Positions 1-64,000 of a stretch of 64,000 nt of DNA are shown here, piece after piece (position 1 is the stretch's first letter; every line of letters starts with the position of its first letter). The notes below the pieces were generated by a model. It was not told the DNA's origin. It saw nothing but the letters and a program-made list of their open reading frames with translations, and ran no database searches. This DNA comes from Alphaproteobacteria bacterium (lineage in GTDB: Bacteria; Pseudomonadota; Alphaproteobacteria; Rhizobiales; Aestuariivirgaceae), in assembly GCA_028868695.1 (NCBI GenBank), contig JAGWTZ010000001.1:1-64000 (forward strand), in the 5' to 3' direction. The position numbers and the translations under genes were made by a program.

Positions 1-77
1 CGCAGATGCTCTTCCTCGCCGTCCGGGCATTGCATGGTGTAGGGCCGGTCGGCCACGGTGACGACAACATTCGCCAT
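1..77 (-). CDS. zapA: Cell division protein ZapA, N-terminal fragment
   Basis: Only the first 25 codons are inside the window; the gene continues past the left edge. Translation from the ATG at 77 begins MANVVVTVADRPYTMQCPDG, which matches the start of alphaproteobacterial ZapA, a small cytoplasmic protein that binds FtsZ and bundles Z-ring filaments. The DUF4164 coiled-coil gene lies 5 bases upstream on the same strand, a pairing common in Hyphomicrobiales. Identity rests on the N-terminal sequence and the neighbour only. Confidence 0.75.
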   Translation of the reverse strand, partial: MANVVVTVADRPYTMQCPDGEEEHL

Positions 78-82
78 CTGCC

Positions 83-367
83 TCAAGCCCCGCTGTTGGA
101 ATGCAGCACGGAGCGGATGCGCCCCATCGCCGTGTCGATCTTGCCGGCGGCCTGTTTCGAGGTGTCCACCAGCTCAGCCGCCTTCTGGCGCACCTGGCTC
201 AGCTGTTCTTGCAGCTTCACATGGTCGCGCTGCGCCGTCTCCGAGCCGGTGACGGCGGCTTTCAGGCGTTGCTTTTCTTCAACATGGGCGCGGGTGGCCG
301 TTTCGAACAGGCCCAATGCCCGCTCAAAACGCGCGAAAGCCGCGTCCAGCTTGTTGATCTCAGTCAT
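83..367 (-). CDS. DUF4164-type coiled-coil protein
   Basis: A 94-residue, highly charged protein with no signal peptide or membrane segment. Heptad-like spacing of Leu/Ala with many Glu, Lys and Gln residues over about residues 5-75 predicts one long coiled coil. Proteins of this size and composition (DUF4164) sit directly upstream of zapA in many Hyphomicrobiales. The 5-base gap implies one transcript. By context it may act with ZapA at the division ring, but that is inference and no biochemical role is established from this sequence. Confidence 0.7.
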   Translation of the reverse strand: MTEINKLDAAFARFERALGLFETATRAHVEEKQRLKAAVTGSETAQRDHVKLQEQLSQVRQKAAELVDTSKQAAGKIDTAMGRIRSVLHSNSGA

Positions 368-524
368 CCTTGCCCGTCCTCAGCACCGGCCCTGTGCCAA
401 TCCGCCCCAACTTGGCCGATTTCCCTTTTAGCACAGAACCTTGCCCCGCATAACTGATTCTTGAGGCTAGCAATACCTGCTAACTGTGGTTCTTGCTGTG
501 GCATTGCAACCACAATGCAGCCGA

Positions 525-552
525 TTGACAGGAAATTCCCGGCTGATATGGA
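525..552 (+). promoter_or_regulatory. Candidate sigma-70 promoter of tkt
   Basis: TTGACA at 525-530 is followed after 16 bases by TATGGA at 547-552. It is the only good -35 match in the 250-base divergent gap between the DUF4164 gene and tkt, and would give a leader of about 70 bases. The -10 box is weak. Confidence 0.4.
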
Positions 553-580
553 GAATTGATGGCGCGAAAGGGCGTGCCAC

Positions 581-604
581 GCCTGCGCTGAGCAGGCCTT
601 TTCT
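581..604 (+). terminator. Intrinsic-terminator-like hairpin in the tkt leader
   Basis: GCCTGC at 581-586 pairs with GCAGGC at 592-597 around a 5-base loop, and CTTTTCT follows. It lies between the candidate promoter and the tkt start codon, so it could be an attenuator. The stem is only six pairs, so it may be weak. Confidence 0.4.
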
Positions 605-631
605 CCGTCCTCCCCCATGCCTGAGGTTCCC

Positions 632-2611
632 ATGTCTGACGCTGCCGCCGTTTCACCCCGCATCATGGCCAATGCCATCCGCGCCCTGTCGATGGACGCG
701 GTGCAAAAAGCCAATTCCGGCCATCCCGGCCTGCCCATGGGGGCGGCCGATGCGGCAACGGCGCTCTATTCGCAAGTGTTGAAGTTTGATGCCTCCGCCC
801 CCCACTGGCCGGACAGGGACCGTTTCGTCCTCTCGGCCGGCCATGGTTCCATGCTGCTCTATTCGCTGCTGTACCTCACCGGCTACAGCGACATGACGAT
901 CGACCAGATCAAGAATTTCCGCCAATGGGGTTCAATCACCGCGGGCCACCCGGAATACGGCCACGCCACTGGCATTGAAGTGACCACCGGCCCCCTGGGC
1001 CAGGGCATCGCCCATGCCGTGGGCATGGCCATGGCCGAGCGCCACCTCAATGCCCGCTTCGGCGACGAGCTCGTCAACCACAAGACCTATGTGCTGGCGG
1101 GCGATGGTTGCCTCATGGAAGGCATCAGCCAGGAAGCCCTGGCGCTGGCCGGCCACCTGGCGCTCAAGAACCTCATCGTGCTGTGGGACGACAACGGCAT
1201 CACCATCGACGGCAAGGTGGGCATGTCGGATTCAACCGACCAGCTCGCCCGCTTCGCCGCTTCCGGCTGGGCCACCACGCGTGTTGATGGCATGGATCAG
1301 GCCGCGGTTCTCGCCGCCCTGCAGGCCGCGCAGAATTCCTCAAAGCCCACGCTGATCGCTTGCAAGACCATCATCGGTTTCGGCGCCCCCAACAAGCAGG
1401 GCACCAATGGCGCGCATGGCTCGCCGCTGGGCCCCGATGAAATCGCCAAGGCCCGGGAGACCTTGGGCTGGAGCTATCCGCCCTTTGTGGTTCCCAATGA
1501 AATCATCTCCGCCTGGCGCGCCGTGGGTTCGCGCGGCAAGCAGGCCCGCGAGGCCTGGGAAGCCCGCCTCGCCGCCCACCCCAAGCGCGCCGAGTTTGAG
1601 CGCATCACTGCCGGCACCCTGCCGGAAAACCTTGATGCGGTGATCGCCGAATACAAGAAAACTCTCGCCGCCAACCCGCCGGCCCTGGCCACCCGCGCTT
1701 CCTCGCAGAATGCCTTGAACATCATCAATCCGGTGGTGACGGAAGCCATGGGCGGCTCGGCCGATCTCACCCATTCCAACAACACCAACTCGAAGGACCA
1801 GAAAACCTTCTCGCCCTTCGATTACGGCGGCTCCTATGTCTATTACGGCATCCGTGAGCATGGCATGGCCGCGGCCATCAACGGCATGGCGCTGCATGGC
1901 GGTGTTGTGCCCTATGGCGGCACCTTCATGTGCTTCACCGATTATTGCCGTCCGTCGATCCGCCTCGCCGCGCTGATGGGCATCCGCTCCATCTTCGTGA
2001 TGACGCATGACTCAATCGGCCTCGGCGAGGATGGGCCAACCCACCAGCCGGTGGAACATCTGGCGGCGCTGCGTGTGATCCCCAACCTTGTCACCTTCCG
2101 CCCCTGTGACGCCACCGAGGCGGTGGAATGCTGGCAAGCCGCGCTGGAAATGCCCAAGACACCCAGCATCCTCGTGCTCACCCGCCAGAAGCTGAAGCCC
2201 GCGCGCCTCAAGTTCTCGGCCAAGAACCTCTGCCGCCTCGGCGCTTATGAGGTTGCCGAATCCGCCAAGAAGGCCAAGGCCGTGATCTTCGCTTCAGGCT
2301 CTGAAGTGGAAATCGCCATGGCCGCCAAGGCCGAGCTGGACAAGAAGGGCACGCCCACCCGCGTGGTGTCGGTTCCGTCCATGGAACTCTTCGAGAAGCA
2401 ATCCAAGGCCTACAAGGCCAAGGTGCTGGGCACCGAGAAAATCCGCATCGCCATCGAGGCCGGCGTGAAAACCGGCTGGGAAAAATTCATCGGCAGCGAC
2501 GGCCACTTCGTCGGGATGACAGGCTTCGGCGCTTCCGCCCCGGCCGAAATCCTCTACGAAAAATTCGGCATCACGGCCAAGGCGGCGGTGAAGGCGGCGT
2601 CAGGCAAATAA
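632..2611 (+). CDS. tkt: Transketolase
   Basis: A 659-residue cytosolic thiamine-diphosphate enzyme that moves two-carbon ketol units between sugar phosphates in the pentose phosphate pathway. Visible hallmarks are [13 protein letters not shown] near the N-terminus, the TPP/Mg2+ motif GDGCLMEG with its downstream Asn, the acceptor-domain stretch [19 protein letters not shown], and [15 protein letters not shown]. Length matches the family (about 660). The ATG at 632 is preferred over the in-frame ATG at 617 because GAGG lies 5 bases upstream and the protein then begins [10 protein letters not shown] as in relatives. In related genomes gap usually follows; here it does not. Confidence 0.95.
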
Positions 2612-2620
2612 TCCACTTAT

Positions 2621-2653
2621 TCTCCATCGGCGTGCCTCGCGCGCCGATGGAGA
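2621..2653. terminator. Hairpin between convergent tkt and the PhnA-like gene
   Basis: A perfect 12-base-pair stem, 2621-2632 against 2642-2653, starts 9 bases after the tkt stop and ends 8 bases from the stop of the opposing gene. There is no U-tract on either strand, so it may protect 3' ends or slow polymerase rather than act as a classical terminator. Confidence 0.5.
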
Positions 2654-2661
2654 CCTGTGGT

Positions 2662-2880
2662 TCACGCCTTCTTCAGAAACTCCGTCCGCAACACCAGGCC
2701 TTTCACCTTCTCGTGGCGGCAATCCACTTCATCGGGGTTGCCCGTCAGCCTGATGCCCTTGATCATCGTGCCGCGCTTCAGCGTCACGTTGGCGCCCTTC
2801 ACTTTCAAATCCTTGATCAGGGTGACGTTGTCGCCATCCTTGAGTTCGTTGCCGTTGCTGTCGCGCACTGTGTCCGTCAT
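2662..2880 (-). CDS. PhnA-domain (YjdM-like) small protein
   Basis: A 72-residue protein starting MTDTVRDSNGNELKDGDNVT, matching the C-terminal PhnA/YjdM domain, a small SH3-like beta barrel. Family members named PhnA were linked to the phosphonate operon only by position, and the C-P lyase genes are absent here. The N-terminal zinc-ribbon of full-length YjdM is missing, as in many alphaproteobacterial versions. The start is set by AGGAGA just upstream of the ATG at 2880. Its cellular role is not known. Confidence 0.75.
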   Translation of the reverse strand: MTDTVRDSNGNELKDGDNVTLIKDLKVKGANVTLKRGTMIKGIRLTGNPDEVDCRHEKVKGLVLRTEFLKKA

Positions 2881-2947
2881 GGGAATCTCCTGCCTCGCCT
2901 GCCTATGCCGCCTCAAGGCGCGGCGCGCAAGCAGCCAAGGCCCGCAG

Positions 2948-3550
2948 TCAATCCGCCAGCACTTTATTGCACACGGCGCTCACCAGCTGCAGGCCGTTGC
3001 GCAGCAGCCGCCTGTCCAGCAGCACATCCTCGCCGCCGAAACTGAGCCACAGCCTGTCCGGCCGCAGGTAACTCCCGGCATCGCCGCTATCCATCATCTC
3101 CCCGCCAAGCCGGGCAAGGCTGATGGCCGCCCAAGGCAGCTCCCTGCCGCCCACCGCAAGCCCTGCCTCGCTGGCCACCACGCGCGTGCCGGGCGGCGGG
3201 CCGGCCTTTGCCGATTCCGCAAGCTGCGGCCCAAGCCGGGCGCTGCGCCGCGCGGCGATGCGCCAGGCCAGCCCCACAAAGCCCGCCACCGGCAGGAACA
3301 CCAGCCCGGCATAAACCGTGAAGGAATCCGCCGCCATAATTTCCAGAACCGCAAACACCGCGAGGCACATGGCGACGAGAAGGCCCATGATGATGTTCAC
3401 AACGCGTGCCCGGCGGCCAACGCCGCCCATGCCTTCGGCCACGCTCAGCGCCGTTCCCTCGCAAGGGTAGGCGGCGCGCAGCTTGCCCATCCGCTTGCGG
3501 TCCTTGGCCGTGAAAGGGCGGGGCGCCTTGCCGTCAACGATGATGTCCAT
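2948..3550 (-). CDS. Membrane protein of unknown function
   Basis: A 200-residue protein whose family was not recognised. Two adjacent hydrophobic segments at about residues 50-70 and 76-95 (around IIMGLLVAMCLAVFAVLEIM and AGLVFLPVAGFVGLAWRI) suggest a two-helix membrane anchor. The soluble C-terminal half contains a Trp-rich stretch, LPWAAISLARLGG, and ends at NKVLAD. The arrangement resembles small YcxB-like or PH-domain-like membrane proteins, which is speculative. The start at 3550 (MDIIVDGKAPRP) is preferred because GAGG precedes it. It follows the PhnA-like gene's upstream side by 67 bases on the same strand. Confidence 0.6.
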   Translation of the reverse strand: MDIIVDGKAPRPFTAKDRKRMGKLRAAYPCEGTALSVAEGMGGVGRRARVVNIIMGLLVAMCLAVFAVLEIMAADSFTVYAGLVFLPVAGFVGLAWRIAARRSARLGPQLAESAKAGPPPGTRVVASEAGLAVGGRELPWAAISLARLGGEMMDSGDAGSYLRPDRLWLSFGGEDVLLDRRLLRNGLQLVSAVCNKVLAD

Positions 3551-3670
3551 GTGAACCTCGTTCCTGCCCCCCAAGCCTAGCGCGGAATGAGGCCCGGTGC
3601 CTAGCCGCGGCGCTTGCCCAAAGGCGCGCTTTGATGTACGCCCCTCACCAATTCAAATCAGGAGCCTCCC

Positions 3671-4855
<1,185 letters not shown>

Positions 4856-5422
4856 ATGCCCGCGCGTTATTTCCTCATCGCCCCGAAGGACCTGCCCGCC
4901 AGCGAAGTGACGGCCTGCGCCGCGGCTGCTTGCGCGGCGGGTGATTGCGCCTCCATCGTGCTGCATGAAAGCGCCAGGCTGGAGGATGTGCAGGCCCTGC
5001 AGGCCTTGGGCCTTGCCGTGCTCATCGCCGATGTTGAGCCACGCATCGTCTCGCGCCTGAAGGCCGATGGCCTGCACCTCACCCACACCGAGCACAACCT
5101 GCTGGATTTGCGCATGTCGCTGCCCAAGGATGCCATGGTCGGGCTGGATTGCGGCACCTCGCGCCACCAGGCCATGGAGGCGGCAGAGCAGGGCGCTGAT
5201 TACGTGGGCTTCCGCCAGAAGGCCCAGACCGGCGGTGAGCCGCTGGTGAAATGGTGGAACGATCTCGCCGAAATCCCCGCCATTCCGCTGGATGCCGCAA
5301 CCGCCGCCGAAGCCACAATTCTGGCCAAACAATCCGATTTCATTCGCCCCGCAGACGAGATGTGGCAAAATCCCGCCGCAGCGACTCGTGTGCTCACGGA
5401 ACTGAATGAAAAGTTGAAATGA
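4856..5422 (+). CDS. Thiamine phosphate synthase-like TIM-barrel protein
   Basis: A 188-residue protein resembling ThiE/TenI. ADVEPRIVSRLKADGLHLT aligns with the NDR...GADGVHL region of ThiE, and GLDCGTSRHQAMEAAEQG followed by ADYVGF aligns with the GxSxH...GADYVG strand. The pyrophosphate-binding residues of true ThiE and the C-terminal GGI and G(V/I)AVVSAI strands are not evident, so catalysis as ThiE is doubtful. Such degenerate copies are seen downstream of fba or pgk in related bacteria. It starts directly after the pgk stop and its own stop overlaps the next ATG (ATGA), so all three genes are translationally linked. Confidence 0.65.
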   Translation: MPARYFLIAPKDLPASEVTACAAAACAAGDCASIVLHESARLEDVQALQALGLAVLIADVEPRIVSRLKADGLHLTHTEHNLLDLRMSLPKDAMVGLDCGTSRHQAMEAAEQGADYVGFRQKAQTGGEPLVKWWNDLAEIPAIPLDAATAAEATILAKQSDFIRPADEMWQNPAAATRVLTELNEKLK

Positions 5423-6342
5423 AACTTGGCCACCTTTTTCTTGCCCTAAGCCTGCTCTCCACCCCCGTCTTCGCCCAGGCGCCGCCGCCCGCCAGCTTTG
5501 AAGAGGCGCAAAGCCTGTTCCAGGACAAGAACTACGCCGAAGCCAAGAAGATCGCCGACAACTGGGCCGAAAAGGGAGATGCCCGCGCCTTCCTCATGCT
5601 CGGCAGCATTGCCCAGCTCGGCCTCGGCGTGGAAGTGGATTTGAAGCAGGCCCAGCTTTGGTATCAGAAGGGTGCCGACAAGGGCGATGCCGATTGTGAA
5701 CTGGCCCTCGCCATGCTGCTGATCACCGGCAGCGGCAAGAAGCCCAATGTGGTGGACGGCGCACCCTGGCTGCAGAAGGCGGCCGAGGCCGGCAACGTCA
5801 AGGCCCAGTATAATCTCGGCCTCTATTACACTGGCCTTTATGGCACTGAGTCCGATTGGCCAAATGCTGCCAAGTGGTTCACTGCCGCGGCCCAGAAGGG
5901 CAACCCCCGCGCCCAATATAACCTTGCCCTCTTGCATCTTGATGGCAAGGGCGTGGACAAGGATCAGGTCAAGGCGGCCGAGCTTCTCTCCAAGGCCGCC
6001 GTGCAGGGCATGCCCGAAGCGGCGGTGGAATATGGCGTGATGGTGTTCCGCGGCGAAGGCGTGCAGAAGGATGAAGCTCTGGGCGCCAAGTGGCTGCTGG
6101 TCGCCGCCCAGCATGGCAATGCCGTGGCGCAAAACCGCCTGGCGCGCATTCTGGCGCTGGGTGTGCCCGGCGTGCCGCAAGACCCGATCGAGGCCATGAA
6201 ATGGAACCTCATCGCCAAGAAGGCCGGGCGTGGCGATGTCGAGCTTGATGCCGCCGCCGAGAAGGCAGACCCCGGCATGCTCAAGGATGCCCAGGACCGC
6301 GCCGCCCGCTTCAAGCCGCTGCCAGACCCCACGGCCCAGTAG
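5419..6342 (+). CDS. Secreted Sel1-repeat protein
   Basis: A 307-residue protein with a clear signal peptide (MKLGHLFLALSLLSTPVFAQ, cleavage after FAQ), then about six Sel1-like 36-residue repeats such as GDARAFLMLGSIAQLGLGVE, GNPRAQYNLALLHLDGKGVD and GNAVAQNRLARILALGVPG. Sel1/TPR solenoids bind other proteins, so a periplasmic scaffold role is plausible but the partner is unknown. It is the third gene of the pgk operon through an ATGA overlap. A second Sel1 protein in this window (13374-14726) belongs to a different locus. Confidence 0.8.
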   Translation: MKLGHLFLALSLLSTPVFAQAPPPASFEEAQSLFQDKNYAEAKKIADNWAEKGDARAFLMLGSIAQLGLGVEVDLKQAQLWYQKGADKGDADCELALAMLLITGSGKKPNVVDGAPWLQKAAEAGNVKAQYNLGLYYTGLYGTESDWPNAAKWFTAAAQKGNPRAQYNLALLHLDGKGVDKDQVKAAELLSKAAVQGMPEAAVEYGVMVFRGEGVQKDEALGAKWLLVAAQHGNAVAQNRLARILALGVPGVPQDPIEAMKWNLIAKKAGRGDVELDAAAEKADPGMLKDAQDRAARFKPLPDPTAQ

Positions 6343-6351
6343 GCCCATTTC

Positions 6352-6380
6352 TCATCCTTCCCCCGGCAGGGGAAGGGTGA
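6352..6380. terminator. Inverted repeat after the pgk operon
   Basis: TCATCCTTCCCC at 6352-6363 pairs with GGGGAAGGGTGA at 6369-6380 (one G-T pair) around a 5-base loop, 10 bases after the Sel1 stop. There is no U-tract, so it may be a 3'-end hairpin or a dispersed repeat element. Confidence 0.45.
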
Positions 6381-6420
6381 TAAGGGCTGGCCAAAACCCA
6401 TTCCTGAAAGAGCATTCACC

Positions 6421-7218
6421 TTGTCCACCACCCCCATCATGACCGTCATGATCGCCGCCATCCGCAAAGCCGCCCGCGGCGTGCAGCGTGACTATGGCGA
6501 AGTTTCCGGCCTGCAGGTTTCCGTGAAGGGCCCGGCGGATTTCGTCACCGCCTCCGACAAGAAGGCCGAAAAGGTGCTGCGTGAAGAGCTGGCCAAGGCC
6601 CGCCCCACCTATGGCTTTTTGGGCGAGGAAGAGGGCGAGACCAAGGGCCAGGACCCCGACCACCGCTGGATCATCGACCCCATCGACGGCACCTTCAACT
6701 TCATGCATGCCCTGCCGCTCTTTGCCCTCACCATCGCGCTCGAGCGCAAGGGCGAGATCGTGGCCGGCGTCACCTACAATCCGGTCACGGACGAGCTGTT
6801 CCACGCCGAAAAGGGCAGTGGCGCCTTCTTCAACAACAAGCGAATGCGGGTGGGCGCAAGGCGCGAGCTTTCCGAAAGCATGGTCTTCTGCGGCCTGCCC
6901 AACCGCGCCGACAAAACCCATGACATCCAGCGCAAGGAACTGGCGGTGATGCAAACCCGCTGCGCCGGCCTGCGCGCCCTGGGTTCAACCGCTCTCGACA
7001 TGGCCTACACCGCCATGGGCCGCCTCGATGGCGGCTGGACCCACGGCCTGAAGCCCTGGGACATGGCGGCCGGCATCCTCTTCATCCGTGAAAGCGGCGG
7101 CTTCGTGCATGGCCTGAAGGGCGAGGCCAACCCCCTGAACAGCGGCGGCTATGTCTGCGGCAATGTTGACCTGCTGCCGCAAATCAAGGCCGCGCTGGAA
7201 GAAGCCAAGAAGATTTAG
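6421..7218 (+). CDS. suhB: Inositol-1-monophosphatase family protein (SuhB-like)
   Basis: A 265-residue Mg2+-dependent phosphatase of the IMPase/FIG superfamily. Metal-ligand motifs are present: the acidic FLGEEEGE, DPIDGTFNF, and the C-terminal HGLKPWDMAAG. The likely substrate is inositol monophosphate, although family members also act on other sugar phosphates and SuhB has a separate role in rRNA transcription in enterobacteria. The start is uncertain: a TTG at 6421 keeps the usual N-terminus, while an ATG at 6439 is also in frame; neither has a strong ribosome-binding site. Confidence 0.85.
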   Translation: MSTTPIMTVMIAAIRKAARGVQRDYGEVSGLQVSVKGPADFVTASDKKAEKVLREELAKARPTYGFLGEEEGETKGQDPDHRWIIDPIDGTFNFMHALPLFALTIALERKGEIVAGVTYNPVTDELFHAEKGSGAFFNNKRMRVGARRELSESMVFCGLPNRADKTHDIQRKELAVMQTRCAGLRALGSTALDMAYTAMGRLDGGWTHGLKPWDMAAGILFIRESGGFVHGLKGEANPLNSGGYVCGNVDLLPQIKAALEEAKKI

Positions 7219-7253
7219 AACAGAGACTCTTTACCTTGAGGCTTTTCAAGTAT

Positions 7254-7281
7254 CGTCATTCCCGCTTTCACGGGAATGACG
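7254..7281. terminator. Perfect hairpin between convergent genes
   Basis: CGTCATTCCCG at 7254-7264 is followed by a 6-base loop and its exact reverse complement at 7271-7281, then TTT. It lies between the convergent suhB-like and TPR genes and probably works as a bidirectional terminator. The GTCATTCCCG core also resembles a common dispersed palindrome. Confidence 0.55.
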
Positions 7282-7318
7282 TTTCAAGAAGTGGTTGAGT
7301 TAAGGTAGATCGCGCCGC

Positions 7319-7894
7319 CTAAAGCTCCGGCTGCGCTTTCTCCATTTCCTGCACGGCGTCTTTCAGCCCGGGGATGAACGGGTCAATCGCCAGCGCGTCC
7401 TTCATCGCGGCCAGCGCTTCGGCGTTCTTGCCTTGCGCGCGCAAGATGGCGCCCTTGCCGGAAAGGGCGCCGAAGTGGCGCGGCTCCATCGCCAGAACCT
7501 TGTCCACGTCAGCCAGAGATTCCTTGAACTTGCCTTCCACGAAATAAAGCGTGGCGCGGCGGTTCCAGGCTTCCATGAATTCGGGGTGCTCCTGCACCAG
7601 CTGGTCCAGCATCGGCCCGGCTGATTTGAAATCGCCAATCTGCAGCGCCAGGCTCGCCTTGGCGAGGGCTTCAACCGCGTCGTCGGAATTGTCGTGGGAC
7701 CAGATGGCGCGGATCTTGGTTTCAAGCACCTGCGCCTCACTGGCGTTTTGCGTTTCATGCAGCGTGCCGAACAGCTGGTCCAGCGCCTGGGCATAGCCCG
7801 CACGGCCCGGGGCCTGCGAAGGTGCGGCAGTCTGCGCGGCCGCGGGCAGGGCCAGCAGGGCAAGGACGAGAAGGCTGGGGAGGCCGAAGCGCAT
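7319..7894 (-). CDS. Exported TPR-repeat protein
   Basis: A 191-residue protein with a signal peptide (MRFGLPSLLVLALLALPAAA, cleaved about AAAQ) and a C-terminal run of tetratricopeptide units, for example FMEAWNRRATLYFVEGKFKE, SLADVDKVLAMEPRHFGALS and GKGAILRAQGKNAEALAAMK. TPR proteins of this kind mediate protein contacts in the periplasm; the partner is not evident. The start at 7894 is chosen because it places the signal peptide at the N-terminus. Confidence 0.75.
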   Translation of the reverse strand: MRFGLPSLLVLALLALPAAAQTAAPSQAPGRAGYAQALDQLFGTLHETQNASEAQVLETKIRAIWSHDNSDDAVEALAKASLALQIGDFKSAGPMLDQLVQEHPEFMEAWNRRATLYFVEGKFKESLADVDKVLAMEPRHFGALSGKGAILRAQGKNAEALAAMKDALAIDPFIPGLKDAVQEMEKAQPEL

Positions 7895-8022
7895 GGCGGC
7901 AATCCTAACAGCCTGTCCATCCGGGCGCACATCAAATGATTGTTATGCGCAGCGCGCACTTGCCGTGCCTGCCAATCCGGCGTGTAATGCGAAGCTTCGG
8001 CGCCCAACAGGAGTGTGTGACC

Positions 8023-9780
8023 ATGACCACCTGCCACCGTGTTGCCTTGCTGGCCCTGGCCAGCGTCTTTGCCTTCACGCCGCCCGGCCGCGCCGTCACC
8101 CGCCAGCCGGTGGCTGCCGATCACGCCATGGTGGTGACATCGCAACACCTCGCCACCGATGTGGGCGTGGAGATTTTGAAGAAGGGCGGAAACGCCGTCG
8201 ATGCCGCCGTGGCCGTGGGCTATGCGCTGGCCGTCACCAATCCCTGCTGCGGCAATATCGGCGGCGGGGGCTTTGCCACGCTGCACTTGGCCGATGGCAA
8301 GGATGTGTTCCTGAACTTCCGCGAAAAGGCCCCCGGTGCCTCCACGGAAAAAATGTTCCTCGACAAGGATGGCAATGTGGTGCCGGATTTGAGCCTGAAG
8401 GGCTATCTCGCCGCCGGCGTGCCGGGCACGGTTCTGGGCCTTGATACGCTGCTGCAGAAATATGGCTCGATGAAGCGCGAGGATGTGATGGCCCCGGCCA
8501 TCAAGCTGGCGGAGCAGGGCTTCACCCTCAATCAGGGCGATGTCGACATCCTCAACACCTCGGTCAAGGATTTCGCCACCCAGCCCAATGTGGCGGCCGT
8601 CTTCCTGCATGATGGCAAGCCCTGGAACGTGGGCGATCTCTTCGTGCAGAAGAATCTTGCCGCCTCCCTGAAGCAAATCGCCACTCAAGGGCCGGATGCC
8701 TTCTACAAGGGCCCCATTGCCGATGCGCTGGTGGATGCCAATGCCAAGAATGGCGGCATCCTCACCAAGGATGATCTCGCCAAATACACGGTGCAGGAGC
8801 TCGATCCCATTCGCTGCAATTATCGCGGCTTTGATCTCATCTCCGCCCCGCCGCCCAGTTCCGGCGGAACGGCAATCTGCGAAATCCTCAACATCCTGAA
8901 GGGCTATGACATGGCGGCGCTCGGCTTCCATTCCGCCGCCGGCGTCCACAACATGGTGGAAGCCATGCGCCACACCTATGTGGACCGCAACTTCACGCTG
9001 GGAGACCCTGACTTCGTGAAGAACCCCATAACGAAGCTCCTCTCGGATGATCACGCCGCCGCCATCCGCGCCAAGATTGATCCCGCCAAGGCCACGCCCT
9101 CGAAGGAGGTGCAGCCCGGCGTTGCCCCGCATGAGGGCGACCAGACCACCCATTATTCCATCGTCGATGAAAAGGGCGATGCCGTCTCCGTCACCTACAC
9201 CATCAACGCGCTGTTCGGTGCCAAGGTGATGGCGGGAGACACCGGCTTCTTCCTCAATGACGAGATGGATGATTTCACCACCAAGCCCGGCGTGCCCAAC
9301 CTCTTTGGCCTTGTGCAGGGCACAACCAACGTGATCGCCCCCGGCAAGCGCCCGCTCAGTTCGATGAGCCCCACAATCGTCACCAAGGCGGGCAAGCCCT
9401 TCATGGTGCTGGGCAGCCCCGGCGGCTCGCGCATCATCACCATCACGCTCGAAACCTTCATGAATGTGGTGGATTACGGCATGAACATGCAGGAAGCCGT
9501 GGATGCCCCGCGCATCCATCATCAATGGCTGCCCGATGAAGTGGCGGTGGAACCCTTCGCCCTCTCGCCAGATACGGCCAAGCTGCTCACCGACATGGGC
9601 TACACCCTCAAGACCCAATCGCCTTGGGGTGCAGCCGAAGTGATCCTCGTTGGCCCTCCGGCGGATGCCGCCGCGGCCTCCTCCGGCAATGATGCCATGG
9701 CGGCTTCTAAGCCCGTGCCCGGCAGGCTTTACGGCGCCCATGATGACAGAAGGCCAGCAGGTGCGGCGGCAGGCTATTGA
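8023..9780 (+). CDS. ggt: Gamma-glutamyltransferase (gamma-glutamyltranspeptidase)
   Basis: A 585-residue N-terminal-nucleophile hydrolase that is exported and self-cleaves into two subunits; it transfers or hydrolyses the gamma-glutamyl group of glutathione in the periplasm. A signal peptide spans about residues 1-27. The autoprocessing site is visible as GDQTTHYSIVDEKGDAVSVT, with the catalytic Thr at the head of TTHYS, followed by the conserved LLNDEMDDF-like FFLNDEMDDF and the PLSSMSPTIV oxyanion region. AGGAG sits 9 bases before the ATG at 8023. The next gene downstream on the + strand is a secreted glutathione peroxidase, a possible link in glutathione metabolism. Confidence 0.93.
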   Translation: MTTCHRVALLALASVFAFTPPGRAVTRQPVAADHAMVVTSQHLATDVGVEILKKGGNAVDAAVAVGYALAVTNPCCGNIGGGGFATLHLADGKDVFLNFREKAPGASTEKMFLDKDGNVVPDLSLKGYLAAGVPGTVLGLDTLLQKYGSMKREDVMAPAIKLAEQGFTLNQGDVDILNTSVKDFATQPNVAAVFLHDGKPWNVGDLFVQKNLAASLKQIATQGPDAFYKGPIADALVDANAKNGGILTKDDLAKYTVQELDPIRCNYRGFDLISAPPPSSGGTAICEILNILKGYDMAALGFHSAAGVHNMVEAMRHTYVDRNFTLGDPDFVKNPITKLLSDDHAAAIRAKIDPAKATPSKEVQPGVAPHEGDQTTHYSIVDEKGDAVSVTYTINALFGAKVMAGDTGFFLNDEMDDFTTKPGVPNLFGLVQGTTNVIAPGKRPLSSMSPTIVTKAGKPFMVLGSPGGSRIITITLETFMNVVDYGMNMQEAVDAPRIHHQWLPDEVAVEPFALSPDTAKLLTDMGYTLKTQSPWGAAEVILVGPPADAAAASSGNDAMAASKPVPGRLYGAHDDRRPAGAAAGY

Positions 9781-9811
9781 GCCCGGCCACGTGCAATGTT
9801 GGGGTTAAAGC

Positions 9812-10255
9812 CTAGCGCTTCCCGCGCGTTGCATTCCCGCACACCACGGTGCCGGAGGCCACGAGATCGTTGAGCAGCGCCAGCACCGCAGCGCCCGACA
9901 TGGCGAACGGGTTGATCTGCATGGTGGCAGAATGCTTCAGCAGCACGGTGGGGTTCAACTGCCCGATTGTCACCTCGCCCATCGACCAGCTTTCAAAGCT
10001 GCGCTGCGGAATTGACTCGAAAGACAGCAGCGTCACCTCGCTGTGCCGCTTGTCAGAGGCGATGTGATTGTAGGTCTGTGAAACCTGCGCCCGCCCGCCT
10101 TCCAGAACCTGGATGAAGGCGTCTCCCGTGGAGATCAACACCCCGGTGATGCCGTTCTTCACGTTGTTCTTGCGTGAGTCTTCAAGAATGGCGCGCAAGG
10201 TGGCGGGGGCCATGGGCTTGGCCATGCGGCTGGCATAAAGGCAGCGGACGAGCAT
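9812..10255 (-). CDS. BLUF-domain blue-light sensor protein
   Basis: A 147-residue protein consisting of one BLUF (flavin-binding blue-light sensing) domain at residues 1-95 and a short C-terminal extension with no output domain. The photocycle residues are all present at the spacing seen in AppA: Tyr7, Asn31, Gln49, Trp90 and Met92. Further matches are NGITGVLIS, FIQVLEGG and SDKRHSEVTLLSF. Short BLUF proteins act by contacting a partner. The ATG overlaps the stop codon of folE (TGATG), so the two proteins are likely made together. Confident in the fold; the partner is unknown. Confidence 0.9.
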   Translation of the reverse strand: MLVRCLYASRMAKPMAPATLRAILEDSRKNNVKNGITGVLISTGDAFIQVLEGGRAQVSQTYNHIASDKRHSEVTLLSFESIPQRSFESWSMGEVTIGQLNPTVLLKHSATMQINPFAMSGAAVLALLNDLVASGTVVCGNATRGKR

Positions 10256-10950
10256 CAGGATTTCCTCGGTATCAGGGACAGGAATTCACGCCGCAAACTG
10301 GGGTTCTTCAGGAAAGAGCCGCGCATCACTGAATTGATCATCAGCGAGTCGCTCTCTTTTACACCACGCCACTGCATGCAGAAATGGTCAGCCTCCATCA
10401 CGATGGCCAGGCCGTCAGGTTTCACAAGGTCCATGAACAGGTCGGCCACCTGGGTGATGGCCTCTTCCTGGATTTGCGGCCGCGACATGATCCAGTCCGC
10501 CAGCCTGGTGTATTTGGAAAGGCCGATCAGGTTGGAATGCTGGTTCGGCATCAGCCCGATCCACAGCTTGCCCATGATCGGGCAGAGATGGTGCGAGCAG
10601 GCGCTGCGCACAGTGATCGGCCCCACGATCATCAGCTCGTTCAGGTTCGAGGCGTTGGGGAACTCGGTCAGCGATGGCGCCTTGCGGAAGCGGCCCTTGA
10701 AGATCTCGTTGATATACATCTTGGCCACGCGCCGCGCCGTGCCTTGCGTGTTGTGGTCATTCTCGACGTCGATCACAAGGCTCTCAAGAACCGCTTGCAT
10801 CTTGCCGGCCACTTCTTCCAGAAGTTGCTCATGCTCGCCCGGCTCGATGAACTCGGCGATATTGTCATTGGCGAAATAGCGCCGCCCCGCCTGTTCAAGG
10901 CGCTGGCGGATGCGTGTTGAAACCGGGTGTTTTGCTGGAGGCTTTCCCAT
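10255..10950 (-). CDS. folE: GTP cyclohydrolase I
   Basis: A 231-residue cytosolic enzyme that converts GTP to 7,8-dihydroneopterin triphosphate, the first step of folate and pterin synthesis. It shows the Zn2+-binding and active-site motif CSHHLCPIMGKLWIGL, IGLSKYTRLADW and the C-terminal HFCMQWRGVKE with its second Cys. Length is normal for FolE type I. The stop overlaps the start of the BLUF gene. The promoter region lies in the 93-base divergent gap before the glutathione peroxidase gene. Confidence 0.94.
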   Translation of the reverse strand: MGKPPAKHPVSTRIRQRLEQAGRRYFANDNIAEFIEPGEHEQLLEEVAGKMQAVLESLVIDVENDHNTQGTARRVAKMYINEIFKGRFRKAPSLTEFPNASNLNELMIVGPITVRSACSHHLCPIMGKLWIGLMPNQHSNLIGLSKYTRLADWIMSRPQIQEEAITQVADLFMDLVKPDGLAIVMEADHFCMQWRGVKESDSLMINSVMRGSFLKNPSLRREFLSLIPRKS

Positions 10951-11043
10951 GCTATGAAACTAGCAGGAAGTGGCAGCGGGAAACGAGCGCTATTTTTTGC
11001 CACCCCCCTGTGATCCATCACCCAACGCAATCGTAATGATCAA

Positions 11044-11580
11044 ATGCGCCTGCTCATTGTATTCATAGCTATGCTGGTGGGAACCATGACAGCAACAGCT
11101 GCAAGCCTTTACGATTTCACCCTCACAGGCCTGGACGGCAAACCCCTGCCGCTGGCCCAATTCAGGGGCCACCCGGTTCTGCTGGTCAACACCGCCTCGG
11201 AATGCGGCTTCACCCCGCAATATGAGGGGCTGGAAAAGCTGTGGGAGGACAACAAGGAAAAGGGCCTTGTCATCATCGGCGTGCCCTCCAATGATTTCGG
11301 CGGGCAGGAGCCGGGCACGTCAGGCGAAATCGCCACCTTCTGCAAGAAGAACTATGGCGTCTCCTTCCCCTTGGCCGACAAGGCGGTGGTGAGTGGTGAT
11401 GAGGCCATCCCGGTGTACAAATGGGCCGGCGAACAGGCGGGCTTTTTCGGCAAGCCGAAATGGAATTTCCACAAATACCTGTTCGACAGGAACGGCCAGT
11501 TCGTCGATTGGTTCGCCTCCAGCACCACCCCGGACAGCGACAAGATCCGCTACGCCATCCAGCGGCAATTGATTGAGTGA
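11044..11580 (+). CDS. Glutathione peroxidase family protein, exported
   Basis: A 178-residue thiol peroxidase with a signal peptide (MRLLIVFIAMLVGTMTATAA). The catalytic tetrad elements are visible: the peroxidatic Cys in NTASECGFTPQYEGL (Cys in place of selenocysteine), the Gln in PSNDFGGQEPG and the Trp and Asn in KWNFHKYL. It reduces hydrogen peroxide or lipid hydroperoxides, probably with thioredoxin-like rather than glutathione reductants as in most bacterial members. Export to the periplasm is predicted from the N-terminus and is less common than the cytosolic form. Confidence 0.88.
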   Translation: MRLLIVFIAMLVGTMTATAASLYDFTLTGLDGKPLPLAQFRGHPVLLVNTASECGFTPQYEGLEKLWEDNKEKGLVIIGVPSNDFGGQEPGTSGEIATFCKKNYGVSFPLADKAVVSGDEAIPVYKWAGEQAGFFGKPKWNFHKYLFDRNGQFVDWFASSTTPDSDKIRYAIQRQLIE

Positions 11581-11596
11581 TGCGAGGCTGGCGTGA

Positions 11597-11869
11597 TCAG
11601 CGCCTGTAAACTTCGCGGCGGTTGCCAATGCTCACCACGACAATGGTGATCAGCTTGTCTTGGATGCTGGCGATGATGCGGTAGTCGCCCACCCGGTATT
11701 TCCAGTATTTGCCCAGTTCAGCGCCGTGCAGGGCTTCGCCAATGTCGCGCGGGTTGTCGAGCTGCGCCAGACGGTCGGCCACGAAGCGCAAGATGCGCGC
11801 CCTGGTTTGCGGGTCCAGCCGCTTGAGGTCACGGTTGGCGTCGCTGGTGAAATCAATCTTCCAGCCCAT
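11597..11869 (-). CDS. relE: RelE/ParE-family toxin
   Basis: A 90-residue basic protein starting MGWKIDFTSDANRDLKRLDP and carrying the family signatures ILRFVADRL, LGKYWKYRVGDYRIIASI and the C-terminal IGNRREVYRR. RelE-type toxins cut mRNA in the ribosomal A site and the Arg/Tyr residues near the C-terminus fit that function. It overlaps the antitoxin gene by 17 bases, the usual arrangement for translational coupling. Confidence 0.9.
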   Translation of the reverse strand: MGWKIDFTSDANRDLKRLDPQTRARILRFVADRLAQLDNPRDIGEALHGAELGKYWKYRVGDYRIIASIQDKLITIVVVSIGNRREVYRR

Positions 11870-12077
11870 GTTCCTTCAGGATGTCTGCCAGAGGGATCAA
11901 TTCGGATTTGCCGGCGGCAACATCCGCCATGCGCTTTTCCGCCAGATAATAGTCTTCCAGGTCATCAAGCTGGTCAAGAATGGCCTGCCGGGCATAATAG
12001 GTCTTGGTCCGGCCCGTCTTGCGGGCCAGCTTCTCAAGTCGCTCTTCAATCTCGGGCGGAAGGCGGATGGCAAGCAT
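11853..12077 (-). CDS. relB: Ribbon-helix-helix antitoxin (RelB/DinJ type)
   Basis: A 74-residue protein. The N-terminus MLAIRLPPEIEERLEKLARK is a ribbon-helix-helix DNA-binding fold (beta strand LAIRLP then two helices), and the C-terminal half, DYYLAEKRMADVAAGKSELI, is the toxin-binding tail ending in a helix. The ATG at 12077 is preferred to an earlier in-frame one because GGAG lies just upstream and a palindromic operator sits immediately beyond that. Antitoxin and complex probably repress the operon through that operator. Confidence 0.88.
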   Translation of the reverse strand: MLAIRLPPEIEERLEKLARKTGRTKTYYARQAILDQLDDLEDYYLAEKRMADVAAGKSELIPLADILKEHGLED

Positions 12078-12087
12078 GGCGAACTCC

Positions 12088-12109
12088 TGTGCTATACATG
12101 TATAGCACA
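12088..12109. promoter_or_regulatory. Operator palindrome of the relBE-type operon
   Basis: A perfect 22-base palindrome made of TGTGCTATACA and its exact reverse complement, 10 bases upstream of the antitoxin ATG. The TATACA/TGTATA centre can also serve as a -10 box. Ribbon-helix-helix antitoxins typically bind such sites as paired dimers. Confidence 0.8.
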
Positions 12110-12140
12110 ACGGCCATTGCTGCACAAACCGCCTTGGGTC

Positions 12141-13352
12141 TTAAGCCACCTGCCGCGCCAGCGCGCATTGCATCCACAGCGCGTTGAGCGATTTCAAGAG
12201 ATGCGCGATGTCGGCTTCAGTATGGCAGGGCTGCGGCGTGATGCGCAGCCGTTCCTTGCCGCGGGCCACGGTGGGATAGTTGATCGGCTGGATATAGATG
12301 CCGTCATGCTCCAGCAGATAATCGCTGATCCACTTGCACTTGGCGGCATCGCCCACCATCACCGGAACGATATGCGATGGGTTGGGCAGATAGGGAATGC
12401 CCATGCGGGTGAGGCCCTCGCGCACCTGCTTGACGCGGGCGTGAAGCTGCTCGCGCTCCGCCTGGCTTTGCTTCAGGTGCTGGATGGCGGCGCGTGCGCC
12501 AGCCGCCACCGAAGGCGGCAAGGCAGATGAGAAAATGAAGCCCGAGGCAAAGCTGCGCACATAGTCAATCAGCGCGGCCGAGCCGGTGATATATCCGCCC
12601 ACCACGCCAAAGGCCTTGGCCAGCGTGCCTTCAATCACGTCAATGCGGCCCATCAGGCCAAGCTGTTCGGCAAGGCCGCCGCCGCGCTTGCCGTAAAGGC
12701 CAACGCCATGCACTTCATCAAGATAGGTCAGCGCGCCATATTTCTCGGCCAGCGCCACGATCTCTGCAACCTTCCCGAAATCGCCATCCATGGAATAGAC
12801 CGATTCAAACGCGATGATCACCGGCCTTGGGCCGGCGGCCTTGAGATGTGCCTCAAGGTCGGCCATGTCATTGTGCTTGAAGATGATCTTCTCGGCCTTG
12901 GAATGGCGGATGCCCTCGATCATCGAGGCATGGTTGCCCGCATCCGAAAGCACCAAGCAGTTGGGCAGGCCCGCGGCCAGGGTCGAAAGCGTCGTCCAGT
13001 TCGACATGTAGCCGGAGTTGAAAAGCAGGGCCGCTTCCTTGCCATGCAGGTCGGCCAGTTCGGCCTCGAGCAGCACGTGATAATGGTTGGTGCCGGAGAT
13101 GTTGCGCGTGCCGCCGGCCCCTGCGCCGCAGCGGTCCAGCGCCTCATGCATGGCGGCCAGAACCTTGGGGTTCTGCCCCATGTTCAAATAGTCATTGGAG
13201 CACCAGACGGTGACAGGCTTCTGCTCGCCATTCACATGGCGCGTGGCCTTGGGAAACTGGCCCACATGCCGCTCAAGGTCCATGAACACCCGGTAGCGGC
13301 CCTCTTTTTTCAGGCCTTCCAGCTTGTCATTGAAAAATGCGTCGAAATTCAT
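12141..13352 (-). CDS. hemA: 5-aminolevulinate synthase
   Basis: A 403-residue pyridoxal-phosphate enzyme of the alpha-oxoamine synthase family that condenses glycine with succinyl-CoA to 5-aminolevulinate, the committed step of haem, vitamin B12 and related tetrapyrroles in alphaproteobacteria. It shows the Schiff-base Lys246 in [15 protein letters not shown], the Asp in [29 protein letters not shown] and [16 protein letters not shown]. Length matches the Rhodobacter enzyme. It lies directly next to a locus requiring very large amounts of haem, and 21 bases downstream of the Sel1/ankyrin gene stop, so it could be on the same transcript as the ccm operon. Confidence 0.95.
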
Positions 13353-13373
13353 GTCACCCTTCTTCCGGCAAAC

Positions 13374-14726
13374 TCACTCCGCCGCCTTGATTTGTGTCAA
13401 ACCCAGGCGAAGGCCAAGCTTGATGGGCGTATCCCCCGCCAGGTTCTTGGCATTGGGGTTGGCGCCCGAATCGGCCAATTTTTGCGCTGCACCACCTTGC
13501 AAAGCCCTGACAGCATACATCAGGGCGGTGTCGCCGCCCGCGTCCTTTTCGTCCAAAGCGGGCTTTGAGTCCAGCAATGTTGCAATGCACCCAACGCAGC
13601 CCGAGGCTGCAGAAAGCATGAGTGGCGTCACGTTACGTGTTGTTTTGATGGCAGAATTTACACTTTTTGAAAGAATGAAGCGGAACGCCATTTCCTGCCC
13701 CGCCAGCGCGGCACTATGAAGCGGCGCGAAGCCGTCCTTGTCCGGCAGGGCAAGGTTGGCCCCTTGGTCGGCAAGCCAGCCCAGCAGCGCCACATCGCCC
13801 CGCGCTGCGGCATACCAGGCGGCACTGCGCCCTTGCGCGTCCACCCCATTCAGGTCCTTGCCGGCAAAAACTCGCTTCAGGCTGGCCCAATCCGCGCAAG
13901 CCCGCGCCGCCAGAACAGCGGGCGGTGCCGCCCCCGCCCCAAGGTCAGCCCCCGCCTTGGCCAGCTCGGCCAGTTTCGCGCCGTCGCAATTGGCTGCGGC
14001 CAGCCCCGCCGCCGTCAGCCCGCGCTTGTCCTGGATGGAAAGGTCAGGCTTGGTGGCCAGTGCGGCGGCCAGAACTTCCGGCTTGTCTTGCGCCAGGGCC
14101 AGCATCACACCGCTGCGCCCCAACCCGTCCACCGCGGCAGCGCCTTGCGCCGTGGCGCCAATGCCCGCCGTGTCACCCAGCCGTGCTGAAATCAGCGCCG
14201 CCTCACCAGGCGTGGCGGCGGCCAAGGCTTTCAGCGCCGCCTTGTCCTGATGTGCGGCGGCAATTTCAAACCAGCCGGGCTGGCCCTTGGGGCGCTCCGG
14301 CAAATGTGCATAGTCAATGCTGCCTTCCGGTAGGGCCGCGCTTTCGCCCGCCTTGAGCCCCGCCTTCTTTTCGGTGGGCGCCACGCTCACGCCCAGCCGC
14401 GCCAGAACGGCCTTGGCATTTTCATTGCCGGCCGCCGCCGCGCGTTCATACCAGCTGCGCGCCTCGGTGAGGTTCTGCTCGGTGCCAAGCCCCAGCCGGT
14501 AGGCATTGCCCAGTTTCACCATGGCAGGCGCGTCGCCCTGCTGTGCCGCCTTGAGCAGCAGGCCAAAGGCTTCCTTGTATTTGCGCTTGACCAGCAGGAA
14601 ATCCGCCGCCGCCACGGCGCTGGGCGGCGCATCGGGCGAAGGTGCCGCGGGCTTTTGCGCCGCCAGCGCCGGCCCGGCGATGAGAACGGAAACGAGAAGC
14701 GAAAGGATCAATCTAGGCTGTGCCAT
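13374..14726 (-). CDS. Exported Sel1/ankyrin-repeat protein of the cytochrome locus
   Basis: A 450-residue protein with a signal peptide (residues 1-23, cleaved after ALAA), two Sel1-type units at about 45-110 (FGLLLKAAQQGDAPAMVKLG and NLTEARSWYERAAAAGNENA), a linker, then at least six ankyrin repeats in about 150-450, such as DGFAPLHSAALAGQEMAFRF, NVTPLMLSAASGCVGCIATL and GGDTALMYAVRALQGGAAQK. It has no haem motif. The gene starts 14 bases inside the end of the Fe-S/FAD reductase gene, so they are co-translated. A periplasmic assembly scaffold or chaperone for the cytochromes is a reasonable inference, not shown. Confidence 0.78.
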   Translation of the reverse strand: MAQPRLILSLLVSVLIAGPALAAQKPAAPSPDAPPSAVAAADFLLVKRKYKEAFGLLLKAAQQGDAPAMVKLGNAYRLGLGTEQNLTEARSWYERAAAAGNENAKAVLARLGVSVAPTEKKAGLKAGESAALPEGSIDYAHLPERPKGQPGWFEIAAAHQDKAALKALAAATPGEAALISARLGDTAGIGATAQGAAAVDGLGRSGVMLALAQDKPEVLAAALATKPDLSIQDKRGLTAAGLAAANCDGAKLAELAKAGADLGAGAAPPAVLAARACADWASLKRVFAGKDLNGVDAQGRSAAWYAAARGDVALLGWLADQGANLALPDKDGFAPLHSAALAGQEMAFRFILSKSVNSAIKTTRNVTPLMLSAASGCVGCIATLLDSKPALDEKDAGGDTALMYAVRALQGGAAQKLADSGANPNAKNLAGDTPIKLGLRLGLTQIKAAE

Positions 14727-16008
14727 ATTTGGTATCCATTGTTATCCCGATCGACTTCAGAAACTCGGTTGGCAAAATGCCGCCCGCGCACACAATCACC
14801 GCCTCATTGGCAATGGTCTGCACCTGGCCGTCAAAGGCCAGGTCCAGGCTCTTCTCGCCAATGGTCTTGACGGTGGATTTGAGCCGCACCGTCAGCCGCC
14901 CGCTGGCCTGCTGTGCCGCCACTTTTTCCCGGTTCTTGCTCTTGGCGCGGCCAAAGGCCTCCGACCGGTAGGAGAGGGTGACCGTGGTGCCCGGCTGCTC
15001 GGCAATCGAGGTTGCCGCTTCCAGCGCCGAGTCGCCGCCGCCCACCACCAGCACATGCATGCCCTTGTATTGCTCGGGGTCGATCAGCTGATACACCACC
15101 TTTTTCTGGTCTTCGCCCGCCACGCCAAGCTGGCGCGGCGTGCCGCGCCGCCCGATGGCCAGAAGCAGCGCGCGGCATTTGCGCTGGGCAACGGTGGAAT
15201 GCACCTCGAAGCCATCGCCCGCCGCCACAACCTTCTCCACCCGCTCGCGGTAGCTGATCTGCAGCTGCTGCTCGCCCTCGATCTTCTTCCAGAATTCCAG
15301 CAGCGTCTCCTTGGAAACTTCGCGGAAATTGGTTTGCCCCACGATGGGCAGCTTCGCCGGCGCCGTCATCACCACCTTGCCGCGCGGATATTTGAACACC
15401 GTGCCGCCAAGGTCATCCTGCTCCAGCACCAGATAGGAAAGCCCCGCCTGCTTGGCGGCCAGTGCTGCTGAAAAGCCAGCCGGCCCCGCGCCGATGATGA
15501 TCACATCAAGCCTGTCTTGTTGCCCAAGGCCCGGCAGCTTCCTGATGTTTTCCACCGCCTGCTTGCCTTGCTCCACGGCGTTGCGGATCAGGCCCATGCC
15601 GCCCAGCTCGCCTGCAATGAACACGCCCGGCACGTTGGTCTGGAAATCGGGGCCCACCAGCGGCAAATCCACGCCGCGCGTGGCGGTGCCGAAAACCAGG
15701 TCAATGGCGTCCATCGGGCAGGCGGTCTTGCAGGCGCCATGGCCGATGCAATGGGTGGGCTCGATCAGGCTCACCTTGCCATTGATGATGCCCAGCACAT
15801 GGTTCTCCGGGCAGGCCCGCACGCAGGTGCCGCAGCCGATGCACACATCAGGGTCCACCGATGGGTGCAGCGAGGCAGGTTCCGTCAGCCCCGCCTCAAC
15901 AGCGGCGGTCTGCACCGCAAGGCTGGTGCTCTCGGTCTGGCGCTGCCATTTGAAATAGTAATACAGCACGCCGGCCATCATGAAGAAATATGGCCAATAA
16001 TAGAGCAT
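14713..16008 (-). CDS. Membrane-anchored ferredoxin-type Fe-S / FAD pyridine-nucleotide oxidoreductase
   Basis: A 431-residue protein with an N-terminal membrane helix (residues 3-19, YYWPYFFMMAGVLYYYF). A ferredoxin-like domain follows with Cys56, 59, 62 and 66 (CIGCGTCVRACP), and a second motif in which the second Cys is replaced by His90 (C87, H90, C93, C97). From about residue 168 comes a thioredoxin-reductase-like flavoprotein: GAGPAG for FAD, VVGGGDSALEAA for NAD(P)H, and AVIVCAGGILPTEF. It probably exchanges electrons between NAD(P)H or ferredoxin and a membrane partner. It follows ccmI by 18 bases and overlaps the Sel1/ankyrin gene. The direction of electron flow is not known. Confidence 0.82.
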   Translation of the reverse strand: MLYYWPYFFMMAGVLYYYFKWQRQTESTSLAVQTAAVEAGLTEPASLHPSVDPDVCIGCGTCVRACPENHVLGIINGKVSLIEPTHCIGHGACKTACPMDAIDLVFGTATRGVDLPLVGPDFQTNVPGVFIAGELGGMGLIRNAVEQGKQAVENIRKLPGLGQQDRLDVIIIGAGPAGFSAALAAKQAGLSYLVLEQDDLGGTVFKYPRGKVVMTAPAKLPIVGQTNFREVSKETLLEFWKKIEGEQQLQISYRERVEKVVAAGDGFEVHSTVAQRKCRALLLAIGRRGTPRQLGVAGEDQKKVVYQLIDPEQYKGMHVLVVGGGDSALEAATSIAEQPGTTVTLSYRSEAFGRAKSKNREKVAAQQASGRLTVRLKSTVKTIGEKSLDLAFDGQVQTIANEAVIVCAGGILPTEFLKSIGITMDTKYGTA

Positions 16009-16026
16009 GGCTCAGGCGCCCGTCAC

Positions 16027-17523
16027 TCAGTTGAGCCCAAGGTCGCCAGCCGCGGCTTTCAGCTTGTCCTGCGCCGCGGCATCGCCATCAAAGGCTTTCA
16101 GCGCGTCGGCATAGGCGGCCTTGGCCTTGTCGGTGTCTTTGAGCACCTGATAGGCCCGCATCAGGCGCGTCCAGCCGTCCGCGTCCTTCGGGTTGGCCTT
16201 CAGCCGGTCAGCCAGCTTCTGCACCATGCCGAGGATCATCGCCTGCTGGTCGGCGGAAATCTGCGGCGCGGCCGAACCATCGGCCGGGGCAGGGGCAGCA
16301 GCGGCTGCGCCAGCGCCAGCACCAGCCGCCTGCTTGGCGGTCGCCTCTTGCGCCACTTGCTTCAGGCCGTCTTGCGTGGCCTTGTCATCCTTGAAGATGT
16401 CCAGCGCCTTGGCCAGCGCTTCGTCAGCGCCCTTTTGGTCTCCGGTCACGATCAGCGAGCGGATCATCATCGCCCAGCCGTCGCGGTCCTTGGGGTTGGC
16501 CTGAAGCTTGGCCGCCAGCTGCGCGATCATGCCGGAAACCATGGCGTTCTTTTCACCCTGGCCGATCTGCTTTTCGGCAGGCGCGGCGGCTGCGGCCCCG
16601 GCGTTGAGCTGCGCGCTCACATCCTTGCCCAAGGCCTTGGCCAGGTCAGCGGCCCGGGCCTTCACGTCATCGCGCCAGCCGGCATCGGCGGGGGCGTCGG
16701 CCAGCAGCGCCAGCCAGCGGTCCAGTGCGCCTTGCTGGTCGCCCGATTGCTCATGGCCCAGCGCGTCATAGAAGCGGGCGCGCAAGTCCTTGGGCTGCTT
16801 GGCCAGCACGTCGTTGATCAAGTCCTGCGCCTTGGGCGTCACCGTGCCTTGCGCCGCCTGCACGATGGATTCCGCCATCGCCGACTTGTAGTCCACATTG
16901 TTGGGGTCAATCGCCAGCGCCTTGCCATAGGCGTCAACCGACTCCTGGTATTTCTGCGTGTTGAACAGCGCCCAGCCCAGCGTGCGCCAGCCTTCGGCGT
17001 TGCCCGGGTCGGCCTTCAGCTTGTCCTTGAGCTTGGCGATCACCGCATCCACCTGCGCCTGCGTGGCGGGCTGCTGGCCCGCAGCGGCATTTTGATCCGA
17101 AGCCTGCTGCTGCGCGGAGGCCTGCGGCGTGGCCTGCTGTGCGGCGGCTGCCTGCGGGGCCGGCGTGGCCGAAGGCATGTTCGGGCTGCCCATGTAGCCA
17201 TAGAGATTGACGCCCCCGAGAATGACGAGGCCCGCCGAAGCCACCAGCGCCAGCGTGCGCCAGCCGTTTGAGATGGGCCTTGCCGCCACGCTGTCGCGCT
17301 GCAGGGCGTCGATGCGGCGGTTGATCTCGGCCTTGGCGGCCTGCGCTTCCGGCGCGTTGATCACGCCGGCTTCCATGTCACGCTCCACCTCTTTGATCTG
17401 GTCTTGATACACCGCCGATTCCTGCGCCGTGCCGCCCGCCTGCTCATAGCGGCGGATCAGCGGAATCGAGATGGCCACGGCAGCGGCGCTGCACAGCATG
17501 GTGGAGAGAAGCCAAAAGTTCAT
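16027..17523 (-). CDS. ccmI: Cytochrome c maturation protein CcmI
   Basis: A 498-residue apocytochrome-binding protein of the Ccm haem lyase complex. Two membrane helices (about residues 2-20 and 88-107) flank a cytoplasmic segment rich in heptads (YQDQIKEVERDMEAGVI), and a periplasmic TPR domain follows, with units such as AEGWRTLGWALFNTQKYQES and DRDGWAMMIRSLIVTGDQKG. Ala/Gln-rich linkers at about 120-155 and 410-440 make it longer than typical CcmI. It starts 4 bases after the ccmH stop. TPRs bind the C-terminus of apocytochromes before haem attachment. Confidence 0.88.
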   Translation of the reverse strand: MNFWLLSTMLCSAAAVAISIPLIRRYEQAGGTAQESAVYQDQIKEVERDMEAGVINAPEAQAAKAEINRRIDALQRDSVAARPISNGWRTLALVASAGLVILGGVNLYGYMGSPNMPSATPAPQAAAAQQATPQASAQQQASDQNAAAGQQPATQAQVDAVIAKLKDKLKADPGNAEGWRTLGWALFNTQKYQESVDAYGKALAIDPNNVDYKSAMAESIVQAAQGTVTPKAQDLINDVLAKQPKDLRARFYDALGHEQSGDQQGALDRWLALLADAPADAGWRDDVKARAADLAKALGKDVSAQLNAGAAAAAPAEKQIGQGEKNAMVSGMIAQLAAKLQANPKDRDGWAMMIRSLIVTGDQKGADEALAKALDIFKDDKATQDGLKQVAQEATAKQAAGAGAGAAAAAPAPADGSAAPQISADQQAMILGMVQKLADRLKANPKDADGWTRLMRAYQVLKDTDKAKAAYADALKAFDGDAAAQDKLKAAAGDLGLN

Positions 17524-17527
17524 CAGG

Positions 17528-17962
17528 TCAGTCTTCCTTGAGAATGTCGTTGGTTGTTTCGCCCTCTTCGGGTGCGGGCTGCTGGCGCAAATAGGCATAG
17601 GCCGCGCCCAGCCCCGCCAGCATCAGCAGGAAGGGCAGCAGCCACAGCAGCGCCGTATCCGCCTGGAAGGGCGGCTTCAGCAGCACATAATTGCCATAGC
17701 GCTTCACCACATAGGCCATCACCTGCTCATTGCTGTCGCCTGCCGTCAGCCGCTCGCGCACGATGACGCGCAGGTCCTTGGCCAGCGACGCGTTGGAATC
17801 ATCGATGGATTGGTTCTGGCAAACCAGGCAGCGCAGGTTCTGGCTGATCTCGCGCGCCCGTGCTTCCAGCGCCGGGTCGGCCAGCATTTCATCGGGCATC
17901 ACCGCATGCGCAAGGCCAGAGCCCAGAATGAGGAACAGGGCAAACAGCAGCTTCCGCATCAT
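17528..17962 (-). CDS. ccmH: Cytochrome c maturation protein CcmH
   Basis: A 144-residue periplasmic thiol-disulfide protein with a signal peptide (ends HAV), the redox motif RCLVCQNQSIDDSNA and one C-terminal membrane anchor (TALLWLLPFLLMLAGLGAAY). It reduces the CXXCH cysteines of apocytochromes or resolves mixed disulfides with CcmG. The start overlaps the ccmG stop by 4 bases (ATGA). A second ATG one codon downstream is equally possible. Confidence 0.93.
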   Translation of the reverse strand: MMRKLLFALFLILGSGLAHAVMPDEMLADPALEARAREISQNLRCLVCQNQSIDDSNASLAKDLRVIVRERLTAGDSNEQVMAYVVKRYGNYVLLKPPFQADTALLWLLPFLLMLAGLGAAYAYLRQQPAPEEGETTNDILKED

Positions 17963-18498
17963 GACGCGCCCGATTCCTTGATCAGCGGCTCGATCTGCTT
18001 GTCCCAGATTTCCGGCGTCAGCGGCCCCGGCACGCGCAGCCGCACCTTGCCTTGCTTGTCCACCACAAAGGTTTCCGGAGCACCCGAAACCCCAAGGTCA
18101 ATCGCCGTGCGCCCGCCCTGGTCGGTGCCGATCTGCGCATAGGGGTTGCCATAGGTGGCGAGATACTGGTTAGCGTCATCCGCCGTGTCTTTCCAGTCAA
18201 TGCCCACGAGGTTGAAGCGCGCATCCTTGCTCACCCGCATCAGCAGCGGGTGTTCATAGCGGCAGGAAACGCACCATGAGCCAAACACATTGACCAGCGT
18301 CAGCTTGCCACCCTTCATCGCCTCGCTGGAGAGGTTCGGCTGGCCCGGCGCCAGCGGCGGCAGGTCAAAGGCGGGCAAGGGCTGGTTCAGCAGTGTCGAG
18401 GGCAGAACCTTCGGGTCGCGGTTCAGGCCCACAAACAGCACCACGCCCATCACCGCAAACAGGCCAACGGGCAAAAGGGTCGAAAGCCGCAATCTCAT
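17959..18498 (-). CDS. ccmG: Thiol:disulfide interchange protein CcmG (DsbE)
   Basis: A 179-residue thioredoxin-fold protein tethered by one N-terminal membrane helix (LSTLLPVGLFAVMGVVLFVG). The active site is GSWCVSCRYEHP, and the cis-Pro loop region GVSGAPETFVVD marks the CcmG/TlpA group. It supplies reducing power to apocytochrome cysteines in the periplasm. The start at 18498 is chosen because its ATG overlaps the ccmF stop (ATGA); earlier in-frame codons would run into ccmF and lack a membrane segment. Confidence 0.93.
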   Translation of the reverse strand: MRLRLSTLLPVGLFAVMGVVLFVGLNRDPKVLPSTLLNQPLPAFDLPPLAPGQPNLSSEAMKGGKLTLVNVFGSWCVSCRYEHPLLMRVSKDARFNLVGIDWKDTADDANQYLATYGNPYAQIGTDQGGRTAIDLGVSGAPETFVVDKQGKVRLRVPGPLTPEIWDKQIEPLIKESGAS

Positions 18499-20492
18499 GT
18501 ATTCGCTCCAATCGCCGCCGCCTGCGGCAAGATCACCGGCTTGGCCTTCTGCGCCACGCCCACGCGGAAGCGCCGGTCCGAAAGCGAGATGAAGCCGCCC
18601 ATCGCCATGATGAAGCCGCCGATCCACAGCCACGGCGCGCCCGGATGATAATAAAGCCGCACCGTATAGCCGCCATTGTTGTCGGCATCGCCCAGCGCGA
18701 TATAGGTATTGGAAATCAGGTTGGTGCGGATGCCGGTCTGGTTGGTCTGCTGGCCCTGCACGGGATAGAAGCGCCGCTCCGCCGTCATGATGCGGAACAC
18801 CTGCCCGCCGGATGAAAGCTCAAACGTGCCGCGCTCGGCCTGATAGTTGGGTCCCTTCACCTGGTCCACCGCCGTCAGCTTCACGCCATAGGCGCCGATC
18901 TGCGTCTGGTCCCCCACCTTCATGGAAAGGATGTTCTCCTGCTGCCATGTCGTCACCACGCTGATCGCCATCAGCACCAGACCGATGCCAAGATGCCCGA
19001 ACACCAGCCCGAAATAGGCCCGCGGCGTTGAGGAAAGAATGCGCCAGGATTCTGCCAGCGGAACCACGCCCAGCTTGGTGCGCTTCACAAACACCCAGAG
19101 CGAGCCCGCCACAATCCACGCCGCAAGGCCAACGCCCGCCGCCGTGAACAGGTGCTTGCCCAGCGACACGCCCGCCACAACGAGCAGCAGAACGATGCCC
19201 GCCACCAGCGGCCAGTTCAGCTGCTTCAGCGCCGGGCCAAGGTCATCGCGCTTCCATTTCAGGAAGGGGCCAATCACCATCGTTGCCAGCACGGGGATGA
19301 ACAGCGGCACGAAGGTGAGGTTGTAATAGGGAACGCCTACCGAGATCTTGTCCTTGCCCATCAGGTCAATGAACAGCGGCCAGAAAGTGCCGAAGAACAC
19401 CGTCGCCGCCGAGACCACCAGGAACACGTTGTTGAGCAGCAGACCGCTCTCGCGGCTCACAATGCCGAAGGGCACGCCCTTGCGCACCTGCGGGCTGCGG
19501 ATGGCAAACAGCAGCAGCGCCCCGCCGGTGGAGCCAAAGATGATGGCAAGGATGTAAAGGCCGCGCGCCGGGTCCGTGGCGAAGGAATGCACCGAGGTCA
19601 AAACGCCCGAGCGCACCACAAACGTGCCAATCAGGCTCAGGGAGAAAGTGAGGATCGAAAGCAAAATCGTCCAGTTCACCAGCGCGTGCCGCCGTTCCAC
19701 CACCAGTGCCGAATGCAGCAGCGCCGTGCCCACCAGCCATGGCATGAAGGACACATTCTCCACCGGGTCCCAGAACCACCAGCCGCCCCAGCCGAGGATG
19801 TAATAAGCCCAGAATGAGCCCAGCGTGATGCCCAGCGTCAGGAAACACCAGGCCAGCAGCACCCAGGGCCGCACCCAGCGCGCCCAGGCCGCGTCCACCT
19901 TGCCTTCAATCAGCGCCGCAACGGCAAAGGCAAAGGCCACCGAGAAGCCCACATAGCCCATGTATAGCGCCGGCGGATGCAGCGCGAGGCCGGGGTCCTG
20001 CAGCAGCGGGTTCATGCCGCTGCCATCGGGCGGCGGGTTGGCTTCGCGGATGAAGGGGTTGGAGGTGAAGGCCACGAAGGAAAGGAAGGCGGCGGCGATC
20101 ATGCCCTGGATGGCCAGCACCCGCGCCTTCAGGCTGGGCGGAATGTTGACGCCGAACAGCGCAATCAGCGCCGCGAAGATCACCAGGATCAGCACCCACA
20201 GCATCATCGAGCCTTCATGGTTCGCCCAAAGGCCCGTCAGCTTGTAGATCAGCGGCTTGTCGATCTGCGAATTCATCACCACAAGGCGCACGCTGAAGTC
20301 GTCAGTCATGAAGCAATAGGCCAGCGCGCCGAAGGACAGCGCAACGAGCAGGAATGAAGTGACGCCCGCATAACTCGCCAGCGCCATCAGCCCGCGGTCC
20401 TGCCTGTGCGCGCCAATGAGGGGCAGCGTGGCTTGAACGAGGCTCGTCATCAGGGCGAGCAGCAACGCAAATTGACCGATTTCAGCAACCAT
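18495..20492 (-). CDS. ccmF: Haem lyase CcmF
   Basis: A 665-residue polytopic inner-membrane protein that attaches haem to apocytochrome c thiols. The tryptophan-rich WWD domain is clear at WGGWWFWDPVENVSF, and the conserved haem-liganding His residues appear in LWANHEGSMMLW, LALHPPALYMGY, GTALLHSALVVER and SVHSFATDP. Size and hydrophobic pattern fit about 14-15 membrane helices. It is the first gene of the leftward operon, 173 bases from the divergent cytochrome operon. No ccmE or ccmABCD is present beside it. Confidence 0.95.
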   Translation of the reverse strand: MVAEIGQFALLLALMTSLVQATLPLIGAHRQDRGLMALASYAGVTSFLLVALSFGALAYCFMTDDFSVRLVVMNSQIDKPLIYKLTGLWANHEGSMMLWVLILVIFAALIALFGVNIPPSLKARVLAIQGMIAAAFLSFVAFTSNPFIREANPPPDGSGMNPLLQDPGLALHPPALYMGYVGFSVAFAFAVAALIEGKVDAAWARWVRPWVLLAWCFLTLGITLGSFWAYYILGWGGWWFWDPVENVSFMPWLVGTALLHSALVVERRHALVNWTILLSILTFSLSLIGTFVVRSGVLTSVHSFATDPARGLYILAIIFGSTGGALLLFAIRSPQVRKGVPFGIVSRESGLLLNNVFLVVSAATVFFGTFWPLFIDLMGKDKISVGVPYYNLTFVPLFIPVLATMVIGPFLKWKRDDLGPALKQLNWPLVAGIVLLLVVAGVSLGKHLFTAAGVGLAAWIVAGSLWVFVKRTKLGVVPLAESWRILSSTPRAYFGLVFGHLGIGLVLMAISVVTTWQQENILSMKVGDQTQIGAYGVKLTAVDQVKGPNYQAERGTFELSSGGQVFRIMTAERRFYPVQGQQTNQTGIRTNLISNTYIALGDADNNGGYTVRLYYHPGAPWLWIGGFIMAMGGFISLSDRRFRVGVAQKAKPVILPQAAAIGANT

Positions 20493-20665
20493 CTATGAAC
20501 CTTGATTCCAACAGAAAAGAGCGCCGGATCGACTCAGCGCTTAACCTTCTTTCTACATTAAATCCTGAGGTTTTTGAGGCAAGGTGTGGATTTGTTTCCT
20601 GTCAGTTTGCTGTCAGGCGGAATTGGTTAGGCGCATGCGTTCGTAACGCGTGATTTGGGGGTTGA
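20493..20665. promoter_or_regulatory. Divergent promoter region between the ccm operon and the cytochrome operon
   Basis: The 173-base gap must hold the promoters for both arms. It is AT-richer than its surroundings and contains TTAACC at about 20540, a direct repeat CTGTCAG at 20599-20616, and TGTCAGGC at 20611-20618, an 8-base word also found upstream of the giant cytochrome and of the barrel gene. No confident -35/-10 pair was picked out. Confidence 0.5.
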
Positions 20666-21622
20666 ATGTCAGTGGCTGCGTTGAAATCGCAAACCCGGAA
20701 GGAGGAGAGGCCAGCTTCTCCCGCCTCACCGGATTTACGCGGCCCCCATTCCAAAATTCCGCGCGGCGCTGAAAAAACCGCAAAGAAGAGCTTCGGCGCC
20801 ACCGCCGTGGGCATGGCCACCGTGGCCCTCATCACCTTCGGTTTCATGATCCGCCGCCAGGAGGTTCTGGTGCCGGGCGAGGGGCTTGGCTACACGCTGG
20901 GCCTTGTGGGCGGCCTGATGATGCTCCTGCTGCTGGTCTATCCCGCCTTCAAGCGCTCGCGCTTTTTTGGCACAGGCAAGAAGGCCGCCTTCTGGTTCCA
21001 GTGGCACATGCTGCTCGGCATTGCCGGGCCGCTGCTCATTTTCTTCCACTCGAATTTCTCGCTCGGCGCAATGAACAGCAATGTCGCGCTGTTTTCGATG
21101 ATCCTCGTTGCGGGCAGCGGCGTCATCGGCCGTTACATATATACGCACATCCATTCGGGCCTTTCGGGCGCGCGCCTTGATGTGGGCAGCCTGCTCACCC
21201 AGGCCACCAAGCTCATGGCCGGCATTGAGGAAGATGTCGGCGGCTCCGGCGGCCTGCTCACCAAGGCGCTGGCGGATTTCAGCACCAGGGCCACGCCGAA
21301 ACGGCCGGGCATTCTGCAAAGTGCCTTGCATGTGATGATGATGCCGGTGCAGCTGCGCCTCTCACAATCTCACATCATGGCGCAGGTTCACCGCAGCATC
21401 GCCCACAATGGCAAGGCGCAGAACTGGACCGCCGCCGAAGTGAAGGCCCATACCCGCGCCGCCAAGAATCATGTTAGCGAGTTCATGCTGGCGGTCTCGC
21501 GCGCCGCGCAGTTCGCGTTCTGGGAGCGGATGTTCGCCTTGTGGCATGTGCTCCATGTCCCACTTTTTTTTCTCTTGTTGGTCAGTGGCGTAATTCACGT
21601 AGTCGCAGTTCACTTGTACTGA
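20666..21622 (+). CDS. Multi-pass membrane protein with cytochrome-b-like histidine pairs
   Basis: A 318-residue protein with a soluble N-terminal tail of about 40 residues and hydrophobic helices near 45-62, 75-95, 109-131, 138-160 and 290-318; an amphipathic stretch of about 130 residues separates the fourth and fifth. His114 and His128 lie 14 residues apart in helix 3 and His297 and His311 lie 14 apart in the last helix, with further His at 161, 163, 294 and 316. HX13H in two helices is how b-type cytochromes hold two stacked haems across a membrane. The named family was not recognised. It begins the cytochrome operon, 19 bases before the 18-haem gene, so it probably passes electrons between quinone or the Fe-S/FAD protein and the periplasmic cytochromes. 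Confidence 0.7.
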   Translation: MSVAALKSQTRKEERPASPASPDLRGPHSKIPRGAEKTAKKSFGATAVGMATVALITFGFMIRRQEVLVPGEGLGYTLGLVGGLMMLLLLVYPAFKRSRFFGTGKKAAFWFQWHMLLGIAGPLLIFFHSNFSLGAMNSNVALFSMILVAGSGVIGRYIYTHIHSGLSGARLDVGSLLTQATKLMAGIEEDVGGSGGLLTKALADFSTRATPKRPGILQSALHVMMMPVQLRLSQSHIMAQVHRSIAHNGKAQNWTAAEVKAHTRAAKNHVSEFMLAVSRAAQFAFWERMFALWHVLHVPLFFLLLVSGVIHVVAVHLY

Positions 21623-21641
21623 ATCCAACTGGGGAGCAGCC

Positions 21642-23006
21642 ATGAGCGGCCGTCTTGCAGCCATTCTTGTTGTGGCAATGGCAATCTTGTTTGGCCTTGC
21701 GGCCCCGGCCGCGGCCTCCACCGCGGTGGAGAAGCTGATGATGCCGGGCCAGCTTTCACAGGCCCACGCCAAGCTTGAGGAAGATTGCGCCAATTGCCAC
21801 AAGGTGCTGCAAAAAGCCGCACAGTCCAGCCTTTGCATCTCCTGCCACAAGGATGTGCAGAAGGATCTCGATGCCAAGACCGGCTTCCACGGCCGAGATG
21901 TCATCGTCGCCAAGTCGGAATGCTATGCTTGCCATGTCGAGCACAAGGGCCGCGACAATCCCGAAATCCAGTTTGAGCCTTCAACCTTCAACCATGGCGA
22001 AACCCGCTTTGCGCTGGAAGGCGGCCACAGCCTCGTGCCTTGCGCCTCCTGCCACAAGCCCGGCAAGAAATACCGCGAAGCCCCGCAGGCCTGCGCCGAT
22101 TGCCACGGCGAAAAGCAGCCGCACAAGGGCAATCTCGGCAAGCAGTGCGAAACCTGCCACAGCGTTGAAAGCTGGAAGAAGCTGAAGCCCTTCGACCACA
22201 ACAAGACCAAATATCCGCTGCGCGGCGCCCATGCCAAGGCGGCTTGCGTGGGCTGCCATGCCGGCGAGATCTATGCGGGCCTCTCCCAGGCCTGCAATGA
22301 CTGCCATGCCATCAGGGATGTGCATGCCCGAAAGTTCGGCCTGAAGTGCGAGGATTGCCACAGCCTGGAAGCCTGGAAGCCCGCCAAGTTTGATCACGCC
22401 AAGACCCGCTTCCCGCTGCAGGGCGCCCATGCCAAGGCCCAATGCGCCGATTGCCATGGCGGCAACATCACCGCGAAGCTCGCCGTCACCTGCATCTCGT
22501 GTCACAAGGCGCAGGATGTGCACAAGGCCCAGCTGGGCGAGGGCTGCGGCGATTGCCACAATGCCTCGGCCTGGCGCGCCAATGTGAAGTTTGACCACGG
22601 CCTCACGTCCTATCCGCTCACTGGCCTGCATGCGCTGGTGGCCTGCGAGGGTTGCCATGAAACCCGCGCCTACAAGGGGGCCGCCACCGATTGCTATGCT
22701 TGCCACCGCAAGGCCGATGTGCATGAGGGCCGCTTCGCCACGGCTTGCGCCAATTGCCACAGCCCTCTGGGCTGGAAGCGCGTCACCTTCGATCACGCCA
22801 GGGATGGCCACTATGCTCTGGATGGCGCCCACGCCAAGGTGGGCTGCTATGATTGCCACACTGCCAAGGCGGTGCAGAGCGCCAAGCTGCCCACCGATTG
22901 CTACTCCTGCCACAAGGTCAAGGATGTGCACCGCGGCGCCTTCGGCACCAACTGCGCCCGCTGCCACACGACTCAGACCTTCAGGGCGGCGATCATTCGT
23001 CAATGA
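21642..23006 (+). CDS. Exported multihaem c-type cytochrome, 18 CXXCH motifs
   Basis: A 454-residue protein with a Sec signal peptide (cleaved near APAAAS) and 18 CXXCH haem-attachment motifs, from CANCH near residue 49 to CARCH near the C-terminus. A unit of the form FDHxxTxYPLxGxHAxxxCxxCH occurs about five times, for example FDHAKTRFPLQGAHAKAQCA, each supplying extra His residues as distal ligands. It belongs to the cytochrome c3/doubled-CXXCH type of family. It probably works in the periplasm between the haem-b-like membrane protein and the giant cytochrome encoded 116 bases downstream. Substrate and potential are unknown. Confidence 0.92.
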   Translation: MSGRLAAILVVAMAILFGLAAPAAASTAVEKLMMPGQLSQAHAKLEEDCANCHKVLQKAAQSSLCISCHKDVQKDLDAKTGFHGRDVIVAKSECYACHVEHKGRDNPEIQFEPSTFNHGETRFALEGGHSLVPCASCHKPGKKYREAPQACADCHGEKQPHKGNLGKQCETCHSVESWKKLKPFDHNKTKYPLRGAHAKAACVGCHAGEIYAGLSQACNDCHAIRDVHARKFGLKCEDCHSLEAWKPAKFDHAKTRFPLQGAHAKAQCADCHGGNITAKLAVTCISCHKAQDVHKAQLGEGCGDCHNASAWRANVKFDHGLTSYPLTGLHALVACEGCHETRAYKGAATDCYACHRKADVHEGRFATACANCHSPLGWKRVTFDHARDGHYALDGAHAKVGCYDCHTAKAVQSAKLPTDCYSCHKVKDVHRGAFGTNCARCHTTQTFRAAIIRQ

Positions 23007-23122
23007 AGTGTTAACGCACTGACTCAAAAGGCGAAAATATTTCTGAATTTTTCGTCAGATTTCCGTTTTGTGTCAGGCTCCTGTAAGGGCGCCACTGCTT
23101 AAAAACCCATGCAGGTGAGTGT

Positions 23123-26100
23123 GTGATTCGGCGTGGGCGGCTTTGGGCAAAGCGATCACCCGCCATTTGCGTAATGAAAACCGGACCAAGGGGGCTGGCA
23201 AAGCGATTTGCCAGACAAGCAGTTTTGTCTTTGCGCGAGGCAGCCAGATTCCTGCACGTGATCGCAACTTGTGTTGCCACCCTTGTGCTTGCCTTAACGC
23301 TTCTCGCCCTGCCTTCTGTGGCGGAATCCTCCAACACCTCCGGCAAGACCGATTCCATCACCACCGCCGCCACCACTGCGGCCCCCGCCATCACGGTGGA
23401 CCAGAACTTCAACCACCAGGCCACGCGCTTCCCGCTCGAGGGCATGCACATCAAGGTCACCTGCGAAACCTGCCACAAGGGCGGCGTGTTCAAGGGCGTG
23501 CCGAGGGATTGCCTGGGCTGCCACAACGGCACCATGGCCACCGGCAAATCCGTCACCCACCCGGCCACCACCAATGTCTGCGCCGATTGCCACAACACGG
23601 TGGATTTCTCGCAGGTCCACGTCGATCACTCCAAGATCAGCACTGGCTGCTTCTCCTGCCATGATGGCAAGACCGCCGAAGGCAAGAACAAGACCCACAT
23701 CAAATCCACCAAGAAGTGCGAGGATTGCCACGTCACTTCGTCGTGGATCGTGGTGCGCTTCAACCATGAAACCACCAATGAGCCCTGCCAGGCCTGCCAT
23801 GATGGCCTGCACACCACGGGCAAGCCCTTCACCCACATCCGCTCCACCAACGACTGCGCCCAGTGCCACCGCACGGTGTCCTGGAAGGTTGGCGTGTTCG
23901 ATCACACCGGCGTGGTTGATGGCTGCTTCAAGTGCCATGACGGCATCTCGGCCACCGGCAAATCCGGCAACCACCTGCCCACCAGCAATGATTGCCAGAA
24001 CTGCCACACCACCGTGGCCTGGCGCCCGGCGCATTTTGACCACACCGACATCAGCGTTCAGGGCCGCGTCTGCGTGGATTGCCATGATGGCGTGCGCGCC
24101 ACTGGCCGCTCCTCGCAACATTTCGCCACCAACACCAATGATTGCGCGCTCTGCCACACCAACTTCACGGCCTGGAAGCCCGCCAAGTGGGATCATCAAT
24201 ACGCGCTGGATCTGCCCACCTGCTTCAATTGCCACACCGGCCAGCACCCGCCCGCCCAGGGCAAGGTGAATGCGCCAACGCCGCACGTGCCGGCCTCGAA
24301 TGACTGCACGGCCTGCCACTCCGACACCAATTTCAGCACCTGGGCCGGCGCCAAGATGAACCATGATGGCATCACCACGGGCTGCGCCAACTGCCACAAC
24401 AACACTTATATTGTGGGCGGCAAGCCGGTGCAGGGCAAAACCCCCACCCATCTGAAAACCACCAACACCTGCGAAAGCTGCCACACCATTGGTGCCGTGT
24501 GGAAGCCAGCCATCATGCCGTTCAACCATCCGCAGGCGATTGGCACTTGCGTCTCCTGCCATGATGGCAACCAGTCCATCTCCACCGGCCCGATCATCGG
24601 CAAGCTGCAAGGCCCCAAGGGCCAGCACCTTGCCACCACCGATGCCTGTGATTCCTGCCACAACACCACGGCCTTCGTGCCCGCCCTGCGCTTTGACCAC
24701 ACCCAGGCCAGCAACGTGGCCAACTGCATCAGCTGCCACAATGGCGTGCAGGCCACGGGCATGCTCACCGGCCCGTCAAAGTCGCACGTGCCGGTGAACA
24801 GCACGGTCTGCACCGATTGCCACACCAATTTCTCCGCCTGGGTGCCTGCGGTGTTTGATCACGCGAAGGTCTCGGGCGTCTGCCTCACCTGCCACAACGG
24901 CACGATGAAGATTTCCGCTGGCCTGCTCACCTCAAAGCCGCTCACCCATATTCCCACCCAGCTCGGCTGCGAAAATTGCCATGTGACCACAACCTGGAAA
25001 ACCTCGCTGTTCGATCACTCGCAAATCGGCACGGCCACTTGCGTCTCCTGCCATGACGGCGTGCAGGCCACCGGCAAGAAGAACGCCACCATCGCCCACA
25101 TCCCCAGCTCCGACACCTGCTCGGATTGCCACAGCACCACCGCCTGGTCGCCTGTCGCCTTCGATGCCGCCAAGCATGCGCTGGTCAGCCCCAATTGCAT
25201 TGATTGCCACAACGGCACCCAGGCGATCAGCACGGGCAAGCTCGTCTCCAAGCCCACGCCGCACATCCTGACCTCGGCCAACTGCGCGGATTGCCACAAG
25301 TCCTTCACCACCTGGGTCACCACTTTTGACCATGCAACGATCGGCACGGCCACTTGCGTCTCCTGCCACAATGGCGTTTCCGCCAAGGGCAAGACCAACG
25401 CCACCGTGGCCCATATTCCCTCGTCGGATGATTGCGCCGCCTGCCACAAGAATTTCACCGCCTTCTCGCCGGTGGCCTTCGGTGCGGCGGAACATGCGCT
25501 GGTCTCCGCCACCTGCCTGAACTGCCACAACGGCACCCAGGCGATCAGCACGGGTAAGCTCGTCTCCAAGCCCACGCCGCACATTCCCACCACGGCGAAT
25601 TGCGCGGATTGCCACACCTCCTTCACCACCTGGGTGACGACGTTCAACCACGCCAACATGGGCACAGCCACGTGCGTCTCCTGCCATGACAGCAAGCTGG
25701 CCACGGGCAAGCCGCTCGCCCACGTTCCGGCCTCCAACAATTGCCAGAACTGCCACACCACCACGGCCTGGCTGCCGGTGATCCTGCCCTTCAACCATGC
25801 CGATGCCGGCGTCGTCGGCCAGGCTTGCGAAAAGTGCCATGACAATGTGAACGCCACTGGCCGCGATGCCACCCACATTCTCACAAGCACATCGGCCTGC
25901 GCCAACTGCCACACCAGCACCACGCTGTGGGCCACCATCAGCGCCAGCTTCCACAGCTATGTGACCGGCACCTGCTTCTCCTGCCACGATGGCGGCCACA
26001 AGACGGCCACCAAGCCCATCACCGGCAAGGATCTCGCCCATCTGGCCACTACCAATGTCTGCGAAAACTGCCATGTGGCCAACAACACCTCATGGAAGCC

Positions 26101-28735
26101 CGCCAAGGTGTTTGACCACACGCAGACAACCGCCACCTGCTTCACCTGCCATGATGGCGCCCACACGCTCTCCACCGGCCCGGTGGTCGGCAAGATCGGC
26201 GGCCATGTGCCCACCTCGAATGATTGCGCGCTGTGCCACTCCAGCACCAGCACCTTCAAGACCTGGGTGTTCAGCCATTCCGACCCCACCGTCTATGCCG
26301 CGCAATGCGTGAGCTGCCATGATGGCCAATATGCCGGCGTGGTGGCCCGCTCGCTGGCGGCCACAGACCCCAAGGCCCCCACCGGCCACGCCACTTCGGC
26401 CTTCAATTCCTGCGCCAACTGCCACACCACCACGGCCTTCATCCCGGCGCATTTCGATCACACGGCCGTCATCGCGGGCGGCACGCCTTGCGCCAGCTGC
26501 CATGACACCGGCAAGCCCAACTATGTGGTGCGCCCGGCCAACCACATCGCCATCGTCGGCGGCGTCGATGCCAATGGCAATGATTGCGCCAAGTGCCACA
26601 CCACCGCCACCTGGGTCACCAACGCCAAGCCGGACCATTCGTCCTTCACCGCCTCCACCAATTGCTTCTCCTGCCACAATGGCACCACCGCGATGGGCAA
26701 GGGCCCCACCCATTTCGGCACCGACAACACCTGCGGCGCCTGCCACAACACCACGGCCTTCGTGCCCGCCAACACCTTCGACCACACCCACATGAACCCC
26801 GGTTCAAAATGCGTGGATTGCCATGACGGCGCCCATGCACCAGCACTCGGCAAGTCGTCCTATCCCGCGCATCTCAAAACCTCGAACACCTGTGAAAACT
26901 GCCACGCGGGCTACACCAGCTGGGTCACCACCAAGTTTGACCACACCGACACCGTGGTGGCCGCCGCCACCTGCTATTCCTGCCATGACGGCGCCCACGC
27001 CCCGGCCATCACCCGCTCGCCCGCGCATATCGCCAGCACCACCAATTGCGCCAACTGCCACAACACCGTGAACCCCGGCTTCAAGCCTGCCGTGGCGGTC
27101 GATCACTCCCAGGTCACCGGCACCTGTTTCTCCTGCCATGATGGCGGCCATTCGATTTCAACTGGCCCCGTGCTCGGCAAGGATGTCAAGCACATGCAGA
27201 CCACCAACACCTGCGAAAGCTGCCACAACACGGTGAAGTTCACGCCCGCCGCGGCGGTGGATCACACCCAGGTCATCGGCACCTGCTATTCCTGCCATGA
27301 TGGCGGCCATTCGATTTCGACAGGCCCGGTGCTGGCCAAGGATGCCAAGCATCTGAACACCACCAACAACTGTGTGAATTGCCACACCACGGTGAAGTTC
27401 CAGCCCGGCCTGCAGCCGCGCCAGACCGATCACACCCAGACGATCGGCACCTGCTTCTCCTGCCACAATGGCACGCTGGCCATTTCCACAGGCCCCATTG
27501 TCGGCAAGCTGCAAGGCCCGAACGGCACGCATCTGCCCACCGCCGACACCTGCGACACCTGCCACGCCACCACATCCTTCATCCCCGCCCTGGCCTTTGA
27601 CCACAGCGCCGTGAAGGCCGGCACCTGCTTCACCTGCCACAACAATGTGCAGGCCATCGGCAAGAACGCCAGCCACCTGCAAACCCTGAACACCTGCGAT
27701 GATTGCCACACCACCGTGGTGTGGAAGCCCGTGCCCGTGGCCCAGTTCAAGCACACCTCAACCATCGGCACCTGCTGGTCCTGCCACAACGGCACCACGG
27801 CGATTTCCACCGGCAAGCTCACCACCAAGTCAGCGGGCCACATTGCTTCCAGCACGGCCTGCGATGCCTGCCACCGCAGCACCGCCAACTGGAATGTCAC
27901 CTCCGTGCAGGTTGACCATACCCAGACCACCGGCGCCTGTATCACCTGCCACAGCGGAGCCATGAAGCTCAGCCTCACCGGCGGCCTGATCTCCTTCAAG
28001 TCGGCCACCCATGTGAACACCACCAACACCTGCGATGCCTGCCACGCCGCGGGCGGCAAGCCTTGGGCGCCGGTCGTGGCCTTTGACCACACCCAGGCCC
28101 TGGGCGCCTGCTTCGGCTGCCATGACGGCGCGCACAAGACCTCGGTGCAAACCATCACGCCGAAGGACGCAGCCCACCTCACCACCACCAACCTGTGCGA
28201 GGCCTGCCACGTCACCACCGCCTGGGCGCCGGTTGCCGCCGCCAAGTTTGACCATAGCCAGGCCGTCGGCACCTGCGGCTCTTGCCATGATGGCGTGCAC
28301 AAGCTCGGCACCACCGGCACGCTGCTCGATCACAAGAGCCCCACGCACTTCATCACCACGCATGACTGCGCCGATTGCCACACCACCACCACCTGGAACC
28401 CGATGTTGAACTACACCCACACATCGGCCGCCTATGTGCTGCACTATTTCGGCACCACCGCCGCCACCTGCATCACCTGCCACAAACAGAACAATGAAAA
28501 GATCACCTATGCCCAGCCCGGCCTGTTCCCCAACTGCGCCGCCTGCCATTCCACGGCCTTCAAGCCCTCGGCCCACCTGAAATATTCCAAGCCGACGACT
28601 GTCTATTACACCTTCACCGAGCTGAAGGACTGCACAGGCGCCTGCCACATCTACACCGACCAGACGCTGACCAAGATCCAGACGTCAAAGCCCACCTATT
28701 CGCACCATCGCCCGTCCTTCACCAGTTGGAACTAA
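23123..28735 (+). CDS. Giant exported multihaem c-type cytochrome, 65 CXXCH motifs
   Basis: A protein of 1,870 residues from the GTG at 23123 (AGGTGA lies 4 bases upstream) or 1,853 from the ATG at 23174. A hydrophobic export signal spans about residues 44-68 and ends PSVAES. By eye there are 65 CXXCH motifs, first CETCH near residue 113, plus one CX3CH (CTGACH) near the C-terminus. The body is a tandem array of two-haem units of about 53 residues, with the pattern FDHTxxxGTCxSCHDG then THLxTTNTCxxCHxTxxWxP, so nearly every haem has a nearby His for bis-His ligation. No catalytic domain, lipobox or membrane anchor is seen. It is probably an electron wire or store. The family is not one I can name. 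Confidence 0.9.
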   Translation: MIRRGRLWAKRSPAICVMKTGPRGLAKRFARQAVLSLREAARFLHVIATCVATLVLALTLLALPSVAESSNTSGKTDSITTAATTAAPAITVDQNFNHQATRFPLEGMHIKVTCETCHKGGVFKGVPRDCLGCHNGTMATGKSVTHPATTNVCADCHNTVDFSQVHVDHSKISTGCFSCHDGKTAEGKNKTHIKSTKKCEDCHVTSSWIVVRFNHETTNEPCQACHDGLHTTGKPFTHIRSTNDCAQCHRTVSWKVGVFDHTGVVDGCFKCHDGISATGKSGNHLPTSNDCQNCHTTVAWRPAHFDHTDISVQGRVCVDCHDGVRATGRSSQHFATNTNDCALCHTNFTAWKPAKWDHQYALDLPTCFNCHTGQHPPAQGKVNAPTPHVPASNDCTACHSDTNFSTWAGAKMNHDGITTGCANCHNNTYIVGGKPVQGKTPTHLKTTNTCESCHTIGAVWKPAIMPFNHPQAIGTCVSCHDGNQSISTGPIIGKLQGPKGQHLATTDACDSCHNTTAFVPALRFDHTQASNVANCISCHNGVQATGMLTGPSKSHVPVNSTVCTDCHTNFSAWVPAVFDHAKVSGVCLTCHNGTMKISAGLLTSKPLTHIPTQLGCENCHVTTTWKTSLFDHSQIGTATCVSCHDGVQATGKKNATIAHIPSSDTCSDCHSTTAWSPVAFDAAKHALVSPNCIDCHNGTQAISTGKLVSKPTPHILTSANCADCHKSFTTWVTTFDHATIGTATCVSCHNGVSAKGKTNATVAHIPSSDDCAACHKNFTAFSPVAFGAAEHALVSATCLNCHNGTQAISTGKLVSKPTPHIPTTANCADCHTSFTTWVTTFNHANMGTATCVSCHDSKLATGKPLAHVPASNNCQNCHTTTAWLPVILPFNHADAGVVGQACEKCHDNVNATGRDATHILTSTSACANCHTSTTLWATISASFHSYVTGTCFSCHDGGHKTATKPITGKDLAHLATTNVCENCHVANNTSWKPAKVFDHTQTTATCFTCHDGAHTLSTGPVVGKIGGHVPTSNDCALCHSSTSTFKTWVFSHSDPTVYAAQCVSCHDGQYAGVVARSLAATDPKAPTGHATSAFNSCANCHTTTAFIPAHFDHTAVIAGGTPCASCHDTGKPNYVVRPANHIAIVGGVDANGNDCAKCHTTATWVTNAKPDHSSFTASTNCFSCHNGTTAMGKGPTHFGTDNTCGACHNTTAFVPANTFDHTHMNPGSKCVDCHDGAHAPALGKSSYPAHLKTSNTCENCHAGYTSWVTTKFDHTDTVVAAATCYSCHDGAHAPAITRSPAHIASTTNCANCHNTVNPGFKPAVAVDHSQVTGTCFSCHDGGHSISTGPVLGKDVKHMQTTNTCESCHNTVKFTPAAAVDHTQVIGTCYSCHDGGHSISTGPVLAKDAKHLNTTNNCVNCHTTVKFQPGLQPRQTDHTQTIGTCFSCHNGTLAISTGPIVGKLQGPNGTHLPTADTCDTCHATTSFIPALAFDHSAVKAGTCFTCHNNVQAIGKNASHLQTLNTCDDCHTTVVWKPVPVAQFKHTSTIGTCWSCHNGTTAISTGKLTTKSAGHIASSTACDACHRSTANWNVTSVQVDHTQTTGACITCHSGAMKLSLTGGLISFKSATHVNTTNTCDACHAAGGKPWAPVVAFDHTQALGACFGCHDGAHKTSVQTITPKDAAHLTTTNLCEACHVTTAWAPVAAAKFDHSQAVGTCGSCHDGVHKLGTTGTLLDHKSPTHFITTHDCADCHTTTTWNPMLNYTHTSAAYVLHYFGTTAATCITCHKQNNEKITYAQPGLFPNCAACHSTAFKPSAHLKYSKPTTVYYTFTELKDCTGACHIYTDQTLTKIQTSKPTYSHHRPSFTSWN
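25025..25657 (+). repeat. Tandem duplication of a four-haem module inside the giant cytochrome
   Basis: Two consecutive in-frame units, 25025-25339 (315 bases) and 25340-25657 (318 bases), start with ATCGGCACGGCCACTTGCGT. They share long near-identical blocks, such as the region after ATTGATTGCCAC/CTGAACTGCCAC that reads AACGGCACCCAGGCGATCAG. Each encodes about 105 residues with four CXXCH motifs. This is the most recent-looking expansion in the gene. Confidence 0.8.
27131..27457 (+). repeat. Tandem two-haem repeats inside the giant cytochrome
   Basis: TCCTGCCATGATGGCGGCCA begins at 27131 and again at 27290, giving a 159-base (53-codon) unit with two CXXCH motifs. A more diverged copy starts at 27458 after a 168-base unit. 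It shows the basic building block of the protein at the DNA level. Confidence 0.75.
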
Positions 28736-28977
28736 CAGAATGGCAATGTTGATCAGCAGCCTGTCAGGCCGGTTTTGCGAAGCTGTGTGCCAGTGCAGCA
28801 ATGATTCCGCGGGGGCAGGGTGCGTCGCAATTTTTGGACAGGATTGGTTAACCTTAACGCCACATTAAGGGGCGGTAATGTAAGCCTGAACAATCGGGAA
28901 ATAATAAGAAAATACAAAATCTTAGGGAAGCTCAAACAGGGGATGACGGCGGGCAAAACACTATTGGTATGACGTGA
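28736..28977 (+). promoter_or_regulatory. Intergenic leader of the barrel gene
   Basis: The 242-base gap holds TGTCAGGC at 28762-28769, as in the two other upstream regions of the locus. It also holds TTAA-N7-TTAAG at 28854-28869, one base short of the CtrA consensus TTAA-N7-TTAAC. The stretch from 28900 to 28930 is strongly AT-rich. Whether the barrel gene has its own promoter is undecided, but the gap is long enough. Confidence 0.4.
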
Positions 28978-31308
28978 ATGAAGAAGTTGCTCGATCCAAG
29001 ATTCCTGGTCAGTTTTCCCGCCTTGCTGGTGGCTGCGCACGGCACAGCCATGTCCCAGCCCACGCTCGACCATTTGCTGGCCACCGTTAACGTTACCGGA
29101 TCGTCAAGCTGCGCCCATGTTGAGCTGAAGCTCAACCGGCCCATCAATGTCACGGGCGCTGATCCTGCCGGCAAGGGCCTCGACATTGCCGTGCACATTG
29201 AGCCCCTGGCCACCACGCTGCCTTCGGAATCGGGCGCCAGCCTGAAGGAGGCTGCCTCAGTGCCGCCGCAGAACGCCGCGGGCCTCGGCGGCGTGGTCTA
29301 TGATCCCGCCGCGCCGCAAGGCCCGGTCATCCATTTCGTTTTCGCCAAGGTCATGGCCTATCAGCTGAAGCGCGATGAGGATAACCGCCATGTGGTGATT
29401 GACGTGGCTGGCCCCGCCGATGCCCAGGCCTGCCTCGGCAAGGCCGTGGATGGCGGCGATGCCCCGAAGGGCGATCTCAAGAAATCTTTCGACAGCGCCG
29501 ATGCATCAGCCGCAGGCCCCGCCACGCCGGGTCAGGATGCGCAGGCCGCCCTTGATGATGGCAAGAAGCAATTGGCGGCGGGGGATTTCAACCGCGCCAC
29601 CGCCTTCTTCACCAAGGCCGTCTCGCTGGGCACAGGCCGCGTGAAGCAGGATGCGCAGGAAATGCTCGGCCTCGCGCATGAGAGGGCCGGCCAGTTCGCC
29701 TTCGCCCGCGCCGAATATGAAACCTATCTGGGCCTCTATCCCTCAGGGCCGGATGCCGCCCGTGTGAAGGATCGTCTCGCCGGCGTCACCGCCGCGATGG
29801 AAGATCAGGCCAACAAGCAATTCGCCCTGCACCAGGCCAAGACAGCAGGCACCCAAACCTCCAACACCGATGGCAAGGGCGACGGCGTCAGCCAGCAGGG
29901 CCAAACCATTGGCCCGGGCAATGTCGCGCAATTCATGAAGCCTGGCCTGCGTTCCAACCTCGCCGAGCCGGTGAAGGACCCCAATGCCTGGACTTGGGCC
30001 AAGAACGGCAGCATCGCGCAATATTACTACCGCGACGACAACTTCACGCCCTCAACCCCCGGCGGCCCGCTGTTCGGCCAGCATCATGTGTTCCAGAACG
30101 AAGCCCTCACCAGCGCTGATTATTTCATCCATGGCGAGAACAAGGATTACGCTGTTGAAGGCCGCATCTCCGCCTATAACGAGCAGGGCTTCGGCGATCA
30201 GGCCAACATCGCCAATTCCAGCCTGTCCACGCTTTATGTCGATGGCAAGCTGAAAGGCCCGGGCCTTGGCGCGCGCATTGGCCGCCAATCCAAAAGCACA
30301 GGCGGCGTCTTCGGCCGCTTTGATGGCGGCGTGCTCACCTATGAGGGCGTGAAGAACTTCAAGGCCCAGGCGGTGGCGGGTTCGCCCGTCTATTCGCGCA
30401 GCGCCACGCCCTTTGCCGACAACCGCTATTTCTATGGCGCCAGCCTCGAATACACCGCCCCCTCCAAGGATTGGTCGGCCAACATCTATGCCATCGAGCA
30501 AAATGTCGGTGATATCGTGGACCGCCGCGCCATCGGCGGCGAAGCGCGCTACACCGGCGCCAAGCTGATGCTCTATTCGGCGGCCGATTATGACATCTTC
30601 TTCCATGAGCTGAACAACGCTTACGTCACCGGCACCTGGCTGCCGCGCCAGGGCACCACGGTTTACGCCACGGTGGATTACCGCAAGCTGCCCTTCCTGC
30701 TCACGTCAAATGCGCTGATGGGCCAGCAGAACTTCACCAGCCTGCAAACCCTGGTGGATGGCGTGGGGCTGGATAACGTCAATGAATGGGCGGGAGACCG
30801 CACCGCCTCCTCGCAATCCGTCTCGCTCGGCGCCAGCCAGCAGTTGAATGACAAGTGGCAGGCCACGGTGGATGCCACGCTGGCCTATTACACCGGCACG
30901 CCCGCTTCCGGCGGCGTGGATGCCACGCCTGATCCCGGGCTGGATTTCTATGGCTCTGTCTCTCTGAACGGCACCGGCATTTTCCGCCTGAATGACACGG
31001 TCTCCACCGGCCTGCGCTACGCCAACTCCTCCTCCGGCGTCACCTACATGGCCGATGCTTATGTGCGCTTCCCCGTCACCGAGAAGTTCCGCTTGGGCCC
31101 GCGCTTCCGCGTCTCGCTGCGCGATGCCAAGACCAGCGACCAGGTGCAGTATCTCGTCATGCCCAGCCTCAGCGCCAGTTACAAGATCAACAAGAGCTGG
31201 AGCCTTGAGTCCGAACTGGGCTTCCGCTGGCAGGATACGGTGACAGGCGGCATCGGCAACCAGATGCTCGATGTGCTGGCCACCGCGGGTTACCGCTTCG
31301 AGTTCTGA
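28978..31308 (+). CDS. Outer-membrane beta-barrel protein with periplasmic TPR domain
   Basis: A 776-residue protein. Residues 1-27 form a signal peptide. About 30-150 form a beta-rich domain, and about 180-270 hold TPR-like helices (DDGKKQLAAGDFNRATAFFT, then AQEMLGLAHERAGQFAFARA). From about 335 to the end there are alternating aromatic/polar strands typical of a transmembrane barrel (YFYGASLEYTAP, KLMLYSAADYDIF, SVSLGASQQL), finishing with the terminal Phe signature AGYRFEF used by the BAM machinery. It follows the giant cytochrome on the same strand and may be the pore through which electrons leave, as MtrB or PioB do; sequence likeness to those was not evident. Confidence 0.75.
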   Translation: MKKLLDPRFLVSFPALLVAAHGTAMSQPTLDHLLATVNVTGSSSCAHVELKLNRPINVTGADPAGKGLDIAVHIEPLATTLPSESGASLKEAASVPPQNAAGLGGVVYDPAAPQGPVIHFVFAKVMAYQLKRDEDNRHVVIDVAGPADAQACLGKAVDGGDAPKGDLKKSFDSADASAAGPATPGQDAQAALDDGKKQLAAGDFNRATAFFTKAVSLGTGRVKQDAQEMLGLAHERAGQFAFARAEYETYLGLYPSGPDAARVKDRLAGVTAAMEDQANKQFALHQAKTAGTQTSNTDGKGDGVSQQGQTIGPGNVAQFMKPGLRSNLAEPVKDPNAWTWAKNGSIAQYYYRDDNFTPSTPGGPLFGQHHVFQNEALTSADYFIHGENKDYAVEGRISAYNEQGFGDQANIANSSLSTLYVDGKLKGPGLGARIGRQSKSTGGVFGRFDGGVLTYEGVKNFKAQAVAGSPVYSRSATPFADNRYFYGASLEYTAPSKDWSANIYAIEQNVGDIVDRRAIGGEARYTGAKLMLYSAADYDIFFHELNNAYVTGTWLPRQGTTVYATVDYRKLPFLLTSNALMGQQNFTSLQTLVDGVGLDNVNEWAGDRTASSQSVSLGASQQLNDKWQATVDATLAYYTGTPASGGVDATPDPGLDFYGSVSLNGTGIFRLNDTVSTGLRYANSSSGVTYMADAYVRFPVTEKFRLGPRFRVSLRDAKTSDQVQYLVMPSLSASYKINKSWSLESELGFRWQDTVTGGIGNQMLDVLATAGYRFEF

Positions 31309-31380
31309 TCGCGCGCACCGCCTCGTGTTGACTATTTGGTCAAAATCGCCGACTCTGCCGCCGCAGTGGGAGAGAAGGCA

Positions 31381-32370
31381 ATGGCGCAGACACAGGCAGG
31401 CACATCAGGCCTCGGGCACAACGCGCTGCCGCGCAACCCAGGAACCCCGCTCACCACCGCTTGGTTCGAGGGCCATCAGGTCAACACCTCGGCGGCCGAG
31501 CGCCGCGCCGCCACGCTCACCACCCGCCGCAGCGTGAAAAAGGAATATCAGGCCGCCTGGCTGGTCAAGGCCCTGCAATGCATTGATCTCACCACCCTTG
31601 CCGGCGATGACACGCCCGGCCGCGTGCACCGCCTCTGCGCCAAGGCCATGCGCCCCTTGCGCGATGACATTGTGGAGGGCCTTAAGCTGGCGGAGATGCC
31701 AAGGGTCGGCGCCGTGTGTGTCTATCCTTCAATGGTGCCCCATGCCGTGAGGGCGCTGCAAGGCTCGGGCATTCCCGTGGCCTCGGTGGCCACCGGCTTT
31801 CCGGCGGGGCTGACGCCGCTGCCGCTCCGCCTCGCCGAAATCAAATATGCGGTGGAGGAGGGGGCAGGCGAGATCGACATCGTCATCCACCGCGCCCAGG
31901 TGCTGCGCCAGGAATGGGCGGCCCTCTATGATGAAATCGCCGCCATGCGCGAAGCCTGCGGCCCGGCCCACATGAAGGCCATCCTCGCCACGGGCGATTT
32001 GAAGACGCTGCGCAATGTCTACAAGGCCTCGATGGTGGCGATGCAGGCGGGTGCTGATTTCATCAAGACCTCGACAGGCAAGGAAGAGGTGAACGCCACG
32101 CTGCCCGTCTCGCTCACAATGCTCCGTGCACTGAGGGATTATGGCGAAGCCACCGGCTTCCAGATCGGCTTCAAGCCGGCGGGCGGGCTGAAGACGGCGA
32201 AGGATGCCATGAGCTGGCTCATCCTCATGAAGGAAGAGCTGGGCCGCCGCTGGCTGGAGCCGGATTTGTTCCGCATCGGCGCGTCATCCATGCTGGCGGA
32301 CATTGAGCGCCAGCTCGAACATTTCATCACCGGGCGTTATGCGGCCCTGTCGCATCACGCGCTGGCCTGA
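31381..32370 (+). CDS. deoC: Deoxyribose-phosphate aldolase
   Basis: A 329-residue class I aldolase cleaving 2-deoxyribose-5-phosphate to acetaldehyde and glyceraldehyde-3-phosphate. The Schiff-base lysine motif ADFIKTSTGKEE, the second Lys in IGFKPAGGLKT and VGAVCVYPSMVP are visible. It has an N-terminal extension of about 60 residues compared with the E. coli enzyme, as in many alphaproteobacteria. The ATG at 31381 is chosen because GGGAGAGAAGG lies just upstream. The ALDH16-type gene starts 9 bases after its stop and would oxidise the acetaldehyde. Confidence 0.93.
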   Translation: MAQTQAGTSGLGHNALPRNPGTPLTTAWFEGHQVNTSAAERRAATLTTRRSVKKEYQAAWLVKALQCIDLTTLAGDDTPGRVHRLCAKAMRPLRDDIVEGLKLAEMPRVGAVCVYPSMVPHAVRALQGSGIPVASVATGFPAGLTPLPLRLAEIKYAVEEGAGEIDIVIHRAQVLRQEWAALYDEIAAMREACGPAHMKAILATGDLKTLRNVYKASMVAMQAGADFIKTSTGKEEVNATLPVSLTMLRALRDYGEATGFQIGFKPAGGLKTAKDAMSWLILMKEELGRRWLEPDLFRIGASSMLADIERQLEHFITGRYAALSHHALA

Positions 32371-32379
32371 GGAGGCGTC

Positions 32380-34767
32380 ATGCCAACTGTTTCCGAAGTT
32401 CTGAATACCATGGACTATGGCCCCTCGCCGGAAGCCAACGGCCATGTGAAGGAGTGGCTCGCCGCCCATGAAAAAGGCTTCGGCCATTTCATCGCGGGCA
32501 GCTTCACCGCCTCCAATGCCCCGCGCATGGATGTTTTCAACCCCGCCACGGGTGAGAAATTGGCCAGTGTTTACAATGGCAAGGCCGCCGATGTTGAGAA
32601 AGCGGTTCAAGCCGCACGGAAGGCCTTCAAGTCCTGGTCGGCGCTTCCGGGCTTTGAGCGCGCCAGGCATCTCTATGCCCTTGCCCGCCACATCCAGAAG
32701 CGCGAGCGTTTCCTCTCGGTGCTCGAAACCATGGACAATGGCAAGACCATCCGCGAAAGCAGGGACATTGATGTGCCCCTCGTTGCGCGCCATTTCTATC
32801 ATCACGCCGGCTGGGCCCAGCTTGTTGAGACGGAGTTCAAGGGCCTCGGCCCGCTCGGTGTCTGCGGCCAGATCATCCCGTGGAATTTCCCGCTGCTCAT
32901 GCTGGCCTGGAAAATCGCCCCGGCCTTGGCTGCGGGCAATACGGTGGTGTTGAAGCCCGCCGAGTTCACCCCGCTCACCGCGCTGGCCTTCGCCGAAATT
33001 TGCACTGAAGCTGGCCTGCCGCCGGGTGTCGTCAACATCGTCACTGGCGATGGTGAAACCGGTGCTGCACTGGTGGCCCATCCTGATGTCAACAAGATCG
33101 CCTTCACCGGCTCCACCGAAGTGGGCCGCCTGATCCGCGCCGCCACAGCGGGCAGCGGCAAGAAGCTGTCGCTGGAGCTCGGTGGAAAGTCTCCCTTCAT
33201 CGTGTTCGAGGATGCAGACTTGGATGCCGCCGTGGAAGGTGTCGTCGATGCCGTGTGGTTCAACCAGGGCCAGGTCTGCTGCGCGGGCACAAGGCTGCTC
33301 ATCCAGGAAGGCGTTTATGAGCGCTTCATCGCGCTGCTCACCAAGCGCATGCAAAGCCTGCGGGTGGGCGATCCCCTGGACAAATCCAATGACATGGGCC
33401 CGCTGGTTGATCCGGTGCAACTCGCCCGCGTCCGCGCCCTTGTCGAAAAGGGCAAGGCCGAAGGCGGCACCTTGATCGAGGCCCCATGCCCGCTTCCGCC
33501 CAAAGGCAATTTCTTTGCGCCGTCACTGTTTGTTGGCGTCGATGCCGCCTCCACGGTGATGCGCGAGGAAATTTTCGGCCCGGTTGTCGCGGCCATGACC
33601 TTCCGCACCCCCGATGAAGCCGCCGCCATCGCCGATCACACGCGCTATGGCCTCGCCGCCTCCATCTGGTCGGAGAACATCAATGTGGCGCTTGAAGCCG
33701 CCGCCCGCGTCAAGGCCGGCGTGGTGTGGATCAATTCCACGAACCAGTTTGACGCCGCCGCCGGCTTCGGCGGCTACAAGGAGTCAGGCTTCGGCCGTGA
33801 AGGTGGCCGCGAAGGCCTGATCGAATATCTGAAGCCCGCAGGCAAGGCCGCCGCCGTTTCCGCTGCCAAGGCTGCAAAGCTCTCGGGCGCGCCTTCGCCC
33901 TTGAAGCCCGCCAGCGCCGCCGCCATAGACCGCACTGCCAAGCTTTACATTGGCGGCAAGCAGGCGCGCCCGGATTCCGGCTATTCCTATGATGTCACCA
34001 ACGCCAGGGGCCAGCTCATCGGCCAGGCAGGCTTGGGCAACCGCAAGGATGTGCGCAACGCCGTCGAAGCCGCACTGAAAGCCAGCGCATGGGGCAGCGC
34101 CTCGGCCCATAACCGCGCCCAGGTGCTGTTCTTCATCGCCGAAAACCTGAATGCCCGCGCCGCCGAATTCGCCAAACGCCTGGTGGAAGCCGGGGCAACG
34201 CCCCGCGCCGCTGCGGCGGAGGTGGAGCAAGCGCTGCGCCGCATTTTCTATTATGCCGCCCAGGCCGACAAGTTCGATGGCCGCATCCATTCCACCAACG
34301 CCAAGCGCCAAACCACGCTGGCCTTCCATGAGCCTTATGGCGTGATGGGCATCATCTGCCCGGATGAAGCGCCGCTGCTGGCGCTCGTCTCGCTGCTCAT
34401 GCCGGCGCTCGCCATGGGCAACCGCGTGGTGCTCGTGCCCTCACAAGGCCAGCCGCTGATCGCCACTGATTTCTATCAAGTGCTCGACACCTCGGACGTG
34501 CCCGCCGGTGCCGTGAACATCATCACAGGCCAGCGCGATGAGCTGGCCAAAACCCTGGCCGAACATGATGAGGTGGCCGCCCTCTGGTATCATGGTGATG
34601 CCGTGGGCAGCGCCAGCATGGAGAAGGCCTCGGCCGGAAACCTCAAGGTCACATGGGTCAACCAGGGCGTGGCCGTGAACTGGGCTGATGATGCCGAAGC
34701 CCAGGGCCGCGAGTTCCTGCGCCGCGCCACGCAGGTCAAGAACATCTGGATTCCCTACGGCGAGTAG
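32380..34767 (+). CDS. ALDH16-type two-domain aldehyde dehydrogenase
   Basis: A 795-residue protein. Residues about 30-500 are a complete aldehyde dehydrogenase with the NAD-binding IPWNFPLLMLAWK, FTGSTEVGR, the general-base Glu in LELGGKSPF and the catalytic Cys in QGQVCCAGTR. Residues about 520-795 repeat the NAD-binding half only (GVMGIICPDEAPLLALVSLL) and stop before a catalytic Cys position. A degenerate second domain is characteristic of ALDH16. The gene follows deoC by 9 bases, so acetaldehyde from deoxyribose cleavage is the obvious substrate, though ALDH16 specificity is broad. Confidence 0.9.
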   Translation: MPTVSEVLNTMDYGPSPEANGHVKEWLAAHEKGFGHFIAGSFTASNAPRMDVFNPATGEKLASVYNGKAADVEKAVQAARKAFKSWSALPGFERARHLYALARHIQKRERFLSVLETMDNGKTIRESRDIDVPLVARHFYHHAGWAQLVETEFKGLGPLGVCGQIIPWNFPLLMLAWKIAPALAAGNTVVLKPAEFTPLTALAFAEICTEAGLPPGVVNIVTGDGETGAALVAHPDVNKIAFTGSTEVGRLIRAATAGSGKKLSLELGGKSPFIVFEDADLDAAVEGVVDAVWFNQGQVCCAGTRLLIQEGVYERFIALLTKRMQSLRVGDPLDKSNDMGPLVDPVQLARVRALVEKGKAEGGTLIEAPCPLPPKGNFFAPSLFVGVDAASTVMREEIFGPVVAAMTFRTPDEAAAIADHTRYGLAASIWSENINVALEAAARVKAGVVWINSTNQFDAAAGFGGYKESGFGREGGREGLIEYLKPAGKAAAVSAAKAAKLSGAPSPLKPASAAAIDRTAKLYIGGKQARPDSGYSYDVTNARGQLIGQAGLGNRKDVRNAVEAALKASAWGSASAHNRAQVLFFIAENLNARAAEFAKRLVEAGATPRAAAAEVEQALRRIFYYAAQADKFDGRIHSTNAKRQTTLAFHEPYGVMGIICPDEAPLLALVSLLMPALAMGNRVVLVPSQGQPLIATDFYQVLDTSDVPAGAVNIITGQRDELAKTLAEHDEVAALWYHGDAVGSASMEKASAGNLKVTWVNQGVAVNWADDAEAQGREFLRRATQVKNIWIPYGE

Positions 34768-34792
34768 GGGCCAATTCAAAAGGGGCAGGGCC

Positions 34793-35722
34793 ATGTCTGC
34801 AAAAGTGATCATCTCCGCCGCCATCACCGGCAGCATCCACACGCCCACCATGTCGCCGCATCTGCCCATCACGCCGGATGAAATTGCGGCCCAGGCCATT
34901 GCCGCGGCCGAGGCTGGCGCCGCCATCCTGCATTTGCATGCGCGCGACCCTGAGGACGGCCACCCGGTGCCAGCCCCCGAGGTTTATGCGCAGTTCCTGC
35001 CGCGCATCAAACAGGCCTGCAATGCGGTGATCAACATCACCACCGGCGGCGGCCATAACATGAGCGTGGACCAGCGCCTCGAAGGGCCGCTGCGCTTCCG
35101 CCCGGAAATGTGCTCGCTCAACATGGGGTCAATGAATTTCGGCCTCTTCGGCCTGGCCAGCCGCTACAAGGATTGGAAGCACGGCTGGGAAGAAGCCTAT
35201 TTGCGCAACACAGAAGACTTCATCTTCAGGAACACGTTCCGCGACATTGCCCGCATCTTGCGTGATCTGGGTGAGACCCACGGAACGCGCTTTGAGCATG
35301 AATGTTACGATGTCGGCCATCTCTACAATCTGGCGCATTTCGTGGACAAGGGTGCGGTCAAGCCGCCTTTCTTCGTGCAAATGATCTTCGGCATCCTCGG
35401 CGGCATCGGCGCCGACATGCGCAACTTGATGTTCATGAAGGAAACCGCCGACAGGCTTTTCGGCCGGGATTATCGCTGGTCCGTGCTGGCGGCCGGCAAA
35501 AACCAAATGCCATTTTGCACCCAGGCCGCCATGATGGGCGGCAATGTGCGGGTGGGCCTTGAGGACTCACTCTACATCGCCAAGGGCCAGCTTGCCAAAT
35601 CCAGCGCCGAACAGGTGCTGAAGATCCGTGGCATTGTGGAGCAACTGGGCCTCGAAATCGCAACGCCGGATGAGGCGCGCCAGATGCTCGCCCTCAAGGG
35701 CCCTGCTTTGGTGGGGTTCTAG
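34793..35722 (+). CDS. BKACE family beta-keto acid cleavage enzyme (DUF849)
   Basis: A 309-residue Zn2+-dependent TIM-barrel enzyme of the family that includes 3-keto-5-aminohexanoate cleavage enzyme. It uses acetyl-CoA to split a beta-keto acid into acetoacetyl-CoA and a new CoA ester. The zinc motif LHLHARDPEDGHP, the INITTGGG loop, the conserved acid in FEHECYDVGHL and VGLEDSLYIAKG are present. The substrate cannot be read from sequence. AGGGGCAGGG precedes the ATG at 34793. It is the third gene of the deoC run, which hints at a further step in catabolism, but no lysine-fermentation genes are nearby. Confidence 0.88.
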   Translation: MSAKVIISAAITGSIHTPTMSPHLPITPDEIAAQAIAAAEAGAAILHLHARDPEDGHPVPAPEVYAQFLPRIKQACNAVINITTGGGHNMSVDQRLEGPLRFRPEMCSLNMGSMNFGLFGLASRYKDWKHGWEEAYLRNTEDFIFRNTFRDIARILRDLGETHGTRFEHECYDVGHLYNLAHFVDKGAVKPPFFVQMIFGILGGIGADMRNLMFMKETADRLFGRDYRWSVLAAGKNQMPFCTQAAMMGGNVRVGLEDSLYIAKGQLAKSSAEQVLKIRGIVEQLGLEIATPDEARQMLALKGPALVGF

Positions 35723-35772
35723 TTCAGCAAGTTCATTGAGTGGCCCGCATCGGCCAGTTGCAAAGGCCCGCT

Positions 35773-36081
35773 CTAGGCCCGCCCCTTGGGGCTGCAATAA
35801 ATGCCATACAGCGTCTTGAGGATGGACTTCGCCTCGCTGCTGTCCAGCGAGTAATAGATGAACTGCGATTCCCGCCGCGTTTTCACAATGCCCTCGCGCC
35901 GCAGGATGGCCAGGTGCTGCGACAGCGCCGATTGCCGGATGCCTACCCGCTGCTCCAGCTCATTGACGGATTTTTCCCCGTCCACCAGCTGGCAAACGAT
36001 GAGCAGGCGGTTCTCATTGCCCAGAACCTTGAGAAGCTCCGAAGCCGTGTTCGCCTTGTCCTGAAGTTGCGCGATATCCAT
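35773..36081 (-). CDS. ArsR-family repressor, SqrR/BigR type
   Basis: A 102-residue winged-helix protein with the recognition helix IRQSALSQHLAILRREGIVK. It has only two cysteines, Cys30 in LLIVCQLV and Cys96 in GIYCSPKG, exactly 66 residues apart. That is the spacing of the sulfide/persulfide-sensing cysteines of SqrR (41/107) and BigR (42/108). No metal-binding CVC motif is present. A type I sulfide:quinone oxidoreductase is encoded close by. It probably represses sulfide-detoxifying genes until persulfides oxidise the pair to a tetrasulfide. The start abuts its own candidate operator. Confidence 0.85.
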   Translation of the reverse strand: MDIAQLQDKANTASELLKVLGNENRLLIVCQLVDGEKSVNELEQRVGIRQSALSQHLAILRREGIVKTRRESQFIYYSLDSSEAKSILKTLYGIYCSPKGRA

Positions 36082-36102
36082 ATATTCGCATTAACTGAAA
36101 TA
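36082..36102. promoter_or_regulatory. Candidate autoregulatory operator of the ArsR-type gene
   Basis: The minus strand reads AATGCGAATATAT directly before the ATG, within TTTCAGTTAATGCGAATAT. The 13-base core is identical to one upstream of the RND adaptor gene (43243-43267). Its position next to the start codon suggests repression by blocking the promoter or a very short leader. Confidence 0.6.
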
Positions 36103-36161
36103 GCCCGGCTTGGCAATTGCAGGCAGGGCCGCAAGCCCATGCCGGAATTGCAAGGCGCAAT

Positions 36162-37445
36162 TTAAATCACGCCGCCTTTCAGCCCGCGGGTGATGCTGCC
36201 CGTGGGCGGCAACAGCGGAATGAGGCAGGCCTGCAGCGCGTGATAGATGTCCGGCTTGCCGGTGAACACATTGGAGATTGGCCGCAACTGCGCGTCCAGC
36301 TCCGGCTGCCAGCCGCCGTGTTTGTGGTCAATCACATGGCTGTTCACAAAGCCTGCAATGCGCCGGTACCACTCCTCAAAGCGCGGGTCATCATCGACAG
36401 ATGCCAGAACCGCCGCCGCCGCCATGCCTTCGGCCAGCGGCCACCAGAACCGGTCCTGCCGCGCCGGCCGGTTTTCCCAGTCAAGCGTGTAGTAGAAGCC
36501 GCCATTGCCTGCCCAGCCGATGGCCACCGTGGTGAGGAACAAGCCCTTGGCGGCCTCGATCATCCAGCTCTCCGCCCGGCCCGAAAGCTCCCACAGCTGA
36601 ACCAGCAGCCGGCTCCACTCCAGCGCATGGCCGGGCGTGGTGCCGCTGGGGCGGAACACCGGGTCGCCCACATAGGCGCGGTCCACATTCCAGTCCGCGT
36701 CGAAATGCTCGGCCACGCGCCAGCCCTCGGCCCGTGCGTGCCGGTTGATGATCAGTCGCGCGATGCGCTGCGCCATGGTGAGATAGGCTGTGTCTCCCGT
36801 TGCCTCATAGGCCGCCATGGCCGCCTCGGTCAGGTGCATGTTGGAATTCTGCCCGCGGTAGCTGCCCAGCGGCGCCCAATCAGCGGCGAACTCCTCGCGC
36901 ACAGCGCCATGCGCCTCATCCCAGAAGCGGGCCTGCAACACTTGGGTCACATCATCCAGCAAGCGCCCGGCATCCTTGTGGCCGATCACCGTGGCGGAAG
37001 AGGCGGCAAGCAGCACAAAGGCATGGCCATAGGCCTGCTTGGTGGCGTTGGTCGGCCCCTTGTCATCCACGCCCCAGAAATAGCCGCCATGCTTGGCGTC
37101 GCGGTGGCGCGTCCACAGGAAATCCAGCCCATGGCTCACCACCCGCTCAGCGCCGGGAATGCCCAGTTGCTGGGCAATGGCGAAGCAATGCACCATGCGG
37201 CTGGTGTCATGGATCTGCCGCTCCACGCCGGAATTTCCGGCCCGCGGCGCCAAGGGCTGGCCCGCCGTATCGAGTGTGAAAAAGCCGCCTTGCGGGTTGA
37301 AGCTGGCGAACTGGAAAAAGGTGATGAGCCGCATCGCTTCCGCCAGCAGCCACTGCCGGTGCCCCGGCCGCGCCACCAGCCGCGGCCCCGCGGCACTCAC
37401 CCATTCGGGTGCGGTTGTGTCATTCGCGGCCTCGCCCATCATCAT
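36162..37445 (-). CDS. AGE-family sugar epimerase/isomerase
   Basis: A 427-residue (alpha/alpha)6-barrel protein of the N-acylglucosamine 2-epimerase/mannose isomerase/YihS group. Typical features are the repeated helix pairs and the motifs QIHDTSRMVHCFA, DAKHGGYFWGVDD, NSNMHLTEAAMAAYEATGD, RPSGTTPGHALEWSRLL and KHGGWQPELDAQ, which contain the His and Glu/Arg residues used in aldose-ketose exchange. Mannose, an N-acylated sugar or sulfoquinovose are all possible; no sulfoquinovose operon is present. It sits between the regulator and sqr on the same strand, but 80 bases before arsR and 174 bases after sqr, so membership of the sulfide regulon is uncertain. Confidence 0.85.
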   Translation of the reverse strand: MMMGEAANDTTAPEWVSAAGPRLVARPGHRQWLLAEAMRLITFFQFASFNPQGGFFTLDTAGQPLAPRAGNSGVERQIHDTSRMVHCFAIAQQLGIPGAERVVSHGLDFLWTRHRDAKHGGYFWGVDDKGPTNATKQAYGHAFVLLAASSATVIGHKDAGRLLDDVTQVLQARFWDEAHGAVREEFAADWAPLGSYRGQNSNMHLTEAAMAAYEATGDTAYLTMAQRIARLIINRHARAEGWRVAEHFDADWNVDRAYVGDPVFRPSGTTPGHALEWSRLLVQLWELSGRAESWMIEAAKGLFLTTVAIGWAGNGGFYYTLDWENRPARQDRFWWPLAEGMAAAAVLASVDDDPRFEEWYRRIAGFVNSHVIDHKHGGWQPELDAQLRPISNVFTGKPDIYHALQACLIPLLPPTGSITRGLKGGVI

Positions 37446-37491
37446 CCCTCTCGCCCCGCGCCTCGCTGGCGCGGCCGCAGTCTAGATCAAC

Positions 37492-37521
37492 CTGACTTTT
37501 GATGGAATCATCAAAAGTCAG
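37492..37521. repeat. Perfect 13-bp inverted repeat after the sqr gene
   Basis: CTGACTTTTGATG at 37492-37504, loop GAAT, then its exact reverse complement at 37509-37521. It lies between sqr and the AGE gene, both on the minus strand. It shares the core TGACTTTT with the next hairpin, 33 bases away. Confidence 0.65.
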
Positions 37522-37553
37522 ACAAGTCGATCGAAAATAACTGCTTGGGGCGA

Positions 37554-37580
37554 GAATGACTTTTCAAAGAAAAGTCATTC
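37554..37580 (-). terminator. Second hairpin, probable sqr terminator
   Basis: GAATGACTTTTC at 37554-37565 and its reverse complement at 37569-37580 flank a 3-base loop, 40 bases after the sqr stop. It is a candidate transcript end for sqr. It may also be a paired copy of the inverted repeat at 37492-37521. Confidence 0.5.
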
Positions 37581-37619
37581 CGCTCTAGCCGCAGCCCAGC
37601 GCGCAGGGGAAGGGGAGGC

Positions 37620-38906
37620 TCAGCCGTTCTTCACTTCCTTCAGCTTGTTGATGCCCAACAGGTCAAGGAAGGCTTTTTCATAGAGCGTTTCGCTGGTGCC
37701 CTTGCGCATCTTGCGCAGGAAGTATTTTTCAAAGCCCACCTTGGCATTGTGCACCCACTTGCCGGAGGAAGACCAGTTGACATTGCGCGGCGGAATTTGC
37801 GGCTGCGCCACAAAGGCAACGCCGCTGTCGCCGAAATCGGCCAGGCACACGGCGTTCCATGTGGCCTCATGGCTCGGCTCCTGCCCGCGCAGAACCTGGC
37901 CCACATTGGCCGCCGTCGCCGTCACCATGCTTTCAATCATGAAGCCGGTCTTGGGCACGCCGCAGGGAACGGGCGTCGGCCCGGTCGGCGGAATGGCCAC
38001 GCAAACGCCCACGGCAAAGATGTTCTTGAATTTCGGGTTGCGCTGGTGCTTGTCAACAATGGTGAAGCCGCGCGGGTTCGAAAGCCCCTCAATGCCGCGC
38101 ACGGCGGGAATGCCGCGGAAGGCCGGCAGCATCATGGAAAAGCCGAAGGGCAGCTCCTTGGTGGCCTTCACGCTGCCGTCATCGGCGATTTCCTCCACCG
38201 TCATCTTGCCGGGCTCCACCTTCTTCACGCGGGTGGATGTCATCCACTTGATGTGGTGCTGGCGCATCTCGCTTTCGAGAAGGCCCTTGGTGTCGCCCAC
38301 CCCGTCCAGGCCGAGATGGCCGATGTAAGGCTCCGCCGTCACGAAGGTCATCGGCACCTTGTCGCGGATCTTGCGCCGCCGAAGCTCGGTTTCCACGATG
38401 AACAGGAACTCATAGGCCGGGCCGAAGCAGGATGCGCCCTGCACGGCGCCGATGATGATTGGCCCCGGGTTCTTGCAGAACGCCTCGAAGGAAGCGGCGG
38501 CCTTTTCGGCATGGCCCACATGGCAAACCGATTGCGTGTGCCCCGCATGCGGCCCCAGGCCCTCGATCTCGTCAAAGGCCAGCTCCGGCCCGGTGGCGAT
38601 GATCAGATAGTCGTAGGCAATGCTGCTGCCGTCCTCAAGGTCAATGCTGTTGGCCTCGGCGTTCAGCTTTGTGGCCGCCACCGGCTTGAAGGCGATGCCC
38701 TTCTTGGCCAGAATGGGGGCAAGGTCCACCTCCACGTCCTCGCGCTTGCGCCAGCCCACCGCCACCCAGGGGTTGGAGGGCACGAAATGATAAACCGGGT
38801 CGCGCGTCACCACGGTGATCTTGTCCTCCGGGCGCAGCTTGGCCTTCATCTCATAGGCCATGATGGCCCCGCTGAGGCCCGCGCCCAACACCACGATATG
38901 TGCCAT
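37620..38906 (-). CDS. sqr: Sulfide:quinone oxidoreductase, type I
   Basis: A 428-residue FAD protein that oxidises hydrogen sulfide to polysulfide or persulfide at the inner membrane and passes electrons to quinone. FAD-binding GAGLSGAIMAYEM is at the N-terminus. Cys128, Cys160 and Cys354 fall at essentially the positions of the three functional cysteines of the Acidithiobacillus ferrooxidans enzyme (128, 160, 356). VGVCVAIPPTGPTPVPCGVP and the amphipathic C-terminus (YEKAFLDLLGINKLKE) also fit. AAGGA precedes the ATG. A SqrR/BigR-like regulator is encoded 1.5 kb away and a related operator lies upstream. Confidence 0.93.
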   Translation of the reverse strand: MAHIVVLGAGLSGAIMAYEMKAKLRPEDKITVVTRDPVYHFVPSNPWVAVGWRKREDVEVDLAPILAKKGIAFKPVAATKLNAEANSIDLEDGSSIAYDYLIIATGPELAFDEIEGLGPHAGHTQSVCHVGHAEKAAASFEAFCKNPGPIIIGAVQGASCFGPAYEFLFIVETELRRRKIRDKVPMTFVTAEPYIGHLGLDGVGDTKGLLESEMRQHHIKWMTSTRVKKVEPGKMTVEEIADDGSVKATKELPFGFSMMLPAFRGIPAVRGIEGLSNPRGFTIVDKHQRNPKFKNIFAVGVCVAIPPTGPTPVPCGVPKTGFMIESMVTATAANVGQVLRGQEPSHEATWNAVCLADFGDSGVAFVAQPQIPPRNVNWSSSGKWVHNAKVGFEKYFLRKMRKGTSETLYEKAFLDLLGINKLKEVKNG

Positions 38907-38950
38907 GTTCCTTCTCCCGTTTCCGGCGCGGCCATCTGCCCGCCTTTTAC

Positions 38951-38977
38951 ATTAGAATATGCGCAATATTGAATATA
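38951..38977. promoter_or_regulatory. Candidate SqrR/BigR-like operator upstream of sqr
   Basis: An AT-rich segment in the gap between sqr and the RND gene contains ATTAGAATATGCGCAATATT followed by GAATATATC. It shares ATTAGAA and GAATATATCAA with the site before the RND adaptor gene. It starts 45 bases upstream of the sqr ATG. Confidence 0.6.
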
Positions 38978-38999
38978 TCAACCGCAATTTGCAAGCCCC

Positions 39000-41900
39000 T
39001 CACTTCCGCAGCACGAGATAAATCGCGGGGATCACCAGCACGGTCAGCGCCGTGGACGAGGCCAGGCCGAACAGCAGCGAGATCGCCAGCCCCTGGAAGA
39101 TCGGGTCGGAGAGGATCACCACCGCCCCGATCATCGCCGCAATGGCGGTGAGCAGGATGGGCTTGAAGCGGATGGCCCCGGCCTCCAGCAGAACGTCCTT
39201 GAGCGGCCGACCGGAGCCTTGCGCGCCCCGGATGAAATCCACCAGAAGGATGGAATTTCGCACGATGATGCCCGCCAGCGCGATGAAGCCGATCATCGAG
39301 GTGGCCGAGAACGGCGCGCCGAACAGCCAGTGCCCCAGCATGATGCCGATCAGCGTCAGCGGAACCGGTGTCAGGATCACCAGCGGCAGCTTGAACGAGC
39401 CGAACTGCGCCACCACCAGGATATAGATGCCCAGCAGCGCCACCATGAAGGCCGCACCCATGTCGCGGAACGTCACCCACGTCACTTCCCATTCGCCGTC
39501 CCACAGCAGGGCGGATTTGGTCTCGTCCTGCGGCTGGCCATGCAACAGGATTTCGGGCCGTTGCAGCCCGGTCCAATCCACCTTGTCCAGCGCCCGGTTC
39601 ACTTCGATCATGCCATAGATCGGCGCCTCGAACGCGCCGGCCAGTTCGGCGGTCACCATCTCGGCCGAGCGGCCATTGTGCCGGAAGATCGGGAAGGAAG
39701 ACATTTCGTGCTTCACGCTCACCACATCGCCAAGCTCCACAACGCCGCGCCCGCCGGGCAGGGCATTGGCCGGCACCGGCGTGGCCAGGGCCTTCTCGTC
39801 CACCTGCTTGGCGGATGTGTCCAGCGCCATGGTCAGCGCAATGGGCTGGCGCCCCTCGCCGCGGTGCGAATAACCCAAAACGCTATGGGCATAGAGCGAT
39901 TGCAGCGTGTCATAGACATCGCGCTCCTCCACCTTGTTGTATTCAAGATTGTCCTGGTCGATGGCGATGCGCGTCACTGGCATCTGGCGGCCATAGCTGT
40001 CGTCAATGTCCACGATGAACGGCACCGTGGCGAAGGCCTCGCGCACCTTGGCCGCCGTGGCGCGCCGCGCCTCTTCGGTGGGGCCATAGATTTCCGCCAG
40101 CAGCGTGGCCAGAACCGGCGGGCCGGGCGGCGGCTCGGCGGTCTTGATCGCCGTGCCCTTGGGCACATCCATCTGGTCCAGAAGCTTGCGCAGTTCCAGC
40201 GCCACCTCATGGCTGGAGCGCTTGCGCTCGCCCTTGGGCACCAGCGTCACCTGCACATCGCCCATCTCCGGGGCGCTGCGCACATAATAGTGCCGCACCA
40301 GCCCGTTGAAGTTGAACGGTGCCGCCGTGCCCGCATAAGTCTGGATGAATTGCACCTCGGCAATGCCCGCCGCCTTGGCGGCCGCCTGCTGCAGCACGCG
40401 GTTGGTGTCTTCAACCGATGAGCCGCGCGGCAAGTCCACCACGATTTGCAGGTCAGACTTGTTGTCGAAGGGTAAAAGCTTGACGGTCACACTCTTGGAA
40501 TAGAACAGCCCGAGCGAGCCCACCGTCGCCAGCCCGACCAGCGCAAGGAACAGCCAGGCCCGCGCGCGGGACGCCAGAACAGGCCGCGCCACCCTGAGAT
40601 ACATCCGCCCCAGCGCGCCGCCATCCGCCGCGCCATGCGCATGGCCAGCGGCATCATCATGGCCCTTGCCGCCCAGCTTGATCATCAGCCAGGGTGTCAC
40701 GATCACCGCCACGAAGAACGAGAAGATCATCGCCGCCGAGGCATTGGCGGGAATGGGGCTCATGTAGGGCCCCATCAGGCCGGAGACGAACAGCATCGGC
40801 AGCAGCGCCGCCACCACGGTCAATGTGGCCACGATGGTGGGGTTGCCCACCTCGGCCACCGCGTCAATCGCCGCCTGCGTGCGGCTGCGGCTGTCCTTCA
40901 TGCTCCAGTGCCGCGCGATGTTTTCAATCACCACGATCGCGTCATCGACGAGGATGCCGATCGAGAAGATCAGCGCAAACAGGCTCACGCGGTTGAGCGT
41001 GTAGCCCATGATGCGCGAGGCAAACAGGGTGAGCAGGATCGTGGTGGGAATGACAATGGCCACCACCAGCGCCTCGCGAATGCCAATGGCCAGCGCCACC
41101 AGCAGCACGATGGAAACCGTGGCCAGCCCAAGGTGGAACAACAGCTCATTGGCCTTTTCATTGGCCGTCTCGCCATAGTTGCGGGTAACCTTCACCTCAA
41201 GGTCCTGCGGCACGATCTGGCCCTTCACCTGGTCCAGCCGCTGCATGATCCGCCCGGAAATCACCACGGCATTGCTGCCCGCCCGCTTGGCCACGGCCAG
41301 CGAAACAGCGGGCAGGGCCTTCACACCCGCGCCGTCCTTCACCACATCCGACACGCGCCACTCATTGGCGCTGGAGGCCATGCGCACCTCGGCCACGTCG
41401 CGCACATAGACAGGCCGCCCGTCGCGGGTGGTGAGCAGGATGTTGCCGATCTCTTCCGGCGTTTGCAGCGTCTGCCCGGCCTTCAGCGAAATCTGCAAGC
41501 CGTTCTCGCGCACTTGACCAGCCTCGAAGGAGCGGTTGGCCCCGCTCACCTTGGCCGAAAGCTGTTGCAGCGTGATCCCATAAAGCGCCAGCTTCTCGGG
41601 GTTGGGCGCAACGCGGATTTCCTCATTCTGCTCGCCCACCAGATAGGTAAGGCCCACATCCTCCACCTTGGCCAGCTCGGTCTGCAGCTCGCGCGCCACG
41701 CGTGTCAGGCCCTCAGGCGTCCAATGGTCGGCCGACTCCGGCTTGGGCGCCAGCGTCAGAACCGCAATGGCCACATCATCAATGCCGCGCCCAACGATCA
41801 GCGGCTCGGGTATGCCCACAGGAATGCGGTTCATGTTGGCGCGGATTTTTTCATGCACGCGCAAGATCGCGGCATCCGCATTGGTGCCCACGAAGAAGCG

Positions 41901-42194
41901 CGCCGTCACCATCACCTTGTCGTCGCGCGTCTGGGAATAGACATGCTCCACGCCGTCAATGCTCTTGATCAGCGTTTCGAGGGGTTCGGTCACCAGCTTC
42001 ACGGCGTCATCGGCGCGCAGGCCATCGGCCTGCACATAGATGTCGACCATGGGAACCGAGATCTGCGGCTCTTCCTCGCGCGGCAGGGTTTGCAGCGCCA
42101 CGATGCCAACGATAAAGGCCGCCAGCAGGAACAGCGGTGTCAAGGGAGAGGTGATGAAACGGCGGGTCAGCCCGCCCGCAATGCCCAGCTTCAT
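39000..42194 (-). CDS. RND-family efflux pump, inner-membrane permease
   Basis: A 1,064-residue proton-driven transporter with 12 predicted membrane helices and two large periplasmic loops. The TM4 proton-relay pair is present in FSIGILVDDAIVVIENIARH, and the N-terminal TLPREEEPQISVPMV is typical of the HAE1/CzcA superfamily. The Asp-Asp pair favours an HAE1-like pump (organic substrates) over a heavy-metal pump. The adaptor gene ends at its start codon (ATGA overlap). No outer-membrane channel gene is adjacent. Co-regulation with sqr suggests export of a sulfur-related or quinone-related toxic compound, which is inference. Confidence 0.9.
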   Translation of the reverse strand: MKLGIAGGLTRRFITSPLTPLFLLAAFIVGIVALQTLPREEEPQISVPMVDIYVQADGLRADDAVKLVTEPLETLIKSIDGVEHVYSQTRDDKVMVTARFFVGTNADAAILRVHEKIRANMNRIPVGIPEPLIVGRGIDDVAIAVLTLAPKPESADHWTPEGLTRVARELQTELAKVEDVGLTYLVGEQNEEIRVAPNPEKLALYGITLQQLSAKVSGANRSFEAGQVRENGLQISLKAGQTLQTPEEIGNILLTTRDGRPVYVRDVAEVRMASSANEWRVSDVVKDGAGVKALPAVSLAVAKRAGSNAVVISGRIMQRLDQVKGQIVPQDLEVKVTRNYGETANEKANELLFHLGLATVSIVLLVALAIGIREALVVAIVIPTTILLTLFASRIMGYTLNRVSLFALIFSIGILVDDAIVVIENIARHWSMKDSRSRTQAAIDAVAEVGNPTIVATLTVVAALLPMLFVSGLMGPYMSPIPANASAAMIFSFFVAVIVTPWLMIKLGGKGHDDAAGHAHGAADGGALGRMYLRVARPVLASRARAWLFLALVGLATVGSLGLFYSKSVTVKLLPFDNKSDLQIVVDLPRGSSVEDTNRVLQQAAAKAAGIAEVQFIQTYAGTAAPFNFNGLVRHYYVRSAPEMGDVQVTLVPKGERKRSSHEVALELRKLLDQMDVPKGTAIKTAEPPPGPPVLATLLAEIYGPTEEARRATAAKVREAFATVPFIVDIDDSYGRQMPVTRIAIDQDNLEYNKVEERDVYDTLQSLYAHSVLGYSHRGEGRQPIALTMALDTSAKQVDEKALATPVPANALPGGRGVVELGDVVSVKHEMSSFPIFRHNGRSAEMVTAELAGAFEAPIYGMIEVNRALDKVDWTGLQRPEILLHGQPQDETKSALLWDGEWEVTWVTFRDMGAAFMVALLGIYILVVAQFGSFKLPLVILTPVPLTLIGIMLGHWLFGAPFSATSMIGFIALAGIIVRNSILLVDFIRGAQGSGRPLKDVLLEAGAIRFKPILLTAIAAMIGAVVILSDPIFQGLAISLLFGLASSTALTVLVIPAIYLVLRK

Positions 42195-43201
42195 GGCGTG
42201 ATCACCTTGTCCCCGGCCTTCAGGCCGGAAAGAATTTCAACCAGCTTGCCGTCCGGCCCTTCCAGGCTCTCCCCGGCAATCACCGCCACGTCTTGCGGAC
42301 CGGCGCTGCCCGCTACCTGCACGAAATCAACCCCATGCCGCAGCGAAACGGCCGCGGCCGGCACGGCGATCACCTCGCGCTGGCCAACTGAAAGCCAAAC
42401 CCGCGTGCGCTCGCCCACGAAATAATCGCCAAGCCCGTCCACCTCCACATCGGCCAGCACATGGCCGGAATCGAGCTCAGGATAAACCTTCACGATCTTG
42501 CCCTTGCGCGCGCTGGCGATGTCCAGCTGCTCTTGCGCAAAGCCGCGCGCCCCCACCAGCACCGTGTCGCCCAGCGCCACTGCTGCGGCGTGCCGCTCCG
42601 GCAGCGAAAGGCGAAGGTAATAGCCGCCGCCGGCAATGCGCGCGATCGTTTCGCCCGGCATGGCCACGCTGCCTTTGGTTACAGGCACGCTCAACACCCG
42701 CCCCGGCGCCGGGGCCAGCACCTGGCCTTCCGTGCCCTGCTGCAGGATCACCGCGCGGTCGGCCTCGGCCGCCGTCACCTGGCTGGTCAGCACATTCACT
42801 TGCGTTTGCAGCCCGTCCACCTGTGTCTTGGCAATGGTGCCGGAGGCCACCAGCGCCAGCCCGCGCTTCAATTCGGTTTGGGCGTTGTCCAGCTGCGCAT
42901 GCAGCTCCTTCAGATGCGCGTCCATGGCCTGCAGGTGCAGCGCCAGCTTGTCGTCAACCACCGTGGCGATCACATCGCCCGCCTTCACCGATGCGCCTTC
43001 CTCAACGCCCAGTTCCATGATCGTGCCGCCAATGCGCGCCCGCGCCACTGCCAGGTCGCGGCTCTCAACCTGCCCGAAGATCGATTTGTATTCGGTCTTG
43101 GCCACAGGCGCGATCACCACTTCCCCGGCCAGCGCGGGCGGGGCCGCAAGGCCAAGAAGCAGGGGCAGGGCGGCGGCGAAACGGGCAGGAAGCATGGGCA
43201 A
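42191..43201 (-). CDS. RND efflux pump periplasmic adaptor subunit
   Basis: A 336-residue membrane-fusion protein with a signal peptide (cleaved near PALAG), a lipoyl/barrel-sandwich domain split around a coiled-coil hairpin (about residues 85-165, HLQAMDAHLKELHAQLDNAQ), and a beta-barrel and membrane-proximal domain (VWLSVGQREVIAVPAAAV). It links the RND permease to an outer-membrane channel. It is the first gene of the two-gene operon and has an operator-like AT-rich motif 42 bases upstream. Confidence 0.9.
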   Translation of the reverse strand: MPMLPARFAAALPLLLGLAAPPALAGEVVIAPVAKTEYKSIFGQVESRDLAVARARIGGTIMELGVEEGASVKAGDVIATVVDDKLALHLQAMDAHLKELHAQLDNAQTELKRGLALVASGTIAKTQVDGLQTQVNVLTSQVTAAEADRAVILQQGTEGQVLAPAPGRVLSVPVTKGSVAMPGETIARIAGGGYYLRLSLPERHAAAVALGDTVLVGARGFAQEQLDIASARKGKIVKVYPELDSGHVLADVEVDGLGDYFVGERTRVWLSVGQREVIAVPAAAVSLRHGVDFVQVAGSAGPQDVAVIAGESLEGPDGKLVEILSGLKAGDKVITP

Positions 43202-43242
43202 ATCCTCAAGATGTGCTCCGCGGTGGCGGAAACCTGCCGCCT

Positions 43243-43267
43243 ATATATTAGAAAATGCGAATATATC
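43243..43267. promoter_or_regulatory. Candidate SqrR/BigR-like operator upstream of the RND operon
   Basis: ATTAGAAAATGCGAATATAT sits 42 bases upstream of the adaptor ATG. It contains ATTA-N8-GAAT, close to the ATTC-N8-GAAT pattern described for SqrR. It shares 13 bases with the site before the arsR-type gene and 11 bases (GAATATATCAA) with the site before sqr. Confidence 0.65.
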
Positions 43268-43334
43268 AAGGCCCGTGAGGCGCGGCATCATGGCCTGTCC
43301 ACATGCAATGCGGGATCAAGCCACCCGCCTCAGC

Positions 43335-43369
43335 AAAAAGCCCCGGCGGCTTGGTGGCCACCGGGGCTT
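43335..43369 (-). terminator. Rho-independent terminator of the nucleoside transporter operon
   Basis: On the minus strand AAGCCCCGG and CCGGGGCTT form a 9-base-pair stem (43361-43369 against 43338-43346) followed by a run of T. It starts about 25 bases after the stop codon of the binding-protein gene. Confidence 0.85.
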
Positions 43370-43393
43370 CGCAATTTGCAGTCGTATCAGGCG

Positions 43394-44476
43394 TTACTTG
43401 GCGCCTTCAACGCCCTTCACATACCAGTCGATGGTGGCCAGCTTGTCGTCGGTCAGCTTCTCACCCTTCTTCACCTTCTCCGCGCCGGATTGGTCGGAGA
43501 TCGGGCCGGCGAACACGTCATAGCTGCCGTCCTTCCAGCCAGCCTGGATCTTGTCGGCGGCGGCGGCCACTTCCTTGGGCAGGCTCTTGTTATAAGGCGA
43601 GATCACCACGGTGCCTTCCTTGAAGCCCCACCAGGTGTCGGTGGATTTCCAGGTGCCTTCAACCACTGCCTTGGCGCGCGAGGTGTAATACGGGCCCCAG
43701 ATGTCTTCGATGGCGGTGAGATGCGCATTCGGCGCAAAGCGCGACATGTCGGCGCCCTGGCCAAAGCCAAACAGCTTCTTCTGTTCGCAAACCTGCAGAA
43801 CGGCCGGGCTGTCAGTGTGCGAGGTGATCACGTCGCAGCCCAGGTTGGCCAGCGTTTCGGTGGCGGCGGCTTCCTTGGCGGGGTCGAACCACGAGTCGAT
43901 CATGATCAGCTTGACCTTCACCTTCGGGTTCACGGCCTGCGCCGCCAGCGCGAACGAGTTCACGCCCAGCACAACTTCCGGAACCTTGAACGAGCCGAGA
44001 TAGCCGATCGTGCCGGTCTTGGTCATCATGCCGGCAATGGTGCCCAGCACCGAGCGGCCTTCATGGAAGCGCGAGTTGTAGGTGGCAAGGTTGTCGGCGC
44101 GCTTGTAGCCGGTGCAATGCTCGAACTTGATGTCCGGGAATTCCTTGGCCAGCTGCACCGTCTGGTCCATGTAGCCATAGGAGGTCGTGAAGATCAGCTT
44201 GTGGCCCTGCTGGGCCAGGTCGCGCAGCACGGGCAGGGCGCTGGCGTCTTCCTTGACGTTCTCGACATAGTCGCCCACCACCTTGCCGCCCAGCGCGTCC
44301 ACCATGGCCTTGCGGCCCTTTTCATGCGCCCAGGTCCAGCCGAAGTCGCCGATCGGGCCGAGATAGATGAAGCCCACCTTCAGGGCGTCCGCGGCGCGGC
44401 CGTTGGCGCCCATCATGGGCAGGGCCACACTGGCCGTTGCCACCTTGAGCAGGTTGCGTCTGGAAAGATTCGCCAT
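43394..44476 (-). CDS. BMP-family ABC transporter substrate-binding protein
   Basis: A 360-residue periplasmic protein of the basic-membrane-protein/Med family, which binds nucleosides. A twin-arginine-type signal (SRRNLLKVATASVALPMMG) opens the protein. The ligand-binding folds include VGFIYLGPIGDFGWTWAHEK, the IFTTSYGYMDQT loop and DVITSHTDSPAVLQ. A strong ribosome-binding site, AAGGAGAC, precedes the ATG. It is the last gene of a four-gene operon with two permeases and an ATPase. The terminator follows directly. Confidence 0.9.
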   Translation of the reverse strand: MANLSRRNLLKVATASVALPMMGANGRAADALKVGFIYLGPIGDFGWTWAHEKGRKAMVDALGGKVVGDYVENVKEDASALPVLRDLAQQGHKLIFTTSYGYMDQTVQLAKEFPDIKFEHCTGYKRADNLATYNSRFHEGRSVLGTIAGMMTKTGTIGYLGSFKVPEVVLGVNSFALAAQAVNPKVKVKLIMIDSWFDPAKEAAATETLANLGCDVITSHTDSPAVLQVCEQKKLFGFGQGADMSRFAPNAHLTAIEDIWGPYYTSRAKAVVEGTWKSTDTWWGFKEGTVVISPYNKSLPKEVAAAADKIQAGWKDGSYDVFAGPISDQSGAEKVKKGEKLTDDKLATIDWYVKGVEGAK

Positions 44477-44517
44477 ATTAGTCTCCTTGTTGATGCCTAA
44501 TTGCTAAAACCCAAAAC

Positions 44518-45441
44518 TCATTCACCTGGCATGAAAGGCTTGCCGAGACAGGCGGGCGCTTCGCTGCCTGTCCGCTCGCGCGCTGATATCAATGCCAACA
44601 CCAGCACCGCCATCAGATAGGGCATCGAGGCCCAGAACTGCGACGGCAGAAACGAAAACCCCGATGCCTTCGCATAGAGTTCCAATGTCATGAGTACACC
44701 AAAGAAATACGCTCCTGTCAAAAGCCGGCCCGGCTTCCATGAGGCGAAAACCACCAGTGCCAATGCAATCCAGCCGCGTCCCGCCGTCATCTGCTCGGCC
44801 CACATCGGGGTGATCACCAGCGAGAAATAGCTGCCGGCAATGCCCGCCATCGCCCCGCCAAAGGCAATGGCGGCATAGCGGATGCCGATCACCGAATAGC
44901 CGATGGAATGGGCCGAAAGGTCATTCTCGCCCACCGCCCGCAAGACCAGGCCCCAGCGCGTTGATTTCAGGAACCACGCCACCACCATCACCATGATGAG
45001 GGCGAGATAGACAATCGGGCTGTGCCCGAAGATCAGCCGCCAGAACGGGTCGCGCGCCAGCTCCTCGGGGAAGATCGAGGTGAAGGGCGGCACGATCATG
45101 CCCACAAACCCGGCGCCAATCAGCGTCGAAAGGCCGATGCCGAAAATCGCCAGCGCCAGCCCGGTCGCCACCTGGTTGGCCCCGAAGGTGAGAACCAGAA
45201 CGCCAAACACCAGCGCCGAGGCCGCCCCCGCCGCCGCCGCGGCCAGAATGCCAAGCCACGGGTTGAAGGTGGTGAAGGCCACGGCAAAGCCGGTGACAGC
45301 CCCCACCAGCATCATGCCCTCAACACCCAGGTTGAGAACGCCGCTCTTTTCCACCACCAGCTCGCCCGTGGCCGCCAGTAGGATGGGCGTGGTGATGCCA
45401 ATGGTCGTCACCAAAGCCGAAATGATCAGGTCCATGCTCAT
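44518..45441 (-). CDS. Nucleoside-type ABC transporter permease (second subunit)
   Basis: A 307-residue inner-membrane permease of the branched-chain amino acid/BMP-linked type (NupQ/YufQ-like), with about eight to nine hydrophobic helices. It has the conserved GELVVEKSGVLNLGVEGMML near the N-terminus and the cytoplasmic coupling region STRWGLVLRAVGENDLSAHS. The start at 45441 (MSMDLIIS) overlaps the stop of the first permease gene (ATGA). Confidence 0.9.
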   Translation of the reverse strand: MSMDLIISALVTTIGITTPILLAATGELVVEKSGVLNLGVEGMMLVGAVTGFAVAFTTFNPWLGILAAAAAGAASALVFGVLVLTFGANQVATGLALAIFGIGLSTLIGAGFVGMIVPPFTSIFPEELARDPFWRLIFGHSPIVYLALIMVMVVAWFLKSTRWGLVLRAVGENDLSAHSIGYSVIGIRYAAIAFGGAMAGIAGSYFSLVITPMWAEQMTAGRGWIALALVVFASWKPGRLLTGAYFFGVLMTLELYAKASGFSFLPSQFWASMPYLMAVLVLALISARERTGSEAPACLGKPFMPGE

Positions 45442-46523
45442 GCCGCCGCTCCCGCCTTGGAGGCTGAGTGAACAATCTTGATGCGGTAGCGCACCAGCAC
45501 ATCGCCCGCCAGAATGAGGAACAGCATCAGTGCCTGGAAAATCCCGCCCGAGGCGCTTGGCACATGCACCACCGTTTGCGCCACCTGCCCGCCCACCGAG
45601 GTGATGGCCAGCACAAAGCCCGCAATGAAAATGCCAATGGGGTGCAGCCGCCCGAGGAAGGAAACGATGATCGCCGTGAAGCCATAGCCCGAGGGAAAGC
45701 CAAGGTTCAGCTGCCCCAGCTGGCTGGTGGCCTCCAGAATGCCAGCAAGGCCAGCCATGCCGCCCGAGATCAGCAGCGTGGACCACACTGTGCGCTTGGC
45801 ATTGAAGCCGCCATAGCGCGCCGCCTGCGGGGCCGCCCCGCTCACCCGCACGTCAAAGCCATAGATCGAGCGCTTCATCGCCACCCAGAACACGAAAGTC
45901 AGCACTATGGCGAACACCAGCCCCGGCGGCACATAGGTGCCGGGCAGGGCGCGCGGCAGAAGCTGCGCATCGGTGAAGGCCGCCGTCTGCGGGAAGTTGT
46001 GGCCATTGGGGTCTTTCCACGGCCCGTCGATGAGATAGCTCAACAGCTGCAGCGACACATAAACCAGCATCAGGCTGGAAAGCACTTCATTCACGTTATA
46101 GCGCGTCTTCAGCCAGGCCGGCAGCGCCGCCCACAGCGCCCCGCCGATGATGCCTGCCAGCAGCATCGGCACGATGATCCAGTGGCTGGTCACATCCGGC
46201 GTGAGATAGGCCACGAAGGCCCCGCCCAGTGCGCCGGCGATATATTGCCCCTCCGCGCCGATGTTCCAGATTTTCGCGGTGTTGCCCAGCGCCAGCCCCA
46301 GCGCGATGATGATCAGCGGTGCCGCCTTGGTGGCCACATCCTGCCACTTGTAGGAGGCCAGAACCGGCGTGAAGAAGAATTGCTTGATGGTTTCCTGCCC
46401 GTCATAGCCCAGCGCGTCGAACAGCAGCGCGCCCAGAACCATGGTCAGCAGCACCGCGCCCACCGGCGTGGCCAGCCGCATGAAATTGGAAGGCTCCGGC
46501 CGCTTCTCAAACCGTATGCGCAT
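45438..46523 (-). CDS. Nucleoside-type ABC transporter permease (first subunit)
   Basis: A 361-residue permease paralogous to its downstream partner (NupP/YufP-like). Diagnostic segments are LALGNTAKIWNIGAEGQYIA, YNVNEVLSSLMLVYVSLQLL and SGAAPQAARYGGFNAKRTVW, the last being the coupling loop. It begins 17 bases inside the 3' end of the ATPase gene and ends over the start of the second permease, so the transporter subunits are tightly coupled. Confidence 0.9.
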   Translation of the reverse strand: MRIRFEKRPEPSNFMRLATPVGAVLLTMVLGALLFDALGYDGQETIKQFFFTPVLASYKWQDVATKAAPLIIIALGLALGNTAKIWNIGAEGQYIAGALGGAFVAYLTPDVTSHWIIVPMLLAGIIGGALWAALPAWLKTRYNVNEVLSSLMLVYVSLQLLSYLIDGPWKDPNGHNFPQTAAFTDAQLLPRALPGTYVPPGLVFAIVLTFVFWVAMKRSIYGFDVRVSGAAPQAARYGGFNAKRTVWSTLLISGGMAGLAGILEATSQLGQLNLGFPSGYGFTAIIVSFLGRLHPIGIFIAGFVLAITSVGGQVAQTVVHVPSASGGIFQALMLFLILAGDVLVRYRIKIVHSASKAGAAA

Positions 46524-48093
46524 GCATGGCCTCCGTCATGTGAACTGTGGCCGCCGGGTCGCCATGCACGCCGCCCATCAGCAAGCCGATTTCCTCGATG
46601 GACACTTCGCCCACCTTCATCACTTTTGAAAGCTGGCCCAGGTTGATCACCGCCAGCGTGTCACACAGGCCCAGAAGCTCATCGAGATCCTGGCTGATCA
46701 CCACGATGGCCGAGCCCTTGGCCGCAAGGTCCACGATCGCCTGGCGGATCGCCGTGGCCGCACCCGCATCCACGCCCCAGGTGGGCTGGCTCACGATCAG
46801 CACGCCCGGCGCCTGCAGGATTTCCCGCCCCATGATGAACTTCTGCAAATTGCCGCCGGAAAGCGAGCCCGCCGTGGAAGAGGGCCCCCGCGCCTTCACC
46901 GCGAAGGATTGGATCACCTGGGCCGCAAAGCTGGTGGCCTTGCCGGAATTGACAAGCCCGTTGCTCGTCAGGTTCTGGCTCTGCCGCGCCGTCAGCACGG
47001 CATTGTCGGTGAGGCTGAATTCGCTCACCGCCGCATGGCCGTTGCGCTCCTCGGGAACCGCGCACAACCCAGCGAGGCGCCGCTGGCTGGGGTGCAGCTT
47101 GCCGATGGCCTTGCCCTGAAGGCTGATGGTTTCGGCGCTGGTGCTGGTGCGCTCGCCGCTCAGCGCGTCCAGCAATTCGTTCTGGCCATTGCCGGCCACG
47201 CCAGCAATGCCGAAGATTTCCCCGGCCCGCACCGTGAAGCTGATGTGCCGGAGAGCCACGCCGAAATCGCCCAGCTTGGCCAGCGACAAATCCGCCACCG
47301 TGAATTTCGCCGCGCCAAAGCTGCGGCTCGGCGCCTTGGAAACTTCCTTGAGGTTGGCGCCGATCATCAGCTCGGCCATGGCGCGCGAGGTCATCTGCCG
47401 CGGGTCACAGGTTGCCACCATCTTGCCGCCGCGCAGGATCGTCGCCGTCTCGCACAGCGCCACGATCTCATGCAGCTTGTGCGAGATGTAGAGGATGGAG
47501 CAGCCATCCGCGGCCAGCTTGCGCAGTGTCTCAAACAGCTGCTCGGCCTCCTGCGGGGTGAGAACCGAAGTGGGCTCATCCATGATCAGCAGCTTGGGCT
47601 TGAGCAGCAGCGCCCGCACGATTTCGATGCGCTGCCGCTCGCCCACGCTGAGCGTGGAGACAATGCGCTGCGGGTCCAGCTTCAGGCCATAGCTGTCCAG
47701 CACCCTCAGGATTTCCGCTTCCAGCTCGCGCTGCGGAATGGCGGCGTCAAGGCCAAGCGCGATGTTTTCAAGAACCGTCATCGCCTCAAACAGCGAGAAG
47801 TGCTGGAACACCATGCCGATGCCCAGCTTGCGCGCCGCCTTGGGGTTGCTCATCACGCAAGGCGCGCCATTCCAGGTGAAGCTGCCCGCATCCGGCTGCA
47901 TGATGCCATAGATCATCTTGACCAGCGTGGATTTGCCCGCGCCGTTTTCGCCCAGCAGCGCGTGGATCTCGCCGGGCATCACTTTCAGGCTGACATGGTC
48001 ATTGGCAAGCACGCCGGGGAACTGCTTGGTGATCCCCTTCAGCTCCAGCCGCGCCACGCCCGCCGCCGCCCCCTCATTGTTTTTTGGTGTCAT
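46507..48093 (-). CDS. Nucleoside-type ABC transporter ATP-binding protein
   Basis: A 528-residue protein with two fused ABC cassettes. Domain 1 has Walker A GENGAGKS, signature LSVGERQRIEIVRALL and Walker B LLIMDEPTS. Domain 2 has a degenerate P-loop (GVAGNGQNE), the signature SLSGGNLQKFIMGREI and LIVSQPTWGVD, where the Asp-Glu of Walker B is replaced. This asymmetric pattern is normal for YufO/RbsA-type ATPases. It is the first gene of the operon, facing the divergent deaminase genes across a 150-base promoter region. Confidence 0.92.
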   Translation of the reverse strand: MTPKNNEGAAAGVARLELKGITKQFPGVLANDHVSLKVMPGEIHALLGENGAGKSTLVKMIYGIMQPDAGSFTWNGAPCVMSNPKAARKLGIGMVFQHFSLFEAMTVLENIALGLDAAIPQRELEAEILRVLDSYGLKLDPQRIVSTLSVGERQRIEIVRALLLKPKLLIMDEPTSVLTPQEAEQLFETLRKLAADGCSILYISHKLHEIVALCETATILRGGKMVATCDPRQMTSRAMAELMIGANLKEVSKAPSRSFGAAKFTVADLSLAKLGDFGVALRHISFTVRAGEIFGIAGVAGNGQNELLDALSGERTSTSAETISLQGKAIGKLHPSQRRLAGLCAVPEERNGHAAVSEFSLTDNAVLTARQSQNLTSNGLVNSGKATSFAAQVIQSFAVKARGPSSTAGSLSGGNLQKFIMGREILQAPGVLIVSQPTWGVDAGAATAIRQAIVDLAAKGSAIVVISQDLDELLGLCDTLAVINLGQLSKVMKVGEVSIEEIGLLMGGVHGDPAATVHMTEAMHAHTV

Positions 48094-48243
48094 AATTTTT
48101 TGGACGTCTTCCTCGAAAGTGAACCTAAATCAGAACATGCTTGAGTTTCAAGTGCAAGCTGTGGCAGAGTTTTTCAACTGGATTTGTGCCTGCCCAATGC
48201 TTGTGCTGCACCTGCACAAAAGCCCGGCAAGATGGAGGTTTTG

Positions 48244-48747
48244 GTGTCAGTCAAGTGGCCCGGAGAAAAGCAGGATGAAGCGCTGCTGCGCAAGGCCTTT
48301 GATGTGGCGCGCCGCTCGCGCGAGGCGGGCGATCATCCATTTGGCTCGATTCTCGCCGATGCCGCGGGCAACCTGCTGATGGAGCAGGGCAACGGCTACA
48401 CCTCCGAGGGCCATGACCGCACCGCCCATGCCGAGCGCCTGCTCGCCTCGCGTGCGGCGCGCGCCTATGATCTCGCCTTTCTCGCCACCTGCACGCTCTA
48501 CACTTCGGCCGAGCCTTGCGCCATGTGCGCCGGCGCCATCTATTGGGCGGGCATCGGCCGCGTGGTCTATGGCCAGACCGAAAAGGCCCTGAAGGCCCAG
48601 ACCGGCGACCATGAGGAAAACCCAACCCTTGATCTGCCATGCGAGCATGTCTTCGCCGCCGGCCAGCGCCCCACTGTCGTCAAGGGCCCGATGCTGGAGG
48701 CCGAGGCCGCCAAGCTGCAGGAAGATTTCTGGGCCAAACGCACCTGA
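48244..48747 (+). CDS. Nucleoside/base deaminase, guanine deaminase-like
   Basis: A 167-residue Zn2+ enzyme of the cytidine-deaminase superfamily. Zinc ligands and the catalytic Glu lie in TAHAERLLA and SAEPCAMCAGAIYWAG; the latter wording, with YWA, is typical of bacterial guanine deaminases of the short type. The GTG at 48244 is chosen because GGAGG lies 5 bases upstream; an ATG at 48232 is in frame but lacks a ribosome-binding site. It precedes a second deaminase by 14 bases and faces the nucleoside ABC operon, which fits nucleobase salvage. Confidence 0.82.
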   Translation: MSVKWPGEKQDEALLRKAFDVARRSREAGDHPFGSILADAAGNLLMEQGNGYTSEGHDRTAHAERLLASRAARAYDLAFLATCTLYTSAEPCAMCAGAIYWAGIGRVVYGQTEKALKAQTGDHEENPTLDLPCEHVFAAGQRPTVVKGPMLEAEAAKLQEDFWAKRT

Positions 48748-48761
48748 CGGAGAACCAAGCG

Positions 48762-49211
48762 ATGCTCACCGAAACCGACAAGAAATTCCTGCGCCTTGCC
48801 TATGATGAGGCCAAGGCCGGCTTTGATGAGGGCGGCTGCCCCATCGGCTCGGTGCTGGCGCGCGGTGAAAAGCTGGTCAGCCAGGGCCGCAACCAGCGCG
48901 TCCAGGGCGGCGATCCCATCGCCCATGGCGAGATGGATGCGCTGCGCAAGGCCGGCCGCCAGAAAACCTACAAGGACACCACGCTCTACACCTCGCTCAG
49001 CCCCTGCATGATGTGCACCGGCACCATCATCCAGTTCGGCATCCCGCGCGTCGTTGTGGGCGAGAACACCACCTTCGGCGGCAATGAGGAGTTCCTGCGC
49101 TCGAAAGGCGTTGAGGTGATCATCGCCGATGACCCCGATTGCATCGCCCTGATGACGCGCTTCATCAAGGAAAAGCCAGCCCTCTGGGCCGAAGACATCG
49201 CCGAGGATTGA
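48762..49211 (+). CDS. Nucleoside deaminase resembling yeast-type cytosine deaminase
   Basis: A 149-residue Zn2+ deaminase. Motifs are IAHGEMDALRKAG and SLSPCMMCTGTIIQFGIPR, then GENTTFGGNEEFLRSKGVEV, which match the Fcy1-type cytosine deaminase (158 residues) more closely than TadA. Predicted reaction: cytosine to uracil or a related base. GGAG sits 8 bases before the ATG at 48762. It forms an operon with the guanine deaminase-like gene. Confidence 0.82.
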   Translation: MLTETDKKFLRLAYDEAKAGFDEGGCPIGSVLARGEKLVSQGRNQRVQGGDPIAHGEMDALRKAGRQKTYKDTTLYTSLSPCMMCTGTIIQFGIPRVVVGENTTFGGNEEFLRSKGVEVIIADDPDCIALMTRFIKEKPALWAEDIAED

Positions 49212-49269
49212 GCCAGCAAAGCGGCACCTCCCCTTCGCCTCCCTCCCCCGAGAAGCAAGTCATTGCCAC

Positions 49270-49405
49270 CCCTTCGCCTCCCTCCCCCTTGTGGGGAGGG
49301 ATTGAGGGTGGGGGTTGCTCCGCCCGTTCAACCTCAAAGCCAGCTCTATTCTGAAAACCTTCCAAACCCCCACCCCGTCCCTCCCCACAAGGGGGAGGGG
49401 GAAGC
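49270..49405. repeat. Large imperfect palindrome between genes
   Basis: CCTCCCCCTTGTGGGGAGGG around 49280 is mirrored by CCCTCCCCACAAGGGGGAGG around 49380, with inner arms GAGGGTGGGGGTT and AACCCCCACCCC. The whole forms a long stem-loop of roughly 135 bases. Palindromes of this C/G-rich type are dispersed in many Hyphomicrobiales genomes. It lies between convergent genes and may also end transcription. Confidence 0.65.
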
Positions 49406-49448
49406 TGGGCTGCTCATTCCCACAAGGGGCAGGGGAAAGTTTTCCCCC

Positions 49449-49763
49449 TCACCCCACCTGCACCATCACCACGCCGCCTTCCAGCTTGGCGGCGTAGGAG
49501 CCGAGGTTCTTGCAGGCTGGCGGGCTCTTGGCGGCGCCGGTGCGGATGTCGAACACGCCGGAATGTTTCGGGCATTCGATGTCGTAATCCATCACCAGCC
49601 CGTCCGCGAGGTGAACGGCCTCATGCGTGCAAAGCCCATCCGTGCAGAACACTTCATCGCTGGCCGAGCGGTAAACCGCATAGGTCTTGCCCGCGTGGTC
49701 AAAGCGTTTCACGCCCTCCTGCTCAATCTCGTCCAGCTTGCATGCACTCACCCAACCGCTCAT
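49449..49763 (-). CDS. Rieske-type [2Fe-2S] ferredoxin
   Basis: A 104-residue soluble Rieske protein with CTHEAVHLADG (Cys-X-His) and ECPKHSGVFDI (Cys-X2-His) ligand pairs. It lacks the disulfide-forming extra cysteines of respiratory Rieske proteins, so it is a ferredoxin-type electron donor. It is encoded 28 bases downstream of a membrane di-iron hydroxylase and probably feeds electrons to it. No reductase gene is adjacent. Confidence 0.9.
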   Translation of the reverse strand: MSGWVSACKLDEIEQEGVKRFDHAGKTYAVYRSASDEVFCTDGLCTHEAVHLADGLVMDYDIECPKHSGVFDIRTGAAKSPPACKNLGSYAAKLEGGVVMVQVG

Positions 49764-49791
49764 TCCATCTCTCCGTTCAAGTTTTAAGCCG

Positions 49792-50802
49792 TCACGCCGC
49801 CTTGGCGTTCATCCTGGCCTTGCGCTTCTCATAGCGCGCGTTCATCAGCGCGTCACCCTCGGGCGTGCCGTCATGCCAGCTGCCAAACCACTTGTCGAAG
49901 GGGATGAGGCCGTCGGCATAATTCACCTCGAAATAGCGGTGGTGCAGGTAATGCGCATAGGCATGCGAGGGAATGGCCTTTTCGTCCGTCACTTCCATCA
50001 TGTCGAAGCCCACATGGCCCACCACCGCGCCAAAGCCCGCAAAATGCAGGTGATAGATGGCGAGGATGGGGTTGGAGGGGATCAGCACATGCAAAAACGC
50101 GCCCGCGAAATACAGCGCGTGTTCCACGGGGTGCATCGAAAGCGAAGACCACGGCGAGGGGTTCACCGAATTGTGGTGCACCGAATGCACCCACTTGTAC
50201 AGGAACGGCGTGTGGATCAGCAGGTGGATGCAGAAGAAATGCAGCTCATGGAACAGCGGCACCAGCAGGAAAACCCCCAGCAGGTAAAGCGGGTGCTCAT
50301 TGAAGCTCACCCACGGCGCGTTGCCATTGGCATAAAAGTGCAGGATGAAAACTTCATACGCCGTCCAGATCGGAACGCCCGTGCCAAAGCCGCGCAGGAT
50401 GTTGTCGAAGTTCTGGCTCTGGAAGAAGAAGGCCGGGCTCTTGTGGTCTGCGGGGAATTTGGAATTGTATTTGAAGCGCGTGCCCTGCGCGCGCCGCATG
50501 TAGAGCCGCAGCTCAAAGGCGCCATAGAACAGGAACACGGCAATGCAGTTGACGATGAACAGCTTCAGCGCCCAGCCCCAGGCATAAACCTTCATCGCCT
50601 CATAATCCGGCGCCACGATGAAGTGCCAATAGGCCACCGCTGAAAGCGCCCAGATGATGTTCCACGGGAACAGATAGGCCGGCAGCCATTTCACGATGGC
50701 CAGCAGGTTGAAGGGCAGGTTGAGCAGGGGTGCGGGTTCCAGCTTCGCCTTGGGCCGCCAATAGCCGCGCTTGTCACGCGTGCCGAATTTCAGGTCATCC
50801 AT
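49792..50802 (-). CDS. Membrane fatty-acid hydroxylase / sterol desaturase family protein
   Basis: A 336-residue integral-membrane di-iron oxygenase. Histidine boxes that bind the iron pair are visible: HELHFFCIHLLIH, HSVHHNSVNPSPW and HAYAHYLHHRYFEVNYADG. About four to five hydrophobic helices surround them. The family hydroxylates or desaturates lipids such as fatty acids, sterols or carotenoids; the substrate cannot be told from sequence. The start at 50802 (MDDLKFGTRDKRG) is set by GGGAGA 6 bases upstream. It is the first gene of a two-gene operon with the Rieske ferredoxin. Confidence 0.87.
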   Translation of the reverse strand: MDDLKFGTRDKRGYWRPKAKLEPAPLLNLPFNLLAIVKWLPAYLFPWNIIWALSAVAYWHFIVAPDYEAMKVYAWGWALKLFIVNCIAVFLFYGAFELRLYMRRAQGTRFKYNSKFPADHKSPAFFFQSQNFDNILRGFGTGVPIWTAYEVFILHFYANGNAPWVSFNEHPLYLLGVFLLVPLFHELHFFCIHLLIHTPFLYKWVHSVHHNSVNPSPWSSLSMHPVEHALYFAGAFLHVLIPSNPILAIYHLHFAGFGAVVGHVGFDMMEVTDEKAIPSHAYAHYLHHRYFEVNYADGLIPFDKWFGSWHDGTPEGDALMNARYEKRKARMNAKAA

Positions 50803-51247
50803 GTCGATCTCCCTTGCGGCGGGCCTTGCCGCCGAAGCAAAGCCGCGCCCTCTGGCGCGCTGGCCCATGGCCGCGCATCTGTCACGAAGCTGCGCCGGCC
50901 AGCAAGACTTTTCTTCATTATGCGTCTAAAATTTTGAATTGTGCCTCATAATACATCAAATCAGAATGCGGCACAAACCGCGCCCGCAGGCTGTTGCGGC
51001 AATTTGAGCCGTTCGCCCCGCTTTCGCGAATTCAGCCTTCAAAACCAGGATGATAGGAGAATGAGCTGCCCGCCGGCTGCCCAGGCGTGATTCACCGGCG
51101 CGCACCCGCCCGGCCTGCCGGCCAGCCCGTTTCCAGACGCCGCACCCCCGCCCAGGAAACTTCCCAAAGCGCTTTCAAATCATTTGAAAGGGCAGGCCGC
51201 GCAGCCTCCCTGACAGCTTCTCAAGCCCCTTCGCAAAGTGCTGCAAT
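50803..51247. other. Intergenic region upstream of the hydroxylase operon
   Basis: A 445-base region with no convincing gene. The first 150 bases before the hydroxylase are AT-rich and probably hold its promoter. Further out are a LacI-like operator at 51163-51175 and a 19-base palindrome at 51172-51190 (CTTTCAAAT, C, ATTTGAAAG), close to the stop of the LacI-type gene. Confidence 0.5.
51163..51175. promoter_or_regulatory. LacI-like operator, left copy
   Basis: CCCAAAGCGCTTT contains the 10-base palindrome AAAGCGCTTT typical of LacI/GalR operators. The same 13 bases recur at 53107-53119 before the operon that encodes the LacI-type regulator. Confidence 0.55.
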
Positions 51248-52264
51248 TCACCCCTTTTGGGGGGCTTCCGGCGTGTGAAATGCAGGCAAATTGAAGCGCG
51301 TGTACACCCCGAAATCGAGAAGGCTGGAATCGCGCGTGGCCGAGGCTTCCGGCGCATGCGCCACGCGCAGCGCCTCCGCCAGTTGCGCCGCAGGGCTTGC
51401 GGCGATGGCATAGTCCATGCTCGCGTCTTTCAGCAGCGCGGCGGTGATGTAGTTCACCTCATGCCCCACCACGATCACATGCCTGCTCAGCCCCGCCGCC
51501 TGCAGCGCGTTGGCCAGCCCCTTGTTGCCGCCGCCCACATTGTAAATCGCCGCCAGCCCGGGGTGCTGGTCAATCATCTTGGCCACGGCCTGCTGCGTCA
51601 GGTCCTGATGGTCTTCGCCCTGCGCTTCGCCCGCCAGCACAATGCGCGGGAAATGCGCGCGCAGCGCCGTGCGGAAGCCGATCTCGCGGTCCTCATGGCC
51701 GCGGAACGCAATGTCCCCCACCACCACGCCCACGCTGCTCGGCCTGTCGCCCAGCGCCCGGCCGATGAGGAAGGCCGCCGTCTGCCCCGCCGCGCGGTTG
51801 TCAATGCCAACGAAATGGTCCCGCGCCTCGCGCGCCACATCGGAGATCATGGTGATGATGCGCTTGCCGCGCCGCCGCGCCGCAACCAGCACATCGCTCA
51901 GCCGGTCGGAATTCTTTACAGTCAGGATCAGCGGCCTTGAGGCATCGGCGCACAGCTTGCCCACCACCTCCAGCGTCTGTGCCTCCTGCGCCTGATAGAG
52001 ATCATGGAACGTGCCGTCCGGCTTCTGGCCTTCCCAGGCAGCGCGCATCTCGCTCATCATCCCGCGCCCCAGCCGCAGCACAATGTCGGCTTTGGGCCCA
52101 TTTTGCGCAGCCAATCCGCGCGGGGATTGCAGCTTGCGGATGCTGTGTTCAATCGCCTCGCGGGTGCGCGCATGCACGCGGCCCCGGCCGTTGAGGGCGC
52201 GGTCCACCGTGGCGCGCGAAAGGCCTGTCTCGCGCATGATCTCGGCAATGCTCACCCGGCGCAT
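51248..52264 (-). CDS. LacI-family transcriptional regulator
   Basis: A 338-residue repressor with an N-terminal helix-turn-helix and hinge (MRRVSIAEIMRETGLSRATV, then DRALNGRGRVHARTR) and a periplasmic-binding-protein-like ligand domain (FVGIDNRAAGQTAAFLIGRA, GDIAFRGHEDREIGFRTALR, DYAIAASPAAQLAEALR). The effector is probably a sugar because a ribose-type ABC importer is encoded divergently nearby. It starts 4 bases after the stop of the PanB-like gene. The first helix lacks the usual Leu-hinge wording, which is common in DUF-type LacI members of this order. Confidence 0.9.
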   Translation of the reverse strand: MRRVSIAEIMRETGLSRATVDRALNGRGRVHARTREAIEHSIRKLQSPRGLAAQNGPKADIVLRLGRGMMSEMRAAWEGQKPDGTFHDLYQAQEAQTLEVVGKLCADASRPLILTVKNSDRLSDVLVAARRRGKRIITMISDVAREARDHFVGIDNRAAGQTAAFLIGRALGDRPSSVGVVVGDIAFRGHEDREIGFRTALRAHFPRIVLAGEAQGEDHQDLTQQAVAKMIDQHPGLAAIYNVGGGNKGLANALQAAGLSRHVIVVGHEVNYITAALLKDASMDYAIAASPAAQLAEALRVAHAPEASATRDSSLLDFGVYTRFNLPAFHTPEAPQKG

Positions 52265-52268
52265 GGCG

Positions 52269-53057
52269 TCAAATCCCCTGCGCGCGTTTGAGGAACTGCG
52301 CCAGGTTTGCCTCATCCATGTGGATCTCGTGGCCGGGCTGCGGATAGCCTGCCTCTTCCACATCGCGCGCAAAGGCCGCAAAGGCCGAGACGCGCATGCG
52401 CTGCAGCCGCGCCTCTTCGGCGGCAAGCTCGGCATATTTCTTGGCATGGCGCGGGTAGTGCCCGGTGTTGGTGCCCAGCACATCGCAGGAGAAAAGATAT
52501 TGCGTGTCGCACACGCTGCCGCACCCCATGCCCATGGTGATGAGCGGCGTGGCGCGGGTGATGTGGTCGGCAAGCTCCACCGGCACCACTTCCACCTCAA
52601 GGCAGGCGGCACCGGCGTTCTCGATGTCCTTGGCGCGGCGCAACACCTTCAGCGCCTCATCGGCGCTGCGGCCCACGGCGCGAAAACCGGTCCAGGCCGC
52701 AAGGTTCGGCACCAGGCCCACATGGCCGGTGACCGGTATGCCTTCGCGCGCCATCGCCTCGATGATGGCGGGCGACTGCGAGCAGTAAACCGCATCGGCC
52801 CCGCGCTTCAGAACGGTGAAGCCATAGCGGATCGCCTCGTCGCCATTGGCCACCGTGCCATGCGGCATGCCGGCCGAGACAAAGGCCGCAGGCGCCGCCT
52901 TGCGGATCGCCTCGAGGTTATGGTCCGGCTCGCAAGACAGAATAAAAATCCCCGCCTCCACCGCCGCCTCCGCTTCCGCCGCAGTGTCAACGTGAACCTG
53001 CACCCACTTTTTTTTCCCCTTCGAAGCCATCAAATCATGCACCGAAACTTTTTTCAC
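52269..53057 (-). CDS. PanB-like (ketopantoate hydroxymethyltransferase fold) enzyme
   Basis: A 262-residue TIM-barrel protein related to PanB. The opening MKKVSVHDLMASKGKKKW and the C-terminal half (GHVGLVPN, then LEVEVVPVELADHITRATPL with the catalytic Glu position, then the CDTQYLFSCDVLG segment) follow PanB closely. The N-terminal half lacks the GDS motif and the second metal-binding Asp, so it probably does not make pantothenate precursor. The start is taken as the GTG at 53057 with GAGAGGG 8 bases upstream. It shares an operon with a LacI-type regulator next to a sugar importer, suggesting an aldol reaction in sugar-acid catabolism. Confidence 0.72.
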   Translation of the reverse strand: MKKVSVHDLMASKGKKKWVQVHVDTAAEAEAAVEAGIFILSCEPDHNLEAIRKAAPAAFVSAGMPHGTVANGDEAIRYGFTVLKRGADAVYCSQSPAIIEAMAREGIPVTGHVGLVPNLAAWTGFRAVGRSADEALKVLRRAKDIENAGAACLEVEVVPVELADHITRATPLITMGMGCGSVCDTQYLFSCDVLGTNTGHYPRHAKKYAELAAEEARLQRMRVSAFAAFARDVEEAGYPQPGHEIHMDEANLAQFLKRAQGI

Positions 53058-53106
53058 AACGAAAACCCTCTCAAATTTTTTTCCCCCTGTGTGCCCACTT
53101 TTTTCA

Positions 53107-53120
53107 CCCAAAGCGCTTTG
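53107..53120. promoter_or_regulatory. LacI-like operator, right copy
   Basis: CAAAGCGCTTTG at 53109-53120 is a perfect 12-base palindrome. With the preceding CC it repeats the 13-base word found at 51163-51175. It lies about 50 bases upstream of the PanB-like start and overlaps the -35 box of the divergent promoter, a position suited to controlling both directions. Confidence 0.72.
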
Positions 53121-53146
53121 ACAGCCGATCACCGCTCGAATATTCC
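53118..53146 (+). promoter_or_regulatory. Candidate promoter of the sugar ABC operon
   Basis: TTGACA at 53118-53123 and TATTCC at 53141-53146 are separated by 17 bases. The LacI-like operator covers the -35 box. The start codon is about 375 bases downstream, so a long leader would result. Confidence 0.5.
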
Positions 53147-53520
53147 CAACTGCACCTCTATCTCCGCTCTGGAAACGGCCTGAAATCAGTTTTTGATGGG
53201 CAAATTGCAGATATATTTTGATCTAGCCAAACCTCAAAATGAAACATTTATAGATTCAGCTTGAATTCTTTTGCTGCTTTTGGCAAGAGGCGAGCCATCA
53301 AAAGAGAATATTTATTCCGTTTGATGGTTGAATTGGAAAATTTCGCCTGAAAATGGCGGATGGATCGCGTTTGGCGTGGACAAACCGTTCGTGGCGAACG
53401 TAGTCTTCAACAGTGCGACATGCCGGACGAAGAATCCGGCGTTGCGGGGTGGAACGGTTAGAATCCTTGGACGGCGCCAGCGCAAGACTGGCCGCGAAAG
53501 GTGGAGGGGAAACAAATCCG

Positions 53521-55080
53521 ATGTCGAGGCCTGAACCCAAATCAGAAAAGCCCGCGCCTGCGCGGGCCATGGAGGTGCGCCCGGTCATTGAGGCGCGCGA
53601 CATCGAAAAATCTTTTCCCGGTGTTCACGCGCTCCGCAAGGTGAGCTTCGATCTTCTCCCCGGTGAAGTGCATGCCCTGATGGGCGAGAACGGCGCGGGC
53701 AAGTCCACGCTGATGAAAATTCTCACTGGCGTGTACCAGCCGGACGGCGGCGAAATCCTTGTCGATGGCAAGCCGGTCACCATTCCCAACCCGCGCGCCG
53801 CGCAGGATCTCGGCATCAGCATCATCCATCAGGAACTCAACCTGATGAACCATCTCACCGCTGCCCAAAATATCTTCATCGGCCGCGAGCCGCGCAAGCG
53901 CTTCCGCTGGCTTGTGGACAATGACAAGGCCAATGCCGATGCCCAGGCGGTGTTTGACCGCATGAAGGTGGATATTGATCCAGCCGCCGAAGTGGGTGAC
54001 ATGACCGTGGCCCGCCAGCAGCTGGTGGAAATCGCCAAGGCGCTGTCCTTCAATTCCAAGGTGCTGGTGATGGATGAGCCCACCTCGGCGCTGAATGAAA
54101 AGGAAGTGGAGCATCTCTTTGGCGTCATCGCGGATTTGAAGCGCCATGGCGTGGGCATCGTCTACATCACCCACAAGATGGATGAAGTGAAGCGGATCGC
54201 AGACCGCATCACCGTGATGCGCGATGGCCAATATATCGCCACCCTGCCTGCCGAGGGCACATCGATGGCCAAGATCATTTCATTGATGGTGGGCCGCGAA
54301 CTCACTGACGCAACGCGAGAGGATGCCGCCAATCATGGCGAGGAAGTGTTGCGTGTTGAAGGCCTCAACCGCGGCAAACACATCCGCAATGTGTCCTTCT
54401 CCCTGAAGCAGGGTGAGATTCTTGGCTTTGCGGGCCTCATGGGGGCAGGGCGCACCGAAGTGGCCCGCGCCATCTTTGGCGCAGACCCGATCGAATCCGG
54501 CGAGATCTGGGTCCACGGCAAGAAGCGCAAGATCAAGACGCCGACTGATGCCGTGCGGCTGGGCCTCGCTTACTTGTCAGAAGACCGCAAGCGTTTTGGC
54601 ATCGTCACCCGCATGTCGGTGCGTGACAACATCACACTGCCCTCGTGGTCGCGCTATCTTGGCGCGCGCCTGTGGATGAAGGACAAGGCCCTGAACAAGG
54701 ATGCCTCCAGCTATGTTGCCACGCTGAAGGTCAAAACCCCACATGTGCATCAGGAGACGCGCCTTCTCTCGGGCGGCAACCAGCAGAAAGTGGTCATTGC
54801 CAAGTGGCTGCTGCGCGATTGTGACATCCTGTTCTTTGATGAGCCAACCCGCGGCATCGACGTGGGCGCCAAGGCCGAAATCTACAAACTGCTGCAAAGC
54901 CTCGCCGCACAAGGCAAGGCCATCGTGGTGATATCGTCTGAATTGCCGGAAGTGTTGCGCCTGTCTCACCGCGTCGTGGTGATGTGCGAAGGCCGCATCA
55001 CCGGAGAGCTTGACGGCAAAACCGCCACGCAAGAAGCAATCATGCACCTGGCCACAGAACGCCAGGTCAAAGCCGCTTAA
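53521..55080 (+). CDS. Ribose-type sugar ABC transporter ATP-binding protein
   Basis: A 519-residue protein with two ABC cassettes, as in RbsA/AraG/MglA. Domain 1 has Walker [26 protein letters not shown] and Walker [10 protein letters not shown]. Domain 2 has [25 protein letters not shown] and [19 protein letters not shown]. The N-terminal 25 residues are Pro/Lys-rich and poorly conserved, so a start at the ATG at 53569 is possible. It is followed by the permease gene after 14 bases. The transported sugar is unknown. Confidence 0.92.
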
Positions 55081-55094
55081 GGGAAACGCGCATC

Positions 55095-56093
55095 ATGTCC
55101 ACCATTTCTGCCGAAGCCACCAAATCGTCCGGCCTGTTTTCCACGGCCATGCTGCAGAAGGTTCTGCCTTTTGCGGTTCTGGTTTGCCTGTTCACCTTCT
55201 TCTGCGTGTTTGCCAACCACTTCGCACAGACAGATAATTTCATCGACATCATGGTGGCCACTTATGTGAATGGCGTGCTGGCCTGCGCCTGCACCTTTGT
55301 CATCATTTCTGGCGGCATCGACTTGTCGGTAGGCACGTTGATGACGTTCACCGCGGTGATGTCCGGCATCTTCATCACCAACCTGGGCCTGCCCATGCTG
55401 GTGGGCGTTGTTGGAGCCCTCCTTGCGGGTGCGGCTGCGGGCGCGCTTTCCGGCACGGTGATTGCCAAGATGAAGCTGCCGCCCTTCATCGCCACGCTGG
55501 GCATGATGCAGCTGGCCCGCGGCTCTTCGCTGCTCATCGCGCATGAGCATCCGATCTATTTCACCGAAACACCCAGCTATGCCTACATCGCCCAGGAAAG
55601 CACCATCACCAAACTCATCCCGGGCCTTGAGATTCCCAACGGCGTCTTCCTGATGTTCATCGTTGCCATTGTCTCGGCCTTCGTGCTGAACCGCACGCTC
55701 TTTGGCCGCTATGTCTTTGCGCTGGGCAGCAATGAGGAAGCGGCGCGTCTCTCAGGCATGAATGTCGATTTCTGGAAGATCTGCACCTATGCCTTCTCCG
55801 GCCTGGTCTGCGGCGTGGCGGGCCTGCTGATTTCCTCGCGCCTCTCGCAGGCAAGGCCTGACCTTGGCTTCGGCTATGAGCTTGAGGCCATCGCCGCAAC
55901 AGTGATCGGCGGCACATCGCTCTCCGGTGGCCGCGGCTCAATCCTGGGTTCCATCATCGGCGCCTTCATCCTCAGCGTGCTGCTCAATGGCCTGCGCATC
56001 ATGGGCGCTGAAGAGGATTGGAAGATCGTGGTGACAGGCATCGTCATCATCCTTGCCGTCTATGTCGACACGCTGCTGCGCAAGAAGGCCTGA
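55095..56093 (+). CDS. Ribose-type sugar ABC transporter permease
   Basis: A 332-residue inner-membrane permease of the RbsC family with about ten hydrophobic helices. The family stretches FVIISGGIDLSVGTLMTFTA and YELEAIAATVIGGTSLSGGR are clear; the latter contains the coupling segment for the ATPase. It ends just before a strong terminator, so the binding-protein gene is probably expressed at a different level from its own promoter. Confidence 0.93.
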   Translation: MSTISAEATKSSGLFSTAMLQKVLPFAVLVCLFTFFCVFANHFAQTDNFIDIMVATYVNGVLACACTFVIISGGIDLSVGTLMTFTAVMSGIFITNLGLPMLVGVVGALLAGAAAGALSGTVIAKMKLPPFIATLGMMQLARGSSLLIAHEHPIYFTETPSYAYIAQESTITKLIPGLEIPNGVFLMFIVAIVSAFVLNRTLFGRYVFALGSNEEAARLSGMNVDFWKICTYAFSGLVCGVAGLLISSRLSQARPDLGFGYELEAIAATVIGGTSLSGGRGSILGSIIGAFILSVLLNGLRIMGAEEDWKIVVTGIVIILAVYVDTLLRKKA

Positions 56094-56123
56094 GGCCCCC
56101 GCGCAAGCTCCTTTGAACACTGG

Positions 56124-56156
56124 CGGCGGCCCTTTCTGGCCGCCGTCTCATTTTTA
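56124..56156 (+). terminator. Rho-independent terminator after the permease gene
   Basis: CGGCGGCC at 56124-56131 and GGCCGCCG at 56138-56145 form an 8-pair stem with a 6-base loop, followed by TCTCATTTTTAAT. It separates the ATPase-permease pair from the binding-protein gene. Confidence 0.85.
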
Positions 56157-56299
56157 ATCATTTCAAGAGCTTGGAAGCGAAATTCTTGGCGAAAAATGAC
56201 ACGATATGATGTTTCGCCACGCTGGACATGGGCGTGATTTGTGATAGCTTTCCACGCGGTTCCGCAATTGTGTTTTGGAACTCTAATGGGAGGTTACCA

Positions 56300-57232
56300 A
56301 TGAAGAAGCTGACTCTTGCAGCCGCCATGCTCGGCGCTGCAACGATGTTCTCGGCGCCGTCTTTCGCCGATGACGTCTATTTCCCGATCATCGCCAAGGG
56401 CTTTAGCCACCAGTTCTGGCAGGCTGTGAAGGCTGGCGCCGAACAGGCCGCCAAGGAAGAAAACGTGAAGATCACGTTTGAAGGCCCGGCCACCGAAGCG
56501 GAAGTCGACAAGCAGACCGACATCCTCAACGCCGCCATCGCCAAGAAGCCGCAGGGCATCGGCTTTGCCGCCCTCGACTCCAAGGCCCAGGTGCCGACGC
56601 TGAAGAAGGCTTTCGATGCCAAGATTCCGATCGTCGCCTTTGACTCGGGCGTGGACTCCGACATGCCGCTCTCCACCTGCACCACCGACAACGTGAAGGC
56701 CGCCGGCGAAGCTGCTGACCAGCTGGCCAAGGCCATCGGTGACTCGGGCGAAGTGGCTGCCGAAATCCATGACCAGACCTCGGCCACCGGCATCGGCCGC
56801 CGCGATGGCTTCCTGAATGAAATGAAGGCCAAGCATCCGAACATCAAGATCGTTGATGTGAAGTATGCCAATGACTCGCTCAAGGCTGCTGACGACATCA
56901 AGGCCATGATGAAGGCGCATCCGGACCTCAAGGGCATCTTCGCCTCCAACGAAGGCGCTGCCATCGGTCTGGCCGTAGCCATCAAGGAAACCAAGTCCAA
57001 GGTTGTGGGCGTGGGCTATGACTCCGGCAAGAAGCAAAAAGATGCCATCAATGATGGCACCTTGATCGGCTCGATCACCCAGAACCCGGTTGGCATCGGC
57101 CAGTGCGTTGTGCACTCGCTCGCCAAGGCTCTGAAGGGTGAAAAGCTCGAGAAGATCCAGGACACTGGCTTCTACTACTACACCAAGGACAACATGAACG
57201 ACCCGAAGGTGGCCGCCGTTCTGTATGATTGA
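56300..57232 (+). CDS. Sugar ABC transporter substrate-binding protein (RbsB-like)
   Basis: A 310-residue periplasmic protein with a signal peptide (MKKLTLAAAMLGAATMFSAP, cleaved near SFA). The type I periplasmic-binding fold is evident in DVYFPIIAKGFSHQFWQAVK, KIPIVAFDSGVDSDMP, GIFASNEGAAIGLAVAIKET and the C-terminal GSITQNPVGIG. GGGAGG precedes the ATG at 56300. A 200-base gap with a terminator separates it from the permease gene. Codons are strongly biased (for example AAG, GGC), consistent with high expression. The ligand is a pentose, hexose or polyol that cannot be named. Confidence 0.92.
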   Translation: MKKLTLAAAMLGAATMFSAPSFADDVYFPIIAKGFSHQFWQAVKAGAEQAAKEENVKITFEGPATEAEVDKQTDILNAAIAKKPQGIGFAALDSKAQVPTLKKAFDAKIPIVAFDSGVDSDMPLSTCTTDNVKAAGEAADQLAKAIGDSGEVAAEIHDQTSATGIGRRDGFLNEMKAKHPNIKIVDVKYANDSLKAADDIKAMMKAHPDLKGIFASNEGAAIGLAVAIKETKSKVVGVGYDSGKKQKDAINDGTLIGSITQNPVGIGQCVVHSLAKALKGEKLEKIQDTGFYYYTKDNMNDPKVAAVLYD

Positions 57233-57264
57233 TTTCGCGCGGTTTGAGAAAACCGCATGAAACG

Positions 57265-57298
57265 GGCCCTCTCTGCCGCAGGCGGGGAGGGCCTTTTT
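57265..57298 (+). terminator. Rho-independent terminator after the binding-protein gene
   Basis: GGCCCTC at 57265-57271 pairs with GAGGGCC at 57287-57293, and five T follow at 57294-57298. A smaller hairpin (GCGGTTT...AAACCGC) precedes it at 57238-57255. Confidence 0.88.
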
Positions 57299-57378
57299 GC
57301 TGCGCCATCCGCTTCGCGCATTTTCGCTGCACGCCCGCCGCCAGCCATGTTAAACCGCGGGAAAATGAAAGCCTGATT

Positions 57379-58371
57379 TTGACACCCACGCCAAAGACAT
57401 TCGCGGTCGCCCCCATGATGGAATGGACAGACCGGCACTGCCGCGTTTTCCATCGCACGCTGACGCGCGCTGCCGTGCTTTATACCGAAATGGTCACGGC
57501 AATGGCGGTGATCCATGGCGACAGGCAGAAACTGCTGGGCTTCGATGCCGTGGAACACCCGGCCGTGCTGCAACTGGGCGGCAGCAACCCGGCCCAATTG
57601 GCCGAGGCAGCGCGCATCGGCGAAAGTTTCGGCTATGATGAAATCAACCTGAACTGCGGCTGCCCGTCAGACCGCGTGCAGGGCGGCAATTTCGGCGCCT
57701 GCCTGATGGCTTCACCGGAGCTGGTGGCGGAATGCTTTGCCGCAATGCAGTCGGCGGTCAAAATCCCCATCACCATCAAATGCCGCATCGGCATCGACGA
57801 TCAGGATGAGGAGAGGGCGCTGGATGAATTCGTCAGCGCCGTGGCCGCGGCCGGTTGCAAGAGCTTCATCATCCACGCCCGCAAGGCCTGGCTGCAGGGC
57901 CTCTCGCCCAAGGAGAACCGTGAAATCCCGCCCCTGAACTATGGCCGGGTGCTGCGCCTCAAGGCGGCGAACCCGCATCTCGCCATCAGCCTCAATGGCG
58001 GATTGCAGACTGTGGCCCAGGGCTTGCCCTATCTTGACGCGCTGGATGGCCTGATGCTCGGCCGCGTGGCCTACCACAACCCATGGCAATTGACGGCGGT
58101 GGATCCGGCCTTTTCCGGCCAGCCCGCACCAGTGGCCACGAGGCGCGAGGCGGCGCTGGCCATGCTGCCCTATATTGAACGCCACCTTTCAACCGGCGCG
58201 CCGCTGCACCACGTCACGCGCCACATGCTGGGCCTTTATCATGCCCAGGCTGGCGGCCGTTTCTGGCGGCAGGTTCTCACGGTGGAAGGCCAAAAGCGCG
58301 GGGCAGGCGTTGAAGTCATTCACCAGGCGCTGGCCGTGGTCGAGGAGCAGGCGGCGAAAGTCGCGGCCTAG
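57379..58371 (+). CDS. dusA: tRNA-dihydrouridine(20/20a) synthase
   Basis: A 330-residue FMN enzyme that reduces uridine in the D-loop of tRNA. It opens FAVAPMMEWTDRHCRVFHR, the DusA-type N-terminus, and has EINLNCGCPSDRVQGG, IHARKAWLQGLSPKENR and the tRNA-binding C-terminal helical domain. The start is set at TTG 57379, which gives the expected N-terminal length; no good ATG lies between the preceding terminator and the APMM motif, and the ribosome-binding site is weak. Confidence 0.9.
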   Translation: MTPTPKTFAVAPMMEWTDRHCRVFHRTLTRAAVLYTEMVTAMAVIHGDRQKLLGFDAVEHPAVLQLGGSNPAQLAEAARIGESFGYDEINLNCGCPSDRVQGGNFGACLMASPELVAECFAAMQSAVKIPITIKCRIGIDDQDEERALDEFVSAVAAAGCKSFIIHARKAWLQGLSPKENREIPPLNYGRVLRLKAANPHLAISLNGGLQTVAQGLPYLDALDGLMLGRVAYHNPWQLTAVDPAFSGQPAPVATRREAALAMLPYIERHLSTGAPLHHVTRHMLGLYHAQAGGRFWRQVLTVEGQKRGAGVEVIHQALAVVEEQAAKVAA

Positions 58372-58378
58372 TTCGGGC

Positions 58379-58618
58379 TTAGCTGCGCGCGATGCGGCCG
58401 GCGCGCCCGCCGCGCCGCGTCTTGCGCAGGGTGAGTGTGGCCAGCCGCTCCGGCAATTGTTCAACAATGAGGTGGCGTTGTTCCGGCGCCATGCCCAGCC
58501 AACCGGCGATTTCCGGCCGCGTGCGCCCGCAGCCGATGCACAGCTGGGTTTCAGGGTCCACCACACAGACCTTTACGCAAGGGGTTTCAATTGCCGGGCG
58601 CGGCGCACTGTCCATCAT
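58379..58618 (-). CDS. DUF1289 family protein
   Basis: A 79-residue protein with the DUF1289 cysteine pattern, PCVKVCVVDPETQLCIGCGRT, near the N-terminus, probably binding a metal or an iron-sulfur cluster. The C-terminal half is a basic helix-rich segment ending RTRRGGRAGRIARS. It has no assigned role. It converges with dusA, the stops lying 7 bases apart. An alternative start is the second Met. Confidence 0.8.
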   Translation of the reverse strand: MMDSAPRPAIETPCVKVCVVDPETQLCIGCGRTRPEIAGWLGMAPEQRHLIVEQLPERLATLTLRKTRRGGRAGRIARS

Positions 58619-58720
58619 GTCATTTCATCAAATTCGCGCCTGCGCGCCAATCGCTTTCGCGACGCTTTGGCCCCAACTTGCGAAGCGAAGCCGCATGCCA
58701 GCCGCGCCTTGAACGAATGG

Positions 58721-59212
58721 CTAGTTCTTGAGCGTCAGCGTGCCGTTTTCAGATTTGAAGCTGGAAAGCTTCGAAAGAAAGCTCATGCCGAGCAGCGTGC
58801 CGCGCAGCGCGCCTTCCGGCAGCACCATGGCGTCCACGTCGTCAACACGCACCGTGTCAATCTCCACACGCGAAAGCTTGGCCCGCGCCGCCTTCACCTG
58901 GCCGTTGGCGGTGTTGACCGGGATGTCATAGGTCAGGCTGTGCGGATGCAGGCCCACCCGGTCTGCGTCTTCATAGCTCAGCGCCACGGTGCTGGCCCCA
59001 GTGTCGATCAGGGCTGTCACTGTCGTGTTGTTGATGCTGGCATCCACCACATAATGGCCATTCTGCCCGCCGCTGATCTCCGTCATCGACATCAGCGAGA
59101 TGCCGGCCGGGCTGGGGGGCGGGCCGAAACCGGGCCGCAGGCCGGGCAGGCCCGCGCCAAGGGTCAGCAGCACGGCAAGCCCCAGGCTGGGCAGCGGATT
59201 GTTGTTACGCAT
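58721..59212 (-). CDS. Retropepsin-like aspartic protease (clan AA, TIGR02281 type)
   Basis: A 163-residue protein with one N-terminal hydrophobic anchor (LGLAVLLTLGAGLPGL) and a single-lobe aspartic protease domain. The active-site motif ALIDTGASTVALSYEDA and the second-strand GTLLGMSFLSKL are conserved. It should act as a homodimer in the periplasm; the substrates are unknown. The start at 59212 is taken because it puts the anchor at the N-terminus. Confidence 0.85.
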   Translation of the reverse strand: MRNNNPLPSLGLAVLLTLGAGLPGLRPGFGPPPSPAGISLMSMTEISGGQNGHYVVDASINNTTVTALIDTGASTVALSYEDADRVGLHPHSLTYDIPVNTANGQVKAARAKLSRVEIDTVRVDDVDAMVLPEGALRGTLLGMSFLSKLSSFKSENGTLTLKN

Positions 59213-59338
59213 CAGCACTCCACACACAAGGCAACCCGCGCCGTTCAACCGCGGCGCATGGTGCTTCATCTTGTGGGCAGAGATTAGGAAATCAAAAACC
59301 ACAAAGCGTTGACGCCTCGGGAATTCCTCAAGCCAGGG

Positions 59339-60148
59339 TTAACGAATGCTTGCCACGAAGCTGGCCAGCATGCCGAGTTCGGCCAGAACCTGCACCGCGC
59401 CGCAAATGTCGCCGGTTTGCCCGCCCACCAGCCGCATGGCCTGCCGCCGCATCAGCCCGGTGATGGCCATGGCCACGCCAATCGCCACAAAACCGGTGAT
59501 CGGCGAGAAATCCCAGCCGGCAAACACCGCCAGCGCGCCGCCCGTCACGATGGCAAGCAGCACGGTTGGCCGCGATGGCCGGCCCGCATGCGCCGAAAGC
59601 CCATCGCTGCGCGCCGCCCGCGTGGCCCACATCATGTCCACCACCATGGTGCGCGAAAAGGCGCCCGTGGCCGCCAGGATCAGCACCACTTGCCAAAGGG
59701 GCAGGGCCAGCAGCGCATCATAGGCCGAAGCCTTCATCATCAGCGCCAGGATGAGCGCGCTGGCGCCATAGCTGCCAATGCGGCTGTCGCGCATGATTTC
59801 GAGCCGCCGCTCCCGCGTGCTGCCGCCCAGAAGCCCGTCTGCGGTGTCGGCCAGCCCGTCCTCATGCAAGGCCCCGGTGACGAACAGCCCAAAGCCAATC
59901 GTGAAGGCCGCCACCATCAGCCCCGGCAAATGCAACTGCCCCGCGCCCTTGAGGATGAGGCCATTGGCCGCCCCGATCAGCGCCCCGGCCGGCGCGAAGC
60001 CGCGCATCGCCTGGGCAATGGGAACGGGGTCCACCGTCCGCGCGAAGGGAATGGGCAGGCGCGTGAGGAAACGCAGCGCCACCAGCAGTTCGGATACCGG
60101 GCGGAATCGCTCCGCCTCTTCTTGTTCTTTGGGCAACATGTCGCTCAT
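59339..60148 (-). CDS. cobS: Adenosylcobinamide-GDP ribazoletransferase (cobalamin synthase)
   Basis: A 269-residue membrane enzyme that joins adenosylcobinamide-GDP and alpha-ribazole (or its phosphate) to give adenosylcobalamin. The signature GALHEDGLADTADGLLGG and DSRIGSYGASALILALMMK are clear, and about six hydrophobic helices follow. It is divergent from cobT across an 83-base gap, which holds both promoters; no cobalamin riboswitch could be made out there. Confidence 0.93.
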   Translation of the reverse strand: MSDMLPKEQEEAERFRPVSELLVALRFLTRLPIPFARTVDPVPIAQAMRGFAPAGALIGAANGLILKGAGQLHLPGLMVAAFTIGFGLFVTGALHEDGLADTADGLLGGSTRERRLEIMRDSRIGSYGASALILALMMKASAYDALLALPLWQVVLILAATGAFSRTMVVDMMWATRAARSDGLSAHAGRPSRPTVLLAIVTGGALAVFAGWDFSPITGFVAIGVAMAITGLMRRQAMRLVGGQTGDICGAVQVLAELGMLASFVASIR

Positions 60149-60231
60149 GACGGATTATTTAGCCGCTTTTCCCGGTCCACGTGTTAGACGCGAAGCCTAT
60201 TGAGATTCAAGTGTAATAGGGAAAACTGGTT

Positions 60232-61248
60232 ATGGCCTCGGCGCTGCCTTTTGATGACATCCGCACTCTTTTGAACACCATGCCCGGGCCGGACATGGAG
60301 GCAGCGAACAAGGCGCGCAGCCGCGAAGCCGTGCTGACCAAGCCGCCGGGCGCGCTGGGCAAGCTCGAGGCCATTTCCGAACACATCGCCACTTGGCAGG
60401 GCCATTACCCGCCGCGCGCCGACCGCACCGTTGTGGCGGTTTTTGCTGGCAACCATGGCGTGGTGGCCCAAGGCGTGGCCGCCTATCCGCAGGCGGTGAC
60501 GGCCCAGATGGTCGCCAACTTCCAGAATGGCGGCGCTGCCGTGAACCAGATTTGCAAGGCCTATGACCTTGGCCTCAAGGTGTTTGAACTGGCGCTGGAG
60601 CAGCCCACCGGTGACATCACCCAAGTCCCCGCCCTGTCGGAGAAGGACTGCGCCGCCACCATGGCTTATGGCATGGAAGCCATTGCCGGGGGCTGTGATC
60701 TGCTGTGCATCGGTGAGATGGGCATTGGCAACACCACCATCGCCGCCGCCCTGGCTTGCGGGTTGTTCGGCGGCACGGGCAAGGACTGGGTGGGCCCCGG
60801 CACGGGCGTGGACGCAGCGGGCCTCAGCCGCAAGGCCGATGCCGTGAACCGCGCTGTCGCCCTGCATGGGGATCATTTGAAAGACCCGCTGGAAGCCCTG
60901 CGCCGCCTCGGCGGGCGGGAACTGGCCGCCATGGCCGGCGCGGTGCTTGCCGCGCGCATGCAGCGTGTGCCGGTGATCATTGATGGCTATGTGGCAACTG
61001 CGGCCGCTGCCGTGTTGTTCCGCGCAGACCAGACGGCGCTGGACCATTGCCTCTTTGGCCACTGCTCGGCTGAGCCTGCCCACAAGCGCCTGCTTCAGGC
61101 CATGGGCAAGACCGCCTTGCTGGATTTGGACATGCGGCTTGGCGAAGGTTCGGGTGCTGCGCTGGCGGCTGGCGTGGTCAAGGCAGCACTCGCCTGCCAC
61201 AACGGCATGGCCAGCTTTGAAAGCGCCGGCGTTTCCAACAAGGATTGA
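60232..61248 (+). CDS. cobT: Nicotinate-nucleotide--dimethylbenzimidazole phosphoribosyltransferase
   Basis: A 338-residue enzyme that activates the lower ligand of vitamin B12 as alpha-ribazole phosphate. KPPGALGKLE near the N-terminus, FAGNHGVVAQGV, MGIGNTTIAAAL and the C-terminal LGEGSGAALA are family marks; the catalytic Glu lies in the C-terminal LDMRLGEGSGA region. Length is normal. The stop abuts the stop of the convergent histidine-kinase gene. Divergent to cobS. Confidence 0.94.
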   Translation: MASALPFDDIRTLLNTMPGPDMEAANKARSREAVLTKPPGALGKLEAISEHIATWQGHYPPRADRTVVAVFAGNHGVVAQGVAAYPQAVTAQMVANFQNGGAAVNQICKAYDLGLKVFELALEQPTGDITQVPALSEKDCAATMAYGMEAIAGGCDLLCIGEMGIGNTTIAAALACGLFGGTGKDWVGPGTGVDAAGLSRKADAVNRAVALHGDHLKDPLEALRRLGGRELAAMAGAVLAARMQRVPVIIDGYVATAAAAVLFRADQTALDHCLFGHCSAEPAHKRLLQAMGKTALLDLDMRLGEGSGAALAAGVVKAALACHNGMASFESAGVSNKD

Positions 61249-62799
61249 TCAGCCGGTCACCGAGATCAGCTGCCGCTGGGTTTCGCTCTTGACCTCATTG
61301 CTGGCCTGCCAGCTGTTGCGCGGGCCCGAAAGCACGCGCTTGGCCGGGAAGGTGCAGATCACGTTGGTGCCCTGGCCCACTTCGCTTTGAATGGCCACGC
61401 TGCCGCCATGCAGCTGCATGATGCCATTGACGATGGAGAGGCCAAGCCCCGCACCATCCACGGCCTTGCGCGTGGCCAGCCGCCCGCGCGTGAAGGCCGA
61501 AATGGCCTGCTTCACTTCATCAGGCGGAATGCCGGGGCCATTGTCCTTGACATGCAGTTCGACAGCGCCATTGGCCAGCCGCGAGGCGCCAAGCTCCACC
61601 TTGCCGCCGCGCGGCGTGAACTTGATGGCATTGGTGAGCAGGTTGATGGCCACCTGTTGCACGGCGCGCTCATCGGCCAGAACCTTGGGCACATCCTGGC
61701 GCACGTCAATGGTCACCATGATATCCTTGCGCGCGGCATTGATTTCCAGCAGGTGCTGGGCGTGTTCCAGCTCTTCGAGCAGGTTCACCGGCTCTTCCTG
61801 GATTTCACGCCGCCCCGCCTCGATGCGCGAAATGTCGAGAATGTCGTTGATGAGGCCGAGCAGATAGCGGCCGGAGCTGTTGATGTCGCCGGCATAGTCC
61901 TTGTAGGTGTGGTTGGCCATCGGGCCGAACAGCTCGGCCTGCAGGATTTCCGAGAAGCCCAGGATGGCGTTGAGCGGCGTGCGCAGCTCATGGCTCATGT
62001 TGGCGAGGAAGGCGGTCTTGGCGTGATTGGCCTTCTCAGCCTTCGTGCGTTCGCTTTCAGCCTGGTCACGCGCCGCACTCAGCTCGGCAATCAGCGCATC
62101 CTTCTGGTTCTTGAAGATCACCATGTCGCGCGCCGTTTCCTGAAGCTGCCGCGCCACGAACAGGAAGAACACTTCCAGCGTGATCAAAATGCCGCCAAGG
62201 CTGTAGTACACAGGGTCTTGCTCAGCGATGCAGCGCAGCGCCACGCCAATGGTCATCACCCCAGTGCCGGCGATCAGCACCGGCATGAAATTGTTGACGA
62301 TGAGGAAACGCAGCGCCGAAACCGCCATCAGCCCCGCCACCAGGAAAGTGCCTTGCTGCGAATTGCTGCCCGGCCAGAAGAAGAACAGCGGCAACACCCA
62401 GAACATGCCTTGCATCAGTTCCGAGGCGGCCATCATGCCGATCCACTCATGCTGTTCCTGCTTGCTGCGCTCTGTCTTGAAATAGAGCTTGCACAGGAAA
62501 AGCTGGATCAGGTTGCTGCCAACCACGCCCAAAAGCCAGGAGGCCACGGTGCCTGCGCCATTCCAGCGCGCGGCGGTAAGGCTCAAGACCAGCGCAATCA
62601 GCGGCATGGTGGGCGCAAGCTTCAGCTGGTTGCGGAGGAACACCTCCAACAAGTCCCGCTGCCAGGGAATCTTGTCTTCATTGGGCAGGGAATCTTCAAA
62701 CTGGCTGGGCCTGGCCGCTTTGGGCTGGCCGCCATTCAGCCCCATGTCCGAAAACAGGCTGTCACGCGCAAGAGCAGGCATTTGTGAAATTTGTTTCAT
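61249..62799 (-). CDS. Membrane sensor histidine kinase, PleC/DivJ-like
   Basis: A 516-residue kinase with about six hydrophobic helices in residues 60-220, a coiled-coil segment at 225-262, HisKA with the phosphoacceptor His270 in NMSHELRTPLNAILGFSEIL and LINDILDISRIEAGRREI, and an HATPase_c domain (NLLTNAIKFTPRGG, DNGPGIPP, GAGLGLSIVNGI). The core resembles PleC/DivJ/PdhS kinases that act on DivK in alphaproteobacteria. No receiver domain or partner regulator is adjacent. The six-helix sensor lacks a recognisable periplasmic input domain. Confidence 0.87.
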   Translation of the reverse strand: MKQISQMPALARDSLFSDMGLNGGQPKAARPSQFEDSLPNEDKIPWQRDLLEVFLRNQLKLAPTMPLIALVLSLTAARWNGAGTVASWLLGVVGSNLIQLFLCKLYFKTERSKQEQHEWIGMMAASELMQGMFWVLPLFFFWPGSNSQQGTFLVAGLMAVSALRFLIVNNFMPVLIAGTGVMTIGVALRCIAEQDPVYYSLGGILITLEVFFLFVARQLQETARDMVIFKNQKDALIAELSAARDQAESERTKAEKANHAKTAFLANMSHELRTPLNAILGFSEILQAELFGPMANHTYKDYAGDINSSGRYLLGLINDILDISRIEAGRREIQEEPVNLLEELEHAQHLLEINAARKDIMVTIDVRQDVPKVLADERAVQQVAINLLTNAIKFTPRGGKVELGASRLANGAVELHVKDNGPGIPPDEVKQAISAFTRGRLATRKAVDGAGLGLSIVNGIMQLHGGSVAIQSEVGQGTNVICTFPAKRVLSGPRNSWQASNEVKSETQRQLISVTG

Positions 62800-62974
62800 G
62801 GCTCAAGGGTCCCACTGGCGGTGCAACCTAAGGCAATGGCTTGAAGATCGGGTTGGGAAATTGGGTAAATTTTGAATTGCAATGCGGCGCAATGGCCGCC
62901 CCCAAAGGGTTGGACAATTCAGCCGCAATTCCATATTTGGTTTACCCTAATGGCCCCCCGGAGTATGTCTGACC

Positions 62975-64000
62975 ATGGCTGAATTGACCGCTGAAACCAT
63001 CCTCGCCGAATTGCGCCGCATTGCGGCACCCGATGGCCGCGGCAACATTGTCAGCGCCGGCCTGGTTTCGGAAATTGCCGTGCAGAATGGCCAGGTGATG
63101 TTCGCCCTCAACACCGATCCGCAACACGCCAAATCCATGGCCCAGCTGCAATCTTTTGTGCAGCAGGCTGTCGAAAAGATTCCGGGCGTGAAGAAGGCGC
63201 TGGTGGCATTGACGGCTGAGCGCCCGCCGCAGCGCGCCGCCGCCCCGCAGCAAGGTTCCCCGCAGGCCTTGCGCAGCCAGGGCGTTCCGGGTGTGAAATA
63301 TCTGATCGCCGTCGCCTCGGGCAAAGGCGGGGTGGGCAAATCCACCACCGCCATTAACCTTGCCTTGGGCTTCAAGGCCAATGGCCTGCGCGTGGCGGTG
63401 CTGGACGCTGACGTTTATGGCCCATCCATGCCCAAGCTGTTTGGCATTCATGACAAGCCTGAGGCCAGCGACAAGCCGGGCATGCGCCTGAAGCCGATGA
63501 GCCGCTATGGCGTTGAGGTGGCTTCCATCGGCTTCCTCGTGGATGAGGCAACGCCGATGATCTGGCGCGGGCCGATGGTGATGTCGGCGCTCACCCAGCT
63601 GTTGCGCGAAGTCGCCTGGGGCGAGACTGACGTGATGGTGATCGACATGCCCCCCGGAACCGGCGATGCGCAATTGACGCTGGCGCAGCAAACGCCGCTG
63701 TCCGGCGCGGTCATCGTTTCCACGCCGCAGGATCTGGCGCTCATCGACGCGCGCAAGGGCCTCAACATGTTCGTGAAGGTCAATGTGCCGGTGCTGGGCC
63801 TGATCGAGAACATGAGCTATTTCATCTGCGATGGCTGCGGCAAGCGCCACGAGATTTTCGGCCACGGCGGCGCGCGCGCCGAGGCCAAGAAGCTGGGCCT
63901 GCCTTTCCTGGGCGAACTGCCGCTGGACCCGCTGATCCGCGCCCGCTCTGATTCAGGTGAACCCATTGTGGTGAGCGAGCCAGCCTCGCCCCATGCCGCC
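62975..64000 (+). CDS. Mrp/ApbC family iron-sulfur carrier ATPase, 5' part
   Basis: Reads 342 codons from the ATG at 62975 to the window edge without a stop. An N-terminal MIP18-like domain (LTAETILAELRRIAAPDGRG) is followed by the deviant Walker A VASGKGGVGKSTTAINLALG, the switch DVMVIDMPPGTGDAQL and the CXXC pair in ICDGCGKRHEIFG that binds a bridging [4Fe-4S] cluster. Family members deliver iron-sulfur clusters to apoproteins. GGAG lies 11 bases before the ATG, a slightly long spacing. Confidence 0.93.
   Translation, partial: MAELTAETILAELRRIAAPDGRGNIVSAGLVSEIAVQNGQVMFALNTDPQHAKSMAQLQSFVQQAVEKIPGVKKALVALTAERPPQRAAAPQQGSPQALRSQGVPGVKYLIAVASGKGGVGKSTTAINLALGFKANGLRVAVLDADVYGPSMPKLFGIHDKPEASDKPGMRLKPMSRYGVEVASIGFLVDEATPMIWRGPMVMSALTQLLREVAWGETDVMVIDMPPGTGDAQLTLAQQTPLSGAVIVSTPQDLALIDARKGLNMFVKVNVPVLGLIENMSYFICDGCGKRHEIFGHGGARAEAKKLGLPFLGELPLDPLIRARSDSGEPIVVSEPASPHAA

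Follow-up and report, generated by a model that had tools for sequence, protein, structure and literature searches.

The giant multihaem cytochrome encoded in the window (the whole 64,000-nucleotide stretch of DNA analyzed here) is not a lone novelty. As judged from the sequence, it belongs to a cluster of four genes, for an inner-membrane protein (IMP), a periplasmic multihaem cytochrome (pMHC), the giant itself (eMHC), and a porin, that matches PCC3, a system described in 2017. Taking everything together, we think it likely that the giant open reading frame (ORF) encodes the subunit predicted to be extracellular in a PCC3-type porin-cytochrome conduit, which would link NAD(P)H or quinone with the outside of the cell, in either direction. 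New here is that the gene for a predicted [4Fe-4S]/FAD/NAD(P) oxidoreductase (FerFAD) tracks PCC3. Also new are the predicted haem numbers of the family, with a near-constant pMHC set against a variable eMHC, and a relative with 144 motifs.

The giant cytochrome ORF

The eMHC gene and its parts, all on the + strand, are as follows.

23123..28735, +: giant multihaem cytochrome (eMHC), 1,870 codons, 65 CXXCH and one CX3CH
23258..23314, +: hydrophobic core of the predicted eMHC signal peptide, residues 46-64 (hydropathy scan)
23408..23524, +: conserved N-terminal cap, FxHxxTxFPLxGxH...CxxCH...FKGxPxxCxxCH, residues 96-134
23462..28549, +: array of 65 CXXCH, mostly in two-haem units, residues 114-1809
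25025..25686, +: four-haem block duplicated in tandem at the DNA level, 318 bp x 2.1
27080..27407, +: two-haem block duplicated in tandem at the DNA level, 159 bp x 2.1
28469..28732, +: conserved C-terminal cap with CX3CH, residues 1783-1870

The original prediction had described a single ORF at 23123-28735 with 65 CXXCH motifs, and both the exact coordinates and the motif count were confirmed. In addition, a CX3CH motif at residue 1837 (28631-28648), near the C terminus, brings the total to 66 predicted haem sites. When the eMHC residues were shuffled 1,000 times, CXXCH occurred 0.75 times on average and 6 times at most, compared with 65 in the real protein. An even spread of motifs and regular His residues before them had also been described, and both were borne out. 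The CXXCH spacing is 16 to 35 residues, and at 60 of the 66 motifs the nearest non-motif His lies 6 to 12 residues upstream of the first Cys, with 44 of 66 having one at -7. We infer that this pattern fits bis-histidine ligation.

The odd and even motifs have different neighbor consensus sequences, mostly CHTT..W/F..P versus CHDG/CHNG, with exceptions, and therefore the main unit is a two-haem repeat of about 50 to 55 residues. The mature protein has 27.3 residues per haem and is rich in T, A, S, and G. The start codon is uncertain (GTG at 23123 or ATG at 23174). After the hydrophobic stretch at residues 46-64 comes SVA/ES, with no lipobox by eye, and the earlier statement that the eMHC has neither a lipobox nor a catalytic domain holds. 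The 16 Cytochrome_C7 matches in the genome are confined to the eMHC and the pMHC. A promoter and terminator scan gave nothing above chance.

Because the repeats are about 79-84% identical and could confuse assembly, the exact haem number of the eMHC may be off by a block. The same identity is the argument for regarding the whole ORF as a decaying or mis-assembled repeat without function, which we consider extremely improbable. The only non-motif cysteines are residues 16 and 50, and no CXXC without H was found in the whole ORF. Every Cys of the mature part thus lies within a motif, with none degenerate and none stray, and the same architecture is found in relatives from other genomes, all of which speaks against decay.

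Identification as a PCC3-type cluster

The other three genes of the cluster flank the eMHC gene on the same strand.

20666..21622, +: inner-membrane protein (IMP), 318 aa, predicted two-b-haem electron carrier, with two WX3HX13H and SGXXG
21642..23006, +: periplasmic multihaem cytochrome (pMHC), 454 aa, 18 CXXCH, signal-peptide-like N terminus
28978..31308, +: predicted porin of the outer membrane, 776 aa, ending in Phe, with a TPR-like N-terminal part (from homology and C terminus)

PCC3 was defined by He et al. in 2017 (PMC5566968) as an IMP, a periplasmic and an extracellular multihaem cytochrome (MHC), and a porin, and it occurs in several classes of Proteobacteria, with Sideroxydans lithotrophicus ES-1 and Leptothrix cholodnii SP-6 among the strains that have it (PMC5566968). 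In that description, the IMP has about 300 aa, SGXXG, two WX3HX13H, and five transmembrane helices and is linked to quinones in the model; the MHCs are rich in T, S, A, and G and repetitive, with at least one haem site per repeat and 22 to 39 residues per haem. The window shares the four components, the IMP motifs in a protein of the 300-aa class, the residues-per-haem ratio, the composition, and the repeats. It differs in haem number, with 18 sites in the pMHC against a published median of 21 and 66 in the eMHC against a median of 34 (PMC5566968). Extreme extracellular subunits in the same source have 63 (Amphritea atlantica) and 85 sites (Agromonas oligotrophica), the latter called the largest number in a single protein; the 66-site eMHC is therefore large but not a record. 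Elsewhere, 10 to 35 haem sites are given for the extracellular subunit in Gallionellaceae (PMC10734462) and 10 to 57 for the cytochrome subunits of the Leptothrix group (PMC13386937).

In the IMP of the window, WX3HX13H lies at residues 110 and 293 and SGXXG at 151; both W residues, the four His residues, S151, G152, and G155 are invariant among six aligned sequences. A simple hydropathy scan gave seven partly overlapping stretches (six within 44-158 and one at 295-313) that are readable as five helices. At cutoffs of 0.001 for Pfam and 1 for NCBIfam, family searches with the IMP returned nothing. Scanning for the IMP with one genome per species gave 28 loci (numbered with L below; genomes are numbered with G). 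The pMHC of the window is 38-60% identical to 19 pMHCs from other loci. A PCC3 porin is expected to be a beta-barrel; for the porin of the window, there are a C-terminal Phe and homologues in 14 of the 28 IMP loci by phmmer (13 by stricter tblastn). Its TPR/BamD-like matches are weak and under the curated cutoffs, and it had no match in the plasmid collection. Further downstream are genes for a DeoC-like aldolase, an aldehyde dehydrogenase, and a BKACE protein, which appear unrelated.

This context bears on what had been proposed for the giant. Reading it as a wire or capacitor was fair, yet it was inference only and missed the PCC3-type four-gene setting. Spanning the periplasm, also proposed for the giant, is more likely the task of its 18-motif neighbor, since the giant corresponds to the PCC3 subunit that is predicted to be extracellular.

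Comparison with other electron conduits

MtrCAB, MtoAB, and PioAB, like the window, combine a porin with a periplasmic and (in Mtr) an extracellular multihaem cytochrome, but the haem number and the porin differ, and no match to the MtrB/PioB porin (PF11854) was found in the genome. The DmsE/MtrA decahaem model (TIGR03508, about 10 haems and about 258 positions) scored 225 bits against a cutoff of 192.2, yet it did so across 12 stretches of the 66-haem repeat protein, and we rejected this assignment. Profile searches of the Protein Data Bank (PDB) matched MtrC and other multihaem chains, 14 sequences with the eMHC C-terminal profile (MtrC chains, best E 2.2e-10) and 8 with the pMHC profile. 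These matches are read as shared motif spacing rather than family membership.

The original prediction had also suggested that the giant builds OmcS-type filaments. The filaments of OmcS, OmcE, and OmcZ are likewise c-type haem chains thought to carry electrons outside the cell, and the predicted export signal, the bis-His-type motifs, and weak profile matches such as 8k9e_A (E 6e-4, eMHC C-terminal profile) and 8e5g_A (E 0.004, pMHC profile) speak for polymerization of the eMHC; 8e5g is, we take it, an archaeal cytochrome filament. However, known filaments of this kind have small polymerizing subunits of six to eight haems, whereas here one chain is far longer and the genes of a porin and a periplasmic partner adjoin. 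A phmmer search of the whole eMHC against PDB chains gave no match, so the direct sequence search lends the suggestion no support, and the profiles match multihaem chains only weakly. Taken together, we regard filaments of this type as very unlikely.

Structure prediction, which had been called for earlier, did not decide how the haems are arranged. For the C-terminal 518 residues of the eMHC with 11 relatives, the mean pLDDT was 37.9 and the pTM was 0.20, a low-confidence model that is unusable and speaks neither for nor against haem stacking. The pMHC with 19 relatives also gave low confidence (mean pLDDT of 51.5, pTM of 0.25), and neither model is good enough for folds to be compared.

Haem numbers among relatives

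At least one ORF with at least six CX2-4CH motifs was present in 21 of the 28 IMP loci. Where contigs are long enough, the order IMP, pMHC, eMHC, porin recurs in the relatives, with three exceptions: in L025 and L028, the IMP is downstream of the porin, and in L026, FerFAD follows the pMHC, with the eMHC and porin not in view. Among 16 tabulated clusters, the pMHC has 18, 20, or 21 motifs, and in L024 it has 24. In contrast, the 17 tabulated eMHC ORFs range from 7 to 144 motifs, and the 13 with a C-terminal cap range from 18 to 144. Thus, the periplasmic subunit is near-constant (18 to 24 motifs), whereas the outer, doubly capped subunits vary from 18 to 144. ORFs cut by contig ends (L016, L027, and L039) were left out of the eMHC totals, and L024 was replaced by the longer L049.

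The N-terminal cap is recognizable, with variations, in all 17 eMHC ORFs, and a C-terminal cap with a final CX3CH or CX4CH is present in 13. The four without it (L020, L028, L033, and L050, the last of which runs off its stretch) were left out of both C-terminal alignments; the first had 12 sequences, including L022 with its masked residues, and the one used for folding omitted L022 and added L041. In L020, right after the PCC3 cluster but on the opposite strand, a further multihaem ORF (15419-17653, - strand) shows at least 27 motifs before the end of the locus truncates it.

The largest relative is an ORF of 4,086 residues with 133 CXXCH, 1 CX3CH, and 10 CX4CH, or 144 distinct sites, a count that rests on one assembly containing repeats. 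It comes from a groundwater gammaproteobacterial metagenome-assembled genome (contig JACQWY010000013.1, L049:977-13237, also seen in L024) with the same cluster arrangement. These 144 predicted sites exceed the 85 that PMC5566968 gives as the single-protein maximum, a comparison with that 2017 figure only. A look at the literature on haem-number records gave nothing decisive above 85; some of the gene neighborhoods in PMC11475568 have more than 100 motifs, counted per neighborhood and not per single protein.

Within the genus, the IMP is present in 3 of 37 genomes. All three carry an 18-site pMHC, and the eMHC has 66 sites in the window, 20 in L051, and at least 56 in L050, which is cut by the stretch end. 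The outer subunit therefore changes rapidly in length, whereas the inner one stays constant. The scattered occurrence suggests gain or loss of the whole PCC3 unit.

Haem counts that are large and vary freely, from 18 to 144 across the 13 ORFs with a C-terminal cap, would also suit a capacitor, whose haems would serve chiefly for electron storage close to the cell and less for long-range conduction; storage has been proposed in print (PMC10734462). Storage and conduction are not exclusive, but storage alone does not explain the porin, the near-constant pMHC, or the caps at both ends. We therefore find it unlikely that the eMHC is mainly a capacitor.

A FerFAD gene accompanies PCC3

Upstream of the cluster, on the opposite strand, are the gene for FerFAD and a group of cytochrome c maturation genes.

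14713..16008, -: [4Fe-4S]/FAD/NAD(P) oxidoreductase (FerFAD), 431 aa, proposed fifth component, with Fer4 and Pyr_redox domains
16027..17598, -: CcmI/CycH-type TPR protein (domain match)
17528..17962, -: CcmH (domain match)
17959..18633, -: CcmG/DsbE-like thioredoxin (Redoxin match; name inferred from position)
18495..20492, -: CcmF (cytochrome c maturation), the sole CcmF_C match in the genome

FerFAD has a ferredoxin-type CX2CX2CX3C motif, a second such motif in which His replaces one Cys, and a YpdA/thioredoxin-reductase-type flavin/NAD(P) domain. An N-terminal hydrophobic stretch is visible by eye, below the threshold of the hydropathy scan, and FerFAD is probably membrane anchored. The ccm genes (16027-20492, -) lie between the FerFAD gene and the cytochrome cluster and are divergent from the cluster. 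Because the genome has a single CcmF_C match, CcmF presumably serves all c-type cytochromes, with no dedicated copy. Ccm genes were within reach in 2 of the 28 IMP loci (L019 and L024), and both congeners have one close to the cluster (CcmF in L050 and CcmI in L051). The gene for a Sel1/ankyrin-repeat protein (13374-14726, -) adjoins the FerFAD gene, and a similar ankyrin stretch is present in 8 of the 28 relative loci.

Among the 37 congeners, FerFAD (E up to 1e-60) was found in exactly the 3 with an IMP match. If the two were independent, the chance of a 3-in-3 overlap among 37 would be 1 in 7,770 (by hand), which is a rough guide given shared ancestry. In a sample of 199 genomes of the order, with up to 8 candidates scored per genome, three had FerFAD, and these are the ones in which a strong IMP match lies beside an 18-motif cytochrome. 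FerFAD was not found in the other five IMP-matching genomes of the order. G059 and G128 have strong IMP matches with no neighboring cytochrome in view. In three genomes of the order (G132, G171, and G180; loci L011, L012, and L013), weak IMP relatives adjoin seven-motif cytochrome ORFs.

The 28 IMP loci gave a similar result. Of the 21 with an MHC, 19 carry FerFAD, the exceptions (L025 and L041) being near contig ends, and so do L017 and L043, which are cut before any MHC could show. FerFAD is absent from the five IMP loci without an MHC: L021 (only 706 bases upstream), L029, L031 (a 6.4-kb contig), L034, and L036. In L029, L034, and L036, the IMP homologues have about 10 kb on each side, in which no multihaem cytochrome, porin, or FerFAD was found; perhaps these represent a second use of the IMP family.

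The main text of He et al. (PMC5566968) does not contain the words "FAD," "ferredoxin," or "maturation" and brings up Fe-S for PCC4 only. In the passages of PCC3 papers that were covered, we found no mention of a FerFAD-type partner.

Direction of electron flow

We weakly favor outward flow, with Fe(III), humics, or other external acceptors taking up the reducing power, rather than Fe(II) oxidation. FerFAD is an NAD(P) enzyme by its domains and therefore counts for outward flow. The only RuBisCO-large match in the genome is a 422-residue ORF (L068:1096-2364), followed by a kinase-like ORF. By our reading of its sequence, it is a RuBisCO-like protein, presumably one of sugar-acid breakdown, and this too counts for outward flow. 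Two haem-copper oxidase matches in the genome indicate an oxygen respirer, which fits either direction.

The opposite reading is that PCC3 is an inward wire through which electrons from Fe(II) or minerals reach the quinone pool, which is how the PCC3 authors model it. PCC3 was found via the genomes of iron oxidizers, and the two-haem pattern of the IMP is cytochrome b-like (PMC5566968). Furthermore, the IMP of one of the PCC3 copies in Sideroxydans CL21 is reported to rise with Fe(II)-oxidizing ability (PMC12442390). However, both PCC3 clusters of Sideroxydans ES-1 are reported to be down during Fe(II) oxidation (PMC8788666), the genome of the window has a putative RuBisCO-like protein only, and the conserved FerFAD points to NAD(P)H, though such an enzyme could run backwards. 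Given these points, we consider inward flow possible but rather doubtful.

Published data on PCC3 function are limited. In a proteome table for ES-1 (PMC12016527), Slit_1448, the one of the two extracellular subunits shown, has a value of zero in each of the eight columns, most of which are magnetite cultures; we list this against our best explanation. A 2025 paper (PMC12442390) states that the function of PCC3 is yet to be tested, and the passages of the PCC3 literature that were covered yielded no functional demonstration of any PCC3. A Methylobacter anode paper was set aside as functional evidence because its cluster, as described there, is Mtr-type.

Proposed mechanism and implications

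In the mechanism that we propose with outward flow in mind, electrons would move between NAD(P)H and the IMP by way of FerFAD on the cytoplasmic side, and the two b-haems of the IMP would carry them across the inner membrane. The 18-haem pMHC would cross the periplasm, the porin would give the cytochrome chain a way through the outer membrane, and the 66-haem eMHC would continue electron hopping outside the cell, the duplication of blocks of two and four haems having set its length. The ten-haem MtrA is about 100 Å long (quoted in PMC5566968); by simple proportion, 18 haems might span about 18 nm and 66 haems up to about 66 nm, if in line.

He et al. (PMC5566968) drew the likeness of the IMP to ferric reductases and NADPH oxidases, and because of it, the inner b-haem might be fed by a cytoplasmic flavoprotein. 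The likeness that they drew lies in two HX13H pairs in a membrane protein; here, a nearby gene for a flavin NAD(P) enzyme adds to it. In the window, by contrast, two separate genes encode the membrane and flavin parts, and the flavin protein, which has a [4Fe-4S] head, resembles thioredoxin reductase and YpdA. As a tentative proposal, to which we give somewhat less than an even chance, PCC3 would be a five-part machine in which FerFAD and the IMP act as a split NADPH-oxidase-like injector. It would feed a fixed-length pMHC and, beyond it, a freely evolving extracellular wire of 18 to at least 144 haems that changes by duplication of two-haem blocks between its caps.

The co-occurrence of FerFAD with PCC3 would provide a concrete, testable entry point for electrons in PCC3, and with it a reading other than Fe(II) oxidation. 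In addition, two species of the same genus, with capped eMHCs of 20 and 66 predicted sites on an 18-site pMHC, would form a natural length series in which to ask whether a longer eMHC conducts further or stores more.
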